From: Cyanobium sp. N.Huapi 1H5
GTDB lineage: Bacteria; Cyanobacteriota; Cyanobacteriia; PCC-6307; Cyanobiaceae
Assembly: GCF_024345535.1 (NCBI RefSeq)
Contig: NZ_JAGQBH010000001.1
Span: 124,001 to 188,000, forward strand
DNA: 64,000 nt
Reading direction: 5' to 3'
The notes below the pieces were generated by a model, which made no database searches, was not told where the DNA came from, and saw only the letters and a list, made by a program, of their open reading frames with translations. Position numbers and translations under genes: made by a program. Shown one piece after another: positions 1 through 64,000 of the stretch; the first letter of the stretch is position 1, and each line of letters begins with the position of its first letter.

Positions 1-878
1 AGCAGGATCAGCCCGAGGCTGGCGAGAACGCCGGGCGTGAGCGGTTCGTGCAGGAAGGCCGCGGCCGTGAGCACCGTGACCACCACACTGGCGCTGCCGG
101 CGAAGGCCACCTGGGTGACGCTGAAGCGGGCGGTGCTCAGCTGGCGCAGGATCTCCGTCCCCAGGCTGAGGGTGAGGCCGTAGATGACGATCACACCGAT
201 CACCCACCAGAGCTGCAGCAGGAAGAAGTGCTGGGGGCCATAGACCAGCAGGGCGATCAGTCCGAACACCAGGGCGCCCACCAGGTTGGTGACACCCCCG
301 GTGAGGCCGCGGGACAGGTGCTGGGCCACCAGTTGGCGGCGCAGGCAGTTGCGCGTGGCCGTGGCGATCACCGCCAGCAGCGCCCACAGCAGTCCCGGCA
401 GCTGATCCATCCCCATGCCGAGGCCGGAGCCGAAGACCCTGCCGACCACCAGGCCCGCCAGGATCAGGGCCAGGCTGAGGGCAAAGCGCTCCGGCAGCCG
501 TTCCTTCAGCCACCACAGCGCCAGCAGGGCCGAGGCCGGCAGGGTGAGGGAGAACAGCAGGGTCTGGGTGATCACCGCCAGCTGGTCGAGGGCCATGTAG
601 AAGGCGAGCGGGGCCAGAAAGCAGCCGAGGAACGCATCGGCGGCGATGGCGAGGCGGACCCGGGGCCGGAGGCCGTCGATCTCCCGTCCCACATCCACGG
701 GCTCCGCGATCAGCAAGGCCAGGCCGATCATCAGCTGCGAAAGGAAAAAGACATTGCAGAAGCTGATCGGATTCTCACCGGCGATGGCGTGGGCCGCCCC
801 CTGCAGCTGCAGCCCCTTGAGCACCGTGCTGCGCAGGCCCGAAACGACGCTGTAGGCGATCAGGACGAGCGCCGTCAT
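1..878 (-). CDS. EamA/DMT-family membrane transporter, 3' end outside window
   Basis: Reading the minus strand from the ATG at 878 gives about 292 residues without a stop before the window edge, so the C-terminus is missing. The protein is a series of hydrophobic helices of the ten-helix drug/metabolite transporter (EamA) type. It begins MTALVLIAYSVVSGLRSTVL, and near the end it carries the second-half pattern with STARFSVTQVAFAGSASVVV followed by a helix containing FLHEPLTPG, where EamA proteins usually place their conserved Glu-Pro. Substrates of such transporters cannot be told from sequence. The ATG overlaps the stop of the upstream kinase gene by the four bases ATGA, so the two are probably translated together. 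Confidence 0.8.
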   Translation of the reverse strand, partial: MTALVLIAYSVVSGLRSTVLKGLQLQGAAHAIAGENPISFCNVFFLSQLMIGLALLIAEPVDVGREIDGLRPRVRLAIAADAFLGCFLAPLAFYMALDQLAVITQTLLFSLTLPASALLALWWLKERLPERFALSLALILAGLVVGRVFGSGLGMGMDQLPGLLWALLAVIATATRNCLRRQLVAQHLSRGLTGGVTNLVGALVFGLIALLVYGPQHFFLLQLWWVIGVIVIYGLTLSLGTEILRQLSTARFSVTQVAFAGSASVVVTVLTAAAFLHEPLTPGVLASLGLIL

Positions 879-1726
879 CGCGGCGTGGCGTCGCCGGGCG
901 GGATGGGCTGGGGCCCGGAGGGGAAGGGCTCGCCTCCCTGCTGCAGCACGCGGCCCGTGAGGCCATCGACCTGCAGATAGCCGTCCGCCCAGCCGGACAG
1001 CATCTCAAAGGTGGCAGGGCCGGTGGCGAAATACCGCCCAATCGCCGCCCGGGAGACATAGCGGCCCATGGCCACATAGCGCTCCAGCACCCTCCTGCGG
1101 CTGAGGGATTCGGGCACGCTGACATGCAGCAGGAACACCCGGTAACCCATCGCCCTGAGCTCCGGAATCAGGCGTCGGTAGCGATCGGCCCGGCTCATGG
1201 TTCCATCGTAAAGAAGGTCGAAACGGCAGGGCCGGCCGATGCCGGCCAGCAGGCGATCCACCAGCACACCGCTCTCGGCCTGGGTGAGATCCGCATTCCA
1301 GCCGCGGTACGCCGGCAGCTGGGCCCGCAAGGCATCGGCATCGATGCGCAGCGTGCCCGGTGCCAGGGCCACCGGCGCATGGGTGCGGAGCCCGGTGGAT
1401 TTCCCCGCCCCCGGGGGGCCGCCGGTGAGGATCGCGATCGGTGACCGGTGCGACACACAGACGGCCTCCTTCTGCGCTGCCGCGATGATGCGCTGCCGCT
1501 CTGAATCAGGACTGCTGATCGGGGCGAAACGGCTCAGGCACTGCTCCAGAAAATCGATCGCCGCCGGCGAGATCTGCGGCGAACCGGAGGGCTCCAGGAT
1601 CTGGCAGCTGGCGGGAAGCGCCTCGGCCGCGGTGGCCCCCGGCAGCGGCACCACCAGGGTGACCAACTCCGCCAGGCCCCAGAGCGGCAGCAGGAGCGAG
1701 GCGTGCCGCACGGCCCATCCGATCAC
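875..1726 (-). CDS. zeta-toxin-like P-loop kinase with N-terminal signal/anchor
   Basis: 283 residues. The Walker A motif GGPPGAGKST lies at residues 102-111, followed by RIDADALR (128-135) and YDGTMS (173-178), the order seen in zeta-toxin/PezT and related sugar-nucleotide or small-molecule kinases. The first 33 residues are hydrophobic with a short basic start and end ATAAEA, like a signal peptide or a membrane anchor, which is odd for an ATP-using kinase. No ATG lies between residue 1 and the Walker A motif, so the hydrophobic part is not easily removed by choosing a later ATG. No epsilon-type antitoxin gene lies beside it; the downstream partner is the EamA transporter (4-bp overlap). A housekeeping kinase is as likely as a toxin. 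Confidence 0.7.
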   Translation of the reverse strand: MIGWAVRHASLLLPLWGLAELVTLVVPLPGATAAEALPASCQILEPSGSPQISPAAIDFLEQCLSRFAPISSPDSERQRIIAAAQKEAVCVSHRSPIAILTGGPPGAGKSTGLRTHAPVALAPGTLRIDADALRAQLPAYRGWNADLTQAESGVLVDRLLAGIGRPCRFDLLYDGTMSRADRYRRLIPELRAMGYRVFLLHVSVPESLSRRRVLERYVAMGRYVSRAAIGRYFATGPATFEMLSGWADGYLQVDGLTGRVLQQGGEPFPSGPQPIPPGDATPR

Positions 1727-1889
1727 CCAGGGACGCTAAGCGGGACGCCCCGCCACAGCCACAGCCACGCCCGGGCTGGCCGCCGGGCAGCGGGGGATTC
1801 CCTCCCTTAACGTTTTTGAGGCGTTCGCCACGGCCCTCCGCGGCTGGCCGGATGCCCCACCCTCCGCGCCTGGACCTCCACTTCTGGCC

Positions 1890-2333
1890 CTGCGAACCCT
1901 GAAACGTCGCTTCCGCCAGGCCATCGAATGGGTCTGGCGCCAGGAGGGCAGCCACGGCCAGCGGGCCCGGGGGCTGGCGGCCGGGGTGTTCATGGGCTGC
2001 TTCCCGATCTTCGGCTTCCAGACCGTGCTGGGGGTGGCGCTGGCCAGCCTGGTGCGGGGCAACCACCTGCTGGCCGCCGCCGGCACCTGGATCAGCAATC
2101 CGATCACCGACATCCCCCTGATCTGGTTCAACTACCAGCTGGGCAGCCTGCTGCTGGGGCCCGGCAGGGGCTGGCCGGGACGCCTGACCCTGCACCACGA
2201 GACCCTGCGCCAGCTGGGCTGGGACTTCACCTCCCGCCTGCTGCTCGGCTCGGCGGTGGTGGGGGTGGTGGCGGCGACGCTCAGCGGTTTCCTCTGCCTG
2301 CGGTGGCTGGAGCGCCGCCAGCGGGCCTCCTGA
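1890..2333 (+). CDS. DUF2062 family membrane protein (start uncertain)
   Basis: The frame reads LRTLKRRFRQAIEW, then a Gly/Ala-rich segment with RARGLAAGVFMGCFPIFGFQ, then AAAGTWISNPITDIPLIW and a last hydrophobic helix. This is the DUF2062 pattern (residues around GxFxGxxPxxGxQ and NPxTxxP), a small two-to-three-helix membrane protein of unknown role found next to glycosyltransferases or alone. The conserved basic N-terminus lies upstream of the first ATG/GTG in frame (GTG 1986, ATG 1992). Going further up, the frame stays open but offers no ATG, GTG or TTG, so a CTG near 1890 is proposed only because it gives the usual length. The downstream GNAT gene starts 14 bp after the stop. Confidence 0.6.
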   Translation: MRTLKRRFRQAIEWVWRQEGSHGQRARGLAAGVFMGCFPIFGFQTVLGVALASLVRGNHLLAAAGTWISNPITDIPLIWFNYQLGSLLLGPGRGWPGRLTLHHETLRQLGWDFTSRLLLGSAVVGVVAATLSGFLCLRWLERRQRAS

Positions 2334-2347
2334 ACGCTGCCGCACCG

Positions 2348-2869
2348 ATGCCGGACATCCCCGTGGCCCCCTCACCCCTGATCGACATTCGCGAGGCCGA
2401 CCTCAGTGACCCGGTGGATGGCGCTGCGCTGCTGGCCCTGATGGAGGTCTATGCCCGCGACCCCATGGGTGGCGGCCAGGGCCTGTCCGCCTTCACCCGG
2501 GCCCATCTCATCGAGGCGCTGGCGAGCCGCCCTTCCGCGCACGTCATCCTGGCCCTGGCAGCGCAGGAGCCGGCCGGGCTGGCCATCGGCCTGGAGGGTT
2601 TCTCCACCTTCGCCTGCCGGCCCCTGCTCAACATCCACGATCTGGTGGTGGCCGAAGCGTTCCGCCGGCAGGGGGTGGGGCGGCGACTGCTGCAGCGGGC
2701 CGAGGTGATCGCCCGTCGGCTCGGCTGCTGCAAGCTCACCCTGGAGGTGCTGGAAGGGAACGGGGCGGCCCAGGCCGCCTACAGCAGTGCCGGGTTCCGT
2801 CCGTATCAGCTGGACCCCGCCATGGGCCGGGCCCAGTTCTGGGAAAAGCCGCTCCCTGATGGAGGCTGA
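2348..2869 (+). CDS. GNAT family N-acetyltransferase
   Basis: 173 residues from the ATG at 2348. The core reads HDLVVAEAFRRQGVGRRLLQ (the acetyl-CoA-binding motif A with RRQGVG) and is followed by AEVIARRLGCCKLTLEVLEG and AAYSSAGF, which is the usual strand-helix-strand end of GCN5-type acetyltransferases, with a Tyr placed to act as general acid. The fold and acetyl-CoA use are well supported, but the acceptor is unknown. The gene follows the DUF2062 gene by 14 bp, suggesting one transcript. Confidence 0.82.
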   Translation: MPDIPVAPSPLIDIREADLSDPVDGAALLALMEVYARDPMGGGQGLSAFTRAHLIEALASRPSAHVILALAAQEPAGLAIGLEGFSTFACRPLLNIHDLVVAEAFRRQGVGRRLLQRAEVIARRLGCCKLTLEVLEGNGAAQAAYSSAGFRPYQLDPAMGRAQFWEKPLPDGG

Positions 2870-2873
2870 AGCC

Positions 2874-3062
2874 TCAGGATTCGGCCAGTCCGGGAAACAC
2901 CATCAGGTCGATGTGGCCGCCGGAAGGTTGACGCCACTCACGGAATTCCGCCGCCAGGGCCCTGTGCTCATGGTCGAGGGATTGCGACTCCAGATCCAGC
3001 AGGCGCTGATGCACCAGATCGAGCGTGTTGTCGATGAGCTGGGCGGCCTGTTCGGAGGTCAT
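2874..3062 (-). CDS. small hypothetical protein, 62 aa
   Basis: Starting at the ATG at 3062 the frame gives MTSEQAAQLIDNTLDLVHQR and ends in PGLAES. It is acidic and strongly helical, with no membrane segment or cysteine. The frame is open further upstream, but the upstream part is Arg/Gly-rich and looks non-coding. The gene is tail-to-tail with the GNAT gene, only 4 bp apart. I do not recognise the family. It could be a short regulatory or structural protein; gene status rests on protein-like composition alone. Confidence 0.5.
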   Translation of the reverse strand: MTSEQAAQLIDNTLDLVHQRLLDLESQSLDHEHRALAAEFREWRQPSGGHIDLMVFPGLAES

Positions 3063-3174
3063 GGCATCGCTGCGATGGAGAAAGCCTGAGCTTCGAGGTG
3101 TTGTAGAAGACGCCGCCAGGGTCGGCTGTAGCCCCTGACACGGGCCGTCTGCCGCGTCGGCGGACCCGCACCGA

Positions 3175-4662
3175 TCAGCCCCCCACGGCGGTCTCGCTGG
3201 ACACCGTCCGCACCAGCCACCGCTGCAGCGGCGTCCAGTCGTCCCGTTCATCAATGGCCGCCCAGAGCCGCTCGATCACGGGACGCACCGGGGGCTCCGG
3301 CGGGTTCCAGCGCTGCAGGCCGGAGCCGATGGCGGCCTCGGCGGTGCCCCCCGGGCCGGAGGCCGCGGCGTGGCTCCAGCGCCACCAGCTGTCCCGCCAG
3401 GCGAGCCATTCGGCCCTTGGCGGCGCCGGGGCCTCCGCCAGGAAAGGCTCCAGGTCCTCGGCCGTGGCCGGCAGCCCGCCGGTCCGGATGCGTTGGGCCA
3501 GGCCGGCGAAGAAACCGCCGTAGGCCACGGGCCAACGGGCCAGCAACCGCAGGGTGGGGGGCACCGGATCGGGGAGGTCGGCGGCCGCCATTACGGGGGA
3601 GCTGGCGGCTTCGAAGCCGAGGCGGCGGAGCAGGCACCGGCGGTAGTGGACGTCATAGACCTCACCGAACGGCTCCAGCGCCGCCTCCAGGGGCCCCCGG
3701 GGCAGCAGCATCGCCAGGGGCTCCTGCAGCAGCCGCAGATTGTGCTCGCAGACCAGCGGCTGGCGGCCGTAGGCGTAGAGGCCGTCGTGGTCGAAATAGG
3801 CGGCGGTGAAGCCCGGATCCCAGGTCTCGAGGAAGGCGAAGGGGCCGTAGTCGAAACTCTCGCCGGCCAGCGACATGTTGTCGGTGTTGAGCACCCCATG
3901 GATGAAGCCCGCCGCCATCCATTCGGCCGCCAGCCGCGCCAGCCGCTGCACCAGCTCGGCGTAGAAGGCCACCAGCAGCTGCTCGCCGTCGCTGTGGATC
4001 GCCGCCAGGTGCGGGTAGTGGACGGCCACCACGTGGCGCAGCAGCCGCTCCAGCTGGGCCGGCTGGCGCCGGAACAGCAGTCGTTCGCAGGTACCGAAGC
4101 GCAGGTGGGTGCGGGCCAGGCGCACCATCACCGCACTGCGGGTGGGGGAGGGTTCATCGCCGCGCCAGAGATCTTCGCCGGTCTCGATCAGCGCCAGGGT
4201 GCGGCTGGTGGTGACGCCGAGGCGGTGCAGGGCCTCGGCGGCGATCACCTCCCGCACCCCGCCCTTGAGGGTGAGGCGGCCGTCACCGCCCCGGCTCCAG
4301 GGGGTGGTGCCCGACCCCTTGGTGCCCAGGTCCTGCAGCTGGCCGTGGCGATCGCGCAGCTGGCCATAGAGGAAGCCGCGGCCGTCCCCCAGCAGGGGGT
4401 TGTAGGTGCCGAACTGATGGCCGTGGTAGCGGAGGGCCAGCAGGGGGGCGCGGCCCTCGAATCGCCCGTAGGCCGCCTCCAGGTCGTCGTCGCTGACGCC
4501 GGTCGGGTCGAGACCCAGCTGGTGGAGCAGGGGGTCGTTGCGGAACCGCAGACGCGTGAGCGGAAACGCCGCCGCCTCCACCACATCCCAGTACTCAGGC
4601 CCGAGATCCTCAAGGGCGCCCACAAAGGGCAGCCCCAGCAGGGGGTTGGGGCGGGCGGACAT
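3175..4662 (-). CDS. selO: SelO (YdiU/UPF0061) protein adenylyltransferase
   Basis: 495 residues from the ATG at 4662 (the frame is open further up, but the Arg/Pro-rich start there is unlike the family). SelO is a kinase-fold enzyme that binds ATP upside down and AMPylates Ser/Thr/Tyr of redox proteins. Visible signatures are RYHGHQFGTYNPLLGDGRGF, LGTKGSGTTPWSRGGDGRL, the REVIAAEALHRLGV helix, and the metal/catalytic stretch HGVLNTDNMSLAGE followed by FDYGPFAFLETWDP. The C-terminus lacks the Cys/Sec motif of the eukaryotic long form. Length fits bacterial SelO. The gene is divergent from the PepSY-protein gene, with about 124 bp between them. Confidence 0.93.
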   Translation of the reverse strand: MSARPNPLLGLPFVGALEDLGPEYWDVVEAAAFPLTRLRFRNDPLLHQLGLDPTGVSDDDLEAAYGRFEGRAPLLALRYHGHQFGTYNPLLGDGRGFLYGQLRDRHGQLQDLGTKGSGTTPWSRGGDGRLTLKGGVREVIAAEALHRLGVTTSRTLALIETGEDLWRGDEPSPTRSAVMVRLARTHLRFGTCERLLFRRQPAQLERLLRHVVAVHYPHLAAIHSDGEQLLVAFYAELVQRLARLAAEWMAAGFIHGVLNTDNMSLAGESFDYGPFAFLETWDPGFTAAYFDHDGLYAYGRQPLVCEHNLRLLQEPLAMLLPRGPLEAALEPFGEVYDVHYRRCLLRRLGFEAASSPVMAAADLPDPVPPTLRLLARWPVAYGGFFAGLAQRIRTGGLPATAEDLEPFLAEAPAPPRAEWLAWRDSWWRWSHAAASGPGGTAEAAIGSGLQRWNPPEPPVRPVIERLWAAIDERDDWTPLQRWLVRTVSSETAVGG

Positions 4663-4786
4663 CGGCGGGGGCAGTCGCGGTGGCAGTGGCCGGGCCGACC
4701 CTAGGGAGCGGGGCGCGGACGGCAGCGTTACCGTGACGGCCTTGCGCATGACGGCCTCGCAGATGATCGCCTTGCGGACCGTTGCG

Positions 4787-5302
4787 ATGGCTCGTCGGAT
4801 CAGCCTCTCCATCCCCGCCCTCGCCCTTGCCGTGGGTATGGGGCTGGGCGCCCCTCAGGCGCTGGCCAGCGACACCGGCAACAGCGCCGGAATCACCGCC
4901 GCCCGGGCGGCCGCCATTGCCCTGCAGCGGGTCCCCGGAGGCACCGTCGTCGACATCGATCCCGGCCTCGAAGGCGGCCGGGCGGTGTGGGAGGTGCTGG
5001 TCCGCAGGCCCGACAACACCGGCAGCGAGATTTACCTCAACGCCACCACCGGGGCAGTCCTCCGGCAGGAACGGGAGTCGATCCCCCGTGAGGCCATGGG
5101 ACCCGGACCGGCGCTCACCGTCCAGCAGGCGATCCAGACCGCCACGGCCGCCGTCCCCGGGGGCCGGGTGATCGCGATCGAGCTTGATACGGAGAACGGC
5201 CGCAGGGTGTGGGATGCCAAGGTCGCCGGTCCGGGCGGACGGATGGAGATCACCATCGATGCCGCGACCGGCAGGGTCCTCGAGCAGAAGCGCGCCGAGT
5301 AG
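4787..5302 (+). CDS. exported protein with two PepSY domains
   Basis: 171 residues from the ATG at 4787, which gives a classical signal peptide (basic start MARR, hydrophobic core ALALAVGMGLG, cleavage near ALA-SD). Earlier in-frame ATGs at 4763 and 4748 would add 8-13 residues. Two copies of a PepSY-like unit follow: ITAARAAAIALQRVPGGTVV with a strand pair ending LNATTGAVL, and LTVQQAIQTATAAVPGGRVI ending IDAATGRVL. PepSY units are found in protease-inhibiting and redox/metal-linked envelope proteins; the exact role is unknown. The protein should be periplasmic. Confidence 0.8.
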   Translation: MARRISLSIPALALAVGMGLGAPQALASDTGNSAGITAARAAAIALQRVPGGTVVDIDPGLEGGRAVWEVLVRRPDNTGSEIYLNATTGAVLRQERESIPREAMGPGPALTVQQAIQTATAAVPGGRVIAIELDTENGRRVWDAKVAGPGGRMEITIDAATGRVLEQKRAE

Positions 5303-5346
5303 GCCGGATCTGGGTACCGTCAGGAGTCGCCCCAGGGGCCGCCGGC

Positions 5347-5814
5347 ATGTACTTCGTCATCATCATCGCCCTCATGCTCGTTCTGCCGGTGGCCAGCATC
5401 AGCGTGGAGGTGCTGGCGGGCCAGGCCGCCTTCACGCCGGCCCTGGTCGGCAAGTGGTTCGTGTTCTGGTCCGTGGGCGTTCGCCTGGGGATGGCGGGCC
5501 TGCGCCAGATTCTTCAGCCCCGCTATACGGCCGAGGTGATTCTTTCTCTCAAGTCAGAGGATTCTCTGGTGCTTGTCAGGGAACTCGGCTTTGCCAATCT
5601 GTCGATCGGACTGATTGGCCTGGCCAGCCTGATTCAGCCATCGTGGAGCTCCGCCGCGGCCCTGGCCGGCGGTGTGTTCTATGCCTTGGCGGGCGTCCAA
5701 CACACGTTCCGCGCCGAGCGCAACGGGAAGGAAACGATCGCCATGGCCTCCGACCTGTGGGCGGCCGTCGTGCTGCTCTCGAGCCTCTCGCTGCAGCGCA
5801 TTCCCTTGATCTGA
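5347..5814 (+). CDS. DUF6790-type integral membrane protein
   Basis: 155 residues starting MYFVIIIALMLVLPVASISV, followed by a Trp/Phe-rich helix (KWFVFWSVGVRLGMAGLRQ) and two further helices, four in all. The length, the Tyr-Phe start and the FRAERNGKETIAMASDLWAA segment fit the small DUF6790 membrane family. It lies 44 bp after the PepSY gene and could share its transcript. Function is unknown. Confidence 0.7.
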   Translation: MYFVIIIALMLVLPVASISVEVLAGQAAFTPALVGKWFVFWSVGVRLGMAGLRQILQPRYTAEVILSLKSEDSLVLVRELGFANLSIGLIGLASLIQPSWSSAAALAGGVFYALAGVQHTFRAERNGKETIAMASDLWAAVVLLSSLSLQRIPLI

Positions 5815-5921
5815 GCAAAGCAACCGGCCGGACTGCAGCAGATCTGCACTGTCAGCATCCGTCAGGGGATTCCTGCATAGGGTTAAAGGGAGTGAAAGGC
5901 CTGAAGCAGGAAGGTGAAGTG

Positions 5922-6992
5922 ATGAGAATCGCGCAGATTTCAACGCTCCACGAGAGAGTTCCGCCGATCGGCTATGGGGGAACCGAACGGGTTGTTCACT
6001 ATCTCACCGAAGAACTGGTGCGCCGCGGCCATGAGGTGGTGCTGTTTGCCAGCGGTGACTCCCTCACCAGTGCCGAGCTGTTCCCCTGTGTCCCGCAGTC
6101 CCTGCGGCAGAGCGGAAACGGCAGTGATCCCAGCGTGCATGAGGCCATCCAGCTCGACCATGTGGTCAAGCGGCACGATGACTTCGACATCCTGCACTTT
6201 CACAATGGCCATGGCCATTTCCCCCTGGCGTCGCTGCTCGGGGTGCCCCACCTGAGCACGGTGCACGGCCCCCTGCATGCCCCCGAGCAGACCATGCTGT
6301 ACAGCCATTTCCACAAGGTGCCGCTGGTCTCCATCTCGGAGTCCCAGCGTCAGCCCGTTCCCGGGGCCAACTGGCTGGGCACCGTCCACCACGGGCTGCC
6401 CACCGACCTCTATCGCTACCAGGATTCCCCTTCCCCGTACCTGGCCTTCGTCGGTCGCATCTCACCGGAAAAACGGCTCGATCGCGCCATCGCGATCGCC
6501 ACGGCGGTGGGTCTGCCGCTGAAGGTGGCGGCCAAGATCGACCCGGTGGACCGGGCCTACTTCCGGGAGCAGATCGAACCACTGATGCTCAGCAATCCGC
6601 TGGTGGAATTCATCGGCGAGGTGAACGATGACGGCAAGCAGGAGTTGCTGGCAGGTGCCCTTGCCCTGCTGTTCCCGATCGACTGGCCGGAGCCCTTCGG
6701 CCTGGTGATGATCGAGGCCAACGCCTGCGGCACGCCCGTGATCGCCTGGCGCAACGGCTCGACCCCCGAGGTGATTCTCGATGGGATCAACGGCTTCCTG
6801 GTGGCCTCGATCGAGGAGGCCGTTGCCGCGATCGGCCGGCTGGAGCAGCTGGACCGCGCCCGGGTCCGCGGCCACTTCGAGGTCCGCTTCTCGGTCAGTC
6901 GTCAGGCCGAGGACTATGAACAGCTCTACCGGCACCTGATCCAGGCCAGTCGCTGCCACAACAACGCCCACCGGATCCCGGTGCATGCCTGA
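5922..6992 (+). CDS. GT4-family glycosyltransferase
   Basis: 356 residues from the ATG at 5922, which is preceded by a good AAGGTGA ribosome site. GT-B fold: the N-terminal half has MRIAQISTLHE, the loop PPIGYGGTERVVHYL and FDILHFHNGHGHFPLA; the C-terminal half has VGRISPEKRLDRAIAIA and the donor-binding EPFGLVMIEANACGTPVIAW (the E-x7-E motif). GT4 enzymes are retaining transferases that use nucleotide sugars. The acceptor is unknown. The gene overlaps the following debranching-type gene by 8 bp, so a role in making or tailoring a glucan or glucoside is a fair inference. About 106 bp upstream hold no gene. Confidence 0.88.
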   Translation: MRIAQISTLHERVPPIGYGGTERVVHYLTEELVRRGHEVVLFASGDSLTSAELFPCVPQSLRQSGNGSDPSVHEAIQLDHVVKRHDDFDILHFHNGHGHFPLASLLGVPHLSTVHGPLHAPEQTMLYSHFHKVPLVSISESQRQPVPGANWLGTVHHGLPTDLYRYQDSPSPYLAFVGRISPEKRLDRAIAIATAVGLPLKVAAKIDPVDRAYFREQIEPLMLSNPLVEFIGEVNDDGKQELLAGALALLFPIDWPEPFGLVMIEANACGTPVIAWRNGSTPEVILDGINGFLVASIEEAVAAIGRLEQLDRARVRGHFEVRFSVSRQAEDYEQLYRHLIQASRCHNNAHRIPVHA

Positions 6993-9099
6993 TCCGCTGC
7001 CTCCGTACGTTCTCAAGAACGAGGAAACCTTCGCGATCCTGGATTCCCGCGGCGAGATCTGCCCGGAACTCCAGAACGACACCGGCATCTTCCATCGCGG
7101 TACCCGTCATGTGAGCCGGCTGCAGGTTCTGCTCTGGAATCGGCCGCCGGTGGTGCTGGGCGCCACCGAACGCGGGGCGGTGGGCGTGCTGGTCAGCCAT
7201 CTCAGCAACAACGAGGACGAGGCCGGTGGCTCCGCCGCCATGACCCTCCATCTGGAGCGCAGCACGGTCCTGACGGCGACGGCATTCCTGCAGCAGTTCT
7301 GCTTCACCAGCTACGAGGAACGGCCCATCCACATCCCCCTCACCCTGCTGGTGGATGCCGATTTCCGGGACATCTTCGAGGTGCGGGGCTACAAGCGCCT
7401 CCAGCGCGGCCGCATTGTCCGCGGCGGGCCTGGCACGCTCGCGCTCACCTACAGGGGCCTGGACGGGGAGGATCGGTTCACGGTCCTGCGGCTGAGCGAT
7501 CCGGTCCAGGACGTCGATGGGGATCACGTCGCTCTGGTGCTCACCCTGGAGCCGCGCCAGACCCGCCGGCTCTATCTGGTGCTGGATTTCCACCCCACGG
7601 CCCAGCCGATGGGCGCGGAGCAGCATTACAACGCCGCCATGGCCGCCACCATCGAGCGGTTCCGTGACGCCCGCCGCAGCGCCGCATCGGTGGTCAGCGA
7701 TCACCCCGCCTTCAACAGCTGGCTGATGCGCTCCTTCTCCGACGTGCACCTGCTGGCCAGCCAGGTGGAGGATGGCCTCTACCCCTATGCCGGGGTCCCC
7801 TGGTTCAACTCCCCCTTCGGGCGGGACGGCCTGATCACGGCGCGCCAGATGCTGATGGTGGAGCCCCGCCTGGCCCGGGGGGTGCTGGGGTACCTGGCCA
7901 GCCGCCAGGCCCTGTTGGATGATCCCACGAACGATGAGGAGCCCGGCAAGATCCTGCACGAAGCGCGGCTTGGCGAGATGGCGGCCCTCGGGGAAGTGCC
8001 GTTCGCCAGTTATTACGGTGCCGTCGACTCCACGCCCCTGTTTCTGATGCTGGCGGGTGATTATCTCCGCCGCAGTGATGACCGCGATTTCATCGCCGGC
8101 CTGCTGCCGGAGCTGGAGGCGGCGATGGCCTGGATCCGCCGGGCCGAGGCCTCCAGTGCGGATGGCTTCCTCCGCTACCTGCGCTCTGCCGAGGGGGGGT
8201 TGCGCAACCAGGGCTGGAAGGATTCCAACGATTCCATCCACCACGCCGATGGCCGTCTGGCCGAGGGATCGATCGCCCTCTGCGAAGTGCAGGCCTATGT
8301 GTACGGGGCGCGCCAGTCGCTCGCCGCAATCCTGGAGCGCCTGGGTCGGACCGCCGAGGCCCTTGTGCTGCTGGAGGAGGCCGCCGCCCTGCAGGTGCGG
8401 TTCCATCAGGCCTTCTGGACGCCGTCGATCGATTCCTATGCCCTGGCCCTGGATGGGGACGGCCAGCCCTGCCAGGTGCGCGCCTCGAATGCCGGCCACT
8501 GCCTCTGGACCGGCATCGCCACCCCCCAGGCGGCGGCGGCGATCGCCCGGCGCCTGATGGCCCCCTCCAGCTTCAACGGCTGGGGCATCCGCACCCTGGA
8601 TGAACGGGAGCGTCGCTACAACCCGATGAGCTACCACAACGGCTCCGTCTGGCCCCATGACAACGCCCTGATCGCCATGGGCCTGGCCCGTTACGGCCAT
8701 CGCTCCGAAGCGCTGCAGATCCTCACAGGGATGTTCGAGACCGCCTGTGCCCTGCCGATGTACCGCCTGCCGGAGCTCTTCTGCGGCTTCCCGCGCCGGG
8801 AGGAGGAGGGGCCCACCTCCTACCCGGTGGCCTGCAGCCCCCAGGCCTGGGCCAGCGCCAGCGTGTTCGGCCTGCTGGAGGCGATCACCGGGATGTCGAT
8901 CGAGCGCGACCAGGGCAGCGGCCGCGTGCAGGTGCGTCTGCGCAACCCCACCCTGCCGATGGGGCTAAACGTCCTCGACTTCAACGGGCTGCGCCTGGGG
9001 GACGAGGAGATCAACCTGCAGTTCCACCGCGGCGACCACGACGTGGGCGTCCTGGTGCGCAGCCGGACCCCGGGGGTGGACGTACTGATCATGAAGTGA
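6985..9099 (+). CDS. amylo-alpha-1,6-glucosidase-type (glycogen debranching-like) enzyme
   Basis: 704 residues. The N-terminal beta domain begins YVLKNEETFAILDSRGEICP and FHRGTRHVSRLQVLLWNRPP, the pattern of the 'glycogen debranching N-terminal' domain. The rest is an (alpha/alpha)6 barrel, with PWFNSPFGRDGLITARQML and YYGAVDSTPLFLMLAGDYLR in the region where the acidic catalytic residues lie in family members, and MSYHNGSVWPHDNALIA further on. Such proteins hydrolyse alpha-1,6 or other glucosidic links; bacterial members of this exact type are poorly characterised. There is no signal peptide, so it should be cytoplasmic. It is translated with the GT4 gene (8-bp overlap). It is different in family from the isoamylase at 14801. 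Confidence 0.85.
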   Translation: MPDPLPPYVLKNEETFAILDSRGEICPELQNDTGIFHRGTRHVSRLQVLLWNRPPVVLGATERGAVGVLVSHLSNNEDEAGGSAAMTLHLERSTVLTATAFLQQFCFTSYEERPIHIPLTLLVDADFRDIFEVRGYKRLQRGRIVRGGPGTLALTYRGLDGEDRFTVLRLSDPVQDVDGDHVALVLTLEPRQTRRLYLVLDFHPTAQPMGAEQHYNAAMAATIERFRDARRSAASVVSDHPAFNSWLMRSFSDVHLLASQVEDGLYPYAGVPWFNSPFGRDGLITARQMLMVEPRLARGVLGYLASRQALLDDPTNDEEPGKILHEARLGEMAALGEVPFASYYGAVDSTPLFLMLAGDYLRRSDDRDFIAGLLPELEAAMAWIRRAEASSADGFLRYLRSAEGGLRNQGWKDSNDSIHHADGRLAEGSIALCEVQAYVYGARQSLAAILERLGRTAEALVLLEEAAALQVRFHQAFWTPSIDSYALALDGDGQPCQVRASNAGHCLWTGIATPQAAAAIARRLMAPSSFNGWGIRTLDERERRYNPMSYHNGSVWPHDNALIAMGLARYGHRSEALQILTGMFETACALPMYRLPELFCGFPRREEEGPTSYPVACSPQAWASASVFGLLEAITGMSIERDQGSGRVQVRLRNPTLPMGLNVLDFNGLRLGDEEINLQFHRGDHDVGVLVRSRTPGVDVLIMK

Positions 9100-9203
9100 C
9101 GGCCAGGCCCCATGGCCCCGTCACCCCGACATGTCATCGGGAGTGCTGAGAAATCCGGCCCATCGCTCCAGAGTGGAGGACTGCACCGCTGGACCCTGCC
9201 ACC

Positions 9204-9548
9204 ATGACCGCGTTTCGCGCCGCTCTCGTGCTGCTGTGGCTGGCCGTGGCCGGCTACACAGCGGTGGTGGTGGCGCACCACGGCATCGATCTGGTGCGTG
9301 TCTTCATCGAGGACGTTCGGGCGATGGGCTGGCCCGGGCAGTTCGATCTGGATTTCCTTTGCCTGCTGCTGCTCACGGGCCTCTGGGTGGCCTGGAGAGA
9401 TGACTTCTCCGCCAAGGGGCTGGGCCTGGGCCTGCTGGCCGCGGTGGGCGGGATTCTGTTTCTGGCGGCCTATCTGCTGGTGCTGACCCTCCAGGCCAAC
9501 GGCAGCATGAAAGAGGTTCTGCTGGGCGCCCGTCGGGCCGCCGCCTGA
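9204..9548 (+). CDS. small integral membrane protein
   Basis: 114 residues with three hydrophobic segments (about 5-25, 48-62 and 71-96) separated by short charged loops such as EDVRAMGWPGQFDLD and WRDDFSAKG. It starts at ATG 9204, 104 bp after the debranching-type gene. The FDLDFxxLLLLTGLWVAWR segment resembles the small DUF2834-like membrane proteins, but I am not sure of the family. Function unknown. Confidence 0.6.
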   Translation: MTAFRAALVLLWLAVAGYTAVVVAHHGIDLVRVFIEDVRAMGWPGQFDLDFLCLLLLTGLWVAWRDDFSAKGLGLGLLAAVGGILFLAAYLLVLTLQANGSMKEVLLGARRAAA

Positions 9549-9571
9549 GGGGTGGCGGGGCTTCCGGTGGT

Positions 9572-11902
9572 TCAGCCGATGCCGGTGCGGCAGAGGTCGA
9601 GCACGTCGGCCATCGAGCGGATCTGGTCCATGGTGGTGCGCAGCTGGGTGGCGCTGAGCAGCTCGACCCGCAGATCGATGCGGGCCGGCTTGCCGGCGCT
9701 CGTGCGCACCCGGGCATCGCTGACGTTGATGCGGTGGTCGGAGAGGCGCATCAGGATGTCCTTCAGCACCCCCACCCGGTCGAGCACCTCGATGCGCAGC
9801 CGCACCGGGTAGCGCCGCTGCTGGGCCTCCCCGAGCGGGTTCCAGCGCACCGGCAACCGCCGCTCCACCGGCACCTGGGGCACGTTGGCGCAGTCCTGGC
9901 GGTGGATGGTGATGCCGTGGTTGCCCAGGGCCACGGTGCCCACGATCCCCTCCCCGGGCAGGGGGCTGCAGCAGCCGCCCAGGCGGTACTCGAGTCCTTC
10001 GAGGCCCAGGATCGGGCTGTTCGACGGGTGCCCGTGGGGGGCGTGGCGGGGCTGGGCCGCGGCCACCCCGGCGGCCACCTCCTCGTTGGTGGGGGTGGGG
10101 GCGGCGGCGGCGGTGCTGAGGCGCACCTCCTCCCGCAGGCGGTTGAGCACCTGCTGCAGGGTGACGCCACCGAACCCCAGGGCCGCCAGCAGATCCTCGG
10201 TGCCCACCAGGTTGCAGCGCTTCGCCACCCGGGCGATCGCCTCCCCGTTGAGCAGGGCGTCGAAGCCGTCACGGCCCAGCTCCCGCTCCAGCATCTCCGT
10301 GCCCCGCTGGATGTTGTCGTCGCGGTGGCTGCGCTTGTACCAGCCCCGGATGCGGTTGCGGGCCGTGGGGGTGGCCACGAAGTTGAGCCAGTCGAGGCTG
10401 GGGTGGGCGTTCTTGGCGGTGATCACCTGCACGAAGTCGCCGTTCTGCAACGGCGTGGCCAGGGGACAGAGGCGGTCGTTGATGCGCACGCCCTGGCAGT
10501 GGTTGCCCACTTCCGAGTGGATGCGGAAGGCGAAGTCGACGGCGGTGGAGCCTTTGCGAAGCCCCACCACATCCCCCTTGGGGGTGAACACGAACACCTC
10601 CTCGTCGAAGAGGTCCTCCTTGATCGAGGCGAGGAAGTCGCTGCTGTCCTCGCCGCCGTCGTCCTTCTGCCAGTCGACCAGCTGCCGCAGCCAGTTGAAG
10701 CGTTCGGTGTCGCCGGCGGCCGGCGAGCCCCCCTCCTTGTACTTCCAGTGGGCGGCGATGCCGTATTCCGCCACTTGGTGCATGTCGGTGGTGCGGATCT
10801 GGACCTCGATCGGCCGGTGCCGGCCGATCACGGCGGTGTGCAACGACTGGTAGCCGTTGGGCTTGGGCAGGCCGATGTAGTCCTTGAAGCGACCGGGGAT
10901 CGGCCGGAAGATGTCGTGCACCACCGCCAGGGCCCGGTAACAGCTCTCGACGCTCGGGCAGAGGATGCGCAGGGCCGCCACGTCGTAGATCTCGTGGAAG
11001 GCCTTCTGCTGGCGCTGCATCTTGCTCCAGATGCCGTAGAGGTGCTTGGGCCGGCCGCTCACCTCGCAGTCCTGCAGCCCCGCCGCCACCAGCCGGTCGC
11101 GCAGCAGCTGCACCGTGGTCCCCAGCCGTTCCTCCCGTTCGCTGCGCTTGGTGGCGACCTGCTGCTGCACGTCGCGGTAGGACTCGGGCTCCAGCACCTT
11201 GAAGGCCAGGTCCTCCAGCTCCCACTTGAAGCGGCCGATGCCCAGGCGGTTGGCCAGGGGGGCGTAGATGTCGCGCGTCTCCCGGGCGATGCGCTGCTGC
11301 TTCTCGGGCTTGAGGGCGCCGAGGGTGCGCATGTTGTGCAGCCGGTCAGCCAGCTTGACCAGCACCACCCGGATGTCGCTGGCCATGGCCAGGAACATGC
11401 GGCGCAGGTTCTCCGCCTGGGCCTCGGTGCGGTTGGTGAAATGGATGCCGCCCAGCTTGGTGACCCCCTCCACCAGGGCGCGCACCTCCTCACCGAACCG
11501 GGCTTCGATCTCCTCGGGGGTGACCTGGGTGTCCTCCACCACGTCGTGCAGGAAGCCGGCGGCGATCACCGCCGCACTGGCGCCGATGTCACGCAGCAGG
11601 CCGGCGACGGCGATCGGATGGACGATGTAGGGCTCGCCGCTGGCCCGGAACTGGCCGTCGTGGAGCTGGTAGGCGAAGTCGAAGGCCGTGGCCACAAGGG
11701 CCTCCGGATCGACGGGGCGCGCCTCCTCGCCGGCGGGCGGGAACTGCTGGAGGCTCTGGCGCAGCCAGGCCGGCAGGGGGACGCCGTAGTCGCGCTCGGG
11801 GGCGGCGGTGGCTGGCAGCTCCTGGATCCCCTCTGCAGCAGGAGTTGAGGCCGAGGCGTAAGCCAGCGGAGAGGAACCTTGATCCGGTGCCACCCTCAGC
11901 AT
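9572..11902 (-). CDS. rel: bifunctional (p)ppGpp synthetase/hydrolase (RelA/SpoT)
   Basis: 776 residues from the ATG at 11902; the frame is open 99 bases further. Domain order is complete: HD hydrolase (HPIAVA near 95 and HDVVEDT at 119-125), synthetase (GRPKHLYGIWSKM, YDVAALRIL, KDYIGLPKPNGYQSLHT, EVQIRT), TGS (VFTPKGDVVGLRKGSTAVDF), and a C-terminal zinc-finger/ACT region (GCCSPLPGEGIVG, then LDRVGVLKDILMRLSDHRI). Both catalytic parts keep their key motifs, so the enzyme should both make and break the stringent-response alarmone, as expected for the single long Rel of a cyanobacterium. It is divergent from the ABC ATPase gene, with about 97 bp between the starts. Confidence 0.95.
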   Translation of the reverse strand: MLRVAPDQGSSPLAYASASTPAAEGIQELPATAAPERDYGVPLPAWLRQSLQQFPPAGEEARPVDPEALVATAFDFAYQLHDGQFRASGEPYIVHPIAVAGLLRDIGASAAVIAAGFLHDVVEDTQVTPEEIEARFGEEVRALVEGVTKLGGIHFTNRTEAQAENLRRMFLAMASDIRVVLVKLADRLHNMRTLGALKPEKQQRIARETRDIYAPLANRLGIGRFKWELEDLAFKVLEPESYRDVQQQVATKRSEREERLGTTVQLLRDRLVAAGLQDCEVSGRPKHLYGIWSKMQRQQKAFHEIYDVAALRILCPSVESCYRALAVVHDIFRPIPGRFKDYIGLPKPNGYQSLHTAVIGRHRPIEVQIRTTDMHQVAEYGIAAHWKYKEGGSPAAGDTERFNWLRQLVDWQKDDGGEDSSDFLASIKEDLFDEEVFVFTPKGDVVGLRKGSTAVDFAFRIHSEVGNHCQGVRINDRLCPLATPLQNGDFVQVITAKNAHPSLDWLNFVATPTARNRIRGWYKRSHRDDNIQRGTEMLERELGRDGFDALLNGEAIARVAKRCNLVGTEDLLAALGFGGVTLQQVLNRLREEVRLSTAAAAPTPTNEEVAAGVAAAQPRHAPHGHPSNSPILGLEGLEYRLGGCCSPLPGEGIVGTVALGNHGITIHRQDCANVPQVPVERRLPVRWNPLGEAQQRRYPVRLRIEVLDRVGVLKDILMRLSDHRINVSDARVRTSAGKPARIDLRVELLSATQLRTTMDQIRSMADVLDLCRTGIG

Positions 11903-11999
11903 CACACCCTTCAGGGTCCACCCATGGTATGGGGCAATCGTCACGAACCAGGGGATTTGCGCATTCGGCCATCCAGACTGGGCGCCGCCGGTGTCGCCC

Positions 12000-13610
12000 A
12001 TGGCCCTGCCCGCCCCGTCCCAGCCTGCGGCCCCGGTGCTGCGGATCGGTGGTCTGAAGGTGCGCTATCCGGGCAGTGAGCGGCCCACCCTCGATGGCCT
12101 CGATCTGAGCCTCAGCCCCGGTGAACGGCTGGCCCTGGTGGGCCCCTCGGGCTGCGGCAAGAGCACCGTGGCCCGGGCCGTGCTGCAACTGCTGCCCCCG
12201 GGCAGCAGCTGCGACGGGGAGCTGCTGCTGGCGGGGCAGGATCCCCGGCGGCTCAGGCGCGCCGCCCTCAGGCGGCTGCGGGGCGAGGCGGTGGGCCTGG
12301 TCTTCCAGGACCCGATGACCCGGCTCAACCCCCTGCTCACCATCGGCGAGCACCTGCGCGACACCCTGGCCGCCCACCGCGGCGGGGGCCGCGAGCGGGC
12401 CCGCGAGCTGCTGGCCCGGGTGGGGATCGCCCCGGAGCGCTACGGCAGCTTCCCCCACGAGTTCAGCGGCGGCATGCGCCAGCGCCTGGCCATCGCCCTG
12501 GCTCTGGCCCTGCAGCCGCCCCTGGTGATCGCCGACGAACCCACCACCAGCCTGGATGTGGCCGTGGCCGGGCAGGTGATGGCCCAGCTGAGCGAGCTCT
12601 GCACCGAAACCGGCAGTGCCCTGCTGCTGATCAGCCACGACCTGGCCATGGCCGGCCGCTGGTGCGACCGCATCGCCGTGCTCGATCAAGGGCACCTGGT
12701 GGAGGAGGCCCCCAGCCACCGGCTGCTCACCGCCCCGGCCTCACCCCTGGCCCGGCGGCTGGTGGGCGCCGCCCGGGAGCGGGAGGGCGGGTGCAGCGAG
12801 GCCCCCGCCGCCGCGCCGGTGCTGCTGGAGGTGGAGGAACTGCGCAGCTGGCACCCGCTGCCCTCCCTGCCCTGGCAGCCGCGCTGGATCAAGGCGGTGG
12901 ACGGGGTGAGCCTGACCCTGCACGAGGGCGAGACCATCGGTGTTGTGGGGGCTTCGGGCTGCGGCAAGAGCAGCCTCTGCCGCGCCCTGATGGGGCTGGC
13001 GCCGGTGCGGGGCGGGGCGGTCCGGCTCCAGGGGGTCGACCTGCGGCGCCTGCGGGGGCGGCCCCTGCGGCGGGCCCGGCGCCGGCTGCAGATGGTCTTC
13101 CAGGATCCCCTGGCCTGCCTCAACCCCCAGATGACCGTGGGGGAGGCGGTGGCCGATCCCCTGCTGATCCATGGGCTGGCCGGCCGGCCGGAGGCCCGGC
13201 GGCGCGCCAGGGAGCAGCTGGCCCTCGTGGGACTGGATCCGCCCGAATCCTTTGAAAACCGTCTGCCCCGTCAGCTCTCGGGCGGCCAGCAGCAGCGGGT
13301 GGCCATCGCCCGCGCCCTGATCCTGGACCCCCAGGTGCTGCTCTGCGACGAGAGCGTCAGCATGCTCGACGCCGAGGTCCAGGCCGACGTGCTGGCCCTG
13401 CTGCGGCGCCTGCAGAGCCAGCTCGGCCTGGGCATGCTGTTCATCACCCACGACCTTTCGGTGGCCGGCGGCTTCTGCCACCGCGTCCTCGTGCTCGACG
13501 GCGGCCGCGTCGTGGAGCAGGGGGCCGGGGCCGCGCTGCTGGCCCATCCCCAGGCCGCGATCACCCGCACCCTGGTGGAGGCCTGTCCGCGCCTGCCACC
13601 CCTGCCCTGA
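12000..13610 (+). CDS. ABC transporter ATP-binding protein with two fused NBDs (peptide/nickel type)
   Basis: 536 residues from the ATG at 12000 (a GTG nine bases upstream is possible). NBD1 has Walker A GPSGCGKST (48-56), signature FSGGMRQR and Walker B LVIADEPTTSLD. NBD2 has Walker A GASGCGKSS, signature LSGGQQQR and Walker B VLLCDESVSMLD. A DppD-DppF-type fusion as in GsiA/YejF imports oligopeptides, glutathione or metals together with separate permeases and a binding protein, none of which is in the window. In NBD2 Walker B the usual Glu-Pro is Glu-Ser, which keeps the catalytic Glu. Confidence 0.9.
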   Translation: MALPAPSQPAAPVLRIGGLKVRYPGSERPTLDGLDLSLSPGERLALVGPSGCGKSTVARAVLQLLPPGSSCDGELLLAGQDPRRLRRAALRRLRGEAVGLVFQDPMTRLNPLLTIGEHLRDTLAAHRGGGRERARELLARVGIAPERYGSFPHEFSGGMRQRLAIALALALQPPLVIADEPTTSLDVAVAGQVMAQLSELCTETGSALLLISHDLAMAGRWCDRIAVLDQGHLVEEAPSHRLLTAPASPLARRLVGAAREREGGCSEAPAAAPVLLEVEELRSWHPLPSLPWQPRWIKAVDGVSLTLHEGETIGVVGASGCGKSSLCRALMGLAPVRGGAVRLQGVDLRRLRGRPLRRARRRLQMVFQDPLACLNPQMTVGEAVADPLLIHGLAGRPEARRRAREQLALVGLDPPESFENRLPRQLSGGQQQRVAIARALILDPQVLLCDESVSMLDAEVQADVLALLRRLQSQLGLGMLFITHDLSVAGGFCHRVLVLDGGRVVEQGAGAALLAHPQAAITRTLVEACPRLPPLP

Positions 13611-13633
13611 CACCCCTTCCACTCCTGCCCGCC

Positions 13634-14158
13634 ATGCTGCGCCGCCTGCTCGTCCGCGCCCGCTACCTCACCCTGGTGCCGATCCTGGCGCTGCTGGCCA
13701 GCTGCCTGGCCCTGTTCATTCGCGGCAGCCGGCTGATCCTGGAGCAGCTGCGGCTGGCCCTGGTCAGCATCACCGACCTGGTGGACCTCAACCGCTTCGA
13801 GATGGACATCCTCGAGGGGATCGACCTGCTGCTGGTGGGCACGGGCTGCCTGGCCCTGGCGATCGGTATGTACTCGCTGTTCATCAGCGAGCTGAAGCTG
13901 CCGAAGACCCTCAGCTTCCGGAACTTCCACGAAGTGAAAGGCATGTTCGCCAACTTCATCATCCTGGCGATGGCGATCTCCTTCCTCGAGCTGCTCAACA
14001 GCTTCGATCCCGACGACCCCGCCCATTCCGTAGCCGGCGCCGACATCTTCTTCCCCGGCGCCGGCATGGCCGTGGTGACCCTGGCCCTGCTGGCGTTCAA
14101 ATACTGGGGCGGTGAGCGGGAGGACCATCACCCCGCGGCAGCGCCTGAGCGGGAGTGA
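13634..14158 (+). CDS. YqhA/UPF0114 family membrane protein
   Basis: 174 residues with four hydrophobic helices. Family traits are the start RRLLVRARYLTLVPILALLA, the middle IGMYSLFISELKLPKTLSFR, and the helix VKGMFANFIILAMAISFLEL. UPF0114 proteins are inner-membrane proteins of unknown function with weak similarity to channels. It follows the ABC ATPase gene by 23 bp and meets the DoxX gene tail to tail with 4 bp between them. Confidence 0.85.
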   Translation: MLRRLLVRARYLTLVPILALLASCLALFIRGSRLILEQLRLALVSITDLVDLNRFEMDILEGIDLLLVGTGCLALAIGMYSLFISELKLPKTLSFRNFHEVKGMFANFIILAMAISFLELLNSFDPDDPAHSVAGADIFFPGAGMAVVTLALLAFKYWGGEREDHHPAAAPERE

Positions 14159-14162
14159 TCCC

Positions 14163-14657
14163 TCAGAGAACCGCGCCCAGCAGGTCGGCGATCAGGAGGT
14201 TGTCGAGGGAGAGGAGGCCGCCGCCGCAGGTGATCAGCACCAGGCACATCACCACATACATGGCCGCCTTCTCCCAGCTGGGCGGCTCGCCGACCCCCAT
14301 CGGTCCGGCGTAGTCACCCTCGGGGATCTGATAGGGATCCGGGGCGATGAACGGGAACCCGGAGACCAGCTCCAGCACCATGGCGTAGGCCATCGACACC
14401 AGGATCGCCAGGGCCGCCAGGGGGGTGAGCAGACCGGGGATCAGGGCGATTCCGGCGCCCCACATCGAGGCCGCCGAGAGGAAGCAGAGCCATTCCGGCG
14501 TCTTCATCGCCGTGGACCAGGTGCGCAGGTTGCGCAGCTTCGGCCAGCCGTGGCGGATGAACGCCACCCCCACGAACAGCCGCAGCACCAGCAGCGCGGC
14601 ACCGGCCGCCAGCGAAGGGCCGGTGGGCACGAGCAGGGTGACGATCTCGAGATCCAT
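14163..14657 (-). CDS. DoxX family membrane protein
   Basis: 164 residues from the ATG at 14657; a GTG at 14693 would add 12. Four helices; LLVLRLFVGVAFIRHGWPKL is the typical first DoxX helix with its conserved His-Gly, followed by a central pair (WGAGIALIPGLLTPLAALAI) and a C-terminal helix with a short acidic loop. DoxX-type proteins are linked to thiosulfate oxidation in archaea and to oxidative-stress complexes in some bacteria, but for this one no substrate can be given. Confidence 0.8.
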   Translation of the reverse strand: MDLEIVTLLVPTGPSLAAGAALLVLRLFVGVAFIRHGWPKLRNLRTWSTAMKTPEWLCFLSAASMWGAGIALIPGLLTPLAALAILVSMAYAMVLELVSGFPFIAPDPYQIPEGDYAGPMGVGEPPSWEKAAMYVVMCLVLITCGGGLLSLDNLLIADLLGAVL

Positions 14658-14800
14658 CGGCGGGCGCACCAGCTGGAGGGCTTGCCGGCTCACCGTAAGC
14701 AGGGTGGGCGGACGGCGCCGCGGCGGGGCCGGGCGAAACCGGGGGTCCTGGCCATCATGCGGTGGGCGGGCCCCCTGTCCCCCCCACCCCTGCCGACGCC

Positions 14801-16966
14801 ATGACCTCCTGCACGGCGGCCCTGCCGTCCCCGGGCAGCAGTGCCCCCCTGGGCGCCTCGGTCAGCGAGGGCGGTGTCAACTTCAGCCTCTATGCCCGGC
14901 GGGCGACGGCGGTGGAGCTGTGCCTGTTCGGGCGCGTCGATGAGGCCGTGCCCAGCCGTCGCATCCGCCTCGATCCCGACCGGCACCGCACCGGCGACTA
15001 CTGGCACTGCCGGCTGGAGGGGATCGGGCCCGGCCAGCCCTACGGCTGGAGCGTCGAGGGACCCCGACTGCCGCAGCTGGGGCTGCGCTTCGATCCGGCC
15101 AACCTGCTGCTCGATCCCCACGGGCTGGCCCTGGCGATGCCGCCGGGCTACGGCCGCGCCCCCGGCCGCAGCAGCGCCGGCGACTGGGGCACCGCCATGA
15201 AGAGCGTGGTGGCCGACCCTCACGCCTACGACTGGGAAGGGGATCGGCCCCTGCACCGGCCCTCCCGCGAGACGGTGATCTACGAGCTGCACGTGCGCGG
15301 CTTCACCGCCCACCCCAGCGCCGGCCTGCCGCCGGAGCAGGCGGGCACCTACCGGGGCCTGATCAGCAAGATCCCCTACCTCCAGGACCTGGGCATCACG
15401 GCGGTGGAACTGCTGCCGGTGTTCGCCTTCGACCCCCTGGCGGCCCCCGCCGGCCTGCGCAACTACTGGGGCTACCAGCCGGTCTCCTTTTTCGCGCCCC
15501 ATCCGGGCTACGCCTGCAGCGCCGATCCCCTGGCGGTGATCGACGAGTTCCGCGACCTGGTCAAGGCGCTGCACCGCGCGGGCATCGAGGTGATCCTCGA
15601 TGTGGTGTTCAACCACACCGCCGAAGGGGACGCCGAGGGGCCGGCCTTCTGCTTCCGGGGGCTGGCGGACGGCGACTACTACCTGCAGAACGGGGACGGC
15701 ACCTACATCGATGTCACCGGCTGCGGCAACACCTTCAACGCCAACCACCCGGTGGTGCGGCGCCTGATCCGCGAAAGCCTGCGCCACTGGGTGCAGCACC
15801 TGCATGTCGATGGCTTCCGCTTCGATCTGGCCTCGGTGCTGGACCGGGACCAGACCGGCCGTCCCACCCCCCTCTCGCCGGTCCTCTGGGACATCGACAC
15901 CGATCCGGTGCTGGCGGGGACCAAGCTGATCGCCGAGGCCTGGGATGCCGCCGGCCTTTATCAGGTGGGCAGCTTCGTCGGCGACAACTGGCAGGAGTGG
16001 AACGGGCGCTTCCGCGACGATGTGCGCCGCTTCATCAAGGGGGACGGGGGCCTGGCGGCCAGCGTCGGCCAGCGGCTGATGGGCAGCCCCGACATCTACG
16101 GCCACAAGCAGCGGGAGGCCGAGGCGAGCGTCAACTTCATCACCTGCCACGACGGCTTCACCCTGGCCGACCTGGTCAGCTACAACGCCAAGCACAACGG
16201 GGCCAATGGCGAGGACAACCGCGACGGCAGCGACGACAACGCCAGCTGGAACTGCGGCGTCGAGGGGGACACCACCGACGCCGAGGTCCTGGCCCTGCGC
16301 GCCCGCCAGAGCCGCAACCTGCTGACCATGCTGCTGCTGGCGGTCGGCACGCCGATGCTGGCCATGGGCGATGAGCTCGGCCGCAGCCAGCAGGGCAACA
16401 ACAACGCCTATGCCCAGGACAACGCCATCAGCTGGCTCGACTGGTCGCTGCTGGAGCGCAACGCCGACCTGCACCGCTTCGTGCGGGAGCTGCTCGCCTA
16501 CCGCCAGCGCCGCGACGTGGTGATCAACGCCCGCAACCTCAGCCTCGGCGAGCTGGTGCAGCGCCATCACGTGCGCTGGCATGGGGTCGAGCCCGACCAG
16601 CCCGACTGGAGCGAGAGCTCCCGCTCCTTCGCCACGACGATCACCAGCGTCGACCACCGTTTCCGCTGGCACGCCATGGTCAACGCCTGGTGGGAGCCGC
16701 TGCACTTCCGGCTGCCCGCCGCCGAGGGCGACCAGCCGAACTGGCGCCGCTGGATCGACACCTCCCGGCCCAGCCCGGAGGACATCGTGCCCTGGAACAG
16801 CGCGCCGGCCCTCGAGGCGGACACCTACACCCTGGGGCCCCGCTCGATCGTGGTGCTGGTGGTGGGCCTCAGTCCTGCAGCAGCTGCAGGCGATGGCCAT
16901 CCGGATCCGCCAGCTGCAGGGCCCGCCCAGCCCCGAGCCATTCCGCCTGATCCCCCAGCGGGATGA
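14801..16966 (+). CDS. glgX: isoamylase-type glycogen debranching enzyme (GlgX-like)
   Basis: 721 residues from the ATG at 14801. N-terminal CBM48 (APLGASVSEGGVNFSLYARR), then a GH13 barrel: ETVIYELHVRGFTAHPSAG, VILDVVFNHTAEG, VDGFRFDLASVL (nucleophile Asp), TKLIAEAWDAAGLYQVG (acid/base Glu) and FITCHDGFTLADLVSYN (third Asp). This is the cyanobacterial isoamylase that removes alpha-1,6 branches during glycogen turnover. The family normally ends near RSIVVL; here the frame runs on for about 35 more Ala/Pro-rich residues, and the last 98 bp overlap, antisense, the end of the VOC gene. Confidence 0.92.
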   Translation: MTSCTAALPSPGSSAPLGASVSEGGVNFSLYARRATAVELCLFGRVDEAVPSRRIRLDPDRHRTGDYWHCRLEGIGPGQPYGWSVEGPRLPQLGLRFDPANLLLDPHGLALAMPPGYGRAPGRSSAGDWGTAMKSVVADPHAYDWEGDRPLHRPSRETVIYELHVRGFTAHPSAGLPPEQAGTYRGLISKIPYLQDLGITAVELLPVFAFDPLAAPAGLRNYWGYQPVSFFAPHPGYACSADPLAVIDEFRDLVKALHRAGIEVILDVVFNHTAEGDAEGPAFCFRGLADGDYYLQNGDGTYIDVTGCGNTFNANHPVVRRLIRESLRHWVQHLHVDGFRFDLASVLDRDQTGRPTPLSPVLWDIDTDPVLAGTKLIAEAWDAAGLYQVGSFVGDNWQEWNGRFRDDVRRFIKGDGGLAASVGQRLMGSPDIYGHKQREAEASVNFITCHDGFTLADLVSYNAKHNGANGEDNRDGSDDNASWNCGVEGDTTDAEVLALRARQSRNLLTMLLLAVGTPMLAMGDELGRSQQGNNNAYAQDNAISWLDWSLLERNADLHRFVRELLAYRQRRDVVINARNLSLGELVQRHHVRWHGVEPDQPDWSESSRSFATTITSVDHRFRWHAMVNAWWEPLHFRLPAAEGDQPNWRRWIDTSRPSPEDIVPWNSAPALEADTYTLGPRSIVVLVVGLSPAAAAGDGHPDPPAAGPAQPRAIPPDPPAG

Positions 16967-17849
16967 TCCCGGCGGAGATCAGATGCCCGCCCAGGGCCCC
17001 GGCCCGCTCGGCGATCGCCTCCAGGTCGGGCACCCGCAGGCGCAGCTGCCAGTGGGCCAGGTCCTGGAGGCCCTGGTCGGCGGGCATCGGCCGGCCACCA
17101 CCGGGTTCGCGGTAGTCGAGGCACTCGACACCGGCGCCGCTGGGGCAGCGGTGGCCGGTGATGTGCACCCGGGTGCCCGCCAGGCCATCGAGGCCGTCCT
17201 GCTCCGGGCCGCTGTTGACGCCGTCCCCGCCGGCGGCCAAGCCCAGCAGATCGCGGTAGAAACGGCAGCTGGCGGCCGTGTCGGCGATGCCGATGGCGCT
17301 GTGGTCAATGCCCAGCACCGGCCCGGGGGCGTCGCCATGCCAGCGGGCCTCCCCCTTGTCCGGCGGAAACTGCAGCAGCTCCAGGGGATGGCCGTCCGGA
17401 TCGCGGAACTTGAAGGCGACGATGCCGGCGGCGGCCGCATTCCAGTCCGGCAGCCGCTGGGGCGCCGAGGAGATCGCCGTGATCCGGCCGGCGGCGAAGG
17501 CCGGCTGCAGCCCCGCCAGGGCCACCTCCATGCTGTTGACCACCAGGCAGGCGTGCTGGAACCAGCGGTCGTTGCTGCGGGATCCGGCCGGGATCGGCCG
17601 GCCCGGACGGGCGCCTGGCCCCGGCGCGAGCACCTCGGTGAGCTCCAGCACCTCGGCGCCGATCGCCAGCCGCAGCACCCTGAGGCGGGCGTCCGGCAGA
17701 CCCACCAGCTGGGCGTAGGGGCCGCCCTCCAGCACCACGGCCTCCCCCAGGCGCCGGAAGCCCAGGCAGGTCTCGAAGAAGGCGGCACTGGCCTCGGCAT
17801 CGGCCGTGGTGAACCCGAGGCTGTCGATGTGGGGGAGGAGCCGTGTCAT
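16869..17849 (-). CDS. VOC-superfamily protein with two glyoxalase/dioxygenase-like domains
   Basis: 326 residues. Two betaalphabetabetabeta modules are present: the first starts IDSLGFTTADAEASAAFFET and ends FRDPDGHPLELLQF; the second starts IDHSAIGIADTAASCRFYRD and ends LADPDGHRLQLLQD. His and Glu residues at the usual metal-ligand places (IDH, ELL) are seen in the second half. The substrate is unknown; VOC proteins include glyoxalases, extradiol dioxygenases and antibiotic-resistance proteins. The start ATG overlaps the stop of a six-residue mini-ORF, part of a chain of ATGA overlaps that links it to the EamA gene upstream. Confidence 0.82.
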   Translation of the reverse strand: MTRLLPHIDSLGFTTADAEASAAFFETCLGFRRLGEAVVLEGGPYAQLVGLPDARLRVLRLAIGAEVLELTEVLAPGPGARPGRPIPAGSRSNDRWFQHACLVVNSMEVALAGLQPAFAAGRITAISSAPQRLPDWNAAAAGIVAFKFRDPDGHPLELLQFPPDKGEARWHGDAPGPVLGIDHSAIGIADTAASCRFYRDLLGLAAGGDGVNSGPEQDGLDGLAGTRVHITGHRCPSGAGVECLDYREPGGGRPMPADQGLQDLAHWQLRLRVPDLEAIAERAGALGGHLISAGIIPLGDQAEWLGAGRALQLADPDGHRLQLLQD

Positions 17850-17866
17850 GGGGCAGCCAGAGTCAT
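17846..17866 (-). CDS. mini-ORF MTLAAP, link of an ATGA chain
   Basis: A six-codon frame ATG ACT CTG GCT GCC CCA TGA. Its ATG overlaps the stop of the mini-ORF before it, and its TGA overlaps the ATG of the VOC gene. It is copy 1 of a 17-bp tandem repeat. It probably makes no useful peptide; its effect would be to pass terminating ribosomes on by re-initiation. Whether it is translated cannot be told from sequence. Confidence 0.4.
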   Translation of the reverse strand: MTLAAP

Positions 17867-17883
17867 GGGGTAGCCAGAGTCAT
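17863..17883 (-). CDS. mini-ORF MTLATP, link of an ATGA chain
   Basis: A six-codon frame ATG ACT CTG GCT ACC CCA TGA. Its ATG overlaps the stop of the EamA gene and its TGA overlaps the ATG of the next mini-ORF. It differs from its neighbour by one base (ACC for GCC). It arose by tandem duplication of the 17 bp around the original ATGA junction. Confidence 0.4.
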   Translation of the reverse strand: MTLATP

Positions 17884-18821
17884 GGGACCGCTGGGGGCGG
17901 GTTCTGCCCCACCAGGCTGAGCACCCCACCGACGCAGATCAGCACCGTTCCCACCACCACGCCGGCGTTCGGGATCTGGCCGAACCAGATCCAGCCGATC
18001 AGGCCGGCGAAAACCACCGAGGCATACTGAAATGCCCCGATCGCACTGGGATCGGCATAGCTATAGGCGCGGATCAGCAGGAACTGGAAGCTGAGCAGGC
18101 AGAGGGCCGAGGCCAGCACCCACAGGAACTGATCCGGCGTGATGGCGTGGAAGCGACCCACCATCATCAGGCTGGAGACGAGGCCGCCGATGGTCAGAAA
18201 ATAGACGAGCTGCGTCAACGCCGACTCGCTCCTGCCCAGGGCCTTCACCGCCAGAAACTCAATGGCGCAGACGAATCCAGCCGCCAGGCCGAGAAGATCG
18301 CCGGGTTTGTCAAGAAGGCTGGCATTGGGCTGCACGACGATCACCATCCCGGCAAATCCCACCGCCAGGGCCTTCCAGAGGCTGGGGGGAATGCGCTGCC
18401 TGAGCACCAGCCAGGCCAGCAACGGGATGAACATCGGTGTCGTGTTCAGCAGGACGTTGGCATTGACGAGATTCACCAGCTGGGCCGCCGACATGAACAG
18501 AAGAAAACCACCCATGCCCATGCCGCCACGCAGCAGGTGAAGGGGGAACACACGCGTCGGCAGATCGCGGCCGCCGCGCATGGCCAGCTGGGGAATCAGC
18601 AGGACCAGGGCCAGAATGAACGTCAGCCAGGTGAACATCAGGGCGTCCATGCCGCTGCCCACCGCCCGCGCAAAGGCGCTCTGCAACGTATTGGCGAGGA
18701 AGGCCGCCACCAGCAAGGCCGCGCCCCGGGTCACCGAAGGGCGGACCGACCCATTCCCATTCCTGTCCGGCCCCTGCAACGCCTCGCCGTCCATCGGGCT
18801 GGTTCCACTCGCTTTCGCCAC
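17880..18821 (-). CDS. EamA/DMT-family membrane transporter
   Basis: 313 residues with ten hydrophobic helices in two EamA repeats. The first repeat has AFLANTLQSAFARAVGSGMD and HLLRGGMGMGGFLLFMSAAQ; the second has FVCAIEFLAVKALGRSESAL and SALCLLSFQFLLIRAYSYAD, ending IGAFQYASVVFAGLIGWIWF. It is of the RhaT/EamA metabolite-exporter type (S-adenosylmethionine-uptake-like members share the GAFQYASVVFA signature). Substrate unknown. About 35 polar residues precede the first helix, so a later start is possible. It is not a close copy of the EamA gene at the window start. Confidence 0.85.
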   Translation of the reverse strand: MAKASGTSPMDGEALQGPDRNGNGSVRPSVTRGAALLVAAFLANTLQSAFARAVGSGMDALMFTWLTFILALVLLIPQLAMRGGRDLPTRVFPLHLLRGGMGMGGFLLFMSAAQLVNLVNANVLLNTTPMFIPLLAWLVLRQRIPPSLWKALAVGFAGMVIVVQPNASLLDKPGDLLGLAAGFVCAIEFLAVKALGRSESALTQLVYFLTIGGLVSSLMMVGRFHAITPDQFLWVLASALCLLSFQFLLIRAYSYADPSAIGAFQYASVVFAGLIGWIWFGQIPNAGVVVGTVLICVGGVLSLVGQNPPPAVP

Positions 18822-18973
18822 AGACTAGGGGCCATCAGGAGTGGCGCCACGGTGACCGCATCCTGGTGATCAGTTGCCGATGCTGACAGCAACAATTCAC
18901 TGGGCCGTTTCGGTGGCCGTCCCTAGGATGAAAGCGTGGAGATCCCTCCCGATTCCTTTCCCGGCCCCACCCG

Positions 18974-19780
18974 ATGACGAGCTCCAACCCCCTGGCCGGC
19001 AAGGCCCTCTCCACCCTGCTGCAGGGCAAGGTCGCCATCGTCACCGGTGGCAACAGCGGCATCGGTAAATCCATCGTGGAGTATCTCGCCGAACTCGGCG
19101 CCAAGGTGGTGATCGATTACCGCTCCCATCCCGAAGCCACCGAAGAGCTGGAACGGGAAATCGGCGCCTACGGCGGCAGCAGCTTCGGGGTTCAGGCCGA
19201 TGTGGGCAAGCTCGACGACCTGCAGCGCCTGGTGGACACCACCGTGGAGAAATACGGCCGGCTCGATGTGATGATCAACAACGCCGGCATCGAAACTCGC
19301 ACCTCGATTCTCACCACCACTCCGGACAACTTCGACAAGGTTCTGGATGTCAACCTGCGCGGCGTCTTCTTCGCCACCCAGTTCGCCGCCAAGCAGATGA
19401 TCGCCCAGGGCGGTGGCGGCCGCATCATCAACATCTCCTCGGTGCACGAGGACTGGCCGATGCCCGACAACACCCCCTACTGCTGCGCCAAGGGCGGCGT
19501 GCGCATGCTCACCCGCACCGCGGCCCTGGAGCTGGCGCCCCACGGCATCACCATCGTCAATGTGGGCCCCGGCGCCGTGGCCACGCCGATCAACGAGTCC
19601 ACCATGAACAATCCCGAGCTGCTGGCCAAGCTCAACGCCGCCATCCCCATGGGCCGCATGGCCCAGCCGGAGGAGATCGCCAAGGTGGTGGGCTTCCTGG
19701 CCAGCGACGCCGCCAGCTACATCACCGCCACCACGATCTTCGCCGATGGTGGCCTGATGCACAGCAGCCCCGGCCTCTGA
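18974..19780 (+). CDS. SDR-family oxidoreductase (glucose 1-dehydrogenase-like)
   Basis: 268 residues, classical short-chain dehydrogenase: TGGNSGIGKS (NAD(P) Gly-rich loop), NNAG, the catalytic Ser in INISSVHEDW, and the Y-x3-K pair in PYCCAKGG. The C-terminal DGGLMH is typical of the glucose 1-dehydrogenase/3-oxoacyl reductase branch. Asp/Arg after the second strand (VIDYRSHPE) suggests possible NADP use. The real substrate is not clear; a sugar is plausible from family resemblance. The 152 bp upstream hold no gene and must contain its promoter, divergent from the EamA gene. Confidence 0.88.
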   Translation: MTSSNPLAGKALSTLLQGKVAIVTGGNSGIGKSIVEYLAELGAKVVIDYRSHPEATEELEREIGAYGGSSFGVQADVGKLDDLQRLVDTTVEKYGRLDVMINNAGIETRTSILTTTPDNFDKVLDVNLRGVFFATQFAAKQMIAQGGGGRIINISSVHEDWPMPDNTPYCCAKGGVRMLTRTAALELAPHGITIVNVGPGAVATPINESTMNNPELLAKLNAAIPMGRMAQPEEIAKVVGFLASDAASYITATTIFADGGLMHSSPGL

Positions 19781-19791
19781 GGCGCCCCCTT

Positions 19792-21219
19792 TCAGGCCGC
19801 CGCCGGCTGCTCCGCCGGGGCCGCCGGGGGATCCTCGGCCCGCTCGGCCCGCTCCAGGCCCACCTCCACGCCCAGGTGCTGGTCGGGCCGGCCGGTGATC
19901 AGCAGGCTGGCCCGTTGCTGGGTGGCGATCATCCACAGCCACTTGGTCAGCAGGGTGAGGCGGTTCTCGTTGGCGGGCATGAAGGCGAGGTGGGCCAGCC
20001 CCCAGAGCAGCCAGCCGAAGGGGCCGGTGAACTTGAGGCCCCGCAGGTCGGCAACGGCGCAGAGGGGGCCGATCACGGCCATGCTGCCGAAGTCGAACCA
20101 GCGGAAGGGGGCCTGGCGCTGACCCGCCAGCTGGGCCAGCAGGTCCTGGGCGACCCAGCCCCCCATCTGCACCGCCGGGCCGGCCATGCCCGGCAGGGGC
20201 TTGCCATCGGCCGTGTGGGAATAGGAGCAGAGATCACCCACCACCCGGATCTCGGGATGGCCGGCGATCGAGAAGTCCGGCTCGACCACCACCCGCCCGC
20301 CGCGGTCGACCGCGCAACCGGTGCGCTCCGCCAGCAGCTTGCCGAGATGGGAGGCCCGCACCCCCGCGCTCCAGCAGATGGTGGCCGCCTCCAGCACCCG
20401 CTCGCCGGGGGTTCCCGGCGCCGGCGCCTTGAAGGCCACCGTCAGCCGGCCGGCCTCGATGCTCTGCACCCGGCCGCCCAGCACCAGCTCCACACCGCGG
20501 GAGACGAGGTAATCGCCGGCCGCTTTGGACAGCGACGGATCCATGGCCCGCAGCAGCCGATCGCCGGGGTCGACGAGCACCACACGGCAGAGCCCGGGGT
20601 CCAGCTGGCGGAAGTCGCGCCGGGCCGCGTGGCGCATCAGCTCGTTGATCGATCCGGCCAGTTCGCAGCCGGAGGGGCCGCCGCCGACCACCACCACCGA
20701 CTGCAGAAAGCGGCAGCGTTCCGGATCCGGGGTCTGCTCCGCCTCCTCCAGGGCCGTCAGCACCCGTCGCCGGATCTCATCGGCGTGCTCGAGGATCTTC
20801 ATCGGCGGCGCCAGTTCCCGCCACTCCTCATGGCCGAAGTAGGTGCTGCCCGAGCCGGTGGCCAGGATCAGGCTGTCGTAACGCAGGCGGCGATCGTTGA
20901 AGACCACCTCCCGGGAAGCGGCATCGAGATCGACCACCTCACCGAGCAGCACCTGCACGTTGGCCGCCTTGGCGAGCAGCAGCCGCAGGGGCGTCGCCAC
21001 ATCCGCCTCGGACACCAGGCCGGAGGCCACCTGATAGAGCAGCGGCTGGAAAAGATTGAAATTCCGCTTGTCCACCAGGGTCACCCGCACCGGCTGGCCG
21101 GCCAGCCGGTGGGCCGCCTTGAGACCCGCAAAACCACCACCCACGATCACCACATGGGGCCAGCTCTTCATCACGGCTTCGCTCGGCTCCAGCTCGAGGA
21201 AGAAGCGTTCCTTCGCCAT
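19792..21219 (-). CDS. ndbB: type II NADH dehydrogenase-like FAD oxidoreductase (NDH-2)
   Basis: 475 residues from the ATG at 21219 (a later ATG at 21171 starts MKSWPHVVIVGGGFAG). Two Rossmann folds: FAD binding at VVIVGGGFAGLKAAHRLAG and the NADH loop VVVVGGGPSGCELAGSINEL; a third motif is VVGDLCSYSHTADGKPLPG; NFNLFQPLLYQVASGLVSEA is the typical NDH-2 segment. A C-terminal amphipathic stretch (LLWGLAHLAFMPANENR, then LLTKWLWMIATQQRASL) fits membrane attachment. NDH-2 passes electrons from NADH to the quinone pool without proton pumping. The gene is divergent from the oxidase operon and may serve the same pool. The symbol is by family only. Confidence 0.85.
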   Translation of the reverse strand: MAKERFFLELEPSEAVMKSWPHVVIVGGGFAGLKAAHRLAGQPVRVTLVDKRNFNLFQPLLYQVASGLVSEADVATPLRLLLAKAANVQVLLGEVVDLDAASREVVFNDRRLRYDSLILATGSGSTYFGHEEWRELAPPMKILEHADEIRRRVLTALEEAEQTPDPERCRFLQSVVVVGGGPSGCELAGSINELMRHAARRDFRQLDPGLCRVVLVDPGDRLLRAMDPSLSKAAGDYLVSRGVELVLGGRVQSIEAGRLTVAFKAPAPGTPGERVLEAATICWSAGVRASHLGKLLAERTGCAVDRGGRVVVEPDFSIAGHPEIRVVGDLCSYSHTADGKPLPGMAGPAVQMGGWVAQDLLAQLAGQRQAPFRWFDFGSMAVIGPLCAVADLRGLKFTGPFGWLLWGLAHLAFMPANENRLTLLTKWLWMIATQQRASLLITGRPDQHLGVEVGLERAERAEDPPAAPAEQPAAA

Positions 21220-21452
21220 CGATGCGGTCCGCGGGATAGCTGAAAGGTAGGGGCAATCTCCCGCCCGGCGAGCCCAGCTCCGCCGGGATGGCGACGTCCT
21301 CACCCACCGGCGGCCAGCGGCGGAGGCCGCCCTGCTGGGGGCCTTCAGCGCCGGGTCGGGGTATCGCCACAAGGCTGTAGCAAAAGATCACAGAGCCAGG
21401 CCGGCCATCCAGGCGCGGCCATGGTGAAGGGGCACTCCCCGGCCGGTGCCCG
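21220..21452. promoter_or_regulatory. 233-bp divergent control region between NDH-2 and the oxidase operon
   Basis: The region has no protein-like frame. It must hold the promoters of both the NDH-2 gene (minus) and the long plus-strand oxidase operon. A local AT-rich stretch (ggctgtagcaaaagatcaca, near 21373-21392) is the best place for a core promoter, but no clear -35/-10 pair could be fixed. Confidence 0.35.
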
Positions 21453-21950
21453 ATGCAGCAACTGCTGCCAGCCCTCAATGATCACAACCTGCCCTGGATG
21501 GACACCATCCATCCGATCGTGGTCCACTTCGTCATCGCCATGGCGGTGATCAGCGTGGTCTTCGATCTGATCGGTGTCGTGCTGCGGCGGCCGAATCTGT
21601 TTGAAGTCAGCTTCTGGAATCTGCTGTTCGCCACCGGAGCCATCTTCGTGGCGATCATCTTCGGCCAGGTGGAGGCGGGCCTGGCCGATCCCTATGGCGC
21701 CTCCCGGACAATCCTCAATCTGCACAGCACCCTGGGATGGTCGTTGGCCGGCATCCTCTCGGTGCTCACCGGCTGGCGCTACGTGCTGCGCAACCGGGAC
21801 CCCGAGAGCCTGCCGCTGCCCTTCCTGGCCGCCGGCGGGGTGCTGGCCGCGCTGGTGGTGGTGCAGGTCACCCTCGGTAACCAGCTCATCTGGGTGTACG
21901 GGCTGCACACGGTGCCGGTGGTGGCCGCCGGACGGGCCGGGCTGATCTGA
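21453..21950 (+). CDS. DUF2231 membrane protein, first gene of the oxidase operon
   Basis: 165 residues, four hydrophobic helices. The DUF2231 pattern starts WMDTIHPIVVHFVIAMAVIS (the conserved HPxxVHF), followed by a His/Glu-containing helix pair around ILNLHSTLGWSLAGILSVLT. His residues inside the membrane suggest heme or metal binding, but this is not proven. It overlaps the next DUF2231 gene by one base (TGATG) and is the first gene of a chain leading into subunits II, I and III of a terminal oxidase. Confidence 0.82.
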   Translation: MQQLLPALNDHNLPWMDTIHPIVVHFVIAMAVISVVFDLIGVVLRRPNLFEVSFWNLLFATGAIFVAIIFGQVEAGLADPYGASRTILNLHSTLGWSLAGILSVLTGWRYVLRNRDPESLPLPFLAAGGVLAALVVVQVTLGNQLIWVYGLHTVPVVAAGRAGLI

Positions 21951-22573
21951 TGGCCCCCTCCGTGCTCCAGGCCGAGGCCCCGATCCAGCAGCTGGGCGAC
22001 TGGCTGGGGCCCAACGGCCTGCCCTACAGCCTGCCCATCCACCCGAATCTGGTCCACTTCACGATCGGCCTGTTCGTGATCGCCATCGCCTTCGACGTCG
22101 TCGGCGCCCTCTACCCGATCGAGAAGCGGGTGTTCCGCTTCCTGGCCCTGCCGATCACCCGGGCCGGCTTCCACGACGTGGGCTGGTACAACCTGCTCGC
22201 CTGCGCCATCGTCAGTTTCTTCACCGTGGCGACGGGCTTCTTCGAGATGCTGCTGGCGGTGCCGCTTCCCGGCGTCACCAGCAGCATCGGCCTCCAGAGC
22301 ATGGAAACCATGCTCTGGCATGGCGTCGGCGGGGTGGCGATCCTGCTGGCGATCATCGCCATGACCGTCTGGCGCGGCTACCAGCGCTTCCTCTGGCGCC
22401 GGGACATGGGGCGCCAGGTGCAGTGGCTGTACCTGCTGGTGGGCCTGGCCCTGTTCCTGGTGATCGGCCTGCACGGCACCCTCGGGGCCGAACTGGCGGC
22501 TGAATTCGGCGTCCACATCACCGCCGACCAGCTCCTGGCCAACGGTGCCGACCTCCGCGACGCCCTTCCTTGA
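21950..22573 (+). CDS. DUF2231 membrane protein, second copy
   Basis: 207 residues with the same HPNLVHFTIGLFVIAIAFDV start as its neighbour, so the two are paralogues. Further helices contain GWYNLLACAIVSFFTVATGF and METMLWHGVGGVAILLAIIA, with membrane His residues as in copy one. Copy two is about 40 residues longer, with an N-terminal amphipathic piece and a C-terminal soluble tail. It lies 13 bp before subunit II. DUF2231 proteins next to oxidase subunits probably help assembly or act as extra heme/quinone subunits; this is inference from position. Confidence 0.82.
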   Translation: MAPSVLQAEAPIQQLGDWLGPNGLPYSLPIHPNLVHFTIGLFVIAIAFDVVGALYPIEKRVFRFLALPITRAGFHDVGWYNLLACAIVSFFTVATGFFEMLLAVPLPGVTSSIGLQSMETMLWHGVGGVAILLAIIAMTVWRGYQRFLWRRDMGRQVQWLYLLVGLALFLVIGLHGTLGAELAAEFGVHITADQLLANGADLRDALP

Positions 22574-22586
22574 GGGCCCCCCTGCC

Positions 22587-23525
22587 ATGACTTCCGCACC
22601 CCCGCGTCGCCCCAGCCCCATTGCCCTGGTCGCCCTGGCCCTCTGGGTGGGGCTGTTGGTGCTGATCAGCCTCTGGGTGGCGGGGCAGTCGCTCCGCTGG
22701 CTGCCGGTCCAGGCCTCCAATGCCGCCCCACTGGTGGACGGTCTGTTCAGCTTCGAGACCGGCGTCGGCACCTTCGTGTTCCTGGGGGTGATCTCGGTGA
22801 TGGCCTGGGTGATGCTCGTGCACCGGGCCGAGAAGTACGACGAGAGCGACGCCGAGCCGATCGAGGGCAACACCCGCCTCGAGGTGATCTGGACCGCCAT
22901 CCCCCTGGTGCTGGTGATGGCCATCGCCTGGTACGCCATTCAGGTGAACACCCAGCTCGGCGTGCTGGGGCCGATGGAGCACATCCATCTGAGCGATCCC
23001 CAGCCGATGACGATGGGCTCCGCGAAGGGCCCGGGGCCAGCTGAAGACATTGAGGTGATCGCCCGGCAGTGGTCGTGGGAGTTCCGCTACCCCGCCGAGC
23101 ACGTCTCCAGCACCGAGCTGCACCTGGAGCTGGATCGGCCGGTCACCTTCCGCCTGGTCTCCGAGGACGTGCTGCACGGCTTCTTCATCCCGGCCTTCCG
23201 GCTCAAGCAGGACGTGATCCCTGGCCGGGCGATCGATTTCAGCCTCACCCCCACCCGGCTCGGGCGCTACCGCCTGCGCGATTCCCAGTTCAGCGGCACC
23301 TGGTTCGCCGCCAATCAGGCCGATGTGGTGGTCGAGACCGCCGCAGACCATGCCGCCTGGCTGAAGCAGGCCGCCGCCGCCCCCCTGCAGCCGGGCCTCA
23401 GCGTCGCGGCCGACGAGTACGCCGACCGCCAGACCAACCCCCGCGGCGGCTGGCCCACGGTGGTGCCGGCCCCCCCGCCCCAGGTGAACGCCCCCGGTTC
23501 CAGCTCCCTTCCCCACGACGCCTGA
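22587..23525 (+). CDS. ctaCII: cytochrome oxidase subunit II, ARTO type (no Cu-A site)
   Basis: 312 residues from the ATG at 22587. Two N-terminal helices (about 11-34 and 60-78, with a further hydrophobic stretch at 100-120) and a cupredoxin domain with ARQWSWEFRYPAE (159-171) and SEDVLHGFFIPAFRLKQDVI (192-211). One Cu-A His is kept (H197). The Cu-A loop at 232-243 reads DSQFSGTWFAAN, where the usual ligands would be Cys, Glu, Cys, His and Met: they are Asp232, Gln234, Ser236, Phe240 and Asn243. This loss is the mark of the cyanobacterial alternative respiratory terminal oxidase, thought to oxidise plastoquinol and not cytochrome c. It starts 13 bp after a DUF2231 gene and ends 4 bp before subunit I. 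Confidence 0.93.
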   Translation: MTSAPPRRPSPIALVALALWVGLLVLISLWVAGQSLRWLPVQASNAAPLVDGLFSFETGVGTFVFLGVISVMAWVMLVHRAEKYDESDAEPIEGNTRLEVIWTAIPLVLVMAIAWYAIQVNTQLGVLGPMEHIHLSDPQPMTMGSAKGPGPAEDIEVIARQWSWEFRYPAEHVSSTELHLELDRPVTFRLVSEDVLHGFFIPAFRLKQDVIPGRAIDFSLTPTRLGRYRLRDSQFSGTWFAANQADVVVETAADHAAWLKQAAAAPLQPGLSVAADEYADRQTNPRGGWPTVVPAPPPQVNAPGSSSLPHDA

Positions 23526-23529
23526 GGCC

Positions 23530-25200
23530 ATGACCAGCACCGCCCTCTCCCCCGAACCGCCCGCCTCCTGGCGGCGTTACTTCGGCTTCAGCACCGATGC
23601 CAAGGTGATCGGCATCCAGTACATCGTGGTGGCCTTCTTCTTCTTCCTGGTGGGTGGCCTGCTGGCCATGATCATGCGGGGCGAACTGATCACACCCGAG
23701 GCCGATCTGGTGGATCGCACCGTGTACAACGGCCTCTACACGATGCACGGAACGATCATGCTGTTCCTGTTCATCTTTCCCGTTCTCAACGGGCTCAACA
23801 ACCTGCTGATTCCCACCATGATCGGTGCCCCCGACATGGCCTTCCCGCGGCTGAACACTGCCGCCTTCTGGCTGGTGCCGGTGTTCGGCACCCTGCTGAT
23901 CGCCAGCTTCTTCGTGCCCAGCGGCCCGGCCACCTCCGGCTGGTGGTCCTACCCGCCGGTGAGTCTCCAGAACCCCCTCGGTCACCTGATCAACGGCGAG
24001 TTCCTCTGGGTGCTGGCGGTGGCGCTCTCCGGCGTCTCCTCGATCATGGGGGCGGTGAACTTCGTCACCACGATCCTGCGGATGCGGGCGCCGGGGATGG
24101 GCTTCTTCCGCATGCCCGTGTTCTGCTGGACGGCCCTGGCCGCCCAGACCCTGCAGCTGATCGGCCTGCCCGCCCTCACCGGCGGCGCCGTGATGCTGCT
24201 GATGGATCTGAGCGTCGGCACCTCGTTCTACCGGCCGGAAGGGGGCGGCGATCCGGTGCTCTATCAGCACTTCTTCTGGTTCTATTCCCACCCGGCGGTG
24301 TATGTGATCATCCTGCCGGTGTTCGGCATCTTCTCGGAGCTGTTTCCCGTCTATTCCCGCAAGCCCCTGTTCGGCTACGTCTATGTTTGCCTGGCCTCCT
24401 TCATCATCGTCGGCCTGGGGCTGATCGTCTGGGTGCACCACATGTTCCCCAGTGGCGTCACCCAGTGGATGCGCAACCTGTTCATGGTCACCACGATGCT
24501 GATCGCCGTGCCCACCGGTGTGAAAGTGTTCGCCTGGCTTGGCACCCTATGGCGTGGCAAGATCCGGCTCACCACCCCGATGCTGTTCTGCCTCGGCGGC
24601 CTGTTCAACTTCGTCTTCGCCGGCATCACCGGCATCATGCTGGCCACCGTGCCGATCGACATTCACGTCAGCAACACCTACTTCGTGGTGGGACACTTCC
24701 ACTACGTGATCTATGGCGCGGCCGTCATGGGCGTGTTCGCCGCCATCTACCACTGGTTCCCCAAGTTCACCGGCCGCATGCCCTACGAGGGCCTCGGCAA
24801 GCTGCACTTCCTGCTCACGTTCGTGGGCGCCAACCTCAACTTCCTGCCCATGCACCCCCTCGGTCTGATGGGCATGCCCCGGCGGGTCTCCTCCTACGAC
24901 CCGGAGTTCGCCTTCTGGAACGTGCTGGCCAGCCTGGGGGCCTTCCTGCTGGGGGTCTCGATCATCCCCTTCCTGCTCAACATGATCAGCTCCTGGGCCC
25001 GGGGTCCCAAGGCCCCGCACAACCCCTGGAACGCCATCGGCCTGGAGTGGCTGCTGCCGTCACCCCCGGCGGAGGACAACTTCGGCGAGCACGTGCCCAC
25101 CGTGATCAGCCGTCCCTACGGCTACGGCACGGGTGAACCCCTGGTGGAGCACCAGGCGGAGATCGAGCGAGCCCTCACCCTTCAGGAGGCCAACCGATGA
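23530..25200 (+). CDS. ctaDII: cytochrome oxidase subunit I, heme-copper type
   Basis: 556 residues, twelve helices. All ligands are seen: His73 in TMHGTIM (low-spin heme), His254 and Tyr258 in YSHPAVY (Cu-B and the cross-linked Tyr), His303/His304 in WVHHMF (Cu-B), and His389/His391 in VGHFHYV (high-spin and low-spin hemes). The helix VI motif YSHPAVY, without the Glu of A1-type enzymes, fits the A2 class. It should therefore be an active, proton-moving O2 reductase even though subunit II has no Cu-A. It overlaps subunit III by 4 bp (ATGA). Confidence 0.96.
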   Translation: MTSTALSPEPPASWRRYFGFSTDAKVIGIQYIVVAFFFFLVGGLLAMIMRGELITPEADLVDRTVYNGLYTMHGTIMLFLFIFPVLNGLNNLLIPTMIGAPDMAFPRLNTAAFWLVPVFGTLLIASFFVPSGPATSGWWSYPPVSLQNPLGHLINGEFLWVLAVALSGVSSIMGAVNFVTTILRMRAPGMGFFRMPVFCWTALAAQTLQLIGLPALTGGAVMLLMDLSVGTSFYRPEGGGDPVLYQHFFWFYSHPAVYVIILPVFGIFSELFPVYSRKPLFGYVYVCLASFIIVGLGLIVWVHHMFPSGVTQWMRNLFMVTTMLIAVPTGVKVFAWLGTLWRGKIRLTTPMLFCLGGLFNFVFAGITGIMLATVPIDIHVSNTYFVVGHFHYVIYGAAVMGVFAAIYHWFPKFTGRMPYEGLGKLHFLLTFVGANLNFLPMHPLGLMGMPRRVSSYDPEFAFWNVLASLGAFLLGVSIIPFLLNMISSWARGPKAPHNPWNAIGLEWLLPSPPAEDNFGEHVPTVISRPYGYGTGEPLVEHQAEIERALTLQEANR

Positions 25201-25799
25201 GCAGCACCCCCGCCACCCCCGCCAGCCCATCCGGGGCCCACGGCGAAGGGCAGCACGCCAACCACAACCTCACTGGCTTCATCATCTTCCTGTGCTCCGA
25301 GAGCGTCATCTTCCTGGCGTTCTTCAGCGGCTATGCCCTCCTGCGTCTCTCCACCATCGACTGGCTGCCCGCCGGCGTGGACGGCCTCGAATGGCGCCTG
25401 CCCCTGATCAACACGGTGGTGCTGGTCTCCAGCTCCTTCACGATGGTGGTGGCCGAGCATTTCAAGGGCAAGGGAAAGATCTGGCTGTTCCGGGGCTTCT
25501 GGTTGCTGACCATGGCCATGGGGGCCTATTTCCTCTACGGCCAGGCGGTGGAATGGCGCGGCCTCAGCTTCGGCTTCACCTCCGGCACCTTCGGCGGCAC
25601 CTTCTATCTGCTCACCGGCTTCCATGGGCTGCATGTGCTCACGGGCATCCTGCTGATGGGCCTGATGCTGGCCAAATCCTTCGTCCCCGGCAACTACGAC
25701 CGGGGTGAAGAAGGCGTCATCGCCACGTCCCTGTTCTGGCACTTCGTGGATGTGATCTGGATCATCCTGTTCGTGCTGCTCTACGTCTGGAGAGCCTGA
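25197..25799 (+). CDS. ctaEII: cytochrome oxidase subunit III
   Basis: 200 residues with five helices, the short bacterial form. Typical are GFIIFLCSESVIFLAFFSGY with its membrane Glu, the middle FTSGTFGGTFYLLTGFHGLH with the conserved His-Gly-x-His, and the last helix SLFWHFVDVIWIILFVLLYV. It completes the three core subunits. The GMC gene starts three bases after its stop. Confidence 0.95.
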   Translation: MSSTPATPASPSGAHGEGQHANHNLTGFIIFLCSESVIFLAFFSGYALLRLSTIDWLPAGVDGLEWRLPLINTVVLVSSSFTMVVAEHFKGKGKIWLFRGFWLLTMAMGAYFLYGQAVEWRGLSFGFTSGTFGGTFYLLTGFHGLHVLTGILLMGLMLAKSFVPGNYDRGEEGVIATSLFWHFVDVIWIILFVLLYVWRA

Positions 25800-25802
25800 A
25801 CC

Positions 25803-27317
25803 ATGATCATCGACGACACCCACTACGACGTGATCCTGATCGGCAGCGGCGCCGGTGGGGGCACCCTGGCCGCCGCCCTCGCCGACGGTGGTCACACCGT
25901 GCTGTTGCTGGAGCGCGGTGGGGTGATGCCCCAGGCCGATCAGAACGTCGCCGAGGTGGGGCTGTTCCGCAAGCCGCGGTACCACCCCGAGGAGAAGTGG
26001 TTCGGCACCGACGGTGACCCCTTCTCCCCCCAGATGGTGCACGCCGTCGGCGGCAACACCAAGATCTGGGGTGGCGTGCTGGAACGCATGCGGGAAGCGG
26101 AGTTCACCGGCGTGGCGCTCCAGGAGGGACCGTCCCCGGACTGGGAGCTGCGCTACGACGACCTGGCCCCCTGGTACGCGCAGGCCGAAGCGCTTTACCG
26201 GGTCCATGGGGTGGCCGGTGCCGATCCCACCGCCCCGGCGATGCAGGGCCCCTACCCCGCCAAGCCGCGGCCGGTGGAACCGTTCCTGGTGGAACTGCGG
26301 GCCGCCCTGGAGCGCCAGGGGCTCCATCCCTACGACCTGCCCCTGAGCTGGTCCGACTCGGCGGTCGATCCCACCGGCGATGCGGAGCTGTTCGGGGTGG
26401 ATCCGGCGCGGGGCTCCAGCACCGTGACGGTGCGGGAGAACGCCCGGGTGGTGCAGCTGCACGTCAACCCGTCGGGCCAGGAGGTGCGCGGCGTCGAGGT
26501 GGAGATCGACCACCAGCGCTGGCTGTTCCGCAGCCACCAGGTGGTGCTGGCCGCCGGGGCCATCGGCACGCCGGAGATCCTGCTCCGTTCCGCCACCGAT
26601 CACCACGCCCGCGGCCTGGCCAACGGCTCCGACCAGGTGGGGCGCAACCTGATGAAGCCCCAGCTCACCTCGATCCTGCAGCTGGCGGCCGCCCCCAACT
26701 CGGGCCGCTACGGCCGGGGCCATGGCATCACCGACTTCTACTGGGGCGACAAGAACGTCGACTTCCCCCTCGGTTCGATCCAGAGCGGCGGCGGGGTGCT
26801 CCAGGACGCCCTGTTCGCCGAGTCGCCGCCGGTGCTCTCCCTGGTGACCCGCCTGCTGCCAGACTTCGGCCTTGAGCAGCTGGCCGCCCGTTCGATCACC
26901 TGGTGGGCGATGAGCGCCGTGCGGCCCGATCCCCACAACCGGGTCGCCCTGCGGGGCCAGCAGCTGCAGGTCCACTACACGGCCAACAACCGCGAAGCCC
27001 ACGACCGGCTCGTCTACCGCTGGATCGACTGCCTCAAGGCCGTGGAGGCCGACCCCCTGACCCTGGTCGCCAAGGCCGCCCCCACCCATCCCCGCGGCGA
27101 GGCGCCCCTGCCGGTGATCGGCGGCGCCTGCGGCACCTGCCGCATGGGCTCGGATCCGGCCACCTCGGTGGTGGATCTGCAGGGCCGCAGCCACGAGGTG
27201 GCCAACCTCTGGATCGTCGACGCCAGCGTGCTGCCCTCCTGTCCGTCGGTGGGGGTGGGGCTCACGGTGATCGCCAATGCCCTGCGCATCGGCGCCGCCC
27301 TGAAGGCGTCCCTATGA
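25803..27317 (+). CDS. GMC-family flavoprotein lacking the usual catalytic pair
   Basis: 504 residues, no signal peptide. The FAD fold is clear: DVILIGSGAGGGTLAAALAD at the start, VVLAAGAIGTPEILLRSATD in the middle, and a C-terminal NLWIVDASVLP with LTVIANALRIG. In GMC oxidoreductases the active site has a His in H-x-x-G-T-C-R and a His or Asn ahead of the last helix. Aligned with the paralogue at 30022, these are Gly441 (GACGTCRMG) and Gly484 (SVGVGLT). The Cys-rich segment of the paralogue is also missing. It may be a non-catalytic partner, have a changed substrate, or be an electron-transfer subunit. It is translationally coupled to the glucosidase gene (ATGA). Confidence 0.88.
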   Translation: MIIDDTHYDVILIGSGAGGGTLAAALADGGHTVLLLERGGVMPQADQNVAEVGLFRKPRYHPEEKWFGTDGDPFSPQMVHAVGGNTKIWGGVLERMREAEFTGVALQEGPSPDWELRYDDLAPWYAQAEALYRVHGVAGADPTAPAMQGPYPAKPRPVEPFLVELRAALERQGLHPYDLPLSWSDSAVDPTGDAELFGVDPARGSSTVTVRENARVVQLHVNPSGQEVRGVEVEIDHQRWLFRSHQVVLAAGAIGTPEILLRSATDHHARGLANGSDQVGRNLMKPQLTSILQLAAAPNSGRYGRGHGITDFYWGDKNVDFPLGSIQSGGGVLQDALFAESPPVLSLVTRLLPDFGLEQLAARSITWWAMSAVRPDPHNRVALRGQQLQVHYTANNREAHDRLVYRWIDCLKAVEADPLTLVAKAAPTHPRGEAPLPVIGGACGTCRMGSDPATSVVDLQGRSHEVANLWIVDASVLPSCPSVGVGLTVIANALRIGAALKASL

Positions 27318-30025
27318 CGGCCAGCGTCCCCAGCCGCGCCGCCATCGACGCCATCACCCCGTCGGAAACCCGGCGCATGGCCGAGCGCGACCACGGCCTC
27401 GCCCCCTGGAGCCTCTGGGGCAGCTACCTGAGCGAGCGCCAGTGGGGAACCGTGCGCGAGGACTACTCCGCCGACGGCGACGCCTGGCGCTCCTTCCCCC
27501 ACGACCACGCCCGCTCCCGCGTCTACCGCTGGGGCGAGGACGGCCTGCTGGGCCTCTGCGACGACCAGTGCCGCCTCTGCTTCTCCCTCGCCCTCTGGAA
27601 CGGCGTGGACCCGATCCTCAAGGAACGGCCCTTCGGCCTCGGCAACCCCGAAGGCAACCACGGCGAGGATCTCAAGGACTACTTCTTCCACCTCGCCAAC
27701 ACCCCGACCCACAGCTTCATGCGGGGGCTGTACAAGTACCCGCAGCGGGAGTTCCCCTACACCGACCTGCTGGCGGAGAACGGCCGCCGCGGCCGCGACC
27801 AGCCCGAGTATGAACTGGTCGACACGGGCATCTTCGACGACAGCCGCTATTTCGATGTCCTCATCGAGTACGCCAAGGCGGGACCGGAGGACCTGCTGAT
27901 CCGGATCCGGGCCACCAACCGCGGCCCCGATCCCGCCCCCCTCACCCTGTTGCCCAGCCTGTGGCTGCGCAACACCTGGCGCTGGGGCTACCCCGATGAG
28001 GTCGAGCGCCGGATCCGCCCCCTCGGTGACGCCGGCGGTCCTTCGATCGTCACCGATGCCCTGCCCCACCTGGGGGTCTACCAGCTCGACTGCCGGGAGC
28101 CCGGCACCTGGATCTTCACCGACAACGAAACCAACAGCGAGCGGCTCTGGGACCAGCCCAACGCCACACCCTTCCAGAAGGACGGCTTCCATCGCCATGT
28201 GGTCGACGGCGAGGCCGGTGCGGTGAATCCGGCCCTGGAGGGCAGCAAGGCGGGGCGTGTGCTGCAGCGCACCCTGGCCGCCGGCGAGGAGTGGGTGGTG
28301 GAGCTGCGCCTGCATCGGATCGACGGCCCCGCACCCGGCCCGGCCGAGCTCGGAGATACGTTCGAGGCGATCTTCAGCGAGCGCGAGCGGGAGTGGCTGG
28401 AGTACTTCGACCATCGGGTGCCGGGGCTGTCCGAGGACGATCGCCGCATCCACCTGGCGGGCACCGCCGGGCTGCTCTGGTGCAAGAAGTACTACGGCTG
28501 GAGCGTGATGCGCTGGCTGGAGGGGGACCCCACCGGGACGCCCCCGCCGGCCGAGCGGCGCCACACCCAGAACGCCTTCTGGCAACGGCTGCACGCCCAC
28601 GACGTGATCTCGATGCCGGACTGCTGGGAGTACCCCTACTTCTGCCAGTGGGATCTGATGTTCCACTCCGTCGCCTTCGCCGTCTTCGATCCGGCCACGG
28701 CCAAGGAGCAGTGCATGCTGCTGCGCAAGCCCCAGTACACCGCCCCCAACGCCCAGACCCCCGCCTACGAGTGGGCCCTGTCCGACCCCAATCCCCCGAT
28801 CGGCGCCTGGGCGGCGATGCGCATCTATCAGATCGATCGCAAGAACAGCGACGCCGCCGATCTGGCCTTCCTGCGCGCCGCCCTGCGCAAGCTGATCCTG
28901 GAGTACGGCTGGTGGGCGAACCGCAACGACCGCTCCGGCGACAACGTGTTCGAGGGGGGATTCCTGGGGCTCGACAACATCGGCGTGTTCGATCGGCGCT
29001 TCCCCCTGGCCGACGGCAGCATCATCGAGCAGTGCGACGGCACGGCCTGGATGGCCTCGCTCAGTCTCAACCTGCTGCAGATCGCCGTGGAGCTGAGCCG
29101 CGAGGAACCGGAGTACGCCGACATCTGCGAGCGGTTCGTGGTGGATTTCGTGCAGCTGGCCATCGGCCTCAACAATCCCGCCGGCCGCAACTACCTCAAC
29201 TGGGACGAGGAGGACGGCTTCTACTACGACGTCATCAAGCGGCCCGACGGCAGCGTCGACTATCTGCGCACCCGTTCACTCTCGGGCCTGGTGCCCCTGC
29301 TGGCGGTGCAGAGCTTCGACATCGACACCGTGGCGCGGTTGCCGATGCTCGATGTCACCCACACCCTGGCCTGGTTCACCCATGAGCGCACCACGCCCTC
29401 CTGGATCGTGGAGAACCTGGGAATCTGGAACAACGATCGGGTGCTGTTCACCCTGGTGCCCCGGGAGCGCCTGCAGCGCATCTGCGAGCGGCTCTTCGAT
29501 GAGGAGGAGTTTCTCTCCCCCTACGGCATCCGCTCCCTCTCCAAGGTGTATGCGCAGCACCCCTACACGTACACCGAAGGCAGCCAGAGCCAGACGCTCG
29601 CCTACAGCCCGGCCGACAGTCCCGTGGCCATGTTCGGGGGCAACTCCAACTGGCGCGGACCGGTGTGGATGCCGATGAACTTCCTGCTGATCGAATCGCT
29701 GCAGAAGTTCGCCCATTTCTACGACGACAGCTTCAAGGTGGAGTTCCCCACCCGCTCGGGCCACTGGATCACGCTGTGGCAGGCCTCCCTGGAGCTGGAG
29801 AAGCGGCTGGTGGGGCTGTTCCGCCGCGACGGCCAGGGCCGACGCCCCTTCAATGGCGCGGTGGAACTGTTCCAGAGCGATCCCCACTGGCGCGATCTGA
29901 TCCTGTTCAACGAATACTTCCACGGCGACAATGGCCGTGGCGTCGGCGCCTCCCACCAGACCGGCTGGAGCGCCATGGTCTGCAAGATGCTCAACCAGCT
30001 CAACCGCTACCCCATCCAGCCATGA
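27314..30025 (+). CDS. MGH1/GH63-like glucosidase
   Basis: 903 residues. The N-terminal part has APWSLWGSYLSERQWGTVRE followed by DYSADGDAWRSFPHDHARSR, the hallmark of a widespread bacterial 'glucosidase' family related to mannosylglycerate/glucosylglycerate hydrolases. The (alpha/alpha)6 barrel carries MPDCWEYPYFCQWDLMFHSV (probable acid Asp) and MFGGNSNWRGPVWMPMNFLL, the GH63-type WRGPVW motif. It should release glucose or a close sugar from a small glucoside; the substrate is not known, and glucosylglycerate-type osmolytes are only one option. No signal peptide, so cytoplasmic. It overlaps the GMC genes on both sides by ATGA. Confidence 0.9.
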   Translation: MTASVPSRAAIDAITPSETRRMAERDHGLAPWSLWGSYLSERQWGTVREDYSADGDAWRSFPHDHARSRVYRWGEDGLLGLCDDQCRLCFSLALWNGVDPILKERPFGLGNPEGNHGEDLKDYFFHLANTPTHSFMRGLYKYPQREFPYTDLLAENGRRGRDQPEYELVDTGIFDDSRYFDVLIEYAKAGPEDLLIRIRATNRGPDPAPLTLLPSLWLRNTWRWGYPDEVERRIRPLGDAGGPSIVTDALPHLGVYQLDCREPGTWIFTDNETNSERLWDQPNATPFQKDGFHRHVVDGEAGAVNPALEGSKAGRVLQRTLAAGEEWVVELRLHRIDGPAPGPAELGDTFEAIFSEREREWLEYFDHRVPGLSEDDRRIHLAGTAGLLWCKKYYGWSVMRWLEGDPTGTPPPAERRHTQNAFWQRLHAHDVISMPDCWEYPYFCQWDLMFHSVAFAVFDPATAKEQCMLLRKPQYTAPNAQTPAYEWALSDPNPPIGAWAAMRIYQIDRKNSDAADLAFLRAALRKLILEYGWWANRNDRSGDNVFEGGFLGLDNIGVFDRRFPLADGSIIEQCDGTAWMASLSLNLLQIAVELSREEPEYADICERFVVDFVQLAIGLNNPAGRNYLNWDEEDGFYYDVIKRPDGSVDYLRTRSLSGLVPLLAVQSFDIDTVARLPMLDVTHTLAWFTHERTTPSWIVENLGIWNNDRVLFTLVPRERLQRICERLFDEEEFLSPYGIRSLSKVYAQHPYTYTEGSQSQTLAYSPADSPVAMFGGNSNWRGPVWMPMNFLLIESLQKFAHFYDDSFKVEFPTRSGHWITLWQASLELEKRLVGLFRRDGQGRRPFNGAVELFQSDPHWRDLILFNEYFHGDNGRGVGASHQTGWSAMVCKMLNQLNRYPIQP

Positions 30026-31662
30026 GCATCCCCTCCCCCAGCGCCGCCATCGCCGGTCCGAGCCTGCACAGCTCGCCCCTGCCGGAGGCGGCCCAGCTGG
30101 AGGTGAGCCACGGGGCCCACTTCGATGTGGTGATCATCGGCAGCGGCGCCGGCGGCGGCACCCTGGCCCGCCACCTGGCGCCGACGGGCCTGAAGGTGCT
30201 GGTGCTGGAGCGGGGCGACTGGCTGCCCCAGGAGCCCCAGAACTGGGACGCCGAAGCGGTGTTCCAGCAGAACCGCTACGTGTCGAAGGATCCCTGGCTC
30301 GACAAGCACGGCAAGCCCTTCCAGCCCGGCAGCCATTACTTCGTCGGCGGCGCCACCAAGATGTACGGCGCCGCCCATTTCCGCCTGCGCCAGCAGGACT
30401 TCGAGGAGCTCGCCCACTTCGACGGCACCTCGCCGGCCTGGCCCCTGCGCTACGCCGACTTCGAGCCCTGGTACCAGCAGGCCGAGGAGATGTACCACGT
30501 GCACGGCCAGCGCGGTGAGGATCCCACCGAGCCGCCCTGCAGCGGCCCCTATCCCCATCCGCCGGTGGCCCACGAGCCGCGGATGCAGCAGCTGGTCGAC
30601 GACCTGCGCTCCGCCGGGCTCCATCCCTTCCACGCCCCCAGCGGCGTCCAGCTGGATGAGGCCCACATGGCCTTCAGCCGCTGCCGCAAGTGCAACTGCT
30701 GCGATGGCTTCCCCTGCCTGGTGCACGCCAAGTCGGATGCGGAGGTGCTGGGCATCCGGCCGGCCCTGGCGCAGCCGAACGTGTCCCTGCTGACGCGGGC
30801 CCAGGTGAAACGGCTGCTCACCGATGAATCCGGTCGCACGGTGAAGGCGGTGGAACTGGAGCGGGACGGCGAACCGCTGACGGTGAGCGGTGATGTGGTG
30901 GTGGTGAGCTGCGGCGCCGCCAACAGCGCCCGGCTGCTGCTGTTGTCGGCCAACGACCGCCATCCCCGGGGCCTGGCCAACGGCTCCGACCAGGTGGGTC
31001 GCCACTACATGTTCCACAACAGCAAGGCGATGGTGGCCCTGGCCCATGAGCCGAACCGCACCATCTTCCAGAAAACGGTGTCGATCAACGACTGGTATCT
31101 CGGGGATGCCGACTTCGACTACCCGATGGGCAACATCCAGATGACGGGCAAGACCAACGGCACGATCATGAAGGGCTACGCGCCACTGGAAACCTTCCTG
31201 ATGCCCGGCTGGAGCATGGACAAGATCGCCGAACATGCGCTCGACTTCTGGATCTCCAGCGAGGATCTCCCCGATCCGAACAACCGCGTGACCGTGACCG
31301 GATCGGGCCAGATCCAGCTCAGCTACACCCCCAACAACCTCACCGCCTCGGCCCGCCTGGTGAGCCGTCTGGAGGGCCTGCTGGATCGCCTCTATCTGCG
31401 CCAGCACCTGGTGGAGCGCCAGTTCTATATCGCCAACAGCATGGGCATCGCCGCCGTGGGCCACCAGGCCGGCACCTGCCGCTTCGGCAGCGATCCGGCC
31501 ACCTCGGTGCTCGACCTCAATTGCAAGGCCCACGAGCTCGACAACCTCTACGTCGTCGATACCAGCTTCATGCCGACGATCGGCGCCGTGAACCCGTCCC
31601 TCACCGCCATCGCCAATGCCCTGCGGGTGGGCACCCACCTGGTGGAACGGCTGCGGGGCTGA
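30022..31662 (+). CDS. GMC-family sugar/alcohol dehydrogenase-like flavoprotein, canonical copy
   Basis: 546 residues. FAD loop VVIIGSGAGGGTLARHLAPT (36-55), a substrate/FAD loop HYFVGGATKMYGAAHFRL (105-122), and a C-terminal active site with His481 (GHQAGTCRFG) and Asn524 (AVNPSLT), the usual GMC His/Asn pair. Residues 221-232 hold a cysteine cluster (Cys 221, 224, 226, 227, 232) of the kind seen in quinone- or cytochrome-linked bacterial GMC dehydrogenases; it could bind a metal or FeS centre, but this is not proven. No signal peptide. It is probably the active dehydrogenase of the operon, giving electrons to the quinone pool. The upstream overlap is ATGA, and 8 bp separate it from the next gene. 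Confidence 0.9.
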   Translation: MSIPSPSAAIAGPSLHSSPLPEAAQLEVSHGAHFDVVIIGSGAGGGTLARHLAPTGLKVLVLERGDWLPQEPQNWDAEAVFQQNRYVSKDPWLDKHGKPFQPGSHYFVGGATKMYGAAHFRLRQQDFEELAHFDGTSPAWPLRYADFEPWYQQAEEMYHVHGQRGEDPTEPPCSGPYPHPPVAHEPRMQQLVDDLRSAGLHPFHAPSGVQLDEAHMAFSRCRKCNCCDGFPCLVHAKSDAEVLGIRPALAQPNVSLLTRAQVKRLLTDESGRTVKAVELERDGEPLTVSGDVVVVSCGAANSARLLLLSANDRHPRGLANGSDQVGRHYMFHNSKAMVALAHEPNRTIFQKTVSINDWYLGDADFDYPMGNIQMTGKTNGTIMKGYAPLETFLMPGWSMDKIAEHALDFWISSEDLPDPNNRVTVTGSGQIQLSYTPNNLTASARLVSRLEGLLDRLYLRQHLVERQFYIANSMGIAAVGHQAGTCRFGSDPATSVLDLNCKAHELDNLYVVDTSFMPTIGAVNPSLTAIANALRVGTHLVERLRG

Positions 31663-31670
31663 GGGTGGCC

Positions 31671-32966
31671 ATGGGCACGCCGGAGGACACCTCGGAGCGG
31701 CGGGTGCTCGTGGCCCTGGGCACCGCCTGGGCCCTGACGGCCGGCTGGTTCCTGTTCTGGCCGGTGCCCACCGAGGTGGTCGGCCGGGGGGTGGTGATCG
31801 TGCCCGGCGGCGCCACGGTGATCGATTCCCGGGCCGAGGGCCAGATCCTCAGCCTGCCGGTGCGGGAGGGCCAGCGGGTGAGCCGGGGCCAGACCCTGGT
31901 CCGCCTCTACCTGCCCACCCTGGAGCAGCAGCTGCGCCGCCAGGAGAAGGACCTGGCGGAACTGATCCGCATCAACGCCGATCTCGACCGCCGCGACCGG
32001 GCGCGGCTGGCCTCGGCCCGGCGGCTGCGGGACACCGCCCTGGCCCAGCTGGAGGGCAACCGGGGGCGCCTGGACGCCCTGCGCCGGGTCTACGACCAGA
32101 AGGTGGCCGATTTCCGCCATCTGGCCCACCGCGAGGTGGTGGCCCCGCTGGCCGCCGAAGTGGTGGCCAGCGAGGACCGGGCCATCCAGCTCGACAACAG
32201 CGTCGCCGAACTGGGCATCCGCGAACGGGAGGCCATCGACGCCTGGGAGAAGGTCCGGCTCGCCATCGACACCGAAGCCCAGCGGCGGCGCTTCGCCATC
32301 GAGGACGCCCGCCGCGCCGTCCGGGTCACCCAGACCCGCCTCGCCTACGACGGCACCCTCACCGCCACCCGGGACGGGCGGCTGCTCGATCTGCAGGTGG
32401 TGCGGGGCCAGACGGTGAAGCCCGGGCAGCGCCTCGGCACCCTGGGGAGCCCCCGGGCGGACCGCAGCGACGCCGATGGCGGCGGCCAGGCCCTGCAGGC
32501 GGTGGCCTACTTCGCCCCGGCCGATGCCCGCCGCCTGCGCCCCGGCCTGGCCATGGAGGTGGTGCCCGACTGGAACGAGCGGGGCCGCTTCGGCGGCATC
32601 CGCGGCCGCGTCCGCAACATCAACCTGCTGCCCGCCACCCGCGAGGACGTCGACACCACCATGGGCAACCCCCAGCTGGCGGAGGCTCTGGTGCGCAACG
32701 GGCCGGTGATGCGCACCGAGATCGCCCTGCTGCCCGCCGCCGGCGGCTCCGGCCTCGACGGCTATCGCTGGACCCTCAGCCGCGGCAGCAGCGTCTTTCC
32801 GATCCGCGAGGGGCTGACGCTCAAGGCCCACGGCTATGTCGAATGGCGTCCACCGGTCAGCTACCTGCTGCCGCTGCTGCGCGACCTCACCGGCAGCTAC
32901 CGCACCCTGCGCCAGCAGGAGCGCCAGGACCAGCCGCCCCTGCGGCAGCGGGAGGCCCTGCCATGA
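31671..32966 (+). CDS. membrane-fusion (HlyD-like) protein of the NHLP bacteriocin-secretion type
   Basis: 431 residues from the ATG at 31671 (a GTG six bases upstream is possible). One N-terminal membrane helix (about 14-31), a biotinyl-lipoyl-like half (SRAEGQILSLPVREGQRVSR), a long coiled coil with PTLEQQLRRQEKDLAELIRI (to about residue 225), the second lipoyl half (TATRDGRLLDLQVVRGQTVK) and a C-terminal part with NPQLAEALVRNGPVMRTEIA and WTLSRGSSVFPIREG. This C-terminal pattern is that of NHLP-type secretion adaptors that serve peptidase-containing ABC exporters. No such exporter and no leader peptide gene is in the window; a TolC-like gene is next door. It is the ninth gene of the oxidase operon. 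Confidence 0.8.
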   Translation: MGTPEDTSERRVLVALGTAWALTAGWFLFWPVPTEVVGRGVVIVPGGATVIDSRAEGQILSLPVREGQRVSRGQTLVRLYLPTLEQQLRRQEKDLAELIRINADLDRRDRARLASARRLRDTALAQLEGNRGRLDALRRVYDQKVADFRHLAHREVVAPLAAEVVASEDRAIQLDNSVAELGIREREAIDAWEKVRLAIDTEAQRRRFAIEDARRAVRVTQTRLAYDGTLTATRDGRLLDLQVVRGQTVKPGQRLGTLGSPRADRSDADGGGQALQAVAYFAPADARRLRPGLAMEVVPDWNERGRFGGIRGRVRNINLLPATREDVDTTMGNPQLAEALVRNGPVMRTEIALLPAAGGSGLDGYRWTLSRGSSVFPIREGLTLKAHGYVEWRPPVSYLLPLLRDLTGSYRTLRQQERQDQPPLRQREALP

Positions 32967-33178
32967 CCCGGGAACTGCCCTGGCTGGTGCTGGAGGCGGC
33001 CCTGCTGATGGTGCTGCTGCACGCCAATGCCCCGGAGGTGTGGTTCTGGTTCGCCGCCCTGCTGGTGCTGCTGCTGTGGCGCTCCTTCGCCTGGCGCCAG
33101 CGCCGCTGGCAGCGGCTGCAGCAACGGCAGGACGACACTCAGGAGCCGCCCAGCACCAGCGGCAGCGCCACCGGCTGA
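32963..33178 (+). CDS. small membrane protein ending the oxidase operon
   Basis: 71 residues: a hydrophobic stretch LPWLVLEAALLMVLLHANA and a Trp-rich second one VWFWFAALLVLLLW, then a basic segment RSFAWRQRRWQRLQQRQ and a polar tail. The ATG overlaps the adaptor stop (ATGA), and the end overlaps, antisense, the last 40 bp of the TolC-like gene. It may be an assembly factor or small subunit of the adaptor complex. I do not recognise a named family. Confidence 0.65.
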   Translation: MTRELPWLVLEAALLMVLLHANAPEVWFWFAALLVLLLWRSFAWRQRRWQRLQQRQDDTQEPPSTSGSATG

Positions 33179-34839
33179 TCGGGCCGATCCGGCACCGGCA
33201 GCAGTTCGCGCAGCAGCTGGGCATAGCTGACATTGGCCAGGGTGGTGGATTCGGCCACCCCCTCCATCGCCCCGGTCAGGGTGGCGACGGTGTCGGCCAC
33301 ATCGCTGTAGTCGGCCAGCCCCAGCTGGTAGCGGGCCCGCACGTCACGGAAGGCCTCGCGGGAGGCGCTGTAGGAGGCGCGGGCCGCCACGATCTGGCGC
33401 AGGGCGGCCCGATGGTCGTAGAAGGCGGCCTCGAGGCGCTGGCGGATGGCGTTGCGCTCCCGGGCCAGCTGCTGGTCGGTGCGGGCGGCGGCGCTGCGGC
33501 TGGCGGCCACGGCGCCAGCGGTGACGCCGCCGTCGAAGAAGCGCCAGTGCAGCTGCAGGCCCGCCGCCCAGTCGGAGCGCTGGTTCAGCAGCTGGGGGAT
33601 GAGGGCCGAACTGCAGCAGCCCTCCAGCCGGATCACGGGCTGCGTGATCAGCCCCTGGCCGTAGCCGCCGGTGGCCACCAGCCGCACGCTGGGCAGCAGT
33701 TCGGCGGCGCGGCGGTCGGCCTGGCGCAGCAGGGCGTCACGGGCGGCCTGCAGGGCCCGCAGCTGGGGGTTGTCCTGCCAGCCGCGCACGATCGTCTGCT
33801 CCAGATCGAGGGGCCAGGGGGGCTGCAGCCGCACCGCATCGCTGGCCCGCAGGCTGACGTCGAAGGGCACGTTGATCAGGTTGCTGAGCTGGCGCTGGCG
33901 ACTCAGCTGCAGGGCTTCCGCCTGCTCGAGGCGATAGCGGCTCTGCTGCAGGACGGCCTCGGCCCGGAGCCGGTCCAGCCGCGGCACCAGGCCCCCCTGC
34001 TGGAGCGCCGCCACCTGGTCGCGCACCACCGTGTCGCTGTCGACGACGGCCCGGCGGATCCGCAGCAGCTGGTCGGCGAGCTGCAGGCCGTAGTAGGCGA
34101 TGCTCACATCCAGCTGCAGCTGGCGCAGCCGATCGGCATAGCGCTGGCGGGAGGCCTTGAGGCTGTCGTCGGCCTCGGCGATGGCGGCGGCGCGGTAGGG
34201 GCTGAGAAGCTCCCAGGCCAGCTCCACCCGGGCGGCCGCCGCCCCGACGTTGGACTGCACCACATTCCAGCCCTGGTTGCGGACCAGAAACGGGGAGCCC
34301 GCCGGATAGATGCCGGCGTTGTCGGTCCACACCTGGTTGTAGGAGCGCTGCTGGCTGAAGCCGCCCGCCAGGTTCAGGCCCAGCTCCGGCCAGCGGCGCC
34401 CCCGGGCCGAACCGGCCAGGTCCTGCTGCTCGCGCACGCCGAGCCCGGCGGCGGCCAGATCGGGGTCGTTGCGCACGGCCACCGCCAGGGCCTCGACCAG
34501 GCTGAGCCGCTGGCGCCGTGCGATCCGCACCGCCTCGGGTTCCTGGGGCAGGGCCGTCGCCGCGGGCGCCGGCAGCGACGGATCGGTCAGGCCTGGGAGG
34601 GTGGGGTCCGGCCCCCCGGTGACGTCGGCCTCGGGCGCGGCGGGCAACAGGGTGCGGTCGAGCCGTTCGAGGTCCTCCTGAAACCCCTGGAGGCTGCGCA
34701 GCAGCGCCGGGGAGGGGGGCGGCAGGCGGCGGGGCCGGGGGGCGGCGATCAGCTCCTGGCCCCAGGCCTGGGCCATCGGTGCCGCCAGCGCCAGGCCCAG
34801 GGCCGGGGCCAGGCAGCGTCGGAGCTGACGCCGGATCAC
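33139..34839 (-). CDS. TolC-like outer-membrane efflux protein
   Basis: 566 residues from a GTG at 34839 that overlaps the previous stop (GTGA). The signal peptide is RRCLAPALGLALAAPMAQA. A 60-residue Pro-rich linker follows, then two outer-membrane-efflux repeats: LVEALAVAVRNDPDLAAAGL with AAAARVELAWELLSPYRAAA, and DLEQTIVRGWQDNPQLRALQ with GLQLHWRFFDGGVTAGAVAA; alpha-barrel helices end ARYQLGLADYSDVADTVATL. Such proteins form the outer channel of tripartite pumps and type I secretion. It faces the adaptor gene at 31671 tail to tail, so adaptor and channel are neighbours but not one transcript. Confidence 0.9.
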   Translation of the reverse strand: MIRRQLRRCLAPALGLALAAPMAQAWGQELIAAPRPRRLPPPSPALLRSLQGFQEDLERLDRTLLPAAPEADVTGGPDPTLPGLTDPSLPAPAATALPQEPEAVRIARRQRLSLVEALAVAVRNDPDLAAAGLGVREQQDLAGSARGRRWPELGLNLAGGFSQQRSYNQVWTDNAGIYPAGSPFLVRNQGWNVVQSNVGAAAARVELAWELLSPYRAAAIAEADDSLKASRQRYADRLRQLQLDVSIAYYGLQLADQLLRIRRAVVDSDTVVRDQVAALQQGGLVPRLDRLRAEAVLQQSRYRLEQAEALQLSRQRQLSNLINVPFDVSLRASDAVRLQPPWPLDLEQTIVRGWQDNPQLRALQAARDALLRQADRRAAELLPSVRLVATGGYGQGLITQPVIRLEGCCSSALIPQLLNQRSDWAAGLQLHWRFFDGGVTAGAVAASRSAAARTDQQLARERNAIRQRLEAAFYDHRAALRQIVAARASYSASREAFRDVRARYQLGLADYSDVADTVATLTGAMEGVAESTTLANVSYAQLLRELLPVPDRPDQPVALPLVLGGS

Positions 34840-35108
34840 GGTTGCCGGGCCCCGCCGGAGGCCCCCGGTGGGGCGGCAGGAGGTGCCACCGGCGGGGGGG
34901 CTGTGCTGTGGTCCTGGGTCAGATCGTGGAGTCCCAGACTGGTGCGGGCCAGGCAGCCGATCGAGAAGCAGATCGCCGCACTGCCGAACAGCCCCAGCTG
35001 GGCCTGGCGGGTCTCCCCCTGGATGCGGGTCATCGCCAGCAGCACCACCCCGGCGGCCAGCCAGGGCAGGGTGACGACCAGGCCAAGCTGGGATCGGGTC
35101 ATCGGCAT
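34836..35108 (-). CDS. small membrane protein with FGxAAICFSIGC motif, copy A
   Basis: 90 residues from the ATG at 35108 (a second ATG at 35102). Two hydrophobic helices: LVVTLPWLAAGVVLLAM and LFGSAAICFSIGCLA, then a Pro/Ala-rich tail. It shares GLFGxAAICFSIGC with the gene just upstream, so they are paralogues. Coupled to the previous gene by ATGA and to the TolC-like gene by GTGA. Function unknown; position suggests a part of the export apparatus. Confidence 0.68.
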   Translation of the reverse strand: MPMTRSQLGLVVTLPWLAAGVVLLAMTRIQGETRQAQLGLFGSAAICFSIGCLARTSLGLHDLTQDHSTAPPPVAPPAAPPGASGGARQP

Positions 35109-35380
35109 CAGCGCAGGCCCAGCTCGCGGCGCAGCTGCAGCTCCAGCTGGCGCACGGCACCGACCCGCGCCATGGCCCAGGAGAGCTTGCAGACGCAGCC
35201 GATCGAGAAGCAGATCGCGGCGTTGCCGAACAGCCCCCAGGCATGGCTGTGCAGGTTGAAATCCTCCGCCAGCAGGAGCCGCAGCGCCAGGATCACCAGC
35301 AGGCCGGCCACCACCCAGGGGCCATACACCCAGCCGACGAAGAACTGGTCGACGAACAGCCGTCGCGGCGGCGGGGCCAT
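35108..35380 (-). CDS. small membrane protein with FGxAAICFSIGC motif, copy B
   Basis: 90 residues. Two helices: FFVGWVYGPWVVAGLLVILALR and WGLFGNAAICFSIGCVC, then a basic-acidic helix MARVGAVRQLELQLRREL. The shared 14-residue motif with copy A includes two cysteines in membrane or near-membrane places. It lies 42 bp from the end of the pseudouridine-synthase gene and is the first gene of the minus-strand TolC set. Not a family I can name. Confidence 0.68.
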   Translation of the reverse strand: MAPPPRRLFVDQFFVGWVYGPWVVAGLLVILALRLLLAEDFNLHSHAWGLFGNAAICFSIGCVCKLSWAMARVGAVRQLELQLRRELGLR

Positions 35381-35422
35381 GACACCGGGATCCAGGGTTT
35401 CAAGTCTGCCGCAGCAACGCCC

Positions 35423-36373
35423 TCAGGACGACCGCCGCCGCAGGGCCAGCAGCAGCTTCTCGAACACCTCCGGCAGGGGCGCCTCGCACACCAGCCGCTC
35501 GCCGCTGATCGGGTGGTCGAGGGCCAGCCGTACCGCGTGCAGGGCCTGGCCGCTCAGCGCCACAGGCAGCTTGCGGCAGCGGCCGTAGGTGGCATCCCCC
35601 ACGATCGGATGGCCCGTATGGGCGCAGTGGACCCGGATCTGGTGGGTGCGGCCCGTGTCGAGCTTGAAGCGCAGCAGGGCGTAGTCGCCCAGGGTTTCGA
35701 TCAGGCGCCAGTGGGTGCAGGCATGGCGGCCGGTGCTGTCGGTCACCACGGCGTACTTCTTGCGATCGGCCGGATGGCGGCCGATGGCCCCCACGATCGT
35801 GCCGCTGTCGGCCGTAGGCCGGCCGTGCACCACCGCCAGGTACTCCCGCGAGGCGATGCGCTTCTGGATCTGCACCTGCAGCTTCACCAGGGCCTCCTGG
35901 CTCTTGGCGACGACGATGCAGCCGGTGGTGTCCTTGTCGAGGCGATGGACGATGCCGGGGCGCATCTCGCCGCCGATGCCCGGCAGGTCGGGGCAATGGT
36001 GCAGCAGGCCGTTCACCAGGGTGCCGTCCTTGTTGCCGGGGGCCGGATGGACCGTGAGCCCGGCGGGCTTGTTGATCACGATCAGATGCTCGTCCTCGAA
36101 CAGCACATCCAGCGCCATCGGCTGGGGAACCAGGTAGGGCAGGGGCTCGGGTGGCGGCATCCACAGCTCGATGGTGTCGTCGGTGCGCAGGGGCGTCTTG
36201 GCCCGGCCCGTGACGCCGTTGACCCGCACGTAGCCCGCATCGATGAACTTCTGGATGCGGGCCCGGCTCTGCTCGGGCCGCTGGGACACCAGCCAGCGGT
36301 CGAGCCGCATCGGCAGCGGCTTCGGGTAATGGAGCCTCAGCAGCTCCCCTTCGCCTTCCCCGAACGCGCCCAT
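35423..36373 (-). CDS. RluA/RluD-family pseudouridine synthase
   Basis: 316 residues. An S4 RNA-binding domain (MRLDRWLVSQRPEQSRARIQ) is followed by the catalytic domain with the motif PGIVHRLDKDTTGCIVVAK (catalytic Asp) and LDTGRTHQIRVHCAHTGHP. RluA-type enzymes isomerise U to pseudouridine in 23S rRNA and some tRNAs; S4-containing ones are usually RluD-like and act on helix 69. It overlaps the YlqF GTPase gene by ATGA. Confidence 0.93.
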   Translation of the reverse strand: MGAFGEGEGELLRLHYPKPLPMRLDRWLVSQRPEQSRARIQKFIDAGYVRVNGVTGRAKTPLRTDDTIELWMPPPEPLPYLVPQPMALDVLFEDEHLIVINKPAGLTVHPAPGNKDGTLVNGLLHHCPDLPGIGGEMRPGIVHRLDKDTTGCIVVAKSQEALVKLQVQIQKRIASREYLAVVHGRPTADSGTIVGAIGRHPADRKKYAVVTDSTGRHACTHWRLIETLGDYALLRFKLDTGRTHQIRVHCAHTGHPIVGDATYGRCRKLPVALSGQALHAVRLALDHPISGERLVCEAPLPEVFEKLLLALRRRSS

Positions 36374-37329
36374 CAGCCGGGGGGCGGCTCCTGGGGGGCC
36401 GGAGCCGGGGGAGGCAGTTCCAGGGAGATCGGCCCCAGCAGGGAGCGGCGGAAGTCATCGAGCAGGCGCTGGGCCATGCGGGCGGTGTCACCGCTGGTGT
36501 GGCGGGCCGCGGCCGCGGCGAACCAGGCTTCCGCATCCGGCATCGGCCGCTCGGGATCCGCTCCGGGCAACGGCGGCACCGTCACCCCGTAGCGGCGCTC
36601 CAGCAGCCCCGGCGCCACGCCGGCCGCCGCCACCGGCTCCAGCTGCGCCAGCAGGCGCAGAAAGGCCTGGGCCACGGCCTCACCGTCGTAGGAGGCCTGG
36701 CCGATGTCATCGCAGAGGGCCAGGCGCAGGCCCGCCAGCTGGTCATCGAGGCGGGGGGGCAGCACGCCGGGGGCATCGAGCAGGTCGAGGTCCTGGCCCA
36801 GCCGCACCCAGCGCAGGCTGCGGGTGACCCCGGCGCGACGGGCGCTCTCCACCACCTTCTGGCGCACCAGCCGGTTGATCAGCGCCGACTTGCCCACGTT
36901 GGGAAAGCCGAGCATCAGGGCCCGCACGGGGCGCGGCTTCATGCCCCGACCGGCACGGCGGGCGTTGAGCTGCTCGCCGGCCCGGATCGCCGCCTGCTGC
37001 AACTGCTTCACGCCGGTGCCCACCTTGGCGTCACACCACCAGGGCACCTCCCCCCGCTGGCGGAACCAGCCATCCCAGGCCAGACGCGCCGCGGGACTGA
37101 CCATGTCACGGCGGTTGATGACCAGCAGATGCTGCTTGCCCCGGATCCAGCGCTGCAGCCGCGGGTGCCCGGTGGCCAGGGGGATGCGGGCGTCGCGCAC
37201 CTCGATCACCAGGTCCACCTTCTCCAGGTTGGCGCTGAGGGCCTTCTCCGCCTTGGCGATGTGGCCCGGGTACCACTGGATTGGTGGGGCGGCGGTGCTG
37301 AGGCGGACCGTGTCGCCAACGTCCGGCAT
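36373..37329 (-). CDS. ylqF: ribosome-biogenesis GTPase YlqF/RbgA
   Basis: 318 residues, a circularly permuted GTPase: IQWYPGHIAKAEKAL at the start, then DLVIEVRDARIPLATGHP, the G4 motif NRRDMV (instead of NKxD), G1 GFPNVGKSALINRL and G3 DAPGVL in the order G4-G1-G3. YlqF helps late assembly of the 50S subunit. C-terminally there is a helical ANTAR-like domain and a Pro-rich tail. The gene sits between a UspA gene and an rRNA pseudouridine-synthase gene, both joined by ATGA overlaps, so 50S assembly and modification are expressed together. Confidence 0.93.
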   Translation of the reverse strand: MPDVGDTVRLSTAAPPIQWYPGHIAKAEKALSANLEKVDLVIEVRDARIPLATGHPRLQRWIRGKQHLLVINRRDMVSPAARLAWDGWFRQRGEVPWWCDAKVGTGVKQLQQAAIRAGEQLNARRAGRGMKPRPVRALMLGFPNVGKSALINRLVRQKVVESARRAGVTRSLRWVRLGQDLDLLDAPGVLPPRLDDQLAGLRLALCDDIGQASYDGEAVAQAFLRLLAQLEPVAAAGVAPGLLERRYGVTVPPLPGADPERPMPDAEAWFAAAAARHTSGDTARMAQRLLDDFRRSLLGPISLELPPPAPAPQEPPPG

Positions 37330-37712
37330 CAGGGCACCACCAGCACCGGACAGGGCGCCAGCTGCAGCACCCGGGCGGCGGTGCTCTGGTGGTCGCCCTC
37401 GAGGGTGATGCCGCGGGTGCCCATGACGATCACATCGGCGTTGATCTCATCGGCCACATCACCGATGACGAAGGCCGGCTTTCCCTCCCGCTCCAGCACC
37501 TCGCAGGCCACACCGGCCTGGGTGAAGCTGGCGCGGGCCTGCTCCAGAAGGCGGGCCACATCGGCCGGATCGTGCATCACCCCTTCTTCGGCCTCCACCA
37601 CCGACAGCAGCACCACCCGGCTGCCGTGGCGCTGGGCGAGCTGCAGGGCGACGGCCGCCGTTTCCATCGTCTGGCGGCTCTGGTCGATGGGGAACAGGAC
37701 GGTGTCGAACAT
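37329..37712 (-). CDS. universal stress protein (UspA family)
   Basis: 127 residues: the start [20 protein letters not shown], a middle helix with [20 protein letters not shown], and the nucleotide-binding end [20 protein letters not shown] followed by [13 protein letters not shown]. The ATP-binding pattern G-x2-G-x9-GS is changed to [14 protein letters not shown], so ATP binding is uncertain. It is the first gene of the usp-ylqF-rluD operon. 139 bp separate it from the divergent pgk gene. Confidence 0.9.
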
Positions 37713-37852
37713 GGCGGAAGGCCCGGCCCTCTTGTCCTAGCGCCGACCGTTGCGGCCGCCAGGGACCGGGGGTGGGAAGAACCGAATCGCGGCGGCGGCG
37801 GGGCGGGAGGCGCCGGAGGCTAATCTCCCCCCGCCTTTCCTTATCCGTAATC

Positions 37853-39058
37853 ATGGCGAAGCGATCCCTCTCCAGCCTCAGTGCCGACGATCTCCGCGGC
37901 AAGCGGGTGCTGGTACGGGTCGACTTCAACGTGCCCCTTGACGACGCCGGGGCGATCACGGACGACACCCGCATCCGGGCCGCCCTGCCCACCGTGCGCC
38001 ACCTGATCGACCACGGCGCCCGGGTGCTGCTGGCTGCCCACTTCGGCCGGCCCAAGGGCCAGGTGAACGAAGCCATGCGCCTCACCCCGGTGGCGGCCCG
38101 CCTCAGCGAGCTGCTGGGCAAGCCCGTGACCAAGACCGACAGCTGCATCGGCCCCGACGCCGAGGCCAAGGTGGCCGCCATGGCCGATGGCGATGTGGTG
38201 CTGCTGGAGAACGTGCGCTTCTTCGCTGAGGAGGAGAAGAACGACGCCGGTTTCGCCGAGAAGCTGGCCGCCCTGGCCGACGTCTATGTGAATGACGCCT
38301 TCGGCGCCGCCCACCGGGCCCACGCCTCCACCGAGGGCGTGACCAAGTATCTGAGCCCCAGCGTGGCCGGCTTCCTGATGGAGAAGGAGCTCCAGTACCT
38401 GCAGGGGGCCATCGATGAGCCCAAGCGTCCTTTGGCCGCGATCGTGGGCGGCTCCAAGGTCAGCAGCAAGATCGGCGTGCTCGAGTCGCTGATCGACAAG
38501 TGCGACAAGGTGCTGATCGGCGGCGGCATGATCTTCACCTTCTACAAGGCCCGTGGCCTGGCGGTGGGCAAGAGCCTGGTGGAGGAGGACAAGCTGGAGC
38601 TGGCCAAGGAGCTGGAGGCCAAGGCGGCCGCCAAGGGTGTCCAGCTGCTGCTGCCCACCGACGTGGTGCTGGCCGACAACTTCGCCCCCGACGCCAACAG
38701 CCAGACCACCGCGATCGACGCCATCCCTGACGGCTGGATGGGCCTCGACATCGGCCCCGACTCGGTGAAGACCTTCCAGGCCGCCCTGGCCGACTGCCAG
38801 ACCGTGATCTGGAACGGCCCCATGGGCGTGTTCGAGTTCGACGCCTTCGCCGCCGGCACCAACGCCATCGCCCACACCCTGGCCGACCTGAGCGCCAAGG
38901 GCTGCTGCACGATCATCGGCGGCGGTGACTCCGTGGCCGCCGTGGAGAAGGTGGGCGTGGCCGAGAAGATGAGCCACATCTCCACCGGTGGCGGCGCCAG
39001 CCTGGAGCTGCTGGAAGGCAAGGTGCTCCCCGGCGTGGCCGCCCTCGACGAGGCCTGA
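37853..39058 (+). CDS. pgk: phosphoglycerate kinase
   Basis: 401 residues, full length. [86 protein letters not shown] and [13 protein letters not shown] are all present, including the substrate Arg residues and the nucleotide Gly-rich loop. The enzyme acts in the Calvin cycle (ATP-using direction) and in glycolysis. It has its own promoter region shared divergently with the usp gene. A hairpin without a T run follows at 39073. Confidence 0.98.
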
Positions 39059-39072
39059 GGCCCCGTCTTCAG

Positions 39073-39090
39073 GGCCGGGCCGACCCGGCC
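39073..39090. terminator. possible bidirectional hairpin between pgk and the next gene
   Basis: Plus-strand GGCCGGG-CCGA-CCCGGCC forms a perfect 7-bp stem and lies between the stop of pgk and the stop of the minus-strand gene. It has no T run on either side, so rho-independent action is uncertain. Confidence 0.35.
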
Positions 39091-39498
39091 TCAGAGGCTG
39101 CTGGAGCCGGGGCCACGGCCCTCTCCCCAGCCCCCTTTGCGATCCCCCTTGCCCCACTGGGGCAGGGGGATGCCGTTGCGCTCGAACAGGGCCTTCATCG
39201 CCGCCCGGTGCTGCTCCCGCTGGCGCTGGCTGGCGCTGCGCTGTTCCTTCATGCAGGTGCGCAGGGCCTCGCTGCTGCCGGCGGCCGACAGGCAGCGCTC
39301 TCCGCGCTGAAGGATGGCGATGCGGGCCTGCTGGTCGGAGAGGGCCAGGCGCTTCTGCTCGGGAAAGATCTTCTGCATCTGGGCCGGCGTGGGACGGCCG
39401 GCCGGGGTGGGGCCGCTCTGGGCCATGGCGGCACCGGTGGACCCCAGGACCATCGCCAGCACGGCGGCGCGGAAGGGTTGGAGCAAGGAAGAGGGCAT
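39091..39498 (-). CDS. exported helical protein of unknown function
   Basis: 135 residues from the ATG at 39498. Signal peptide SLLQPFRAAVLAMVLGSTGAAMAQ, then a charged helix region with QKIFPEQKRLALSDQQARIA, two cysteines (RCLSAAGSSEALRTCMKEQR) and a Gly-rich end with GDRKGGWGEG. It resembles small periplasmic proteins of the Spy/CpxP-like helical type in composition only. It is convergent with pgk. The 98 bp upstream (to the kinase gene) hold no other gene. Confidence 0.6.
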   Translation of the reverse strand: MPSSLLQPFRAAVLAMVLGSTGAAMAQSGPTPAGRPTPAQMQKIFPEQKRLALSDQQARIAILQRGERCLSAAGSSEALRTCMKEQRSASQRQREQHRAAMKALFERNGIPLPQWGKGDRKGGWGEGRGPGSSSL

Positions 39499-39596
39499 GG
39501 GAGGACTTCTCACGAACAGATCCATCGTGACCGGCAGGTGTGACGGCGATCAGACCGGCCACCGGCGAGATGTGACCGGATGCGACTGAACCCCCC

Positions 39597-41003
39597 TCAC
39601 CCCCCGGCCAGGGGCCAGGCCCGCAGCGCCACGGCGAAGCGCCCCGGCAGCGGCTCGGCGGTCGCGTCGGTCGCGGCCGCCTCCAGCCGGCGCAGGTCGC
39701 CGCCGTGGTCGCGGGCCACCTTGGCGGCGATGGCCAGGCCAAGGCCGCAATGCCCCTCGCCGCCGCGGGCCCGGTCGAGCCGCTGGAAGGGGGTCATGGC
39801 CTTGCGCCACTGCTGTGGGTCGATGCCCTCGCCGCAGTCCCAGACCTGGATCTCGAAGCCGCTCTCCACCGCCGCGGCCTCAGCATGGGGCCGCCCCTCC
39901 CCCTCCCCCGGCCCCAGGGGCCGCAGCACCAGCCGCAGGGGCGGCCGGCCGTAGGTGAGGGCGTTGTCGAGCAGGTTGCCCACCGCCCGTGCCACGGCGG
40001 TCGGGCGGACCCGCCGCACCAGCGGTTCCAGGTCCAGCTCCAGGGGCACGTCCCCCACCGCCGCCGCCGCCTCGGCCACCAGGGCATCGAGGGGCACAAG
40101 CACCGGCGTCTCGTCGGCTTCGGCGCCGGCGAAGATCATGAACTGGCGGGTGATCCGCTCGATCGAGCGGATGTCGGCATGGGCCCGCTCCAGCTCCTGC
40201 GGCGCCATCGGCCCCTCGGCGGCCAGGGTGAGGCGCAGGCGCAGCCGGGTGAGGGGGCTGCGCAGGTCGTGGGCGATGCCGGCCAGCATCGTGGTGCGCT
40301 CCCGGCCGGCGTCCTCCAGCCGCAGCAGCATGGCGTTGAAGCGGGCCATCAGCTGGCGCACCGCCGGGGCCCCCTGGTCCGGCAGGGCCCTGGGCAGGGC
40401 CTCGAGGCCCACATCGGCCAGGGCCTCCTGCAGGCGGGTCAGGGGCCGCTGGATCTCCAGGGTGAGATAGAGCAGCACCGCCCCGAGGCCCCCCAGGCCG
40501 ACGGACAGCGTCAGCAGCAGGGGATCGGGCGGCCAGCCGCGGGGGGAGGGCAGGGAGACGAACAGCCACACCGGCTCCAGGGGGGAGGCCATCTCCACCC
40601 ACACGCCCCGCCGCGGAGCGGAAGCCGGCCGCACCGCCGGGCAGCGCGCCAGACGGTGGCAGAGTTCCGTCTGCAGCCGCAGGGTCTGCCAGCGCAGCCG
40701 CCGGTCCCCCCTGAGGCGGGGCCTGGGCCCCGGCTCCGGCTGCTGGCCCACCACCAGCTGCATGCCGCTGATCTGGCCGAGCACTTCGGGGCTGAAACGC
40801 TCCAGGGCCACCTCCCCCAGCACCACGTTTGCGGCCACCTCCGAGCCGGTCTGGACCAGCTGCTGCTGGGCCAGCCGGCGACCCAGCAGCAGCTGCAGCA
40901 GCAGCAGGCAGAAGGCGGCGGCACCGGTGCCCGCCAGCAGGTACCCCAGGGTGCGCCTCAGCGACGGCCGCCAGGCCCGCTCAGGACTGACGGGGCTTGC
41001 CAT
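39597..41003 (-). CDS. sensor histidine kinase, EnvZ type
   Basis: 468 residues. Helix 1 at about 18-40, a periplasmic domain of about 120 residues with a Cys pair region (LCHRLARCPAVRP), helix 2 at about 168-187, then HAMP (LEIQRPLTRLQEALADVGLE), HisKA with the phospho-His in AGIAHDLRSPLTRLRLR, and HATPase with NLLDNALTYGRPPLRL (N box), VWDCGEGIDP (G1) and GLGLAIAAKVARDHGGDLRR (G2). The kinase autophosphorylates and passes phosphate to the regulator encoded just upstream, with a 23-bp overlap. The signal is unknown. Confidence 0.92.
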   Translation of the reverse strand: MASPVSPERAWRPSLRRTLGYLLAGTGAAAFCLLLLQLLLGRRLAQQQLVQTGSEVAANVVLGEVALERFSPEVLGQISGMQLVVGQQPEPGPRPRLRGDRRLRWQTLRLQTELCHRLARCPAVRPASAPRRGVWVEMASPLEPVWLFVSLPSPRGWPPDPLLLTLSVGLGGLGAVLLYLTLEIQRPLTRLQEALADVGLEALPRALPDQGAPAVRQLMARFNAMLLRLEDAGRERTTMLAGIAHDLRSPLTRLRLRLTLAAEGPMAPQELERAHADIRSIERITRQFMIFAGAEADETPVLVPLDALVAEAAAAVGDVPLELDLEPLVRRVRPTAVARAVGNLLDNALTYGRPPLRLVLRPLGPGEGEGRPHAEAAAVESGFEIQVWDCGEGIDPQQWRKAMTPFQRLDRARGGEGHCGLGLAIAAKVARDHGGDLRRLEAAATDATAEPLPGRFAVALRAWPLAGG

Positions 41004-41706
41004 CGGGGACGAACACGTAGCCGTAGCCCCAGACCGTCTGCACGTAGCGGGGCCGGGCCGGCTCCGGTTCGATCAACCGCCGCAGCCGTGACACCTGCAC
41101 GTCCATGCTGCGGCTGTCGGTGTCGCTGCCCGGGCCCCGGGCCAGTTCGATCAGCCGCTCCCGCGACAGGGGCCGGTGGGGGTGCTGCACGAAGGCCGCC
41201 AGCAGGGCGAATTCGCCGCCGGTGATCGTCAGCGCCTCGCCGTGGCGCTCCAGGGTGCGGGCCGCCAGGTCCACCTCCAGGTCGCCGAAGGCGATCCTGG
41301 CCCCGTCGGGCTGGGGCAGACCGCCGGGCAGGGTGCCGCGGCGACGCAGCACGGCCTCGATGCGGGCGGTCAGCTCCCGGGGCAGGAAGGGTTTGGCCAG
41401 GTAGTCGTCGGCCCCCTGCTCCAGGCCGATGATGCGATCGACCGCATCGGCCCGGGCGGTCAGCATCAGCACCGGCAGGTCGTCGGCCCCGTCCCGCAGG
41501 CGCCGCAGCAGGGTGAGACCGTCGTCGCCGGGGAGCATCAGGTCGAGCACCAGCAGATCGGGACGCTGGCCCTCGAGCCGGGCCATCAGCTGGGCGCCAT
41601 CCCCCATGCAGCGGACCTCGTAGCCCTGCTCGCCCAGGTAGGTGGCCAGCAGCTGGCGCAGGTCCGGATCGTCATCCACCACCCAGATCCGATGCGGTCG
41701 GCCCAT
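40981..41706 (-). CDS. OmpR-family response regulator
   Basis: 241 residues. Receiver domain with the acidic pocket VVDDDPD, phospho-Asp in DLLVLDLMLPGDDG, and conserved Thr/Lys in MLTARAD and YLAKPF; a winged-helix DNA-binding domain ends SMDVQVSRLRRLIEPEPARP with YVQTVWGYGYVFVPDG, the OmpR end. Together with the EnvZ-type kinase it forms one two-component system; the overlap of the genes supports this pairing. The regulated genes are unknown. Confidence 0.93.
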   Translation of the reverse strand: MGRPHRIWVVDDDPDLRQLLATYLGEQGYEVRCMGDGAQLMARLEGQRPDLLVLDLMLPGDDGLTLLRRLRDGADDLPVLMLTARADAVDRIIGLEQGADDYLAKPFLPRELTARIEAVLRRRGTLPGGLPQPDGARIAFGDLEVDLAARTLERHGEALTITGGEFALLAAFVQHPHRPLSRERLIELARGPGSDTDSRSMDVQVSRLRRLIEPEPARPRYVQTVWGYGYVFVPDGKPRQS

Positions 41707-41709
41707 GGC

Positions 41710-42504
41710 TCAGGGCTCGAGCGATTTGCGGTCGGCGACGACCCGCACCCGCTTGGTGGCGCTGACGATGCCGTCGGGATGGACCAGCAGCACCGCCCAG
41801 GTCTGGGAGCCGGGGGACAGGGGGGCCTGGACGATCTTGAACAGGCCGCCGCCGCCGAGGGCGCCCAGCTCCATGCTGGGGCTGGCCATCGCCGCCTGCT
41901 GCTGGGGGGTGATGGCCGAGATGCCGCCCGCGGCGAGGGCACCGTCGAGGGGTTCGTCGAAGATCACGTCGACGTCGTAGCGCTGGCCGGTCAGGACAGC
42001 GTCGGGAATCAGCAGGCTCACCGGCACGGGCTTCTCACCGCTGCGCAGCAGGGACTTCTCCCGCAGCACCGTCTGGCCGTTGATGCGGGTGCCGTCGCTC
42101 TGCAGGGCGAGCTGCTGCTCCGCCTCCAGCCGGTAGGTGGTGCCGCCCTGGCGCCGGGTGCCCTCCACCCGCAGGGTGACCGTGGGCTGGCCGTCCCGCA
42201 GCTGGCTGCCGGAGCTCAGCTGCCAGCGGGCATCGGGGAACTGTTGGCGCAGCAGGCGGCGGCGGTTCTCCAGCTGGGCCGGATCCAGGCCGGGACCGGC
42301 CTGCAGCAGGCCGGCCAGGGCCGTGTCAGAGCTGCTGTTGAGGGCGCTCTCCAGGGCCTGCAGCTGGGCCGCCGAAGGCGGAGCCGCCAGGGCGGGAGCC
42401 GCGCCGGCGCCGGCCGCCACCGCCAGGCCGGCCAGGCAGGCACCGAGCAGCTGCGGCGTCCGGACCGGGGGCTTGGGGGCGTTCAGCGGGCAGGACGGAG
42501 CCAT
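41710..42504 (-). CDS. exported protein of unknown function, upstream of the two-component genes
   Basis: 264 residues with a signal peptide (hydrophobic QLLGACLAGLAVAAGAGAAP, cleavage near ALA-AP). Mature part: a helix LQALESALNSSSDTALAGLL, then a beta-rich domain with RWQLSSGSQLRDGQPTVTLR, YDVDVIFDEPLDGALAAGGI and WAVLLVHPDGIVSATKRVRV. The beta part looks like a cyanobacterial periplasmic domain without a named function. The stop is 3 bp before the regulator gene start, so it is probably the first gene of the same operon and may be linked to the sensed signal. Confidence 0.75.
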   Translation of the reverse strand: MAPSCPLNAPKPPVRTPQLLGACLAGLAVAAGAGAAPALAAPPSAAQLQALESALNSSSDTALAGLLQAGPGLDPAQLENRRRLLRQQFPDARWQLSSGSQLRDGQPTVTLRVEGTRRQGGTTYRLEAEQQLALQSDGTRINGQTVLREKSLLRSGEKPVPVSLLIPDAVLTGQRYDVDVIFDEPLDGALAAGGISAITPQQQAAMASPSMELGALGGGGLFKIVQAPLSPGSQTWAVLLVHPDGIVSATKRVRVVADRKSLEP

Positions 42505-42581
42505 GGAGGGGGAGGGATCCGGGGCGGCGGTGGGCGGACCGGAGTCGGCTTTTAAGTTAGGCGCGCTCGTCCCACCCGCCC

Positions 42582-43664
42582 ATGCCGACCCTGCTGATCG
42601 CCGCCAGCGGCACGGGTGGCCACCTGTTCCCGGCCCTGGCGGTGGCCGAGGCCCTGCCGGACGACTGGCAGGTGCACTGGCTGGGGGTGCCGGACCGGCT
42701 GGAGACCGAGCTGGTGCCCAGCCGCTACCCCCTGCACACGGTGCGGGCCGGCGGGCTGCAGGGGAAAGGACTGCGCAAGCTCTGGAACCTGCTCCAGCTG
42801 CTGCTGGCCGTGGTGCCGGTGCGGCGCCTGATCCGACGCGAGGGGGTGAGCGCGGTGTTCAGCAGCGGCGGATACATCGCCGCGCCGGCGATCCTCGCCG
42901 CCCGCTGGTGCGGGGTGCCGGTGGTGCTGCATGAGAGCAATGCCGTCCCGGGCCGGGTGACCCGGCTGCTGGGGCCTCTGTGCACGCGCGTGGCCGTGGG
43001 CCTGCCCCAGGCGGTCGAGCGGCTGCCCCGCTGCCGTCCCCTGGTGTGCGGCACGCCGGTGCGGCGGTCGTTCCTCACCCCCGCGGACCTGCCGGCGTGG
43101 GTGCCCCGGGGCGCCGGCCCCCTGCTGCTGGTGATGGGCGGCAGCCAGGGCGCCCTGCGCCTCAACCGCATGGTGCGGCCCCTGCTGCCGCGGCTGGCGG
43201 CCAGCGGCTGCCGCGTCGTGCACCTCACCGGCAGCCAGGATCCGGACGCCGGCCAGCTGCGCCTCGATGGGGTGGTCGAGCGGGCCTTCAGCGATGAGTT
43301 GCCGGGCCTGCTGCAGCACTGCGACCTGGCCATCAGCCGCGCCGGCGCCGGCAGCCTCAGCGAACTGGCGGTCTGCGGCGCCCCGGCGATCCTGGTGCCC
43401 TTCCCGGCGGCCGCCGACCGCCATCAGGACGCCAACGCCGCCGCCGCCGCCGCCGTGGGTGCCGCGGTGATCGTCTGGCAGCACGAGCCGGGGGAGCCCG
43501 CCCTGGAGCGGGCCGTCTGGCGGCTGCTGGGGCCCCGCCTGCGGGGCAGCGCCGCCGCCGCCGACCCCCTGGCGGCGATGGGCGACGGCATGGGAGCCCT
43601 GGCGGTGCGGGACGCCGACCGCCGGCTGGTGCAGGTGCTGGAGCAGCTCATCGGCCGCGGCTGA
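42582..43664 (+). CDS. murG: UDP-GlcNAc:lipid-linked MurNAc-pentapeptide transferase MurG
   Basis: 360 residues, GT28. [20 protein letters not shown] (N-terminal Gly-rich loop), [58 protein letters not shown] and the donor-binding [20 protein letters not shown] followed by [14 protein letters not shown] are all present. It makes lipid II on the cytoplasmic face. The end overlaps, antisense, the aminotransferase gene by 17 bp. Confidence 0.96.
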
Positions 43665-44775
43665 TCTCTCCCAGGGCCGCCAGCAGGCGCCGGTTGCCGG
43701 CCCTGTCCTGGACGGCGATCCGCAGCCAGTTTTCGCCGAGACCCTCGAAGGAGCGGCAGTCGCGCACCAGGATCCGGTGGCGGCGCTCCAGCGCCAGCCG
43801 CAGCGGCTGGAGGGAGGCGGCCGGCGGGCGGCTGCGCACCAGCAGGTAGTTGGCGGCCGAGGGCAGGGGCTCCAGGCCCGGCAGCGCCGCCAGCCGGCCC
43901 GCCAGCCAGGCCCCCTCCCCGGCCACCCAGCGCTGCACCCGCCCCTGCCAGCGCCGCAGGCCGGCCTGATCGGCCAGCAGGAAGCGGCCCGCCGCCGCCG
44001 CCAGCCCGTTGACGGGCCAGGGATCGCGCCAGCCGGCCCAGCGGGCCAGCCGCCCGGGGTCGCCCAGGGCGTAGCCGAGCCGCAGCCCGGCGATCGAGAA
44101 CAGCTTGGTGAGGCTGCGGATCACCACCAGCCGGGGATGGGCCGCCAGCAGCGGCACCAGCGACTGCTCCTCCCCGCCGGGCACCAACGGCAGGAACGCC
44201 TCGTCCACGATCACCAGGGCGAAGCGCTCCAGCAGGGGCTCCAGCGACCGCCGGCTCCAGAGCTGGCCGGTGGGGTTGTAGGGATTGGTGAGCCAGAGCA
44301 CGGCCGGACTGGACCCGGCGGCGTTGGTGGCGGCCTCGGCCAGGGGCCAGGGGCCCGGTCCGGCCCCGGACCAGTTGAGCGGCAGCGGCAGGTGGCGCCA
44401 GGCGCCGCCCCAGCAGTCCAGGGCGCGGCGGTAGTCGGCGAACCCCGGCGCCGGCAGCAGGCTCTGGCCGGCGGCCGCCCCATCCCGGGCCGCCCAGGTG
44501 AACAGCTCGGCGGCCCCGTTGCCGGGCAGGACCCGGGCCGGATCCAGGCCGTGCCAGGCGGCGATGGCCTCGCACAGGGCCGTGTAGTCCCGGTCGGGAT
44601 AGTCCCGCAGATCGCTGCCGAGGGCCCGGATCAGAAGGCGCCGCAGCCGGGGCGGCGGCCCGAAGGGCACCAGGGAGGCGCTGGCATCGAGCAGCTGGTC
44701 CGGGCGGCAGCCGAGCCGCCGGGCGGCCGCCTGCAGGTTGCCGCCATGGGGATCGGGCGGTTCAGGCGTCCCCAT
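43648..44775 (-). CDS. PLP-dependent aminotransferase, CobD/HisC-like
   Basis: 375 residues from the ATG at 44775. Fold type [37 protein letters not shown] (the CobD-like start), [31 protein letters not shown] and the PLP Lys in [20 protein letters not shown]. The start and GGN motif fit L-threonine-phosphate decarboxylase (CobD/CobC) of cobalamin synthesis better than histidinol-phosphate aminotransferase, but this cannot be settled by eye. 109 bp separate it from the divergent MoxR gene. Confidence 0.85.
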
Positions 44776-44884
44776 CGCCGGGTGGAGGGCTGGCACCGGC
44801 TCCAGCGAACATTAAGGCGGTTGTAACACGGAACCCTGGCCGGGCTGCTGCAATGGGTGGGCCTCCGGTGCACCGCATTCCCCC

Positions 44885-45796
44885 GTGCCCTCTTCCCCCC
44901 TCCAGCCGGTCATCAGCGCGATCGGCGAGGTGCTGCTGGGCAAGGAGCATCAGGTGCGGCTGGCCCTGGCCTGCCTGCTGGCCCGCGGCCACCTGCTGAT
45001 CGAAGACCTGCCCGGCATGGGCAAGACCACCCTGGCCGAAGCCCTGGCCCGCAGCTTCGGGCTCGGCTTCAAGCGGGTGAGCTTCACCAGCGATCTGCTG
45101 CCGGCGGATCTCACGGGTCTGAACGTGTTCGACCCCGCCGCCGCCAGCTTCCGCTTCCAGCCCGGGCCCCTGTTCAGCCAGGTGCTGCTTGCCGATGAGA
45201 TCAACCGGGCCAGCCCCCGCACCCAGAGCGCCCTGCTGGAGGCGATGGCCGCCGGCCGGGTGAGCCTGGACGGCACCAGCCATCCCCTGCCCCGACCCTT
45301 TCTGGTGATCGCCACCCAGAACGGCCTCGACCAGGGGGGCACCTCGGCCCTGCCGGAATCCCAGCTCGACCGGTTCCTGATGCGCCTCAGCCTCGGCTAC
45401 CCCCCCCGCCAGGCGGAGCGGGCCCTGCTGCAGGGTGAGGGCCTGGGGCCCGACGGCCTCAGCGGCGCCTTCGGCCCGGAGGACCTGCTGGCCCTGCAGG
45501 ACCGCGCCGACCGGCAGCACTGCAGCCCCGCCCTGCTCGACTACGTGCTCGACCTGCTGGAGCGCAGCCGCCGCCAGCCGTCCCAGGCCCATCCCCTCTC
45601 GCCCCGGGCCGGCCTGGCGCTGCTCGCCGCCGCCCGCGCCTGGTCCCTGCTCGAGGGCCGTGACCATGTGATTCCGGACGACGTTCAGGCGGTGCTGGCG
45701 GCCGTCTGCGAGCACCGCATGGACGGCGGCCAGCGCGGCGGCGGCGAGGGGGAGCTGAGCCAGCGGCTGCAGGAAGGCGTCGATGGACTTCGGTAG
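44885..45796 (+). CDS. MoxR-family AAA+ ATPase
   Basis: 303 residues from a GTG at 44885. Walker A IEDLPGMGKTTLAEAL, Walker B QVLLADEINRASPRTQSALL, sensor 1 IATQN and the ending SPRAGLALLAAARAWSLLEG. MoxR ATPases act as chaperones for envelope or metal-enzyme assembly. The gene overlaps the next one by 14 bp and is followed by DUF58 and transglutaminase genes, the usual MoxR triad. Confidence 0.92.
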   Translation: MPSSPLQPVISAIGEVLLGKEHQVRLALACLLARGHLLIEDLPGMGKTTLAEALARSFGLGFKRVSFTSDLLPADLTGLNVFDPAAASFRFQPGPLFSQVLLADEINRASPRTQSALLEAMAAGRVSLDGTSHPLPRPFLVIATQNGLDQGGTSALPESQLDRFLMRLSLGYPPRQAERALLQGEGLGPDGLSGAFGPEDLLALQDRADRQHCSPALLDYVLDLLERSRRQPSQAHPLSPRAGLALLAAARAWSLLEGRDHVIPDDVQAVLAAVCEHRMDGGQRGGGEGELSQRLQEGVDGLR

Positions 45797-46694
45797 GCCC
45801 CAGCAGGGCGAACGGGTGCGCCTGCGGATGCGCAACCTTTACATCCTGCCGACCCGGTTCGGCTGGCTCTGGCTGGCGGGCACCGTGCTGCTGCAGGTGG
45901 TGGGGGTCCAGATGCAGAGCAACGGCACGCTGCTGCTCAGCTTCCTGATGCTGAGCCTGTTCCTGCTCACCCTGCACCTCACCCACTTCAACCTGCAGGG
46001 CGTGGAGCTGGCCTGCGGCGCGCCGGCGCCGGGCTTCGCCGGCGAACCGGTCCCCTATCCGGTCCGGCTGCGCTGCCCCGGCCGCAGCGAAGGGGTGCGG
46101 CTGCGGCTGGGGGGGGAGGCCCCGGGCCCGGCCCTGTCGCTGGCGGCGGGGGAGCATGAGCTGGCCGTGGCCTGGACCCCGCCGGGCCGGGGCTGGCAAC
46201 GGCCCGGGCTGCTGCGGATCCAGACGACGGCGCCCCTGGGGCTGTTCTGCTGCTGGTCGCGCTGGCATCCGGAGACGGCCCAGCTGATCTACCCGGCCCG
46301 TCGGCCCGGACCGGTGCGGCTGCTGCCCGCCGGCTCGGCACCGGTGGTCGGCGAGCCGGCACTGGCCAGCCGCCAGGACGGCAGCGACGACTGGCGCGAC
46401 CTGGCCCCCCATCGCCCCCAGGACAGCCCCAGCCGCCTGGCCTGGAAGCTGCTGGCCCAAGGGCGGGGCGAGTACGCCAAGCGCTTCCTGGACCACCCCG
46501 AAGCGGCCCCCCTGCTGGCCCCCGAACCCGGGTTGCCCCTGGAGACGGCCCTCGAACACCTGAGTGAACGCATCTGGAGCTGGCACGGCCGGGGCCTCAG
46601 CTATGGCCTGGAGCTGAACGGCCAGAGCGTGGCGCCCGGCCGGGGGGTGCTGCACCGGGACCAGTGCCTGACGGCCCTGGCCTGCTGCCGATGA
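45783..46694 (+). CDS. DUF58 protein
   Basis: 303 residues. Two membrane helices near residues 25-60 (GWLWLAGTVLLQVVGVQMQS and LLLSFLMLSLFLLTLHLTHF), a beta domain, then the VWA-like DUF58 core with DWRDLAPHRPQDSPSRLAWK and LLAQGRGEYAKRFLDH. In the triad the MoxR ATPase is thought to work on the DUF58 protein. ATGA overlap with the transglutaminase gene. Confidence 0.88.
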   Translation: MDFGRPQQGERVRLRMRNLYILPTRFGWLWLAGTVLLQVVGVQMQSNGTLLLSFLMLSLFLLTLHLTHFNLQGVELACGAPAPGFAGEPVPYPVRLRCPGRSEGVRLRLGGEAPGPALSLAAGEHELAVAWTPPGRGWQRPGLLRIQTTAPLGLFCCWSRWHPETAQLIYPARRPGPVRLLPAGSAPVVGEPALASRQDGSDDWRDLAPHRPQDSPSRLAWKLLAQGRGEYAKRFLDHPEAAPLLAPEPGLPLETALEHLSERIWSWHGRGLSYGLELNGQSVAPGRGVLHRDQCLTALACCR

Positions 46695-48535
46695 GCCGCG
46701 CCGCCGCCCCCCTGCAGTGGCTCACCATGGGGTTGCTGGCCCTGGGGCTGCTGGGCCTGTCGCCCGCCCTCTCCCTGAGCCTGCTGGCCTTCGGCCTGGG
46801 GGTGCTGACGGCCCTGAAGCTGCGCGAGGCCCGCAGCCTCGAGGAACGGCGGGTGGTGGCCCTGCTGCAGCTGGTCTGCGCGGGACTGCTGGCGGCCCTG
46901 CGCCCCGAACTGGCCCCGAGCCTGCTGCAGGGGCTGGCCATCCTGATGGCCCTGGCCGGGCTGCTGGCCCTGGAACTGGGGGCCGGTCCCGACTGGAAGG
47001 CGCTGCTGCGCCGCAGCCTGCAGGTGCTGCTGGCGGCCCTGCCCATCGCCCTGGTGCTGTTCCTGCTGCTGCCCCGCCTGATGCCTTTCACCAACTTCGG
47101 TGCGGGCCAGGGCATGGGGGCGATGACCGGCCTGAGCGACAGCATGGAGCCGGGCTCAATCGCCCGGCTGGCCGTCAGCCGCCAGGCCGCCGCCCGCGTC
47201 GCCTTCCCCCTCGGCGGCGAGCCCCCGCCCCTGGAGCAGCGCTACTGGCGGGTGCTGGTGCATGAACGCTTCGATGGCCGCAGCTGGCGCAGCACCGCCC
47301 CCACCTTCCCCCGGCCGGTGGTCGGCCAGCCCGCCACGCCGCCGCCGCCCCCCGCCGCCCCGGGGGAGGGGATCCAGCTCTGGCTGATCGAACCCAGCGG
47401 CCTGGCGGCGGTGCCCTGGAGCGGGTCCGGCCGGCCCCTGTCCGCCGACCTGCGCCTGCAGCGCAGCGGCGAACTGCTGAACCGGGCCCCGGGCAGCCAG
47501 CGGCGCGTCTACGCCCTGACCCGGACGGCGGATCAGCCCGGCTGGCGCACCACCCCCCCCGGCCCGGTCGACCTGCTGCTGCCGCTGGGCGAGAACCCCC
47601 GGCTGGAGGCCCTGGCCGCCGGCTGGCGGCGCCTCGGCAGTGACCGGGAGCGGCTGGACGCCGCCAGCGGCTGGTTCCGCCGCCAGCCCTTCCGCTACAC
47701 CCTCGAGCCCGGGGCCCTGCCGCGAGAGGCCCCCCTCGACCATTTCCTGTTCGAGAGCCGTCTGGGCTTCTGCGGCCACTACGCCAGCGCCTTCACCACC
47801 CTGATGCGGGCGGCGGGGGTGCCGGCGCGGGTGGTGAGCGGCTACCGCGGCGGCCAGTGGGTGCAGCCGGTGGGCGGCACCGGCTACGTGGACCTGCGCC
47901 AGGCCGACGCCCACGCCTGGAGTGAGGTGTGGCTGGACGGGGAGGGCTGGCGACGGGTGGATCCCACCGCCTGGGCGGCGGGGGACCCCCTGGCGCGCTC
48001 AGGGGCGGCGGCCGGGAGCCGGGCCGGCGGCGGCCCGCTGGACTGGATCCAGCAGCAGTGGTGGGGCCTCGACATCGCCTGGGCCCGTTGGTGGCTCGGG
48101 TACGACGGCGAGCAGCAGCAGGCCCTGGTGGCCCGGCTGCTGGGCGAGCAGCGCCACCTGCTGGGGGTGGTGGTGCTGCTGGCGGTGGCCGTCAGCCTGG
48201 CCGCCGGCCTGGGGGGCCTGGGCTGGCTGGGCCGGCGCCACCGCGGCGATCCCCTGCGCCTGGAGCTGGAGCGCACCCTGCGGGCCTTCGCCCGTCAGGG
48301 GATGGCACCGGCGGCGGGGGAAACCCTGGGCGGCTTCGCCCGGCGCCTGAGCCAGCGCTGGCCGTCCCTGGCCGATCCCCTGGAGGCCTTTGTGGCCAAC
48401 TACCAGCAGCAGCGCTTCGCCGCCGCCCCCAGCCGGGCGGGACGACGAACGGCCCATCGGCTGGGACGGGTGCTGCGCCGTTCCCTGCGGACCGGCAACA
48501 GGCCGGCGGAGGCGGTACAACGGGACCACCCCTGA
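46691..48535 (+). CDS. transglutaminase-like membrane protein (TgpA type)
   Basis: 614 residues. Four to five N-terminal helices (1-180), a periplasmic transglutaminase core with SRLGFCGHYASAFTTLMRAA (catalytic Cys), VVSGYRGGQWVQP and ADAHAWSEVWLDGEGWRRVD (His, and the Asp in the final VDPTAWAAG), and a C-terminal helix (about 492-515) with a cytoplasmic DUF4129-like end. The complete Cys-His-Asp set suggests an active enzyme of the envelope, substrate unknown. Third gene of the MoxR-DUF58-transglutaminase triad. Confidence 0.9.
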   Translation: MSRAAAPLQWLTMGLLALGLLGLSPALSLSLLAFGLGVLTALKLREARSLEERRVVALLQLVCAGLLAALRPELAPSLLQGLAILMALAGLLALELGAGPDWKALLRRSLQVLLAALPIALVLFLLLPRLMPFTNFGAGQGMGAMTGLSDSMEPGSIARLAVSRQAAARVAFPLGGEPPPLEQRYWRVLVHERFDGRSWRSTAPTFPRPVVGQPATPPPPPAAPGEGIQLWLIEPSGLAAVPWSGSGRPLSADLRLQRSGELLNRAPGSQRRVYALTRTADQPGWRTTPPGPVDLLLPLGENPRLEALAAGWRRLGSDRERLDAASGWFRRQPFRYTLEPGALPREAPLDHFLFESRLGFCGHYASAFTTLMRAAGVPARVVSGYRGGQWVQPVGGTGYVDLRQADAHAWSEVWLDGEGWRRVDPTAWAAGDPLARSGAAAGSRAGGGPLDWIQQQWWGLDIAWARWWLGYDGEQQQALVARLLGEQRHLLGVVVLLAVAVSLAAGLGGLGWLGRRHRGDPLRLELERTLRAFARQGMAPAAGETLGGFARRLSQRWPSLADPLEAFVANYQQQRFAAAPSRAGRRTAHRLGRVLRRSLRTGNRPAEAVQRDHP

Positions 48536-48545
48536 ACAGGCGACC

Positions 48546-49373
48546 ATGACACGTCCCCATGGGTTCGCCCGCCACGCCTTGACGGGGCTGCTGTTCACCG
48601 GCCCGGCGCTGCTGGCCCTGCTGCAGGTTGCTCCGGCACGGGCTGGAAGCGACGCCGATCTGATGCGGCTGCTGGGTCAGCGCAACTGCCCCCGCTGCAA
48701 GCTGCAGGATGCCGACCTGGTGCACGCCGACCTGCGCGACGCCGACCTGCGGGGCGCCAAGCTGCAGCGCGCCAACCTGGGCCAGGCCCGGCTGGATGGG
48801 GCCAGCCTCCAGGGGGCGGACCTGCGCTTCACCAGCCTGCAGGGGGCGTCCCTGCGGGGTGCCGATCTGCGCGGGGCGAACCTGGAGGGCACCGACCTGC
48901 GCCAGAGCGACCTCAGTGGCGCCCAGATCGATCCCGGCGGACTGGCCCGCAGCCACTGGCAGGACGCCCGGGGCGTGGCCCCGACGGTGCTGAGCTACCC
49001 CGAGCTGCACAACGCCGGGGTCACCGCCGCCCTGGAGGGGCGCCATCCCCAGGCGGAGCAGCTGTTCTCCGAGGCGATCCGGCTGCAGCCGGACGCGGCG
49101 ATCAGCTGGGTGGCCCGGGGCCTGAGCCGCACCGAGCAGGGCAAGACCGAACTGGCGGCCGCCGACCTGAACTACGCCGCCGTCCTCTACGGCCAGGCCG
49201 GCGAGGAGGCCCAGGCGAAGCAGCTCACCGAGGTGGCCACCGCCCTGCTGAAGCCCGGCAAGAAGGCCAACCAGGGCAGCGGCATGGGCGGCCAGATGCT
49301 CTCCGGCGCCGCCTCCTTCGCCTCGGCCGTGGCCCCGCTGGCAATGAAGTTCCTGCTGCCGCTGGCCTTCTGA
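48546..49373 (+). CDS. exported pentapeptide-repeat protein with a C-terminal TPR-like part
   Basis: 275 residues. Signal peptide (HALTGLLFTGPALLALLQVA, cleavage near ARA-GS), a CPRC motif (residues 48-51), then about 17 pentapeptide repeats A(D/N)Lxx from roughly 52 to 135 (for example LQDADLVHADLRDADLRGAK). From about 150 to 235 the sequence is helical with a TPR-like unit (AALEGRHPQAEQLFSEAIRL), and the last 25 residues are hydrophobic. The beta-helix plus TPR pattern is common in cyanobacterial envelope proteins and points to protein binding. It lies 10 bp after the transglutaminase gene. Confidence 0.82.
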   Translation: MTRPHGFARHALTGLLFTGPALLALLQVAPARAGSDADLMRLLGQRNCPRCKLQDADLVHADLRDADLRGAKLQRANLGQARLDGASLQGADLRFTSLQGASLRGADLRGANLEGTDLRQSDLSGAQIDPGGLARSHWQDARGVAPTVLSYPELHNAGVTAALEGRHPQAEQLFSEAIRLQPDAAISWVARGLSRTEQGKTELAAADLNYAAVLYGQAGEEAQAKQLTEVATALLKPGKKANQGSGMGGQMLSGAASFASAVAPLAMKFLLPLAF

Positions 49374-49391
49374 ATCAGGGCCTGTCCCCGA

Positions 49392-51800
49392 TCAGGGGGT
49401 CATGGACGGCTGGGGCGCGCCACCCAGGAAAGCGCGGGAGGCCGGGGTGGAGGGCTGATAGCCGTAGCCGTAGGTGCCGCCCTCGGTGTCATTGATGATC
49501 CGCGGCGTCACCATGATCACCAGCTCCCGCTTCTCGCGGTTGTTGGACGAAGCCCGGAAGAACTGCCCGACAATGGGGATGTCGCCAAGAATCGGCCACT
49601 TCGATACCACTGCCCGGTCGAAATCGGAGATCACGCCAGTTAGGATTAACGTTTGTCCATCGCGGACGCGCACCACACCCGTATCCAGACGACGCACCCG
49701 AAGAATTGAGATTGGCGGACATCCACCGGCGGGGATCTCTCTTTCTACAGCCGAAATACTGGGGGACAAGGAAAAAGTGACGAAACCATTATCGTCGATC
49801 TTCTGAACTCGCGCTCCCAAAACCAACCCCGCAGTGGAAAGTTCCTCAATCCCACAAGTGACCGCCCCGCCAGTTCCAGCAATAATTGTTGTTTCGACCT
49901 TAGTAGGGACATTGACTCCAACGCGAACGACGCCTTCATTACCCCGTTTCCGTCCGATAGGCGCATCAATGTTGTCGAACGCAGAGGAAAAGAGACTTGA
50001 ACCTTTTCCGCCTTCGCCGCCGGCGCTTCCGCTTCCGCTTCCGCCACCAGCGTCATCACGCAAGATTGATGGATCTTCTTGAAGAATAAGTGTGGGACTT
50101 GCTATGACTTTTGAATTGTCAGAAAGGATCCGGGCTTGGAAGAAGTCGAAAAAGTTGTTGTTGGGGTAAGCGGCGGTAGTACCGATCTGCTGCCCGGTGG
50201 CATCAAATACTCGTGTTCCAACCCCTGGATTGGTTTGCCCGCTAAACCCAGCAAAAGGTTGCTGACCTCGCAGCAGAGGAGTATTAAGAGGGTTTTGCGC
50301 CTCAGAACCTCCCAGGAAAGAGCCAAAATTCGCCGCTAGCGTGCCGTTGTCGTTGACGATGAAGTTGTTGCCCCAGCGGAAGGCAAAGCTGTTGAAAAGG
50401 TCAGCGTCGTTCTTCAGGTTCACATCCAGGATCTTCACCGACAGGGCCACCTGCCGCTGGCGCAGATCGAGTTGCCGGAGGTACTGCTCGGCGATGGCCA
50501 CCAGCCGCGGGGCGCCCACCAGGGTGATGGTGCCGAGGCGGGTGTCGGTGGTGGCCCGCAGGCCGATCAGGGGACCATTGGTGGCCCCGAAGGATTCCAC
50601 CGTGGTGGTGGTGCTGGATGTGGTGGTTGCAGCGGTGGGGCTGCCGGCGGGTGCGGCGGTGGCGGCGACACCCTCGGACACCGCCGTGGTGATCGTGTTG
50701 GTCTTGGTGACCTGGGCCCCCAGGTTGGCCAGGTAGTCGGCGGCCGAGTTGGCGGGCACCTGGTTCAGCCGGTACACCTTGGAGAGCTGGGAACCGAAGC
50801 TCTTGGCCAGCACGTTGGGGCCGGCGAAGATCGTGTTGCCGTCGCGCTTGCCCTGCAGGCCCGCCGCCAGGAGCGCCGAGTTGATCGCCCGGCCGTAGTT
50901 CTCCCGGCGGAAGGAGATCGAGATGGGCCGGAGGGCAGCGGCTGAAGCGGCGGCCGCACCGGTGCCGGCCGCGGCCGCGGCCGCGGGGTCATCGACGTAG
51001 ACGAACCCATAGCCGCCCAGCTGGCTGAGGGCCATCAGCACGTCCTTCGCGGGGGCGTTGCGGAGCGTCATGGTGACCGGCGGGCCACTAACGGTGACGT
51101 AGCTGGGATTGCTGATGGTCATGGTCCCCACGGCCATGTCCCCCAGCGGCGGGGCCACCGCGCGCGGCTGGAGGGGCGGGACGAAGCCGGGCTGGGGAAC
51201 CCGTCCCGGGGTGGTGACGTTGGGGGTGAGGGTCTGGAGGGTGGTCTGCGCCGGAGCGTTGAAGGTGAGGATCAGGCTGCGGCCGTCGCCGCTCACCACG
51301 GGGCGGCCCACCGGGAATCCGGGGGTGGGAGAAACTTTGAGATCGAACACGTTGCCCGAACCCTCAAAGCTGATGCTCTGCAGCCCGGCCTCAGGCAAGG
51401 AGAGCTGCACCGGACCGCGACGCAGGGTCATGGGCTGGGCGGTCTGCAGGCGGCCCAGCCAGACGGCTCCCTGGGTGGTCTGCTGGAGCATCGGCGATGG
51501 GCCGGTGCCCTCGATCACCACCTCGACGGAATCAGGCAGGCGCCGCAGCTTGATGTCGAGGGAGCCGCTGGCCTGGGCGATCTCCGAAAACCGTGCGCCG
51601 GAGGCACCAGCTACGGGTGCTGGGGCGACCGCGGCGAAGGCGGCGGACACACCCGAACCCTGGAGTGCCACCAGGCCGAGAGACGCAGAAAGAACGTGCC
51701 GCCACTGACGTTTTGCCACGTTCCACTGATCTCCGAATCCGACGAATGGTATCGGCGATCGGACGAAACGGCCAGTTGCCGGATCCCGTTGCATCGGCAT
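49392..51800 (-). CDS. pilQ: type IV pilus secretin PilQ
   Basis: 802 residues from the ATG at 51800. A GTG at 51719 (residue 28) would give a much better signal peptide, starting V/MAKRQWRHVLSASLGLVALQ. An AMIN domain (near IKLRRLPDSVEVVIEGTGPS), an STN/N-domain (LRNAPAKDVLMALSQLGGYG), N1-like domains and the secretin core with VRDGQTLILTGVISDFDRAV, KWPILGDIPIVGQFFRASSN and RELVIMVTPRII. It forms the outer-membrane channel for pili and for DNA uptake. A Gly/Ser-rich loop (GGGSGSGSAGGEGGKGSS) is inserted in the core. The DNA from about 49620 to 50400 is poorer in GC than the rest. Last gene of pilMNOQ. Confidence 0.93.
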   Translation of the reverse strand: MPMQRDPATGRFVRSPIPFVGFGDQWNVAKRQWRHVLSASLGLVALQGSGVSAAFAAVAPAPVAGASGARFSEIAQASGSLDIKLRRLPDSVEVVIEGTGPSPMLQQTTQGAVWLGRLQTAQPMTLRRGPVQLSLPEAGLQSISFEGSGNVFDLKVSPTPGFPVGRPVVSGDGRSLILTFNAPAQTTLQTLTPNVTTPGRVPQPGFVPPLQPRAVAPPLGDMAVGTMTISNPSYVTVSGPPVTMTLRNAPAKDVLMALSQLGGYGFVYVDDPAAAAAAGTGAAAASAAALRPISISFRRENYGRAINSALLAAGLQGKRDGNTIFAGPNVLAKSFGSQLSKVYRLNQVPANSAADYLANLGAQVTKTNTITTAVSEGVAATAAPAGSPTAATTTSSTTTTVESFGATNGPLIGLRATTDTRLGTITLVGAPRLVAIAEQYLRQLDLRQRQVALSVKILDVNLKNDADLFNSFAFRWGNNFIVNDNGTLAANFGSFLGGSEAQNPLNTPLLRGQQPFAGFSGQTNPGVGTRVFDATGQQIGTTAAYPNNNFFDFFQARILSDNSKVIASPTLILQEDPSILRDDAGGGSGSGSAGGEGGKGSSLFSSAFDNIDAPIGRKRGNEGVVRVGVNVPTKVETTIIAGTGGAVTCGIEELSTAGLVLGARVQKIDDNGFVTFSLSPSISAVEREIPAGGCPPISILRVRRLDTGVVRVRDGQTLILTGVISDFDRAVVSKWPILGDIPIVGQFFRASSNNREKRELVIMVTPRIINDTEGGTYGYGYQPSTPASRAFLGGAPQPSMTP
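49620..50400. other. lower-GC patch inside pilQ
   Basis: Counts of 60-base lines here are mostly 42-60 % GC (for example 25/60 at 50101, 27/60 at 49741), against about 70 % on either side within the same gene. The frame stays open. It covers the most conserved part of the secretin core and the Gly-rich loop. Confidence 0.75.
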
Positions 51801-51802
51801 GG

Positions 51803-52693
51803 TCAGTTGGAAGGGGCTGGGGTAGCTGGGGCCGGTGCTGCGGGCGGCGCGGGAGCGGCAGCGGGCGGCGGGGCGGGTGCTGCTGGCGGTGCGGGCGCCG
51901 GAGCTGGCGCCGCCGCCGGGGCCGGGGCTGCCGCCGCCGGGGCCGCCGCGGCAGGGGGAGCGACAGGGGCCGGGGTGCGGCTGTACAGACCCAGGGTGAG
52001 CTTCATCAGCACCGGCGGGCTGGAGATGGCGCTGGGCTGGTTGCGCTCGGAGGGCTCCGTTTCGGGGATCGTGAGGCTGAGGTCGCTCTGGACCACCAGG
52101 ACGTTGAGGGCCTCCAGCCGGCGCAGGAAGGAGAGCAGGGAGGGGAAGGTCCCCTTCGCCGACACCAGCAGGGTGCGCAGGGTGAGCCCCTGCAACGCGA
52201 GCGGGTCGGCAGGGGCGGCTCCCGGAGCCGGAGCCCCTGCCGCCGGCGGTGCTGCCCCGGCAGGTGGAGCGGCGGGGGCCGCGGGGGCGGCCCCGGGCGG
52301 GGTGCCGGCGGCAGGGGCTGCGGCCTGGGTGGGTTCGAACAGGGTGAGCTCCACGCCCGAGGCGGCGGCCTCGCGGTCGAGCATGGCCAGGAAGGTGGAC
52401 AGGTCGCCGTTGCCCGTGATAAGACGCTCGATCTTGGCCTTGCTGGCCATGGCGGCCTCAGTGCTCTCCTGGGTGGTCACCAGCTGGCCCCGCATCAGCG
52501 TCACCTGGTCCCGCAGCTGCTCCAGCTCCTGGAGGCGCTGGCTGTCGCGCTGCAGGCCGGCCCAGAGGGGCACCAGGCCCGCCAGGATCACCAGCAGTCC
52601 GAGCCCGCCCAGCACCCCCGCCGGAAGCAGCAGCCAGATCAGTCGCAGACTGGCAACCGGAAGCCGCCTGGAGCCCTGCTGAAGGTTGGTCAT
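51803..52693 (-). CDS. pilO: type IV pilus assembly protein PilO
   Basis: 296 residues: a short cytoplasmic start, one membrane helix (about 17-43), a coiled coil (RDSQRLQELEQLRDQVTLMR) and a PilO-type ferredoxin-like domain with FLAMLDREAAASGVELTLFE and LLSFLRRLEALNVLVVQSDL. Two Ala/Pro-rich linkers interrupt or end it, one of about 40 residues in the middle and one of about 50 at the C-terminus. PilO and PilN form the inner-membrane alignment complex. ATGA overlap with pilN; two bases separate it from pilQ. Confidence 0.88.
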   Translation of the reverse strand: MTNLQQGSRRLPVASLRLIWLLLPAGVLGGLGLLVILAGLVPLWAGLQRDSQRLQELEQLRDQVTLMRGQLVTTQESTEAAMASKAKIERLITGNGDLSTFLAMLDREAAASGVELTLFEPTQAAAPAAGTPPGAAPAAPAAPPAGAAPPAAGAPAPGAAPADPLALQGLTLRTLLVSAKGTFPSLLSFLRRLEALNVLVVQSDLSLTIPETEPSERNQPSAISSPPVLMKLTLGLYSRTPAPVAPPAAAAPAAAAPAPAAAPAPAPAPPAAPAPPPAAAPAPPAAPAPATPAPSN

Positions 52694-53430
52694 GGGATAA
52701 GGCCCTCCGCCTGGAGAAGTTGCAGCCGGCGCACCATGCCCTCCGAACCCAGCTGGCGCATGACGCCCAGCTGGCGGGCGGGGGGCAGGGTCGCAAACGG
52801 GCCCGACAGTTCGAAACGGACCGTTGCGGGGGCGGGGGCGGGGGCGGGAGTGGCGGTGGCGGTGGCGGTCCCGGCCTGCCCGGTCGGCGTCGCACTGGGC
52901 GGAACCCGCTCCAGCTTCACGAGCGCGACACCCTTGGGGTTCAGCAGCGGTGAGCGGGACAGTTCCAGCTGCAGGGCATTGATGCGGGCGAAGGCGAGGG
53001 GATCGAGGGCCTGTCCCTTGAGCACCAGATTGGTGCCTTCGGCCTCGGCGCTCTGGATCTGGATGCCCTCGGGGGTGCGCAGCTGCAGGTCGGCCAGGAG
53101 GGCCGACGAGGTGCGCAGGGTGGTGAGCCCCTCGGTCAGGTTGCGGTTGGTGGCCGCCAGCTGCTCGAGCTTGGCCCGGCTGGCCGCCATCTCCGCCTGC
53201 AGCTGGGTGGACTCGGCCTCGAACCGGGTGAGCTGGGCGGTCTGCATCCGGACGAACTGGAAGCGGAGGAACACCAGGGCGGTGGCCAGGATGGAACCAC
53301 CCAGGACGATCGCCCCGATCAGGGCACCGCGCAGCAGCAGGGGGCGCCGGTCCTGCAGGGCCGAGACCATGCTCTCCTGCCCGAGCTCCTTGCGCCTCTC
53401 CCGAAGCAGATCGAGGATCGGTGGGCTCAT
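52690..53430 (-). CDS. pilN: type IV pilus assembly protein PilN
   Basis: 246 residues. A cytoplasmic start (PPILDLLRERRKELGQESMV) that should bind PilM, one membrane helix (about 31-55), a coiled coil (FEAESTQLQAEMAASRAKLE) and a periplasmic domain with LQLRTPEGIQIQSAEAEGTN. A Thr/Ala/Pro-rich insert is encoded by a simple GC repeat at 52826-52869. The start is overlapped by the pilM stop (ATGA). Confidence 0.88.
   Translation of the reverse strand: MSPPILDLLRERRKELGQESMVSALQDRRPLLLRGALIGAIVLGGSILATALVFLRFQFVRMQTAQLTRFEAESTQLQAEMAASRAKLEQLAATNRNLTEGLTTLRTSSALLADLQLRTPEGIQIQSAEAEGTNLVLKGQALDPLAFARINALQLELSRSPLLNPKGVALVKLERVPPSATPTGQAGTATATATPAPAPAPATVRFELSGPFATLPPARQLGVMRQLGSEGMVRRLQLLQAEGLIP
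52826..52869. repeat. 6-bp simple repeat in pilN
   Basis: Plus-strand gcgggg repeated four times with small changes, then tggcgg repeated about four times. In pilN it encodes a Thr/Ala and Pro/Ala linker, so changes in copy number would keep the frame. Confidence 0.85.
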
Positions 53431-54329
53431 CGGACCGACTCCGCCATCGCCAGGCCCTGGAGCACCAGGGACCCGAACGGCTCAGGGGTGAGGATCTCGG
53501 CCCGCACGCCCAGGGCGTCCTGCAGGCTGTCCTGGCTGGGGAGGGGCGCGCTGAGCAACAGCCGGAGCCGACGGATGGAGGGGTCCCGCCGACGGTAGAA
53601 GGTCACACAGCGGTTGACCTCCCGGACCAGGCCCTCGTCGTCCTGGGGGAGCGGCCAGTCGAACACCGGCTCGGTCCGATGCATCAGCAGCAGCTGGGCG
53701 CCGGCCGGGTGCGGATGGATCAGGACGGTGAGTTCATCCACCGGAGCCGCTTCCAGCAGCGAGGTGACCGCCGCCAGACGGCAGGACTGGGCCGGGGCCA
53801 GCCGCTCGAGCTGGACGCCGGCCAGGTTGAAGACATCGATCCAGTCGTCCACCAGCTTTCGGGAGGCCACCGCCATCAGCAGCCGGGGGGTGGATCCTGC
53901 CAGGGGCCGCAGATCGATCGTCGCCTCCGAGAGGGGAACCGCGAGGTTCAGGGGCGGGTCGATGGTCCGCAGGGCCGCGATCGGGTCGTCGGGGATGGCT
54001 TCGAAGGGCCAGTCGATGACCCGCCATTGCGCCGCCCCTTCGGGCAGGGACGCCAGGACGACGGCATCGAGCAGGCCGTCGCGCACCAGGAGATCGCCGA
54101 TCAGGTCACCCAGGGGCTCCTTCTCCAGGGGCTGGCCATCCAGGCAGGTGAGGGGAGGAAGGGGCAGATCGATGCTCACGGCCTCCGGACCCGATCCCCT
54201 GAGCACCTGGCCCTTCAGGGAATCGTCCTGAAGCTCCAGCAGCAACTGGCGTGGGAAGAGCTGAGCTCGGACGGGCCTCAGACGATCCTCCAGATCATCC
54301 TTCAAGCCGATCAGGCCAGAAAAAACCAA
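53427..54329 (-). CDS. pilM: type IV pilus assembly protein PilM-like (divergent)
   Basis: 300 residues from a TTG at 54329. No ATG or GTG is found between the upstream stop at 54363-54365 (the pyrD stop itself) and this codon, so the non-ATG start is needed. The actin-like fold is only weakly visible: a middle strand-helix with LLMAVASRKLVDDWIDVFNL, AGVQLERLAPAQSCRLAAVT (typical PilM), TVLIHPHPAGAQLLLMHRTE and LVREVNRCVTFYRRRDPSIR. The usual N-terminal nucleotide-binding start is changed. The place before pilN and the ATGA overlap make the call secure. It would sit in the cytoplasm and bind the PilN start. Confidence 0.82.
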   Translation of the reverse strand: MVFSGLIGLKDDLEDRLRPVRAQLFPRQLLLELQDDSLKGQVLRGSGPEAVSIDLPLPPLTCLDGQPLEKEPLGDLIGDLLVRDGLLDAVVLASLPEGAAQWRVIDWPFEAIPDDPIAALRTIDPPLNLAVPLSEATIDLRPLAGSTPRLLMAVASRKLVDDWIDVFNLAGVQLERLAPAQSCRLAAVTSLLEAAPVDELTVLIHPHPAGAQLLLMHRTEPVFDWPLPQDDEGLVREVNRCVTFYRRRDPSIRRLRLLLSAPLPSQDSLQDALGVRAEILTPEPFGSLVLQGLAMAESVR

Positions 54330-54362
54330 GGCTCCGATCCGGTGCCTGCGAAAGTTACCGAA

Positions 54363-55550
54363 TCATGGGCGCCAAGGCATCCCCGAACCCACAACTTCCG
54401 AAAGCGTCCGGCATCCATGGCTGTCGAGCTGGCGGGACAATCCCTCCAGAATCGAGGGCACAAGTGCGGGGCCTTCGTAGATCCAACCCGTGTAGATCTG
54501 GATCAGGGAGGCTCCGGCGCTGATCCGCTCCCAGGCGGCCTCCGCCGAATCGATGCCCCCCACACCGATCAACGGCAGGGCCGGACCGGCGGTCGCCCGC
54601 AGCCGCCGCAGCACCTCAACGGCCCGCCGCCGCAGGGGCCGGCCGCTCAGGCCTCCGGTTTCCTCGGCCAGGGTGCGGCCCGTGGCCACCAGCCGGCGCC
54701 CATCCAGTCCGAGGCGGTGGACCGAGGTGTTCACGGCGATCACACCGGCGAGCCCCTCCTCGTAGGCCAGTCGGGCGATGGTGTCGATGGCGTCGTCCTC
54801 CAGGTCGGGGGCGATCTTGACCAGCAGGGGCGGGCAGGCCGGCAGGCGCCGCAGCCGCTCCACCAGCCGCCGCAGCTGGGCCTCCTCCTGCAGGTCCCGC
54901 AGCCCCGGGGTGTTGGGGGAGCTGACGTTGACGACAGCGTAGTCGGCCAGGGGCGCCAGGAGCTCCAGGGAGGCCGCGTAATCGTCCGGGGCCATCTCCA
55001 GCGACACCGCCTTCGATTTGCCGAGGTTGATGCCGAGCACCGCGGGCCGTTGCCCGGGGGGTGGCAGCACCTGGCGCTCCAGGGTCCGGCGCACGCCCCT
55101 GGCGCCGTCGTTGTTGAAGCCCATGCGATTGAGCGCCGCCCGTTCCTCGGCCAGTCGGAACAGCCGCGGCCGGGGATTGCCCTGCTGGGGCTGCCAGGTG
55201 ATGGTGCCCAGTTCGGCGAAGCCGAAGCCGAACCGGTGCCAGATGGCGGCCGCCACCCCGTTCTTGTCGAAACCCGCCGCCAGCCCCACCGGGTTGGCGA
55301 AGCGACAGCCGAACAGGGTCTGCTCCAGCCGGGGGTCCCGCCGCTGCAGCTCGGCCCCGAGGCCCTCCAGGCTGCCGCTCACCAGGGGCCAGCGGCGGCG
55401 CAGGGCCGCCTGGCCCAGGGCCAGGAGGGTGAGGCGGCTCAGCTGCTCGGCATCGGCACCGTCATCACGACGCAGCAGGGGCTCGACGAACCGGGCATAG
55501 AGGGCGCCGGTCCCCACCTGGCCGCCGCTGGTCGATGGCTCCTGCGGCAT
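54363..55550 (-). CDS. pyrD: dihydroorotate dehydrogenase, quinone type (class 2)
   Basis: 395 residues. [40 protein letters not shown], the catalytic Ser in [19 protein letters not shown] Lys in [21 protein letters not shown] and the phosphate loop [20 protein letters not shown] are present. The N-terminal helical part is that of membrane-linked class 2 enzymes, so electrons from pyrimidine synthesis go to the quinone pool. On the minus strand pilM starts 33 bp after its stop, so pyrD and the pil genes may be one transcript. Confidence 0.95.
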
Positions 55551-55562
55551 GCCTGTCTCCTC

Positions 55563-56387
55563 TCACTGCGGCGTGTCCAATCCTCCCGCGCCGCGCTCCA
55601 GACGCCAGCACCCGTTGCCCAGGGGTCTGACGAGCCAGTCGCGCCAGAGCCAGGGCTCACCTTTTCCCTCGAGACGGGCCGTGGGCACCTCAAGCAGCCT
55701 GGCGAGCTCCACGGCCCTCAGGCTGTAGCCGCCCGCCGCCAGCCGGTCGGCCAGCTCCAGGCGCGTGAGCAACTGCTGGAGGGACGGCGGAGCCGGATCG
55801 AGGGGGTCGGCCGGCGCGGGGGCTGCGGCCGCGGGGGATTGTCCCGCAGGACCTTCGGCGGCGGAATCTGTGGCGGCAGGGGCGCCCGGCGCCGGGGATC
55901 GGCCGGGCCGGGTTTCGCTCGCCAGGGCCGGGGACTGGCCCCGGGAGAAGGCCACCGCGATCGCATCGCAGCGGTCGTTGTCCGGGTCGCCGCTGTGGCC
56001 GCGCACGTGGCGCAGGGCCAGCCCCGGCAGCCTGGCGGCATCGAGCTGCTCCCAGAGATCACGGTTGAGCACCGCCCCGCCGGAGGCGGTGCGCCATCCC
56101 TTGCGTTTCCAGCCGGCCATCCACTTCTCGAAGCCGTCGATCAGATAGCGGCTGTCGGTGCGCAGCACCAGATCGGGGTGGCGCGGCAGCTCCCGCAGGG
56201 TCTGCAGCACCGCCAGGGCGGCGGTGAGCTCCATCCGGTTGTTGGTGGTGGCCGCGTCCGCCCCCCCAAGCTCCCGACGGGAGCCGTCCTCGAAGCGCAG
56301 CAGGGCGCCCCAGCCCCCCGGACCCGGGTTGCCGCTGCAGGCCCCGTCACAGGCGGCAGCCACTACCCGCACCGGTCGATCACCCAT
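55563..56387 (-). CDS. rnhA: ribonuclease HI with a C-terminal extension
   Basis: 274 residues from the ATG at 56387. The RNase HI core has all acidic residues: [46 protein letters not shown] and [18 protein letters not shown]. The normal enzyme ends near residue 150. Here an Ala/Pro/Ser-rich linker (about 150-205) leads to an extra domain of about 65 residues with [20 protein letters not shown] and [20 protein letters not shown], a helical-then-strand part of unknown function, possibly nucleic-acid binding. It lies 12 bp before pyrD on the minus strand. Confidence 0.9.
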
Positions 56388-56460
56388 GGAGACCTCTTGA
56401 CAGGATCGCTTGAATGGGGCCCTCTCTCCCGGTGAACGCCCGGGCCCTGGAGGTGTTCCC

Positions 56461-57213
56461 ATGCAGCGAACCTACCTGGCCCTGGCGGGCCTGGCCCTGG
56501 CCGGAGCCGGCCTGCCGATGGTCCAGCCCAGGCTGGCAATGGCCGCCGGTCTCTTCCAGAGCACCGACGTCGACGCCGAGCGCTTCGCGGTGCTGGCCCG
56601 CCCGGTGGGCGACAACGACTGGACCCTGCTGGTGCTGGAGCAGCTGACCCCCCAGCCCGCCTGCTGGCAGGCCCGCCCGGACGGCCTGGTGGATCCCACC
56701 CTGAACCGGTTCGACTACACCGGCATCTGCAACCGCTACCTGGACAGCAACGGCTATTCGCTGCGGGTCGCCGAGCAGGACATGGGCACCACCTACCGGC
56801 TGCGGGTGCAGCAGGTGGGATCCCGTCTGGAGCTCCAGGCCATCTCCCCGGGCACCTCGGCCGTCCTGGTGGTGGGCAGGGCTGACATCCCCCTGCGGGA
56901 TCGCGACGGCTTCGTGGCCCTCAAGCTTGAGTCGGGCTGGGATCTGAAGCGGCGCACCTACGGGGAGCGGGCCCTGAGCCACCTCTACTTCGCCAGCCCC
57001 ACCCCCATCGACCAGCTGATCGCCAACGCCGGCGGCGCCCCCACCTGGCGCCGGCCCCTCGGCCCCGGCCGGGCCCAGCCTCCGGCGCTGTCCACTGATC
57101 CGGCCGCAGGCCAGGGTGAGGACACCATGGCGCTGGGCAGCTCCGGTCGGGCCGTCGCCCTCCAGGTGATCCCCTACAGCGGCGGCAACAGCGGCGGCGG
57201 CGAAGGGCTCTGA
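56461..57213 (+). CDS. DUF3747 exported protein (cyanobacterial)
   Basis: 250 residues from the ATG at 56461; the longer frame from 56410 would put 17 polar residues before the signal peptide. Signal peptide [20 protein letters not shown], cleavage near AMA-AG. The mature part starts [20 protein letters not shown] and has [40 protein letters not shown] and [20 protein letters not shown], the DUF3747 pattern, with two conserved cysteines that could form a disulfide. The tail is Gly/Ser-rich. Function unknown; probably periplasmic or outer-membrane linked. Confidence 0.85.
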
Positions 57214-57221
57214 GTCCCTGG

Positions 57222-57261
57222 CCCGGTCTTGGCTGGGGCCACCCGGTCCGGGCTGGGGCCA
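57222..57261. repeat. 20-bp tandem repeat after the DUF3747 gene
   Basis: cccggtcttggctggggcca (57222-57241) is followed at once by cccggtccgggctggggcca (57242-57261), 18 of 20 bases alike. It is non-coding. Confidence 0.9.
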
Positions 57262-57299
57262 GTTGAATCTCCGGACCTCCCAGCCGCCACCCCCCATCC

Positions 57300-57416
57300 C
57301 AGCCGCTTAATCTGATTTGGTGAGGAGTGAAGGACGCTCTTCCAGGGTCGAAACGAGGACAGACTCCCGGAATCGTTCCATCTCCAGAGCCCTGCCTTCG
57401 GCGGGGCTCTTTTTTA
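57300..57416 (+). ncRNA. possible small RNA or 3' leader ended by a strong terminator
   Basis: In the 337-bp gap between the DUF3747 gene and rplL, a -10-like TAATCT (57306-57311) is followed by about 100 bases without a protein-like frame that end in a strong terminator (57386-57416). The distance to the DUF3747 stop (over 170 bp) and the local -10 suggest a separate short transcript. No named family was recognised. Confidence 0.3.
57386..57416 (+). terminator. rho-independent terminator
   Basis: Stem AGAGCCCTGC / GCGGGGCTCT with a CTTCG-type loop followed by a run of T. It ends either the DUF3747 transcript or the possible small RNA. Confidence 0.85.
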
Positions 57417-57440
57417 TGAATGGGTCCCGATGGACGGGTC

Positions 57441-57469
57441 TGTTCCGTCACGGCGCCGTCCACGGAACA
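57441..57469. repeat. inverted repeat with an inner palindrome
   Basis: TGTTCCGT and ACGGAACA are perfect 8-bp arms around the inner palindrome ACGGCGCCGT. It lies between two converging terminators. Confidence 0.8.
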
Positions 57470-57477
57470 GGACCATG

Positions 57478-57504
57478 AAAAAAGCCGGCCCCGAAGGACC
57501 GGCT
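57478..57504 (-). terminator. rho-independent terminator of the rplJ-rplL operon
   Basis: On the minus strand AGCCGGTCC-TTCG-GGGCCGGCT is followed by six T, 46 bp after the stop of rplL. It ends the ribosomal-protein operon. Confidence 0.9.
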
Positions 57505-57550
57505 GGGAACAAAGGAGGGTTGCCGGGCCCGAGGGTCCGGCAACGGCGGG

Positions 57551-57937
57551 TCACTTGATGGAGACCTTGCCACCCACTTCTTCGATGCTCTTCTTGAGAG
57601 CTTCGGCATCGGCCTTGGAGATGCCTTCCTTGACGGCCTTGGGAGCGGCTTCGACCAGGGCCTTGGCTTCGCCCAGACCGAGGCCGGTGGCCTCGCGGAC
57701 GGCCTTGAGCACCTTGATCTTGGCGGCCGCATCGAAGCCATCGAGGATGACGTCGAATTCGGTCTGCTCCTCAACGGCCTCAGCGGCAGCGCCGGGGGCG
57801 GCGGCGGCCATGACGACGCCGGCGGAAGCGGCGGCGGACACGCCGAAGGCCTCTTCGATCTGCTTGACGAGCTCGGAAGCCTCAAGCAGGGAGAGGGTTT
57901 TCAGTTGTTCGAGAATCTGGTCGGTGGTAGCGGACAT
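57551..57937 (-). CDS. rplL: 50S ribosomal protein L7/L12
   Basis: 128 residues. N-terminal dimer domain [20 protein letters not shown], Ala-rich hinge, and the factor-binding C-terminal domain with [20 protein letters not shown] and [20 protein letters not shown], ending [10 protein letters not shown]. Four to six copies bind L10 in the ribosome stalk. Codon use is more even and the GC content lower than in neighbours, as expected for a highly expressed gene. It is the last gene of the operon, 63 bp after rplJ. Confidence 0.98.
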
Positions 57938-58000
57938 GGGGGGGGAATCAGCAACAGAACGGGAGGATCGGTGGAACCCAGGGGTTCGCAGTCAGCGAAC

Positions 58001-58528
58001 TCAGCCTTCGCCGGATTCGGCGTGCTGCTTGAGCGCCCTGGCGAGACCGGACGGAACCTCGTTGATGCCCACAGCCAGCTTGGTGGCCAGGCCATTGATC
58101 GCACCGGCGATCTGGGCCATGAGCACCTCCTTGGAGGGCAGATCCCCGATGGCCTTGATGTCGTCTGCGGAAAGGAGCTTGCCTTCGAAAAGGCCTCCCT
58201 TCACTTCCGACTTCTTGCTGTCCTTCTGGAAGGACTGCAGGGCCTTCACCGCACCGCCGACATCGCCCTTGACCAGGACGAAGGCGTTGGTGCCGGTGAG
58301 CAGGGAATCGAGATCCGACCAGGCGCTGTCTCCATCGATGGCACGGCGCATCAAGGTGTTTTTGGTCACCTTGCACACACCGTTGCTGGCCTGCAGACGG
58401 GTCCGCAGATCAGTCATCTCCTTGATGGTCAGGCCCTTGTAATCAAGGACCAGCGCCATTTCGGCTTCACCGAGGAGCCCCTTGAGCTCTTCGACGATCT
58501 GTTGCTTGTTCTCCAGCGTGCGGCCCAT
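58001..58528 (-). CDS. rplJ: 50S ribosomal protein L10
   Basis: 175 residues from the ATG at 58528; the frame is open upstream, but [20 protein letters not shown] is the normal start. [33 protein letters not shown] and [20 protein letters not shown] are conserved. The C-terminal helix carries the L12 dimers. Upstream at 58660-58745 is the leader that L10(L12) binds to control its own translation. Confidence 0.97.
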
Positions 58529-58659
58529 AGGAGGTGGATCGGATCGGGGGAACAAGCAGGGAACGCGGTCCGGACGGCCTCCCCTTGCGGGTGGGCTTCG
58601 AGGCCGCTCATCGCTCCGCTCCGATCTGAAGGACTCCGTTGGAGACCCCCTCACAGGCA

Positions 58660-58745
58660 AAAACCAATCGCGTGGACCTCGGCAGGACTTACGGCAGTGG
58701 ACGACCGACCGGAATCGGTGACCCTGACGACCTGCTGTCTTGGGT
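58660..58745 (-). promoter_or_regulatory. L10 leader (autoregulatory RNA) before rplJ
   Basis: On the minus strand AAGACAGCAGGTCGTCAGGG and CGTAAGTCCTGCCGAGGTCC lie about 50 bases apart, and CAGCAGG can pair with CCTGCCG. This is the order and sequence of the known ribosomal L10 leader family, bound by L10-L12 to repress the operon. Confidence 0.75.
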
Positions 58746-58788
58746 GGGGCGCGTGCCCTTCTGGACGAATCCAGCTCTTGAACCTACA

Positions 58789-59433
58789 TCACGGCAGGCC
58801 CAGCTCCCGCAGCCGTGCCACCCAGCGGGCGTAACCGGCGGCATTGAGATGAACGCCATCCACCGTGTAGGCACGCCTGAGGCCATCGCCATCCGCCATC
58901 ACCGGGGTCAGATCGACGAAGTCGCGCGGGGGCGTCTGGCGGGCGAGCAGCTCATTGAGCTCGGCCACCCGGCGGACCCCGTCGGCACCGCAGCGGAAGC
59001 TGGCGCAGGGAATCGTGGACTGGATGATCACCCGGGCCCCGGTGCCGATCTGGAGCCCGGTCCGCAGCCATTGGATCCTGGCGGCGATCCGGCCGGGGTC
59101 ATAGCCCCAGACGATGTCGTTGATCCCCACCATCACCAGGTAGGTGCCGGCGTCGGTCCGGCGGATCTGCGGCAGGCGGGCCATCAGCTGGAAGCTGGTG
59201 TCACCGCTGATGCCCTGGTTGAACACCACACGATCGGGGAAGGCCGCCTGCCAGTCGCCCTGGGCCGTGAGCGAATCACCGACGAAGGTGACCGGAGCGT
59301 CGCGGCGGGGAGCCGGCGCCGGGGATGCCTTGGAGTTGGACGGGGGCCTGGAGACCAGGCCCCACCCCAGCGCCAGCAGGGTGAGGGGCACCGCCACCCA
59401 GCGGCCGATCCGCACCCAGGACGAGGCAGGCAC
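58789..59433 (-). CDS. SGNH/GDSL hydrolase, inserted in the ribosomal-protein operon
   Basis: 214 residues from a GTG at 59433. A hydrophobic signal/anchor (WVAVPLTLLALGWGLV), then block I VTFVGDSLTAQG (catalytic Ser), block II FNQGISGDTSFQLM (Gly), block III YLVMVGINDIVWGYD (Asn in GxND) and block V AYTVDGVHLNAAGYARW (Asp-x-x-His). It is an esterase/acetylhydrolase type, probably acting at the cell envelope; substrate unknown. It lies 9 bp after rplA and 43 bp before the L10 leader, an unusual place. Confidence 0.88.
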   Translation of the reverse strand: MPASSWVRIGRWVAVPLTLLALGWGLVSRPPSNSKASPAPAPRRDAPVTFVGDSLTAQGDWQAAFPDRVVFNQGISGDTSFQLMARLPQIRRTDAGTYLVMVGINDIVWGYDPGRIAARIQWLRTGLQIGTGARVIIQSTIPCASFRCGADGVRRVAELNELLARQTPPRDFVDLTPVMADGDGLRRAYTVDGVHLNAAGYARWVARLRELGLP

Positions 59434-59442
59434 GGCGGGCGC

Positions 59443-60150
59443 TCAGCTCTCCTGCTTGATGTCCTGGAGAGCGGCGAAGTCGACCTGCACCGAGGGACCC
59501 ATGGTGGAGGCGACGTACAGGCTCCTCCAGTAGCGGCCCTTGGCACCACTCGGCTTGTTGCGGTCGATGGTTTCCTGCAGGGCCTTGAGGTTCTCCAGCA
59601 GCTTGGCGGTGTCGAAGCTGGCCTTGCCGAAACGCACGTGGACGATGCCGGCCCGGTCGGCCCGGAACTCCAGCTTGCCGGCCTTGAACTCGCTGATGGC
59701 GCCGCCCAGATCGGTGGTGACGGTGCCGGCCTTGGGGTTCGGCATCAGGCCGCGGGGACCGAGCACCCGGCCGAGCTTGGCCACCTTCGGCATCATGTCG
59801 GGGGTGGCGATCAGCAGATCGAAGTCGATCGCGCCACCGGCGATCTGGTCGACCAGCTCATCGTCGCCGGCCAGGTCGGCACCGGCGGCCTTGGCCTCGG
59901 CCACCTTCTCGCCCCGGGCGATCACGGCGATGCGGATGGTCTGGCCGGTGCCGTGGGGCAGCGCCACGGTGGTACGCAGCTGCTGGTCGGTGTACTTGGG
60001 ATCGATGCCCAGGCGCACGTGGGCTTCGATCGTTTCGTCGAACTTGGCGGTGGCGGTGTCCTTGACCAGCTCGAGGGCCTCGAGCGGTTCGTAGGAACGG
60101 TCCTCGACCTTGGCGGCGAGGGCGGTGAAGCGTTTGGAGACTTTTGTCAT
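59443..60150 (-). CDS. rplA: 50S ribosomal protein L1
   Basis: 235 residues from the ATG at 60150 (the frame is open upstream but not conserved). [60 protein letters not shown] and the end [14 protein letters not shown] are conserved. L1 binds 23S rRNA and can repress the L11-L1 mRNA. 88 bp lie between rplK and rplA. Confidence 0.98.
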
Positions 60151-60238
60151 GGCGGTAAGGGGTGCGGACGACCGTGATCGGTCTCCCCCAGAGAGGTCAA
60201 GCGGAAAGGTGGACGGGGTGGACGACGACCGCTGGCGG

Positions 60239-60664
60239 TCAGTCCTTGACGGCGACGCCCATGTTGCGGGCGGTGCCTTCGATGATGCGCATGGCCGATT
60301 CAACGCTGGCGCAGTTGAGGTCGGGCAGCTTGGTCTTGGCGATCTCCTCGAGCTGGGCGCGGCTGATGGCACCCACGGCTCCCTTGGCGGACGTGGCGGC
60401 ACCCTTGTCGATGCCGGCCGCCTTGGAGATCAGCACCGAGGCGGGCGGGGTCTTGGTGATGAAGGTGAAGCTGCGGTCTTCGAAGACCGAGATCTCCACC
60501 GGGATCACGTACCCGGCCTTCTCCTGGGTGCGGGCGTTGTACTCCTTGCAGAACGCCATGATGTTGACCCCGTGCTGACCGAGGGCAGGGCCCACCGGTG
60601 GTGCGGGGTTCGCTTTGCCGGCCTGGAGGGCCAGCTTGATCACAGCTACGACTTTCTTGGCCAT
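60239..60664 (-). CDS. rplK: 50S ribosomal protein L11
   Basis: 141 residues. [59 protein letters not shown] and the C-terminal [20 protein letters not shown] are conserved. L11 forms the GTPase-associated centre. The 159-bp region upstream holds two tandem hairpins (60685-60726) that may bind L1. Confidence 0.98.
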
Positions 60665-60684
60665 CGGCTGGGCTGGGGGACAAA

Positions 60685-60726
60685 ACTCCCTTGCGGGAGT
60701 GCGGGACAGAACTCCCTCGCGGGAGG
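60685..60726 (-). promoter_or_regulatory. two tandem GNRA-loop hairpins in the rplK leader
   Basis: On the minus strand CTCCC-GCGA-GGGAG (60712-60725) and ACTCCC-GCAA-GGGAGT (60685-60700) are two hairpins with GNRA tetraloops, 26 bp apart, each followed by TTYTGTCCC. They begin 20 bases before the rplK start. Possible L1-binding, termination or processing element. Confidence 0.6.
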
Positions 60727-60788
60727 CTTGCGGATCGCCGGGGCGGTGGCCGGCCCGGCTGGATGGCGGCCCTCGATGGGACCGCCCA

Positions 60789-60814
60789 GGGCCGCCCTCC
60801 GCAGGGAGGCGGCC
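60789..60814 (-). promoter_or_regulatory. GC-rich hairpin just after nusG
   Basis: GGCCGCC and GGCGGCC arms with a small inner TCC/GGA stem, 9 bp after the nusG stop. It has no T run, so it is more likely an RNA-processing or stabilising hairpin than a terminator. Confidence 0.5.
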
Positions 60815-60823
60815 GCTGCTAGA

Positions 60824-61555
60824 TCAGCTCTGTTTGCTGATCTGGGAGAACTCGAGCTCCACCGGGGTCTCCCTGCCGAAGATCGACAGGAGGGCCTTCA
60901 GCTTGCTGCGTTCGCCGGAGACCTCGATCACCTCGCCCTGGAAGTCCTTGAACGGACCGGCCGTGACGAGGATCTGATCGCCTTCAGTGAGATCGACCTT
61001 GAGGACGGGCTTCTTCTCGGCGGCACGCTTGAAGATGCGGTCGACCTCCTGGCGGCTGAGGGGCCGGGGCCGGATGTGGCCGCGGGCTTTGCCGGTGGCC
61101 CGGCGCTCCTCCTGCCCCACGAAGTTGATGACGTTGGGGGTGCTGCGCACCGCCATCATCGTGTCCTCATCGAGAACCATCCGCACCAGCACGTAGCCGG
61201 GGAACACCTTCTCCTCGATCGACTGGCGGCTGCCGTCCTTCTTGAGCTTCACGCCGGGGGTCTGGGGGATCTCGATCTCGAGGATCCGGTTGCTCACCCC
61301 GAGGGTGACGGCCCGCTGCTCCAGGGTGGCCTTGACCTTCTTCTCGCAGCTGGAGGCCACCTGGACGGCGAACCAGCGGGCCACCTGGGGCTTGGCGGCT
61401 TCGGCCGCCTCGGCACCGCCCTCGGCGGCGGAGTCGGTGCCCTCCGTGGCGGGGTCCATGCCCTCCGCCGCGGGGTCGATGCCCTCGGCGGGAAGCTCCA
61501 GCACCTCGGGGGCGTCGGGTTCGATCTCAGGCACGGCAGACAGGGGAAGGGTCAT
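60824..61555 (-). CDS. nusG: transcription elongation/antitermination factor NusG
   Basis: 243 residues from the ATG at 61555, which overlaps the secE stop (ATGA). The NGN domain has ARWFAVQVASSCEKKVKATL and EEKVFPGYVLVRMVLDEDTM; the KOW domain has DQILVTAGPFKDFQGEVIEV and ends VELEFSQI. The first 60 residues are an acidic extra segment made of seven-residue units xDPAAEG, encoded by a 21-bp tandem repeat. NusG binds RNA polymerase and couples it to Rho or the ribosome. Confidence 0.97.
   Translation of the reverse strand: MTLPLSAVPEIEPDAPEVLELPAEGIDPAAEGMDPATEGTDSAAEGGAEAAEAAKPQVARWFAVQVASSCEKKVKATLEQRAVTLGVSNRILEIEIPQTPGVKLKKDGSRQSIEEKVFPGYVLVRMVLDEDTMMAVRSTPNVINFVGQEERRATGKARGHIRPRPLSRQEVDRIFKRAAEKKPVLKVDLTEGDQILVTAGPFKDFQGEVIEVSGERSKLKALLSIFGRETPVELEFSQISKQS
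61418..61492. repeat. 21-bp tandem repeat encoding the acidic NusG start
   Basis: Three full units start at 61418, 61439 and 61460 with the pattern gccctcnnnggcggngtcnnt, and a partial one at 61481. Unit length is a multiple of three, so the frame is kept. Confidence 0.9.
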
Positions 61556-61887
61556 CAACGGAAGATCTGGGTCGATCCCCAGTGATAGAAGCGGTCGATC
61601 GCGGCGATCGCCGCGGCCGAAAGGCTCACCATCAGGATCACCGCCACCGACTCGCTGAACAGCTGCTGACGGCTCGGCCAGACGACCTTGCGCAGCTCGG
61701 CGAGGGTGACCGCCACGAACCCGGTGGGCTCCCTCTCCTCGGAGGGGAAGCCGTCCGGACCGTCGTCGGGTTCGGACGTGCCGTTCCCCCGGGCCAGGGG
61801 CCCGTCGGGACTGCTCGTGGTGGTGGTGACGGGGGGAATGGGTTCCACGGTGTGGATTCCGATGGCTGCCCTGGTGTCGGCAGACAT
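61555..61887 (-). CDS. secE: preprotein translocase subunit SecE
   Basis: 110 residues from the ATG at 61887. An acidic, Pro/Asp/Glu-rich N-terminus of about 55 residues leads to the conserved part: VTLAELRKVVWPSRQQLFSE and one membrane helix VAVILMVSLSAAAIAAIDRF. SecE clamps SecY. The usual single-helix cyanobacterial form; the acidic N-terminus is longer than normal. It lies 10 bp after the clpB stop on the minus strand. Confidence 0.93.
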   Translation of the reverse strand: MSADTRAAIGIHTVEPIPPVTTTTSSPDGPLARGNGTSEPDDGPDGFPSEEREPTGFVAVTLAELRKVVWPSRQQLFSESVAVILMVSLSAAAIAAIDRFYHWGSTQIFR

Positions 61888-61897
61888 CGACAAACGA

Positions 61898-64000
<2,103 letters not shown>

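Follow-up and report, generated by a model that had tools for sequence, protein, structure and literature searches.

Where does a terminal oxidase without CuA obtain its electrons, and what are two GMC flavoproteins and a glucosidase doing behind its genes? The question is posed by a stretch of 64,000 nt from the freshwater picocyanobacterium Cyanobium sp. N.Huapi 1H5 (NZ_JAGQBH010000001.1, positions 124,001–188,000, forward strand), which we call the window. Between 21453 and 33178 the open reading frames, the DNA and the Pfam and NCBIfam profiles define ten genes, all on the plus strand (Table 1). The largest gap between them is 13 bp, and ATGA overlaps occur at COX1/COX3, GMC1/GH, GH/GMC2 and HlyD/small protein, just as an earlier sequence-only reading of this DNA had described. 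A simple scan of 20900–33700 finds no terminator-like site between any two of the operon genes; over both strands of the whole region there are seven such sites, compared with 3.2 expected from shuffles. The presence of GMC1 and the sugar genes in the oxidase row suggests where the CuA-less oxidase may get its electrons. The reading that we prefer, at a probability of roughly 0.4, is that a type-1 ARTO has GMC1 as its partner, and that a GH–GMC2 pair was added later and feeds electrons from sugar to the oxidase. The ten genes fall into three layers that differ in age: oxidase with GMC1, GH with GMC2, and HlyD.

Table 1. The oxidase row and its neighbours, in window coordinates, with profile matches.
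Feature	Coordinates	Strand	Profile matches
VOC/glyoxalase-like protein	16869..17849	-	PF00903 58.4 bits
SDR, glucose 1-dehydrogenase-like	18974..19780	+	PF13561 215.3 bits
NDH-2-like pyridine nucleotide-disulphide oxidoreductase, divergent neighbour	19792..21243	-	PF07992 154.1 bits
DUF2231 membrane protein A, leading the pair of such genes in type-1 ARTO operons	21453..21950	+	PF09990 123.8 bits
DUF2231 membrane protein B	21950..22573	+	PF09990 130.6 bits
Heme-copper oxidase subunit II (COX2), without CuA cysteines	22587..23525	+	PF02790, PF00116
Heme-copper oxidase subunit I (COX1)	23530..25200	+	PF00115 514.7 bits
Oxidase subunit III (COX3)	25197..25799	+	PF00510 104.3 bits
GMC1, GMC-fold flavoprotein, catalytic His/Asn replaced, without four-Cys motif	25803..27317	+	
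GH, MGH1-like/GH63-like glucosidase, 903 aa	27314..30025	+	PF22422, PF03200 over cut-off
GMC2, GMC dehydrogenase, His/Asn pair and CxxCxxCxxxxC-type motif	30022..31662	+	
NHLM-type HlyD adaptor, accessory	about 31668..32966	+	TIGR03794 165.4 bits, cut-off 156.2
Small hydrophobic protein, 71 aa, accessory	32963..33178	+	
TolC-like outer membrane efflux protein, convergent with the HlyD/small-protein pair	33139..35244	-	PF02321 140.3 bits

The first five genes match the published type-1 ARTO operon, of which GMC1 would be the usual sixth gene. In Anabaena sp. PCC 7120 the Qox (Cox3) operon is alr2729-alr2730-coxB3-coxA3-coxC3, with the same plan of two small genes followed by subunits II, I and III, and the same CuA-less subunit II; in that account the operon stops at five genes, whereas the row in the window continues with GMC1, GH and GMC2 (PMC6616624). 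The same paper leaves undecided whether CuA-less oxidases have further subunits (PMC6616624). From their position, alr2729 and alr2730 would be the DUF2231 genes. Since GMC1 is common beside subunit II and the published operon has five genes, a GMC1 could have been missed in PCC 7120. A 16-base pattern taken from the region upstream of Anabaena cox3 has no match in 174 loci.

The oxidase itself has its ligands but not CuA. In subunit II the CuA loop has a cysteine in none of 67 aligned sequences, so that the absence of CuA read earlier from the sequence is upheld. In subunit I the residues H73, H254, Y258, H303, H304, H389 and H391, which we take to include the heme and CuB ligands, are each present in at least 97% of 70 aligned sequences. 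The DUF2231 proteins each carry four conserved histidines: His 20, 25, 91 and 152 of protein A are found in 65 of 65 aligned sequences, and in protein B His 31, 36 and 124 in 67 of 67 and His 189 in 66 of 67. DUF2231 is little mentioned in the open-access literature, and becomes a candidate cofactor protein. Plastoquinol had been proposed as the donor to the oxidase. The quinol site of bo3-type oxidases is presumably formed by R71, D75, H98 and Q101 of subunit I; these are retained by two plasmid cyoB proteins, and the subunit I of the window has V, L, V and G at those positions. Plastoquinol as donor is therefore unsupported here, and it is possible that a quinol site lies elsewhere in this oxidase.

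How general is the association of GMC1 with the oxidase? We searched 291 cyanobacterial genomes and found GMC1 in 127, one genome having been removed after re-reading. In 109 of the 127 it lies within 10 kb of a subunit II of the CuA-less type. Over all 291 genomes both genes are present in 121, the oxidase only in 22, GMC1 only in 6 and neither in 142 (p about 4e-50, uncorrected for kinship). Seen from the oxidase, 111 of the 150 subunit II matches listed have a GMC1 within 10 kb, one of these partners being later read as GMC2. The row DUF2231-DUF2231-II-I-III-GMC1 is an old operon, and its complete order is found in Nostoc edaphicum pNe_5 and in plasmid A of Trichormus variabilis ATCC 29413. 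Among the open-access papers listed by our searches we found no report tying GMC1 to type-1 ARTO, although a mention could have been missed.

There are also oxidase operons without GMC1. One family (f32) accounts for 15 of the 22 oxidase-only genomes, and the four of its loci that we examined have five-gene operons; HetR_C, taken as a mark of heterocyst formers, is present in 16 of 16 genomes tested from this family, and likewise in five of six others. A gene for an NDH-2-like flavoprotein adjoins some other ARTO operons or sits inside them. Replacement of GMC1 by NDH-2 was considered and rejected, being seen in two loci only (L161 and L162). A third locus, L128, has an NDH-2-like gene preceding an operon that contains GMC1, so the two are not mutually exclusive. 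In L201 and L204 coverage reaches only as far as COX3 or COX1.

What kind of protein is GMC1? It retains the FAD fold, and its nearest folds are fructose and glucose dehydrogenases, but compared with fructose and FAD-glucose dehydrogenases the catalytic pair and the Cys motif are missing. Of 66 aligned sequences none has the catalytic Asn (one is gapped) and six have the catalytic His, which rules out complete loss of the histidine; the four-Cys motif of its relatives is found in none of the 66. The protein is under purifying selection (dN/dS of 0.146 and 0.151 in two comparisons), and no signal peptide is evident by eye. GMC1 thus seems to have lost an active site of its own, and as the residues lost are the catalytic ones of sugar dehydrogenases it would rather serve the oxidase from the cytoplasmic side, most likely as a subunit that brings in electrons or helps in assembly. 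Were this so, GMC1 would offer a handle by which the oxidase complex could be purified and assayed.

These residues bear on two other explanations. In the scheme first put forward for this DNA both GMC proteins are sugar dehydrogenases, in a route from glucoside to sugar, flavoprotein, plastoquinol and O2. GMC2 fits such a role, but the counts of catalytic Asn and His make GMC1 unlikely as a second sugar dehydrogenase and exclude the two proteins as equivalents, and GMC1 accompanies the oxidase in genomes that have no match to GH (7 of 14 in the family of the window); we consider the scheme as a whole distinctly improbable. Alternatively, GMC1 might be needed in making or adjusting the oxidase through a reaction of another kind, whose substrate could be, for instance, a precursor of lipid, carotenoid or heme, and the sugar genes would be secondary. 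The degenerate classical site and a set of conserved residues foreign to GMC2 (H61, E64, H400, D401 and R402) would agree with this. Its nearest folds are nevertheless those of sugar dehydrogenases, and the four-Cys motif is still present in three basal members of the tree that are linked to the oxidase, a point in favour of electron transfer, so that we think a separate chemistry unlikely.

In GMC2 the catalytic His and Asn are each present in 101 of 103 sequences, the other two being gapped. The motif CxxCxxCxxxxC is present in 98 of 102, at the place where the solved enzymes have CC-x4-C, and is presumed to be an Fe–S cluster site. The nearest solved proteins are FAD-glucose and fructose dehydrogenases; the enzyme from Burkholderia cepacia and the membrane-bound one from Gluconobacter share with GMC2 the FAD motif, the His/Asn pair and a group of cysteines at the corresponding place. 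Their complexes have genes for a cytochrome or small subunit, whereas with Pfam profiles no gene for a cytochrome c or small subunit is found among the ten of the operon. MftG is a GMC protein that mycofactocin connects with the respiratory chain, and the likeness lies in a GMC protein joining a donor to respiration; the match from the operon to the NCBIfam profile of MftG is 76 of 387 bits, far under the cut-off, and by score speaks against membership.

The glucosidase matches PF03200 at 38.6 bits (cut-off 22.4). Its predicted model is nearest to GH63 glucosidase I (the processing alpha-glucosidase) and E. coli YgjK, which with the profiles bears out its earlier description as MGH1/GH63-like, although identity in these matches is 12–15% and the model is of modest confidence (mean pLDDT 68.8). 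As candidates for the catalytic acid and base, D575 and E867 are invariant in 13 sequences, and fall opposite the acids of 4j5t only in alignments without significance. In the scheme that we infer, GH would act on an internal alpha-glucoside and set free a sugar that is probably glucose; this GMC2 would oxidize, passing the electrons through the presumed Fe–S cluster to plastoquinone or to GMC1, possibly within a complex, and the oxidase would hand them to O2. The proposed route from sugar through a GMC protein and quinone to O2 is plausible for GMC2 and unlikely for GMC1. The picocyanobacterial operon would add an internal sugar as a candidate electron donor, and carbon could be burned without NAD(P)H being made in that step. 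A bolder proposal is that type-1 ARTO is flavin-fed and not a plain quinol oxidase, with GMC1 an integral, electron-carrying pseudo-dehydrogenase subunit, hemes or metals at the four histidines of the DUF2231 proteins in place of CuA, and the picocyanobacterial row a self-contained sugar oxidase chain in which NAD(P)H has no part; we regard this as doubtful.

How firmly is the sugar module attached to the oxidase? In a genome scan led by GMC2, in which unjoined cases are consequently under-sampled, the first eight genes occur in the same order and strand in 36 of 80 loci; most of the remaining loci are on cut contigs or lie outside the cyanobacteria. In these 36 the distance from GMC1 to GH is at most 57 bp and from GH to GMC2 at most 235 bp (tblastn bounds). 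Thirty-nine loci with long flanks contain GH in 37, GMC1 in 34 and COX1 in 33, against none in 20 control stretches of the window's own genome. What recurs together is the set of the first eight genes and no more, and the expectation that the GMC and glucosidase genes would accompany the oxidase in relatives is borne out to that extent. The joining appears to be confined to one clade, the Cyanobium-type picocyanobacteria, in which the modules may be apart, 8–9 kb apart, or joined; the 14 GMC1 genomes of the window's family comprise five joined, two with modules 8–9 kb apart, and seven without a GH match. A first tree (66 GMC1 rows and seven outgroup rows) gave a single joining and no break-up. 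This was overturned on adding seven rows, for which the simplest reading is one joining and two break-ups. GH–GMC2 was probably joined behind GMC1 once in these picocyanobacteria.

The pair also has a life of its own. In L059 the oxidase genes of a second copy of the locus are decayed and its GMC1 is truncated, while the frames of GH and GMC2 are open beside them, and the two modules are apart in two genomes, those of L065 and L066; GH–GMC2 would thus be independent of a neighbouring oxidase. GH and GMC2 lie away from the oxidase in other cyanobacterial stretches (L134–L151 and L153), and together with SDR genes in Chlamydiae, Planctomycetes and proteobacterial loci, so that the pair appears to be a module shared with other phyla. 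Islands with relatives of GMC2 elsewhere hold genes for SDR, GH15, G6PD or gluconolactonase, in line with the proposed sugar route. The occurrence of GH and GMC2 away from the oxidase, or beside a decayed one, would suit simple co-regulation, with GMC2 feeding another acceptor, GMC1 an assembly or maturation factor of the oxidase, and GH–GMC2 merely co-expressed. Against it are the ATGA overlaps that tie GMC1, GH and GMC2 in the window, and the conserved order and short gaps of the eight-gene loci. We take co-regulation seriously as an explanation, short of even odds, and keep a sugar-fed oxidase with GMC1 as our preferred reading. Repeated independent linkage of sugar islands to ARTO was dropped as statistical support: of 71 same-genome pairs of subunit II and GMC2 outside the window's family, two are separated by no more than 20 kb where 0.47 would be expected, and in one of these two the partner is the gene of the GMC1 slot itself.

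The last two genes of the row behave differently. The NHLP-type adaptor and small protein had been counted with the operon, and the adaptor is indeed of this type by TIGR03794. Each is found in 13 of the 39 long-flank loci (the HlyD in 14 of the 36 eight-gene loci with looser coverage), and the cognate NHLM ABC transporter, TIGR03797, is not found at its cut-off of 709.4, the best match in the same genome reaching 421.8 bits. This rules out the ten genes as one functional unit, and the pair is better regarded as accessory, outside the core. Upstream lie the NDH-2-like gene and the glucose-dehydrogenase-like SDR, in opposite orientations, where the sequence-only reading had placed them. The former scores 22.9 bits with PF22366 (NDH2_C), under its cut-off of 27.7, and the latter 237.2 bits with NF005559, the glucose 1-dehydrogenase subfamily (cut-off 215). 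Relatives of the NDH-2-like protein are present in 24 of the 39 long-flank loci, of the SDR in 20 and of the VOC protein in 15, and of each in 0 of 20 controls. A single contig in another locus, L203, carries oxidase genes together with VOC, SDR and GMC2; it falls outside the count of 71 pairs.

The ten genes of the row lie on the plus strand in the order that the sequence-only reading had given: two DUF2231 genes (A and B), COX2, COX1 and COX3 of a CuA-less heme-copper oxidase (ARTO), the flavoprotein gene GMC1, the glucosidase gene GH, the GMC dehydrogenase gene GMC2, a HlyD adaptor gene and a gene for a small membrane protein. ATGA overlaps are found at COX1/COX3, GMC1/GH, GH/GMC2 and HlyD/small protein, and the widest gap in the row is 13 bp. 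The NDH-2 and glucose-dehydrogenase-like SDR genes that had been placed upstream are likewise found there.

Features of the window at and around the ten-gene row
Feature	Position	Strand	Remark
VOC/glyoxalase-like gene	16869-17849	minus	upstream of the row
SDR	18974-19780	plus	upstream; scores over the cut-off of the glucose 1-dehydrogenase subfamily model
NDH-2-like gene	19792-21243	minus	upstream of the row
Ten-gene row	21453-33178	plus	
3′-end overlap	33139-33178		40 bp; small membrane protein gene and convergent TolC-like gene

How general is the link between GMC1 and the oxidase? GMC1-like matches at E ≤ 1e-30 occur in 171 of 291 genomes of the class, GMC2-like proteins among them; the best 132 rows (128 genomes), minus three rows of GMC2 type, define a GMC1 set of 127 genomes. 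The CuA-less type of subunit II gives at least 150 matches in at least 143 genomes, those listed having E ≤ 1.5e-74. It lies no more than 10 kb from GMC1 in at least 109 of the 127 genomes, the median start-to-start distance being 3861 bp among the matches listed, and the six-gene order is present in 19 of 20 GMC1-centred stretches. Outside the 109, the linkage is seen in genomes G118 and G207 (loci L163 and L165), and in G250 and G133 GMC1 is apart from the oxidase in the stretches examined. Among the matches listed, both are present in 121 of the 291 genomes, the oxidase only in 22, GMC1 only in 6 and neither in 142 (p ~4e-50, uncorrected for kinship). Family f32 accounts for 15 of the 22 oxidase-only genomes among the matches listed, and four of its loci (L154-L157) have the same five-gene order as that published for Anabaena PCC 7120 in the available text of PMC6616624. 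In G073, counted as oxidase-only, a related GMC occupies the GMC1 slot (L208). The slot also holds a GMC gene in Nostoc edaphicum pNe_5 and Trichormus variabilis ATCC 29413 plasmid A, followed in each by cydAB-type genes. There is good support for the gene order, the loss of residues and the spread, and GMC1 likely works together with the oxidase. Our searches of the open-access literature, in which narrow queries were empty and broad ones partly covered, found no GMC protein tied to a cyanobacterial terminal oxidase.

The residue loss is seen when 66 GMC1 and 103 GMC2 sequences, sorted by which window protein they match best, are aligned together. The catalytic His remains in 6/66 GMC1 and 101/103 GMC2 (2 gapped), and the catalytic Asn in 0/66 (1 gapped) and 101/103 (2 gapped), respectively. 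Four cysteines are found by alignment column in 0/66 GMC1 and 99 to 100 of 103 GMC2, and as a motif by pattern in 0/65 and 98/102. The oxidase-linked GMC proteins of L195, L196 and L208 retain the four cysteines, with His replaced by Asn and Asn by Ser. These three diverge first in the oxidase-linked set, the remaining 70 rows having a support of 100 in a quick tree (SH-aLRT only). Thus the catalytic pair seems to have been lost before the Cys motif in the GMC1 line. The dN/dS values of 0.146 and 0.151 show purifying selection on GMC1, whose AlphaFold model (mean pLDDT 83.9) is nearest to fructose and glucose dehydrogenases.

The heme and CuB ligands of subunit I are retained (70 sequences), and the CuA loop of subunit II lacks Cys (0/67). 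Among solved structures, subunit I matches cytochrome c oxidases (7rh5, 6adq) best, followed by the aa3-600 and bo3 quinol oxidases. When subunit I of the window and of Nostoc is aligned to two plasmid-borne cyoB proteins, both lack the four bo3 quinol-site residues, at what we take to be their numbering. The accessible part of PMC6616624 uses the name plastoquinol oxidases for these enzymes, and describes it as unclear if they possess further subunits. DUF2231 A has four His in 65/65 sequences; DUF2231 B has three in 67/67 and a fourth in 66/67. Hydropathy and charge, judged by eye, would place these on one membrane face, probably the outer or lumenal one; that they bind heme or a metal is guesswork. 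A structure search found no solved relative of DUF2231 A.

The company of GMC and glucosidase genes with the oxidase, on which the sequence-only reading depended, recurs in relatives. In a GMC2-led scan of genome contigs, a lead that under-samples unjoined cases, DUF2231-DUF2231-COX2-COX1-COX3-GMC1-GH-GMC2 lies on a single strand in 36 of 80 loci, with records named Synechococcus, Cyanobium, Vulcanococcus, Aphanothece, Microcystis elabens and less closely named cyanobacteria; the others are mostly cut contigs or non-cyanobacterial. Of the 39 loci that match GMC2 and span 20 kb or more, three of them non-cyanobacterial (L082, L086, L087), GH is found in 37, GMC1 in 34, COX1 in 33, NDH-2 in 24, SDR in 20, VOC in 15 and HlyD in 13; all seven are absent from 20 control stretches taken from the window's genome. 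In a sample not led by GMC2, the 14 GMC1-bearing genomes of the window's family, the modules are joined in 5 and separated by 8-9 kb in 2, and the remaining 7 lack a GH match.

In picocyanobacteria the oxidase and GH-GMC2 modules may be apart (L065/L173 in one genome, L066/L172 in another), separated by 8-9 kb (L123, L124) or joined. A first tree put all 45 joined rows on the same side of one branch (support 96). After the addition of seven rows, the 45 joined rows fall together with 3 that are apart in a clade of 48 (support 96), a pattern best explained by one joining and two break-ups. A decayed second ARTO copy (L059:3500-7200) has a broken DUF2231, has lost COX2 and most of COX1, and has a GMC1 truncated at its end, while the frames of GH and GMC2 are open; the six-gene operon is present elsewhere in that genome. 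It is plausible that GH and GMC2 feed the oxidase; we put it no higher because the support is co-location in one clade.

GH has a match in 163/291 genomes (E ≤ 0.001), and its predicted model, of modest confidence, is nearest to GH63 enzymes. We saw no ARTO genes around GH or GMC2 of other cyanobacteria (L134-L151, L153); among seven loci chosen for closely spaced matches, L201 and L203 have both ARTO and GH/GMC2-side genes. GH, GMC2 and SDR are grouped in loci of Chlamydiae, Planctomycetes, Microvirga and Acetobacteraceae, GMC2 accompanies G6PD and GH15 in several actinobacterial loci, and the cyanobacterial islands have additional MIP (aquaporin), glyoxalase/VOC and glycogen-debranching genes. 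On a Caballeronia sp. SBC2 plasmid (L197:1553-14449), GMC, gluconolactonase, GH15, SDR, VOC, DoxX and cupin genes adjoin an oxidase operon of subunits II, I, 3 and IV, whose subunit II is of the ubiquinol oxidase type; a similar set, with no oxidase genes in the stretch, is carried by a Gloeothece plasmid. These companions point to a module that would oxidise free sugar to lactone. Picocyanobacterial GMC2 is nearer to copies of Chlamydiae and actinobacteria (60-65%) than to the best of other cyanobacteria (50-56%), which suggests that it moved between phyla. On a Chlamydiae contig (L086:3799-11542), a GMC2 relative and distant COX2-COX1-COX3 relatives are separated by a few kb that hold other genes.

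An NDH-2-like gene adjoins or lies within the ARTO operon at L161 and L162 (stretches that show no GMC1), L201 and L204 (stretches ending before the far side of the operon) and L128 (with GMC1). Thus a flavoprotein near ARTO is a repeated theme, on few loci. At L201 (genome G084), SDR, GH, MIP, GMC2, NDH-2-like and ARTO genes lie within ~17 kb on one strand. L195 and L196 lie on the plasmids N. edaphicum pNe_5 and T. variabilis plasmid A, and each is an oxidase island: behind the ARTO-GMC genes come those of a cytochrome bd-type oxidase, with BlaI/M56 and FeoB genes on the flanks. Plasmid A is typed conjugative. GMC1 with ARTO is often present in genus g33 of family f23. If g33 were Microcystis, this would contrast with the available text of PMC13232611, in which two Microcystis strains have no conserved ARTO.

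The NHLM transporter profile TIGR03797 does not reach its cut-off in the window's genome; the HlyD adaptor scores over the NHLM profile cut-off, and with the small protein and the convergent TolC-like gene it may belong to a separate export path.
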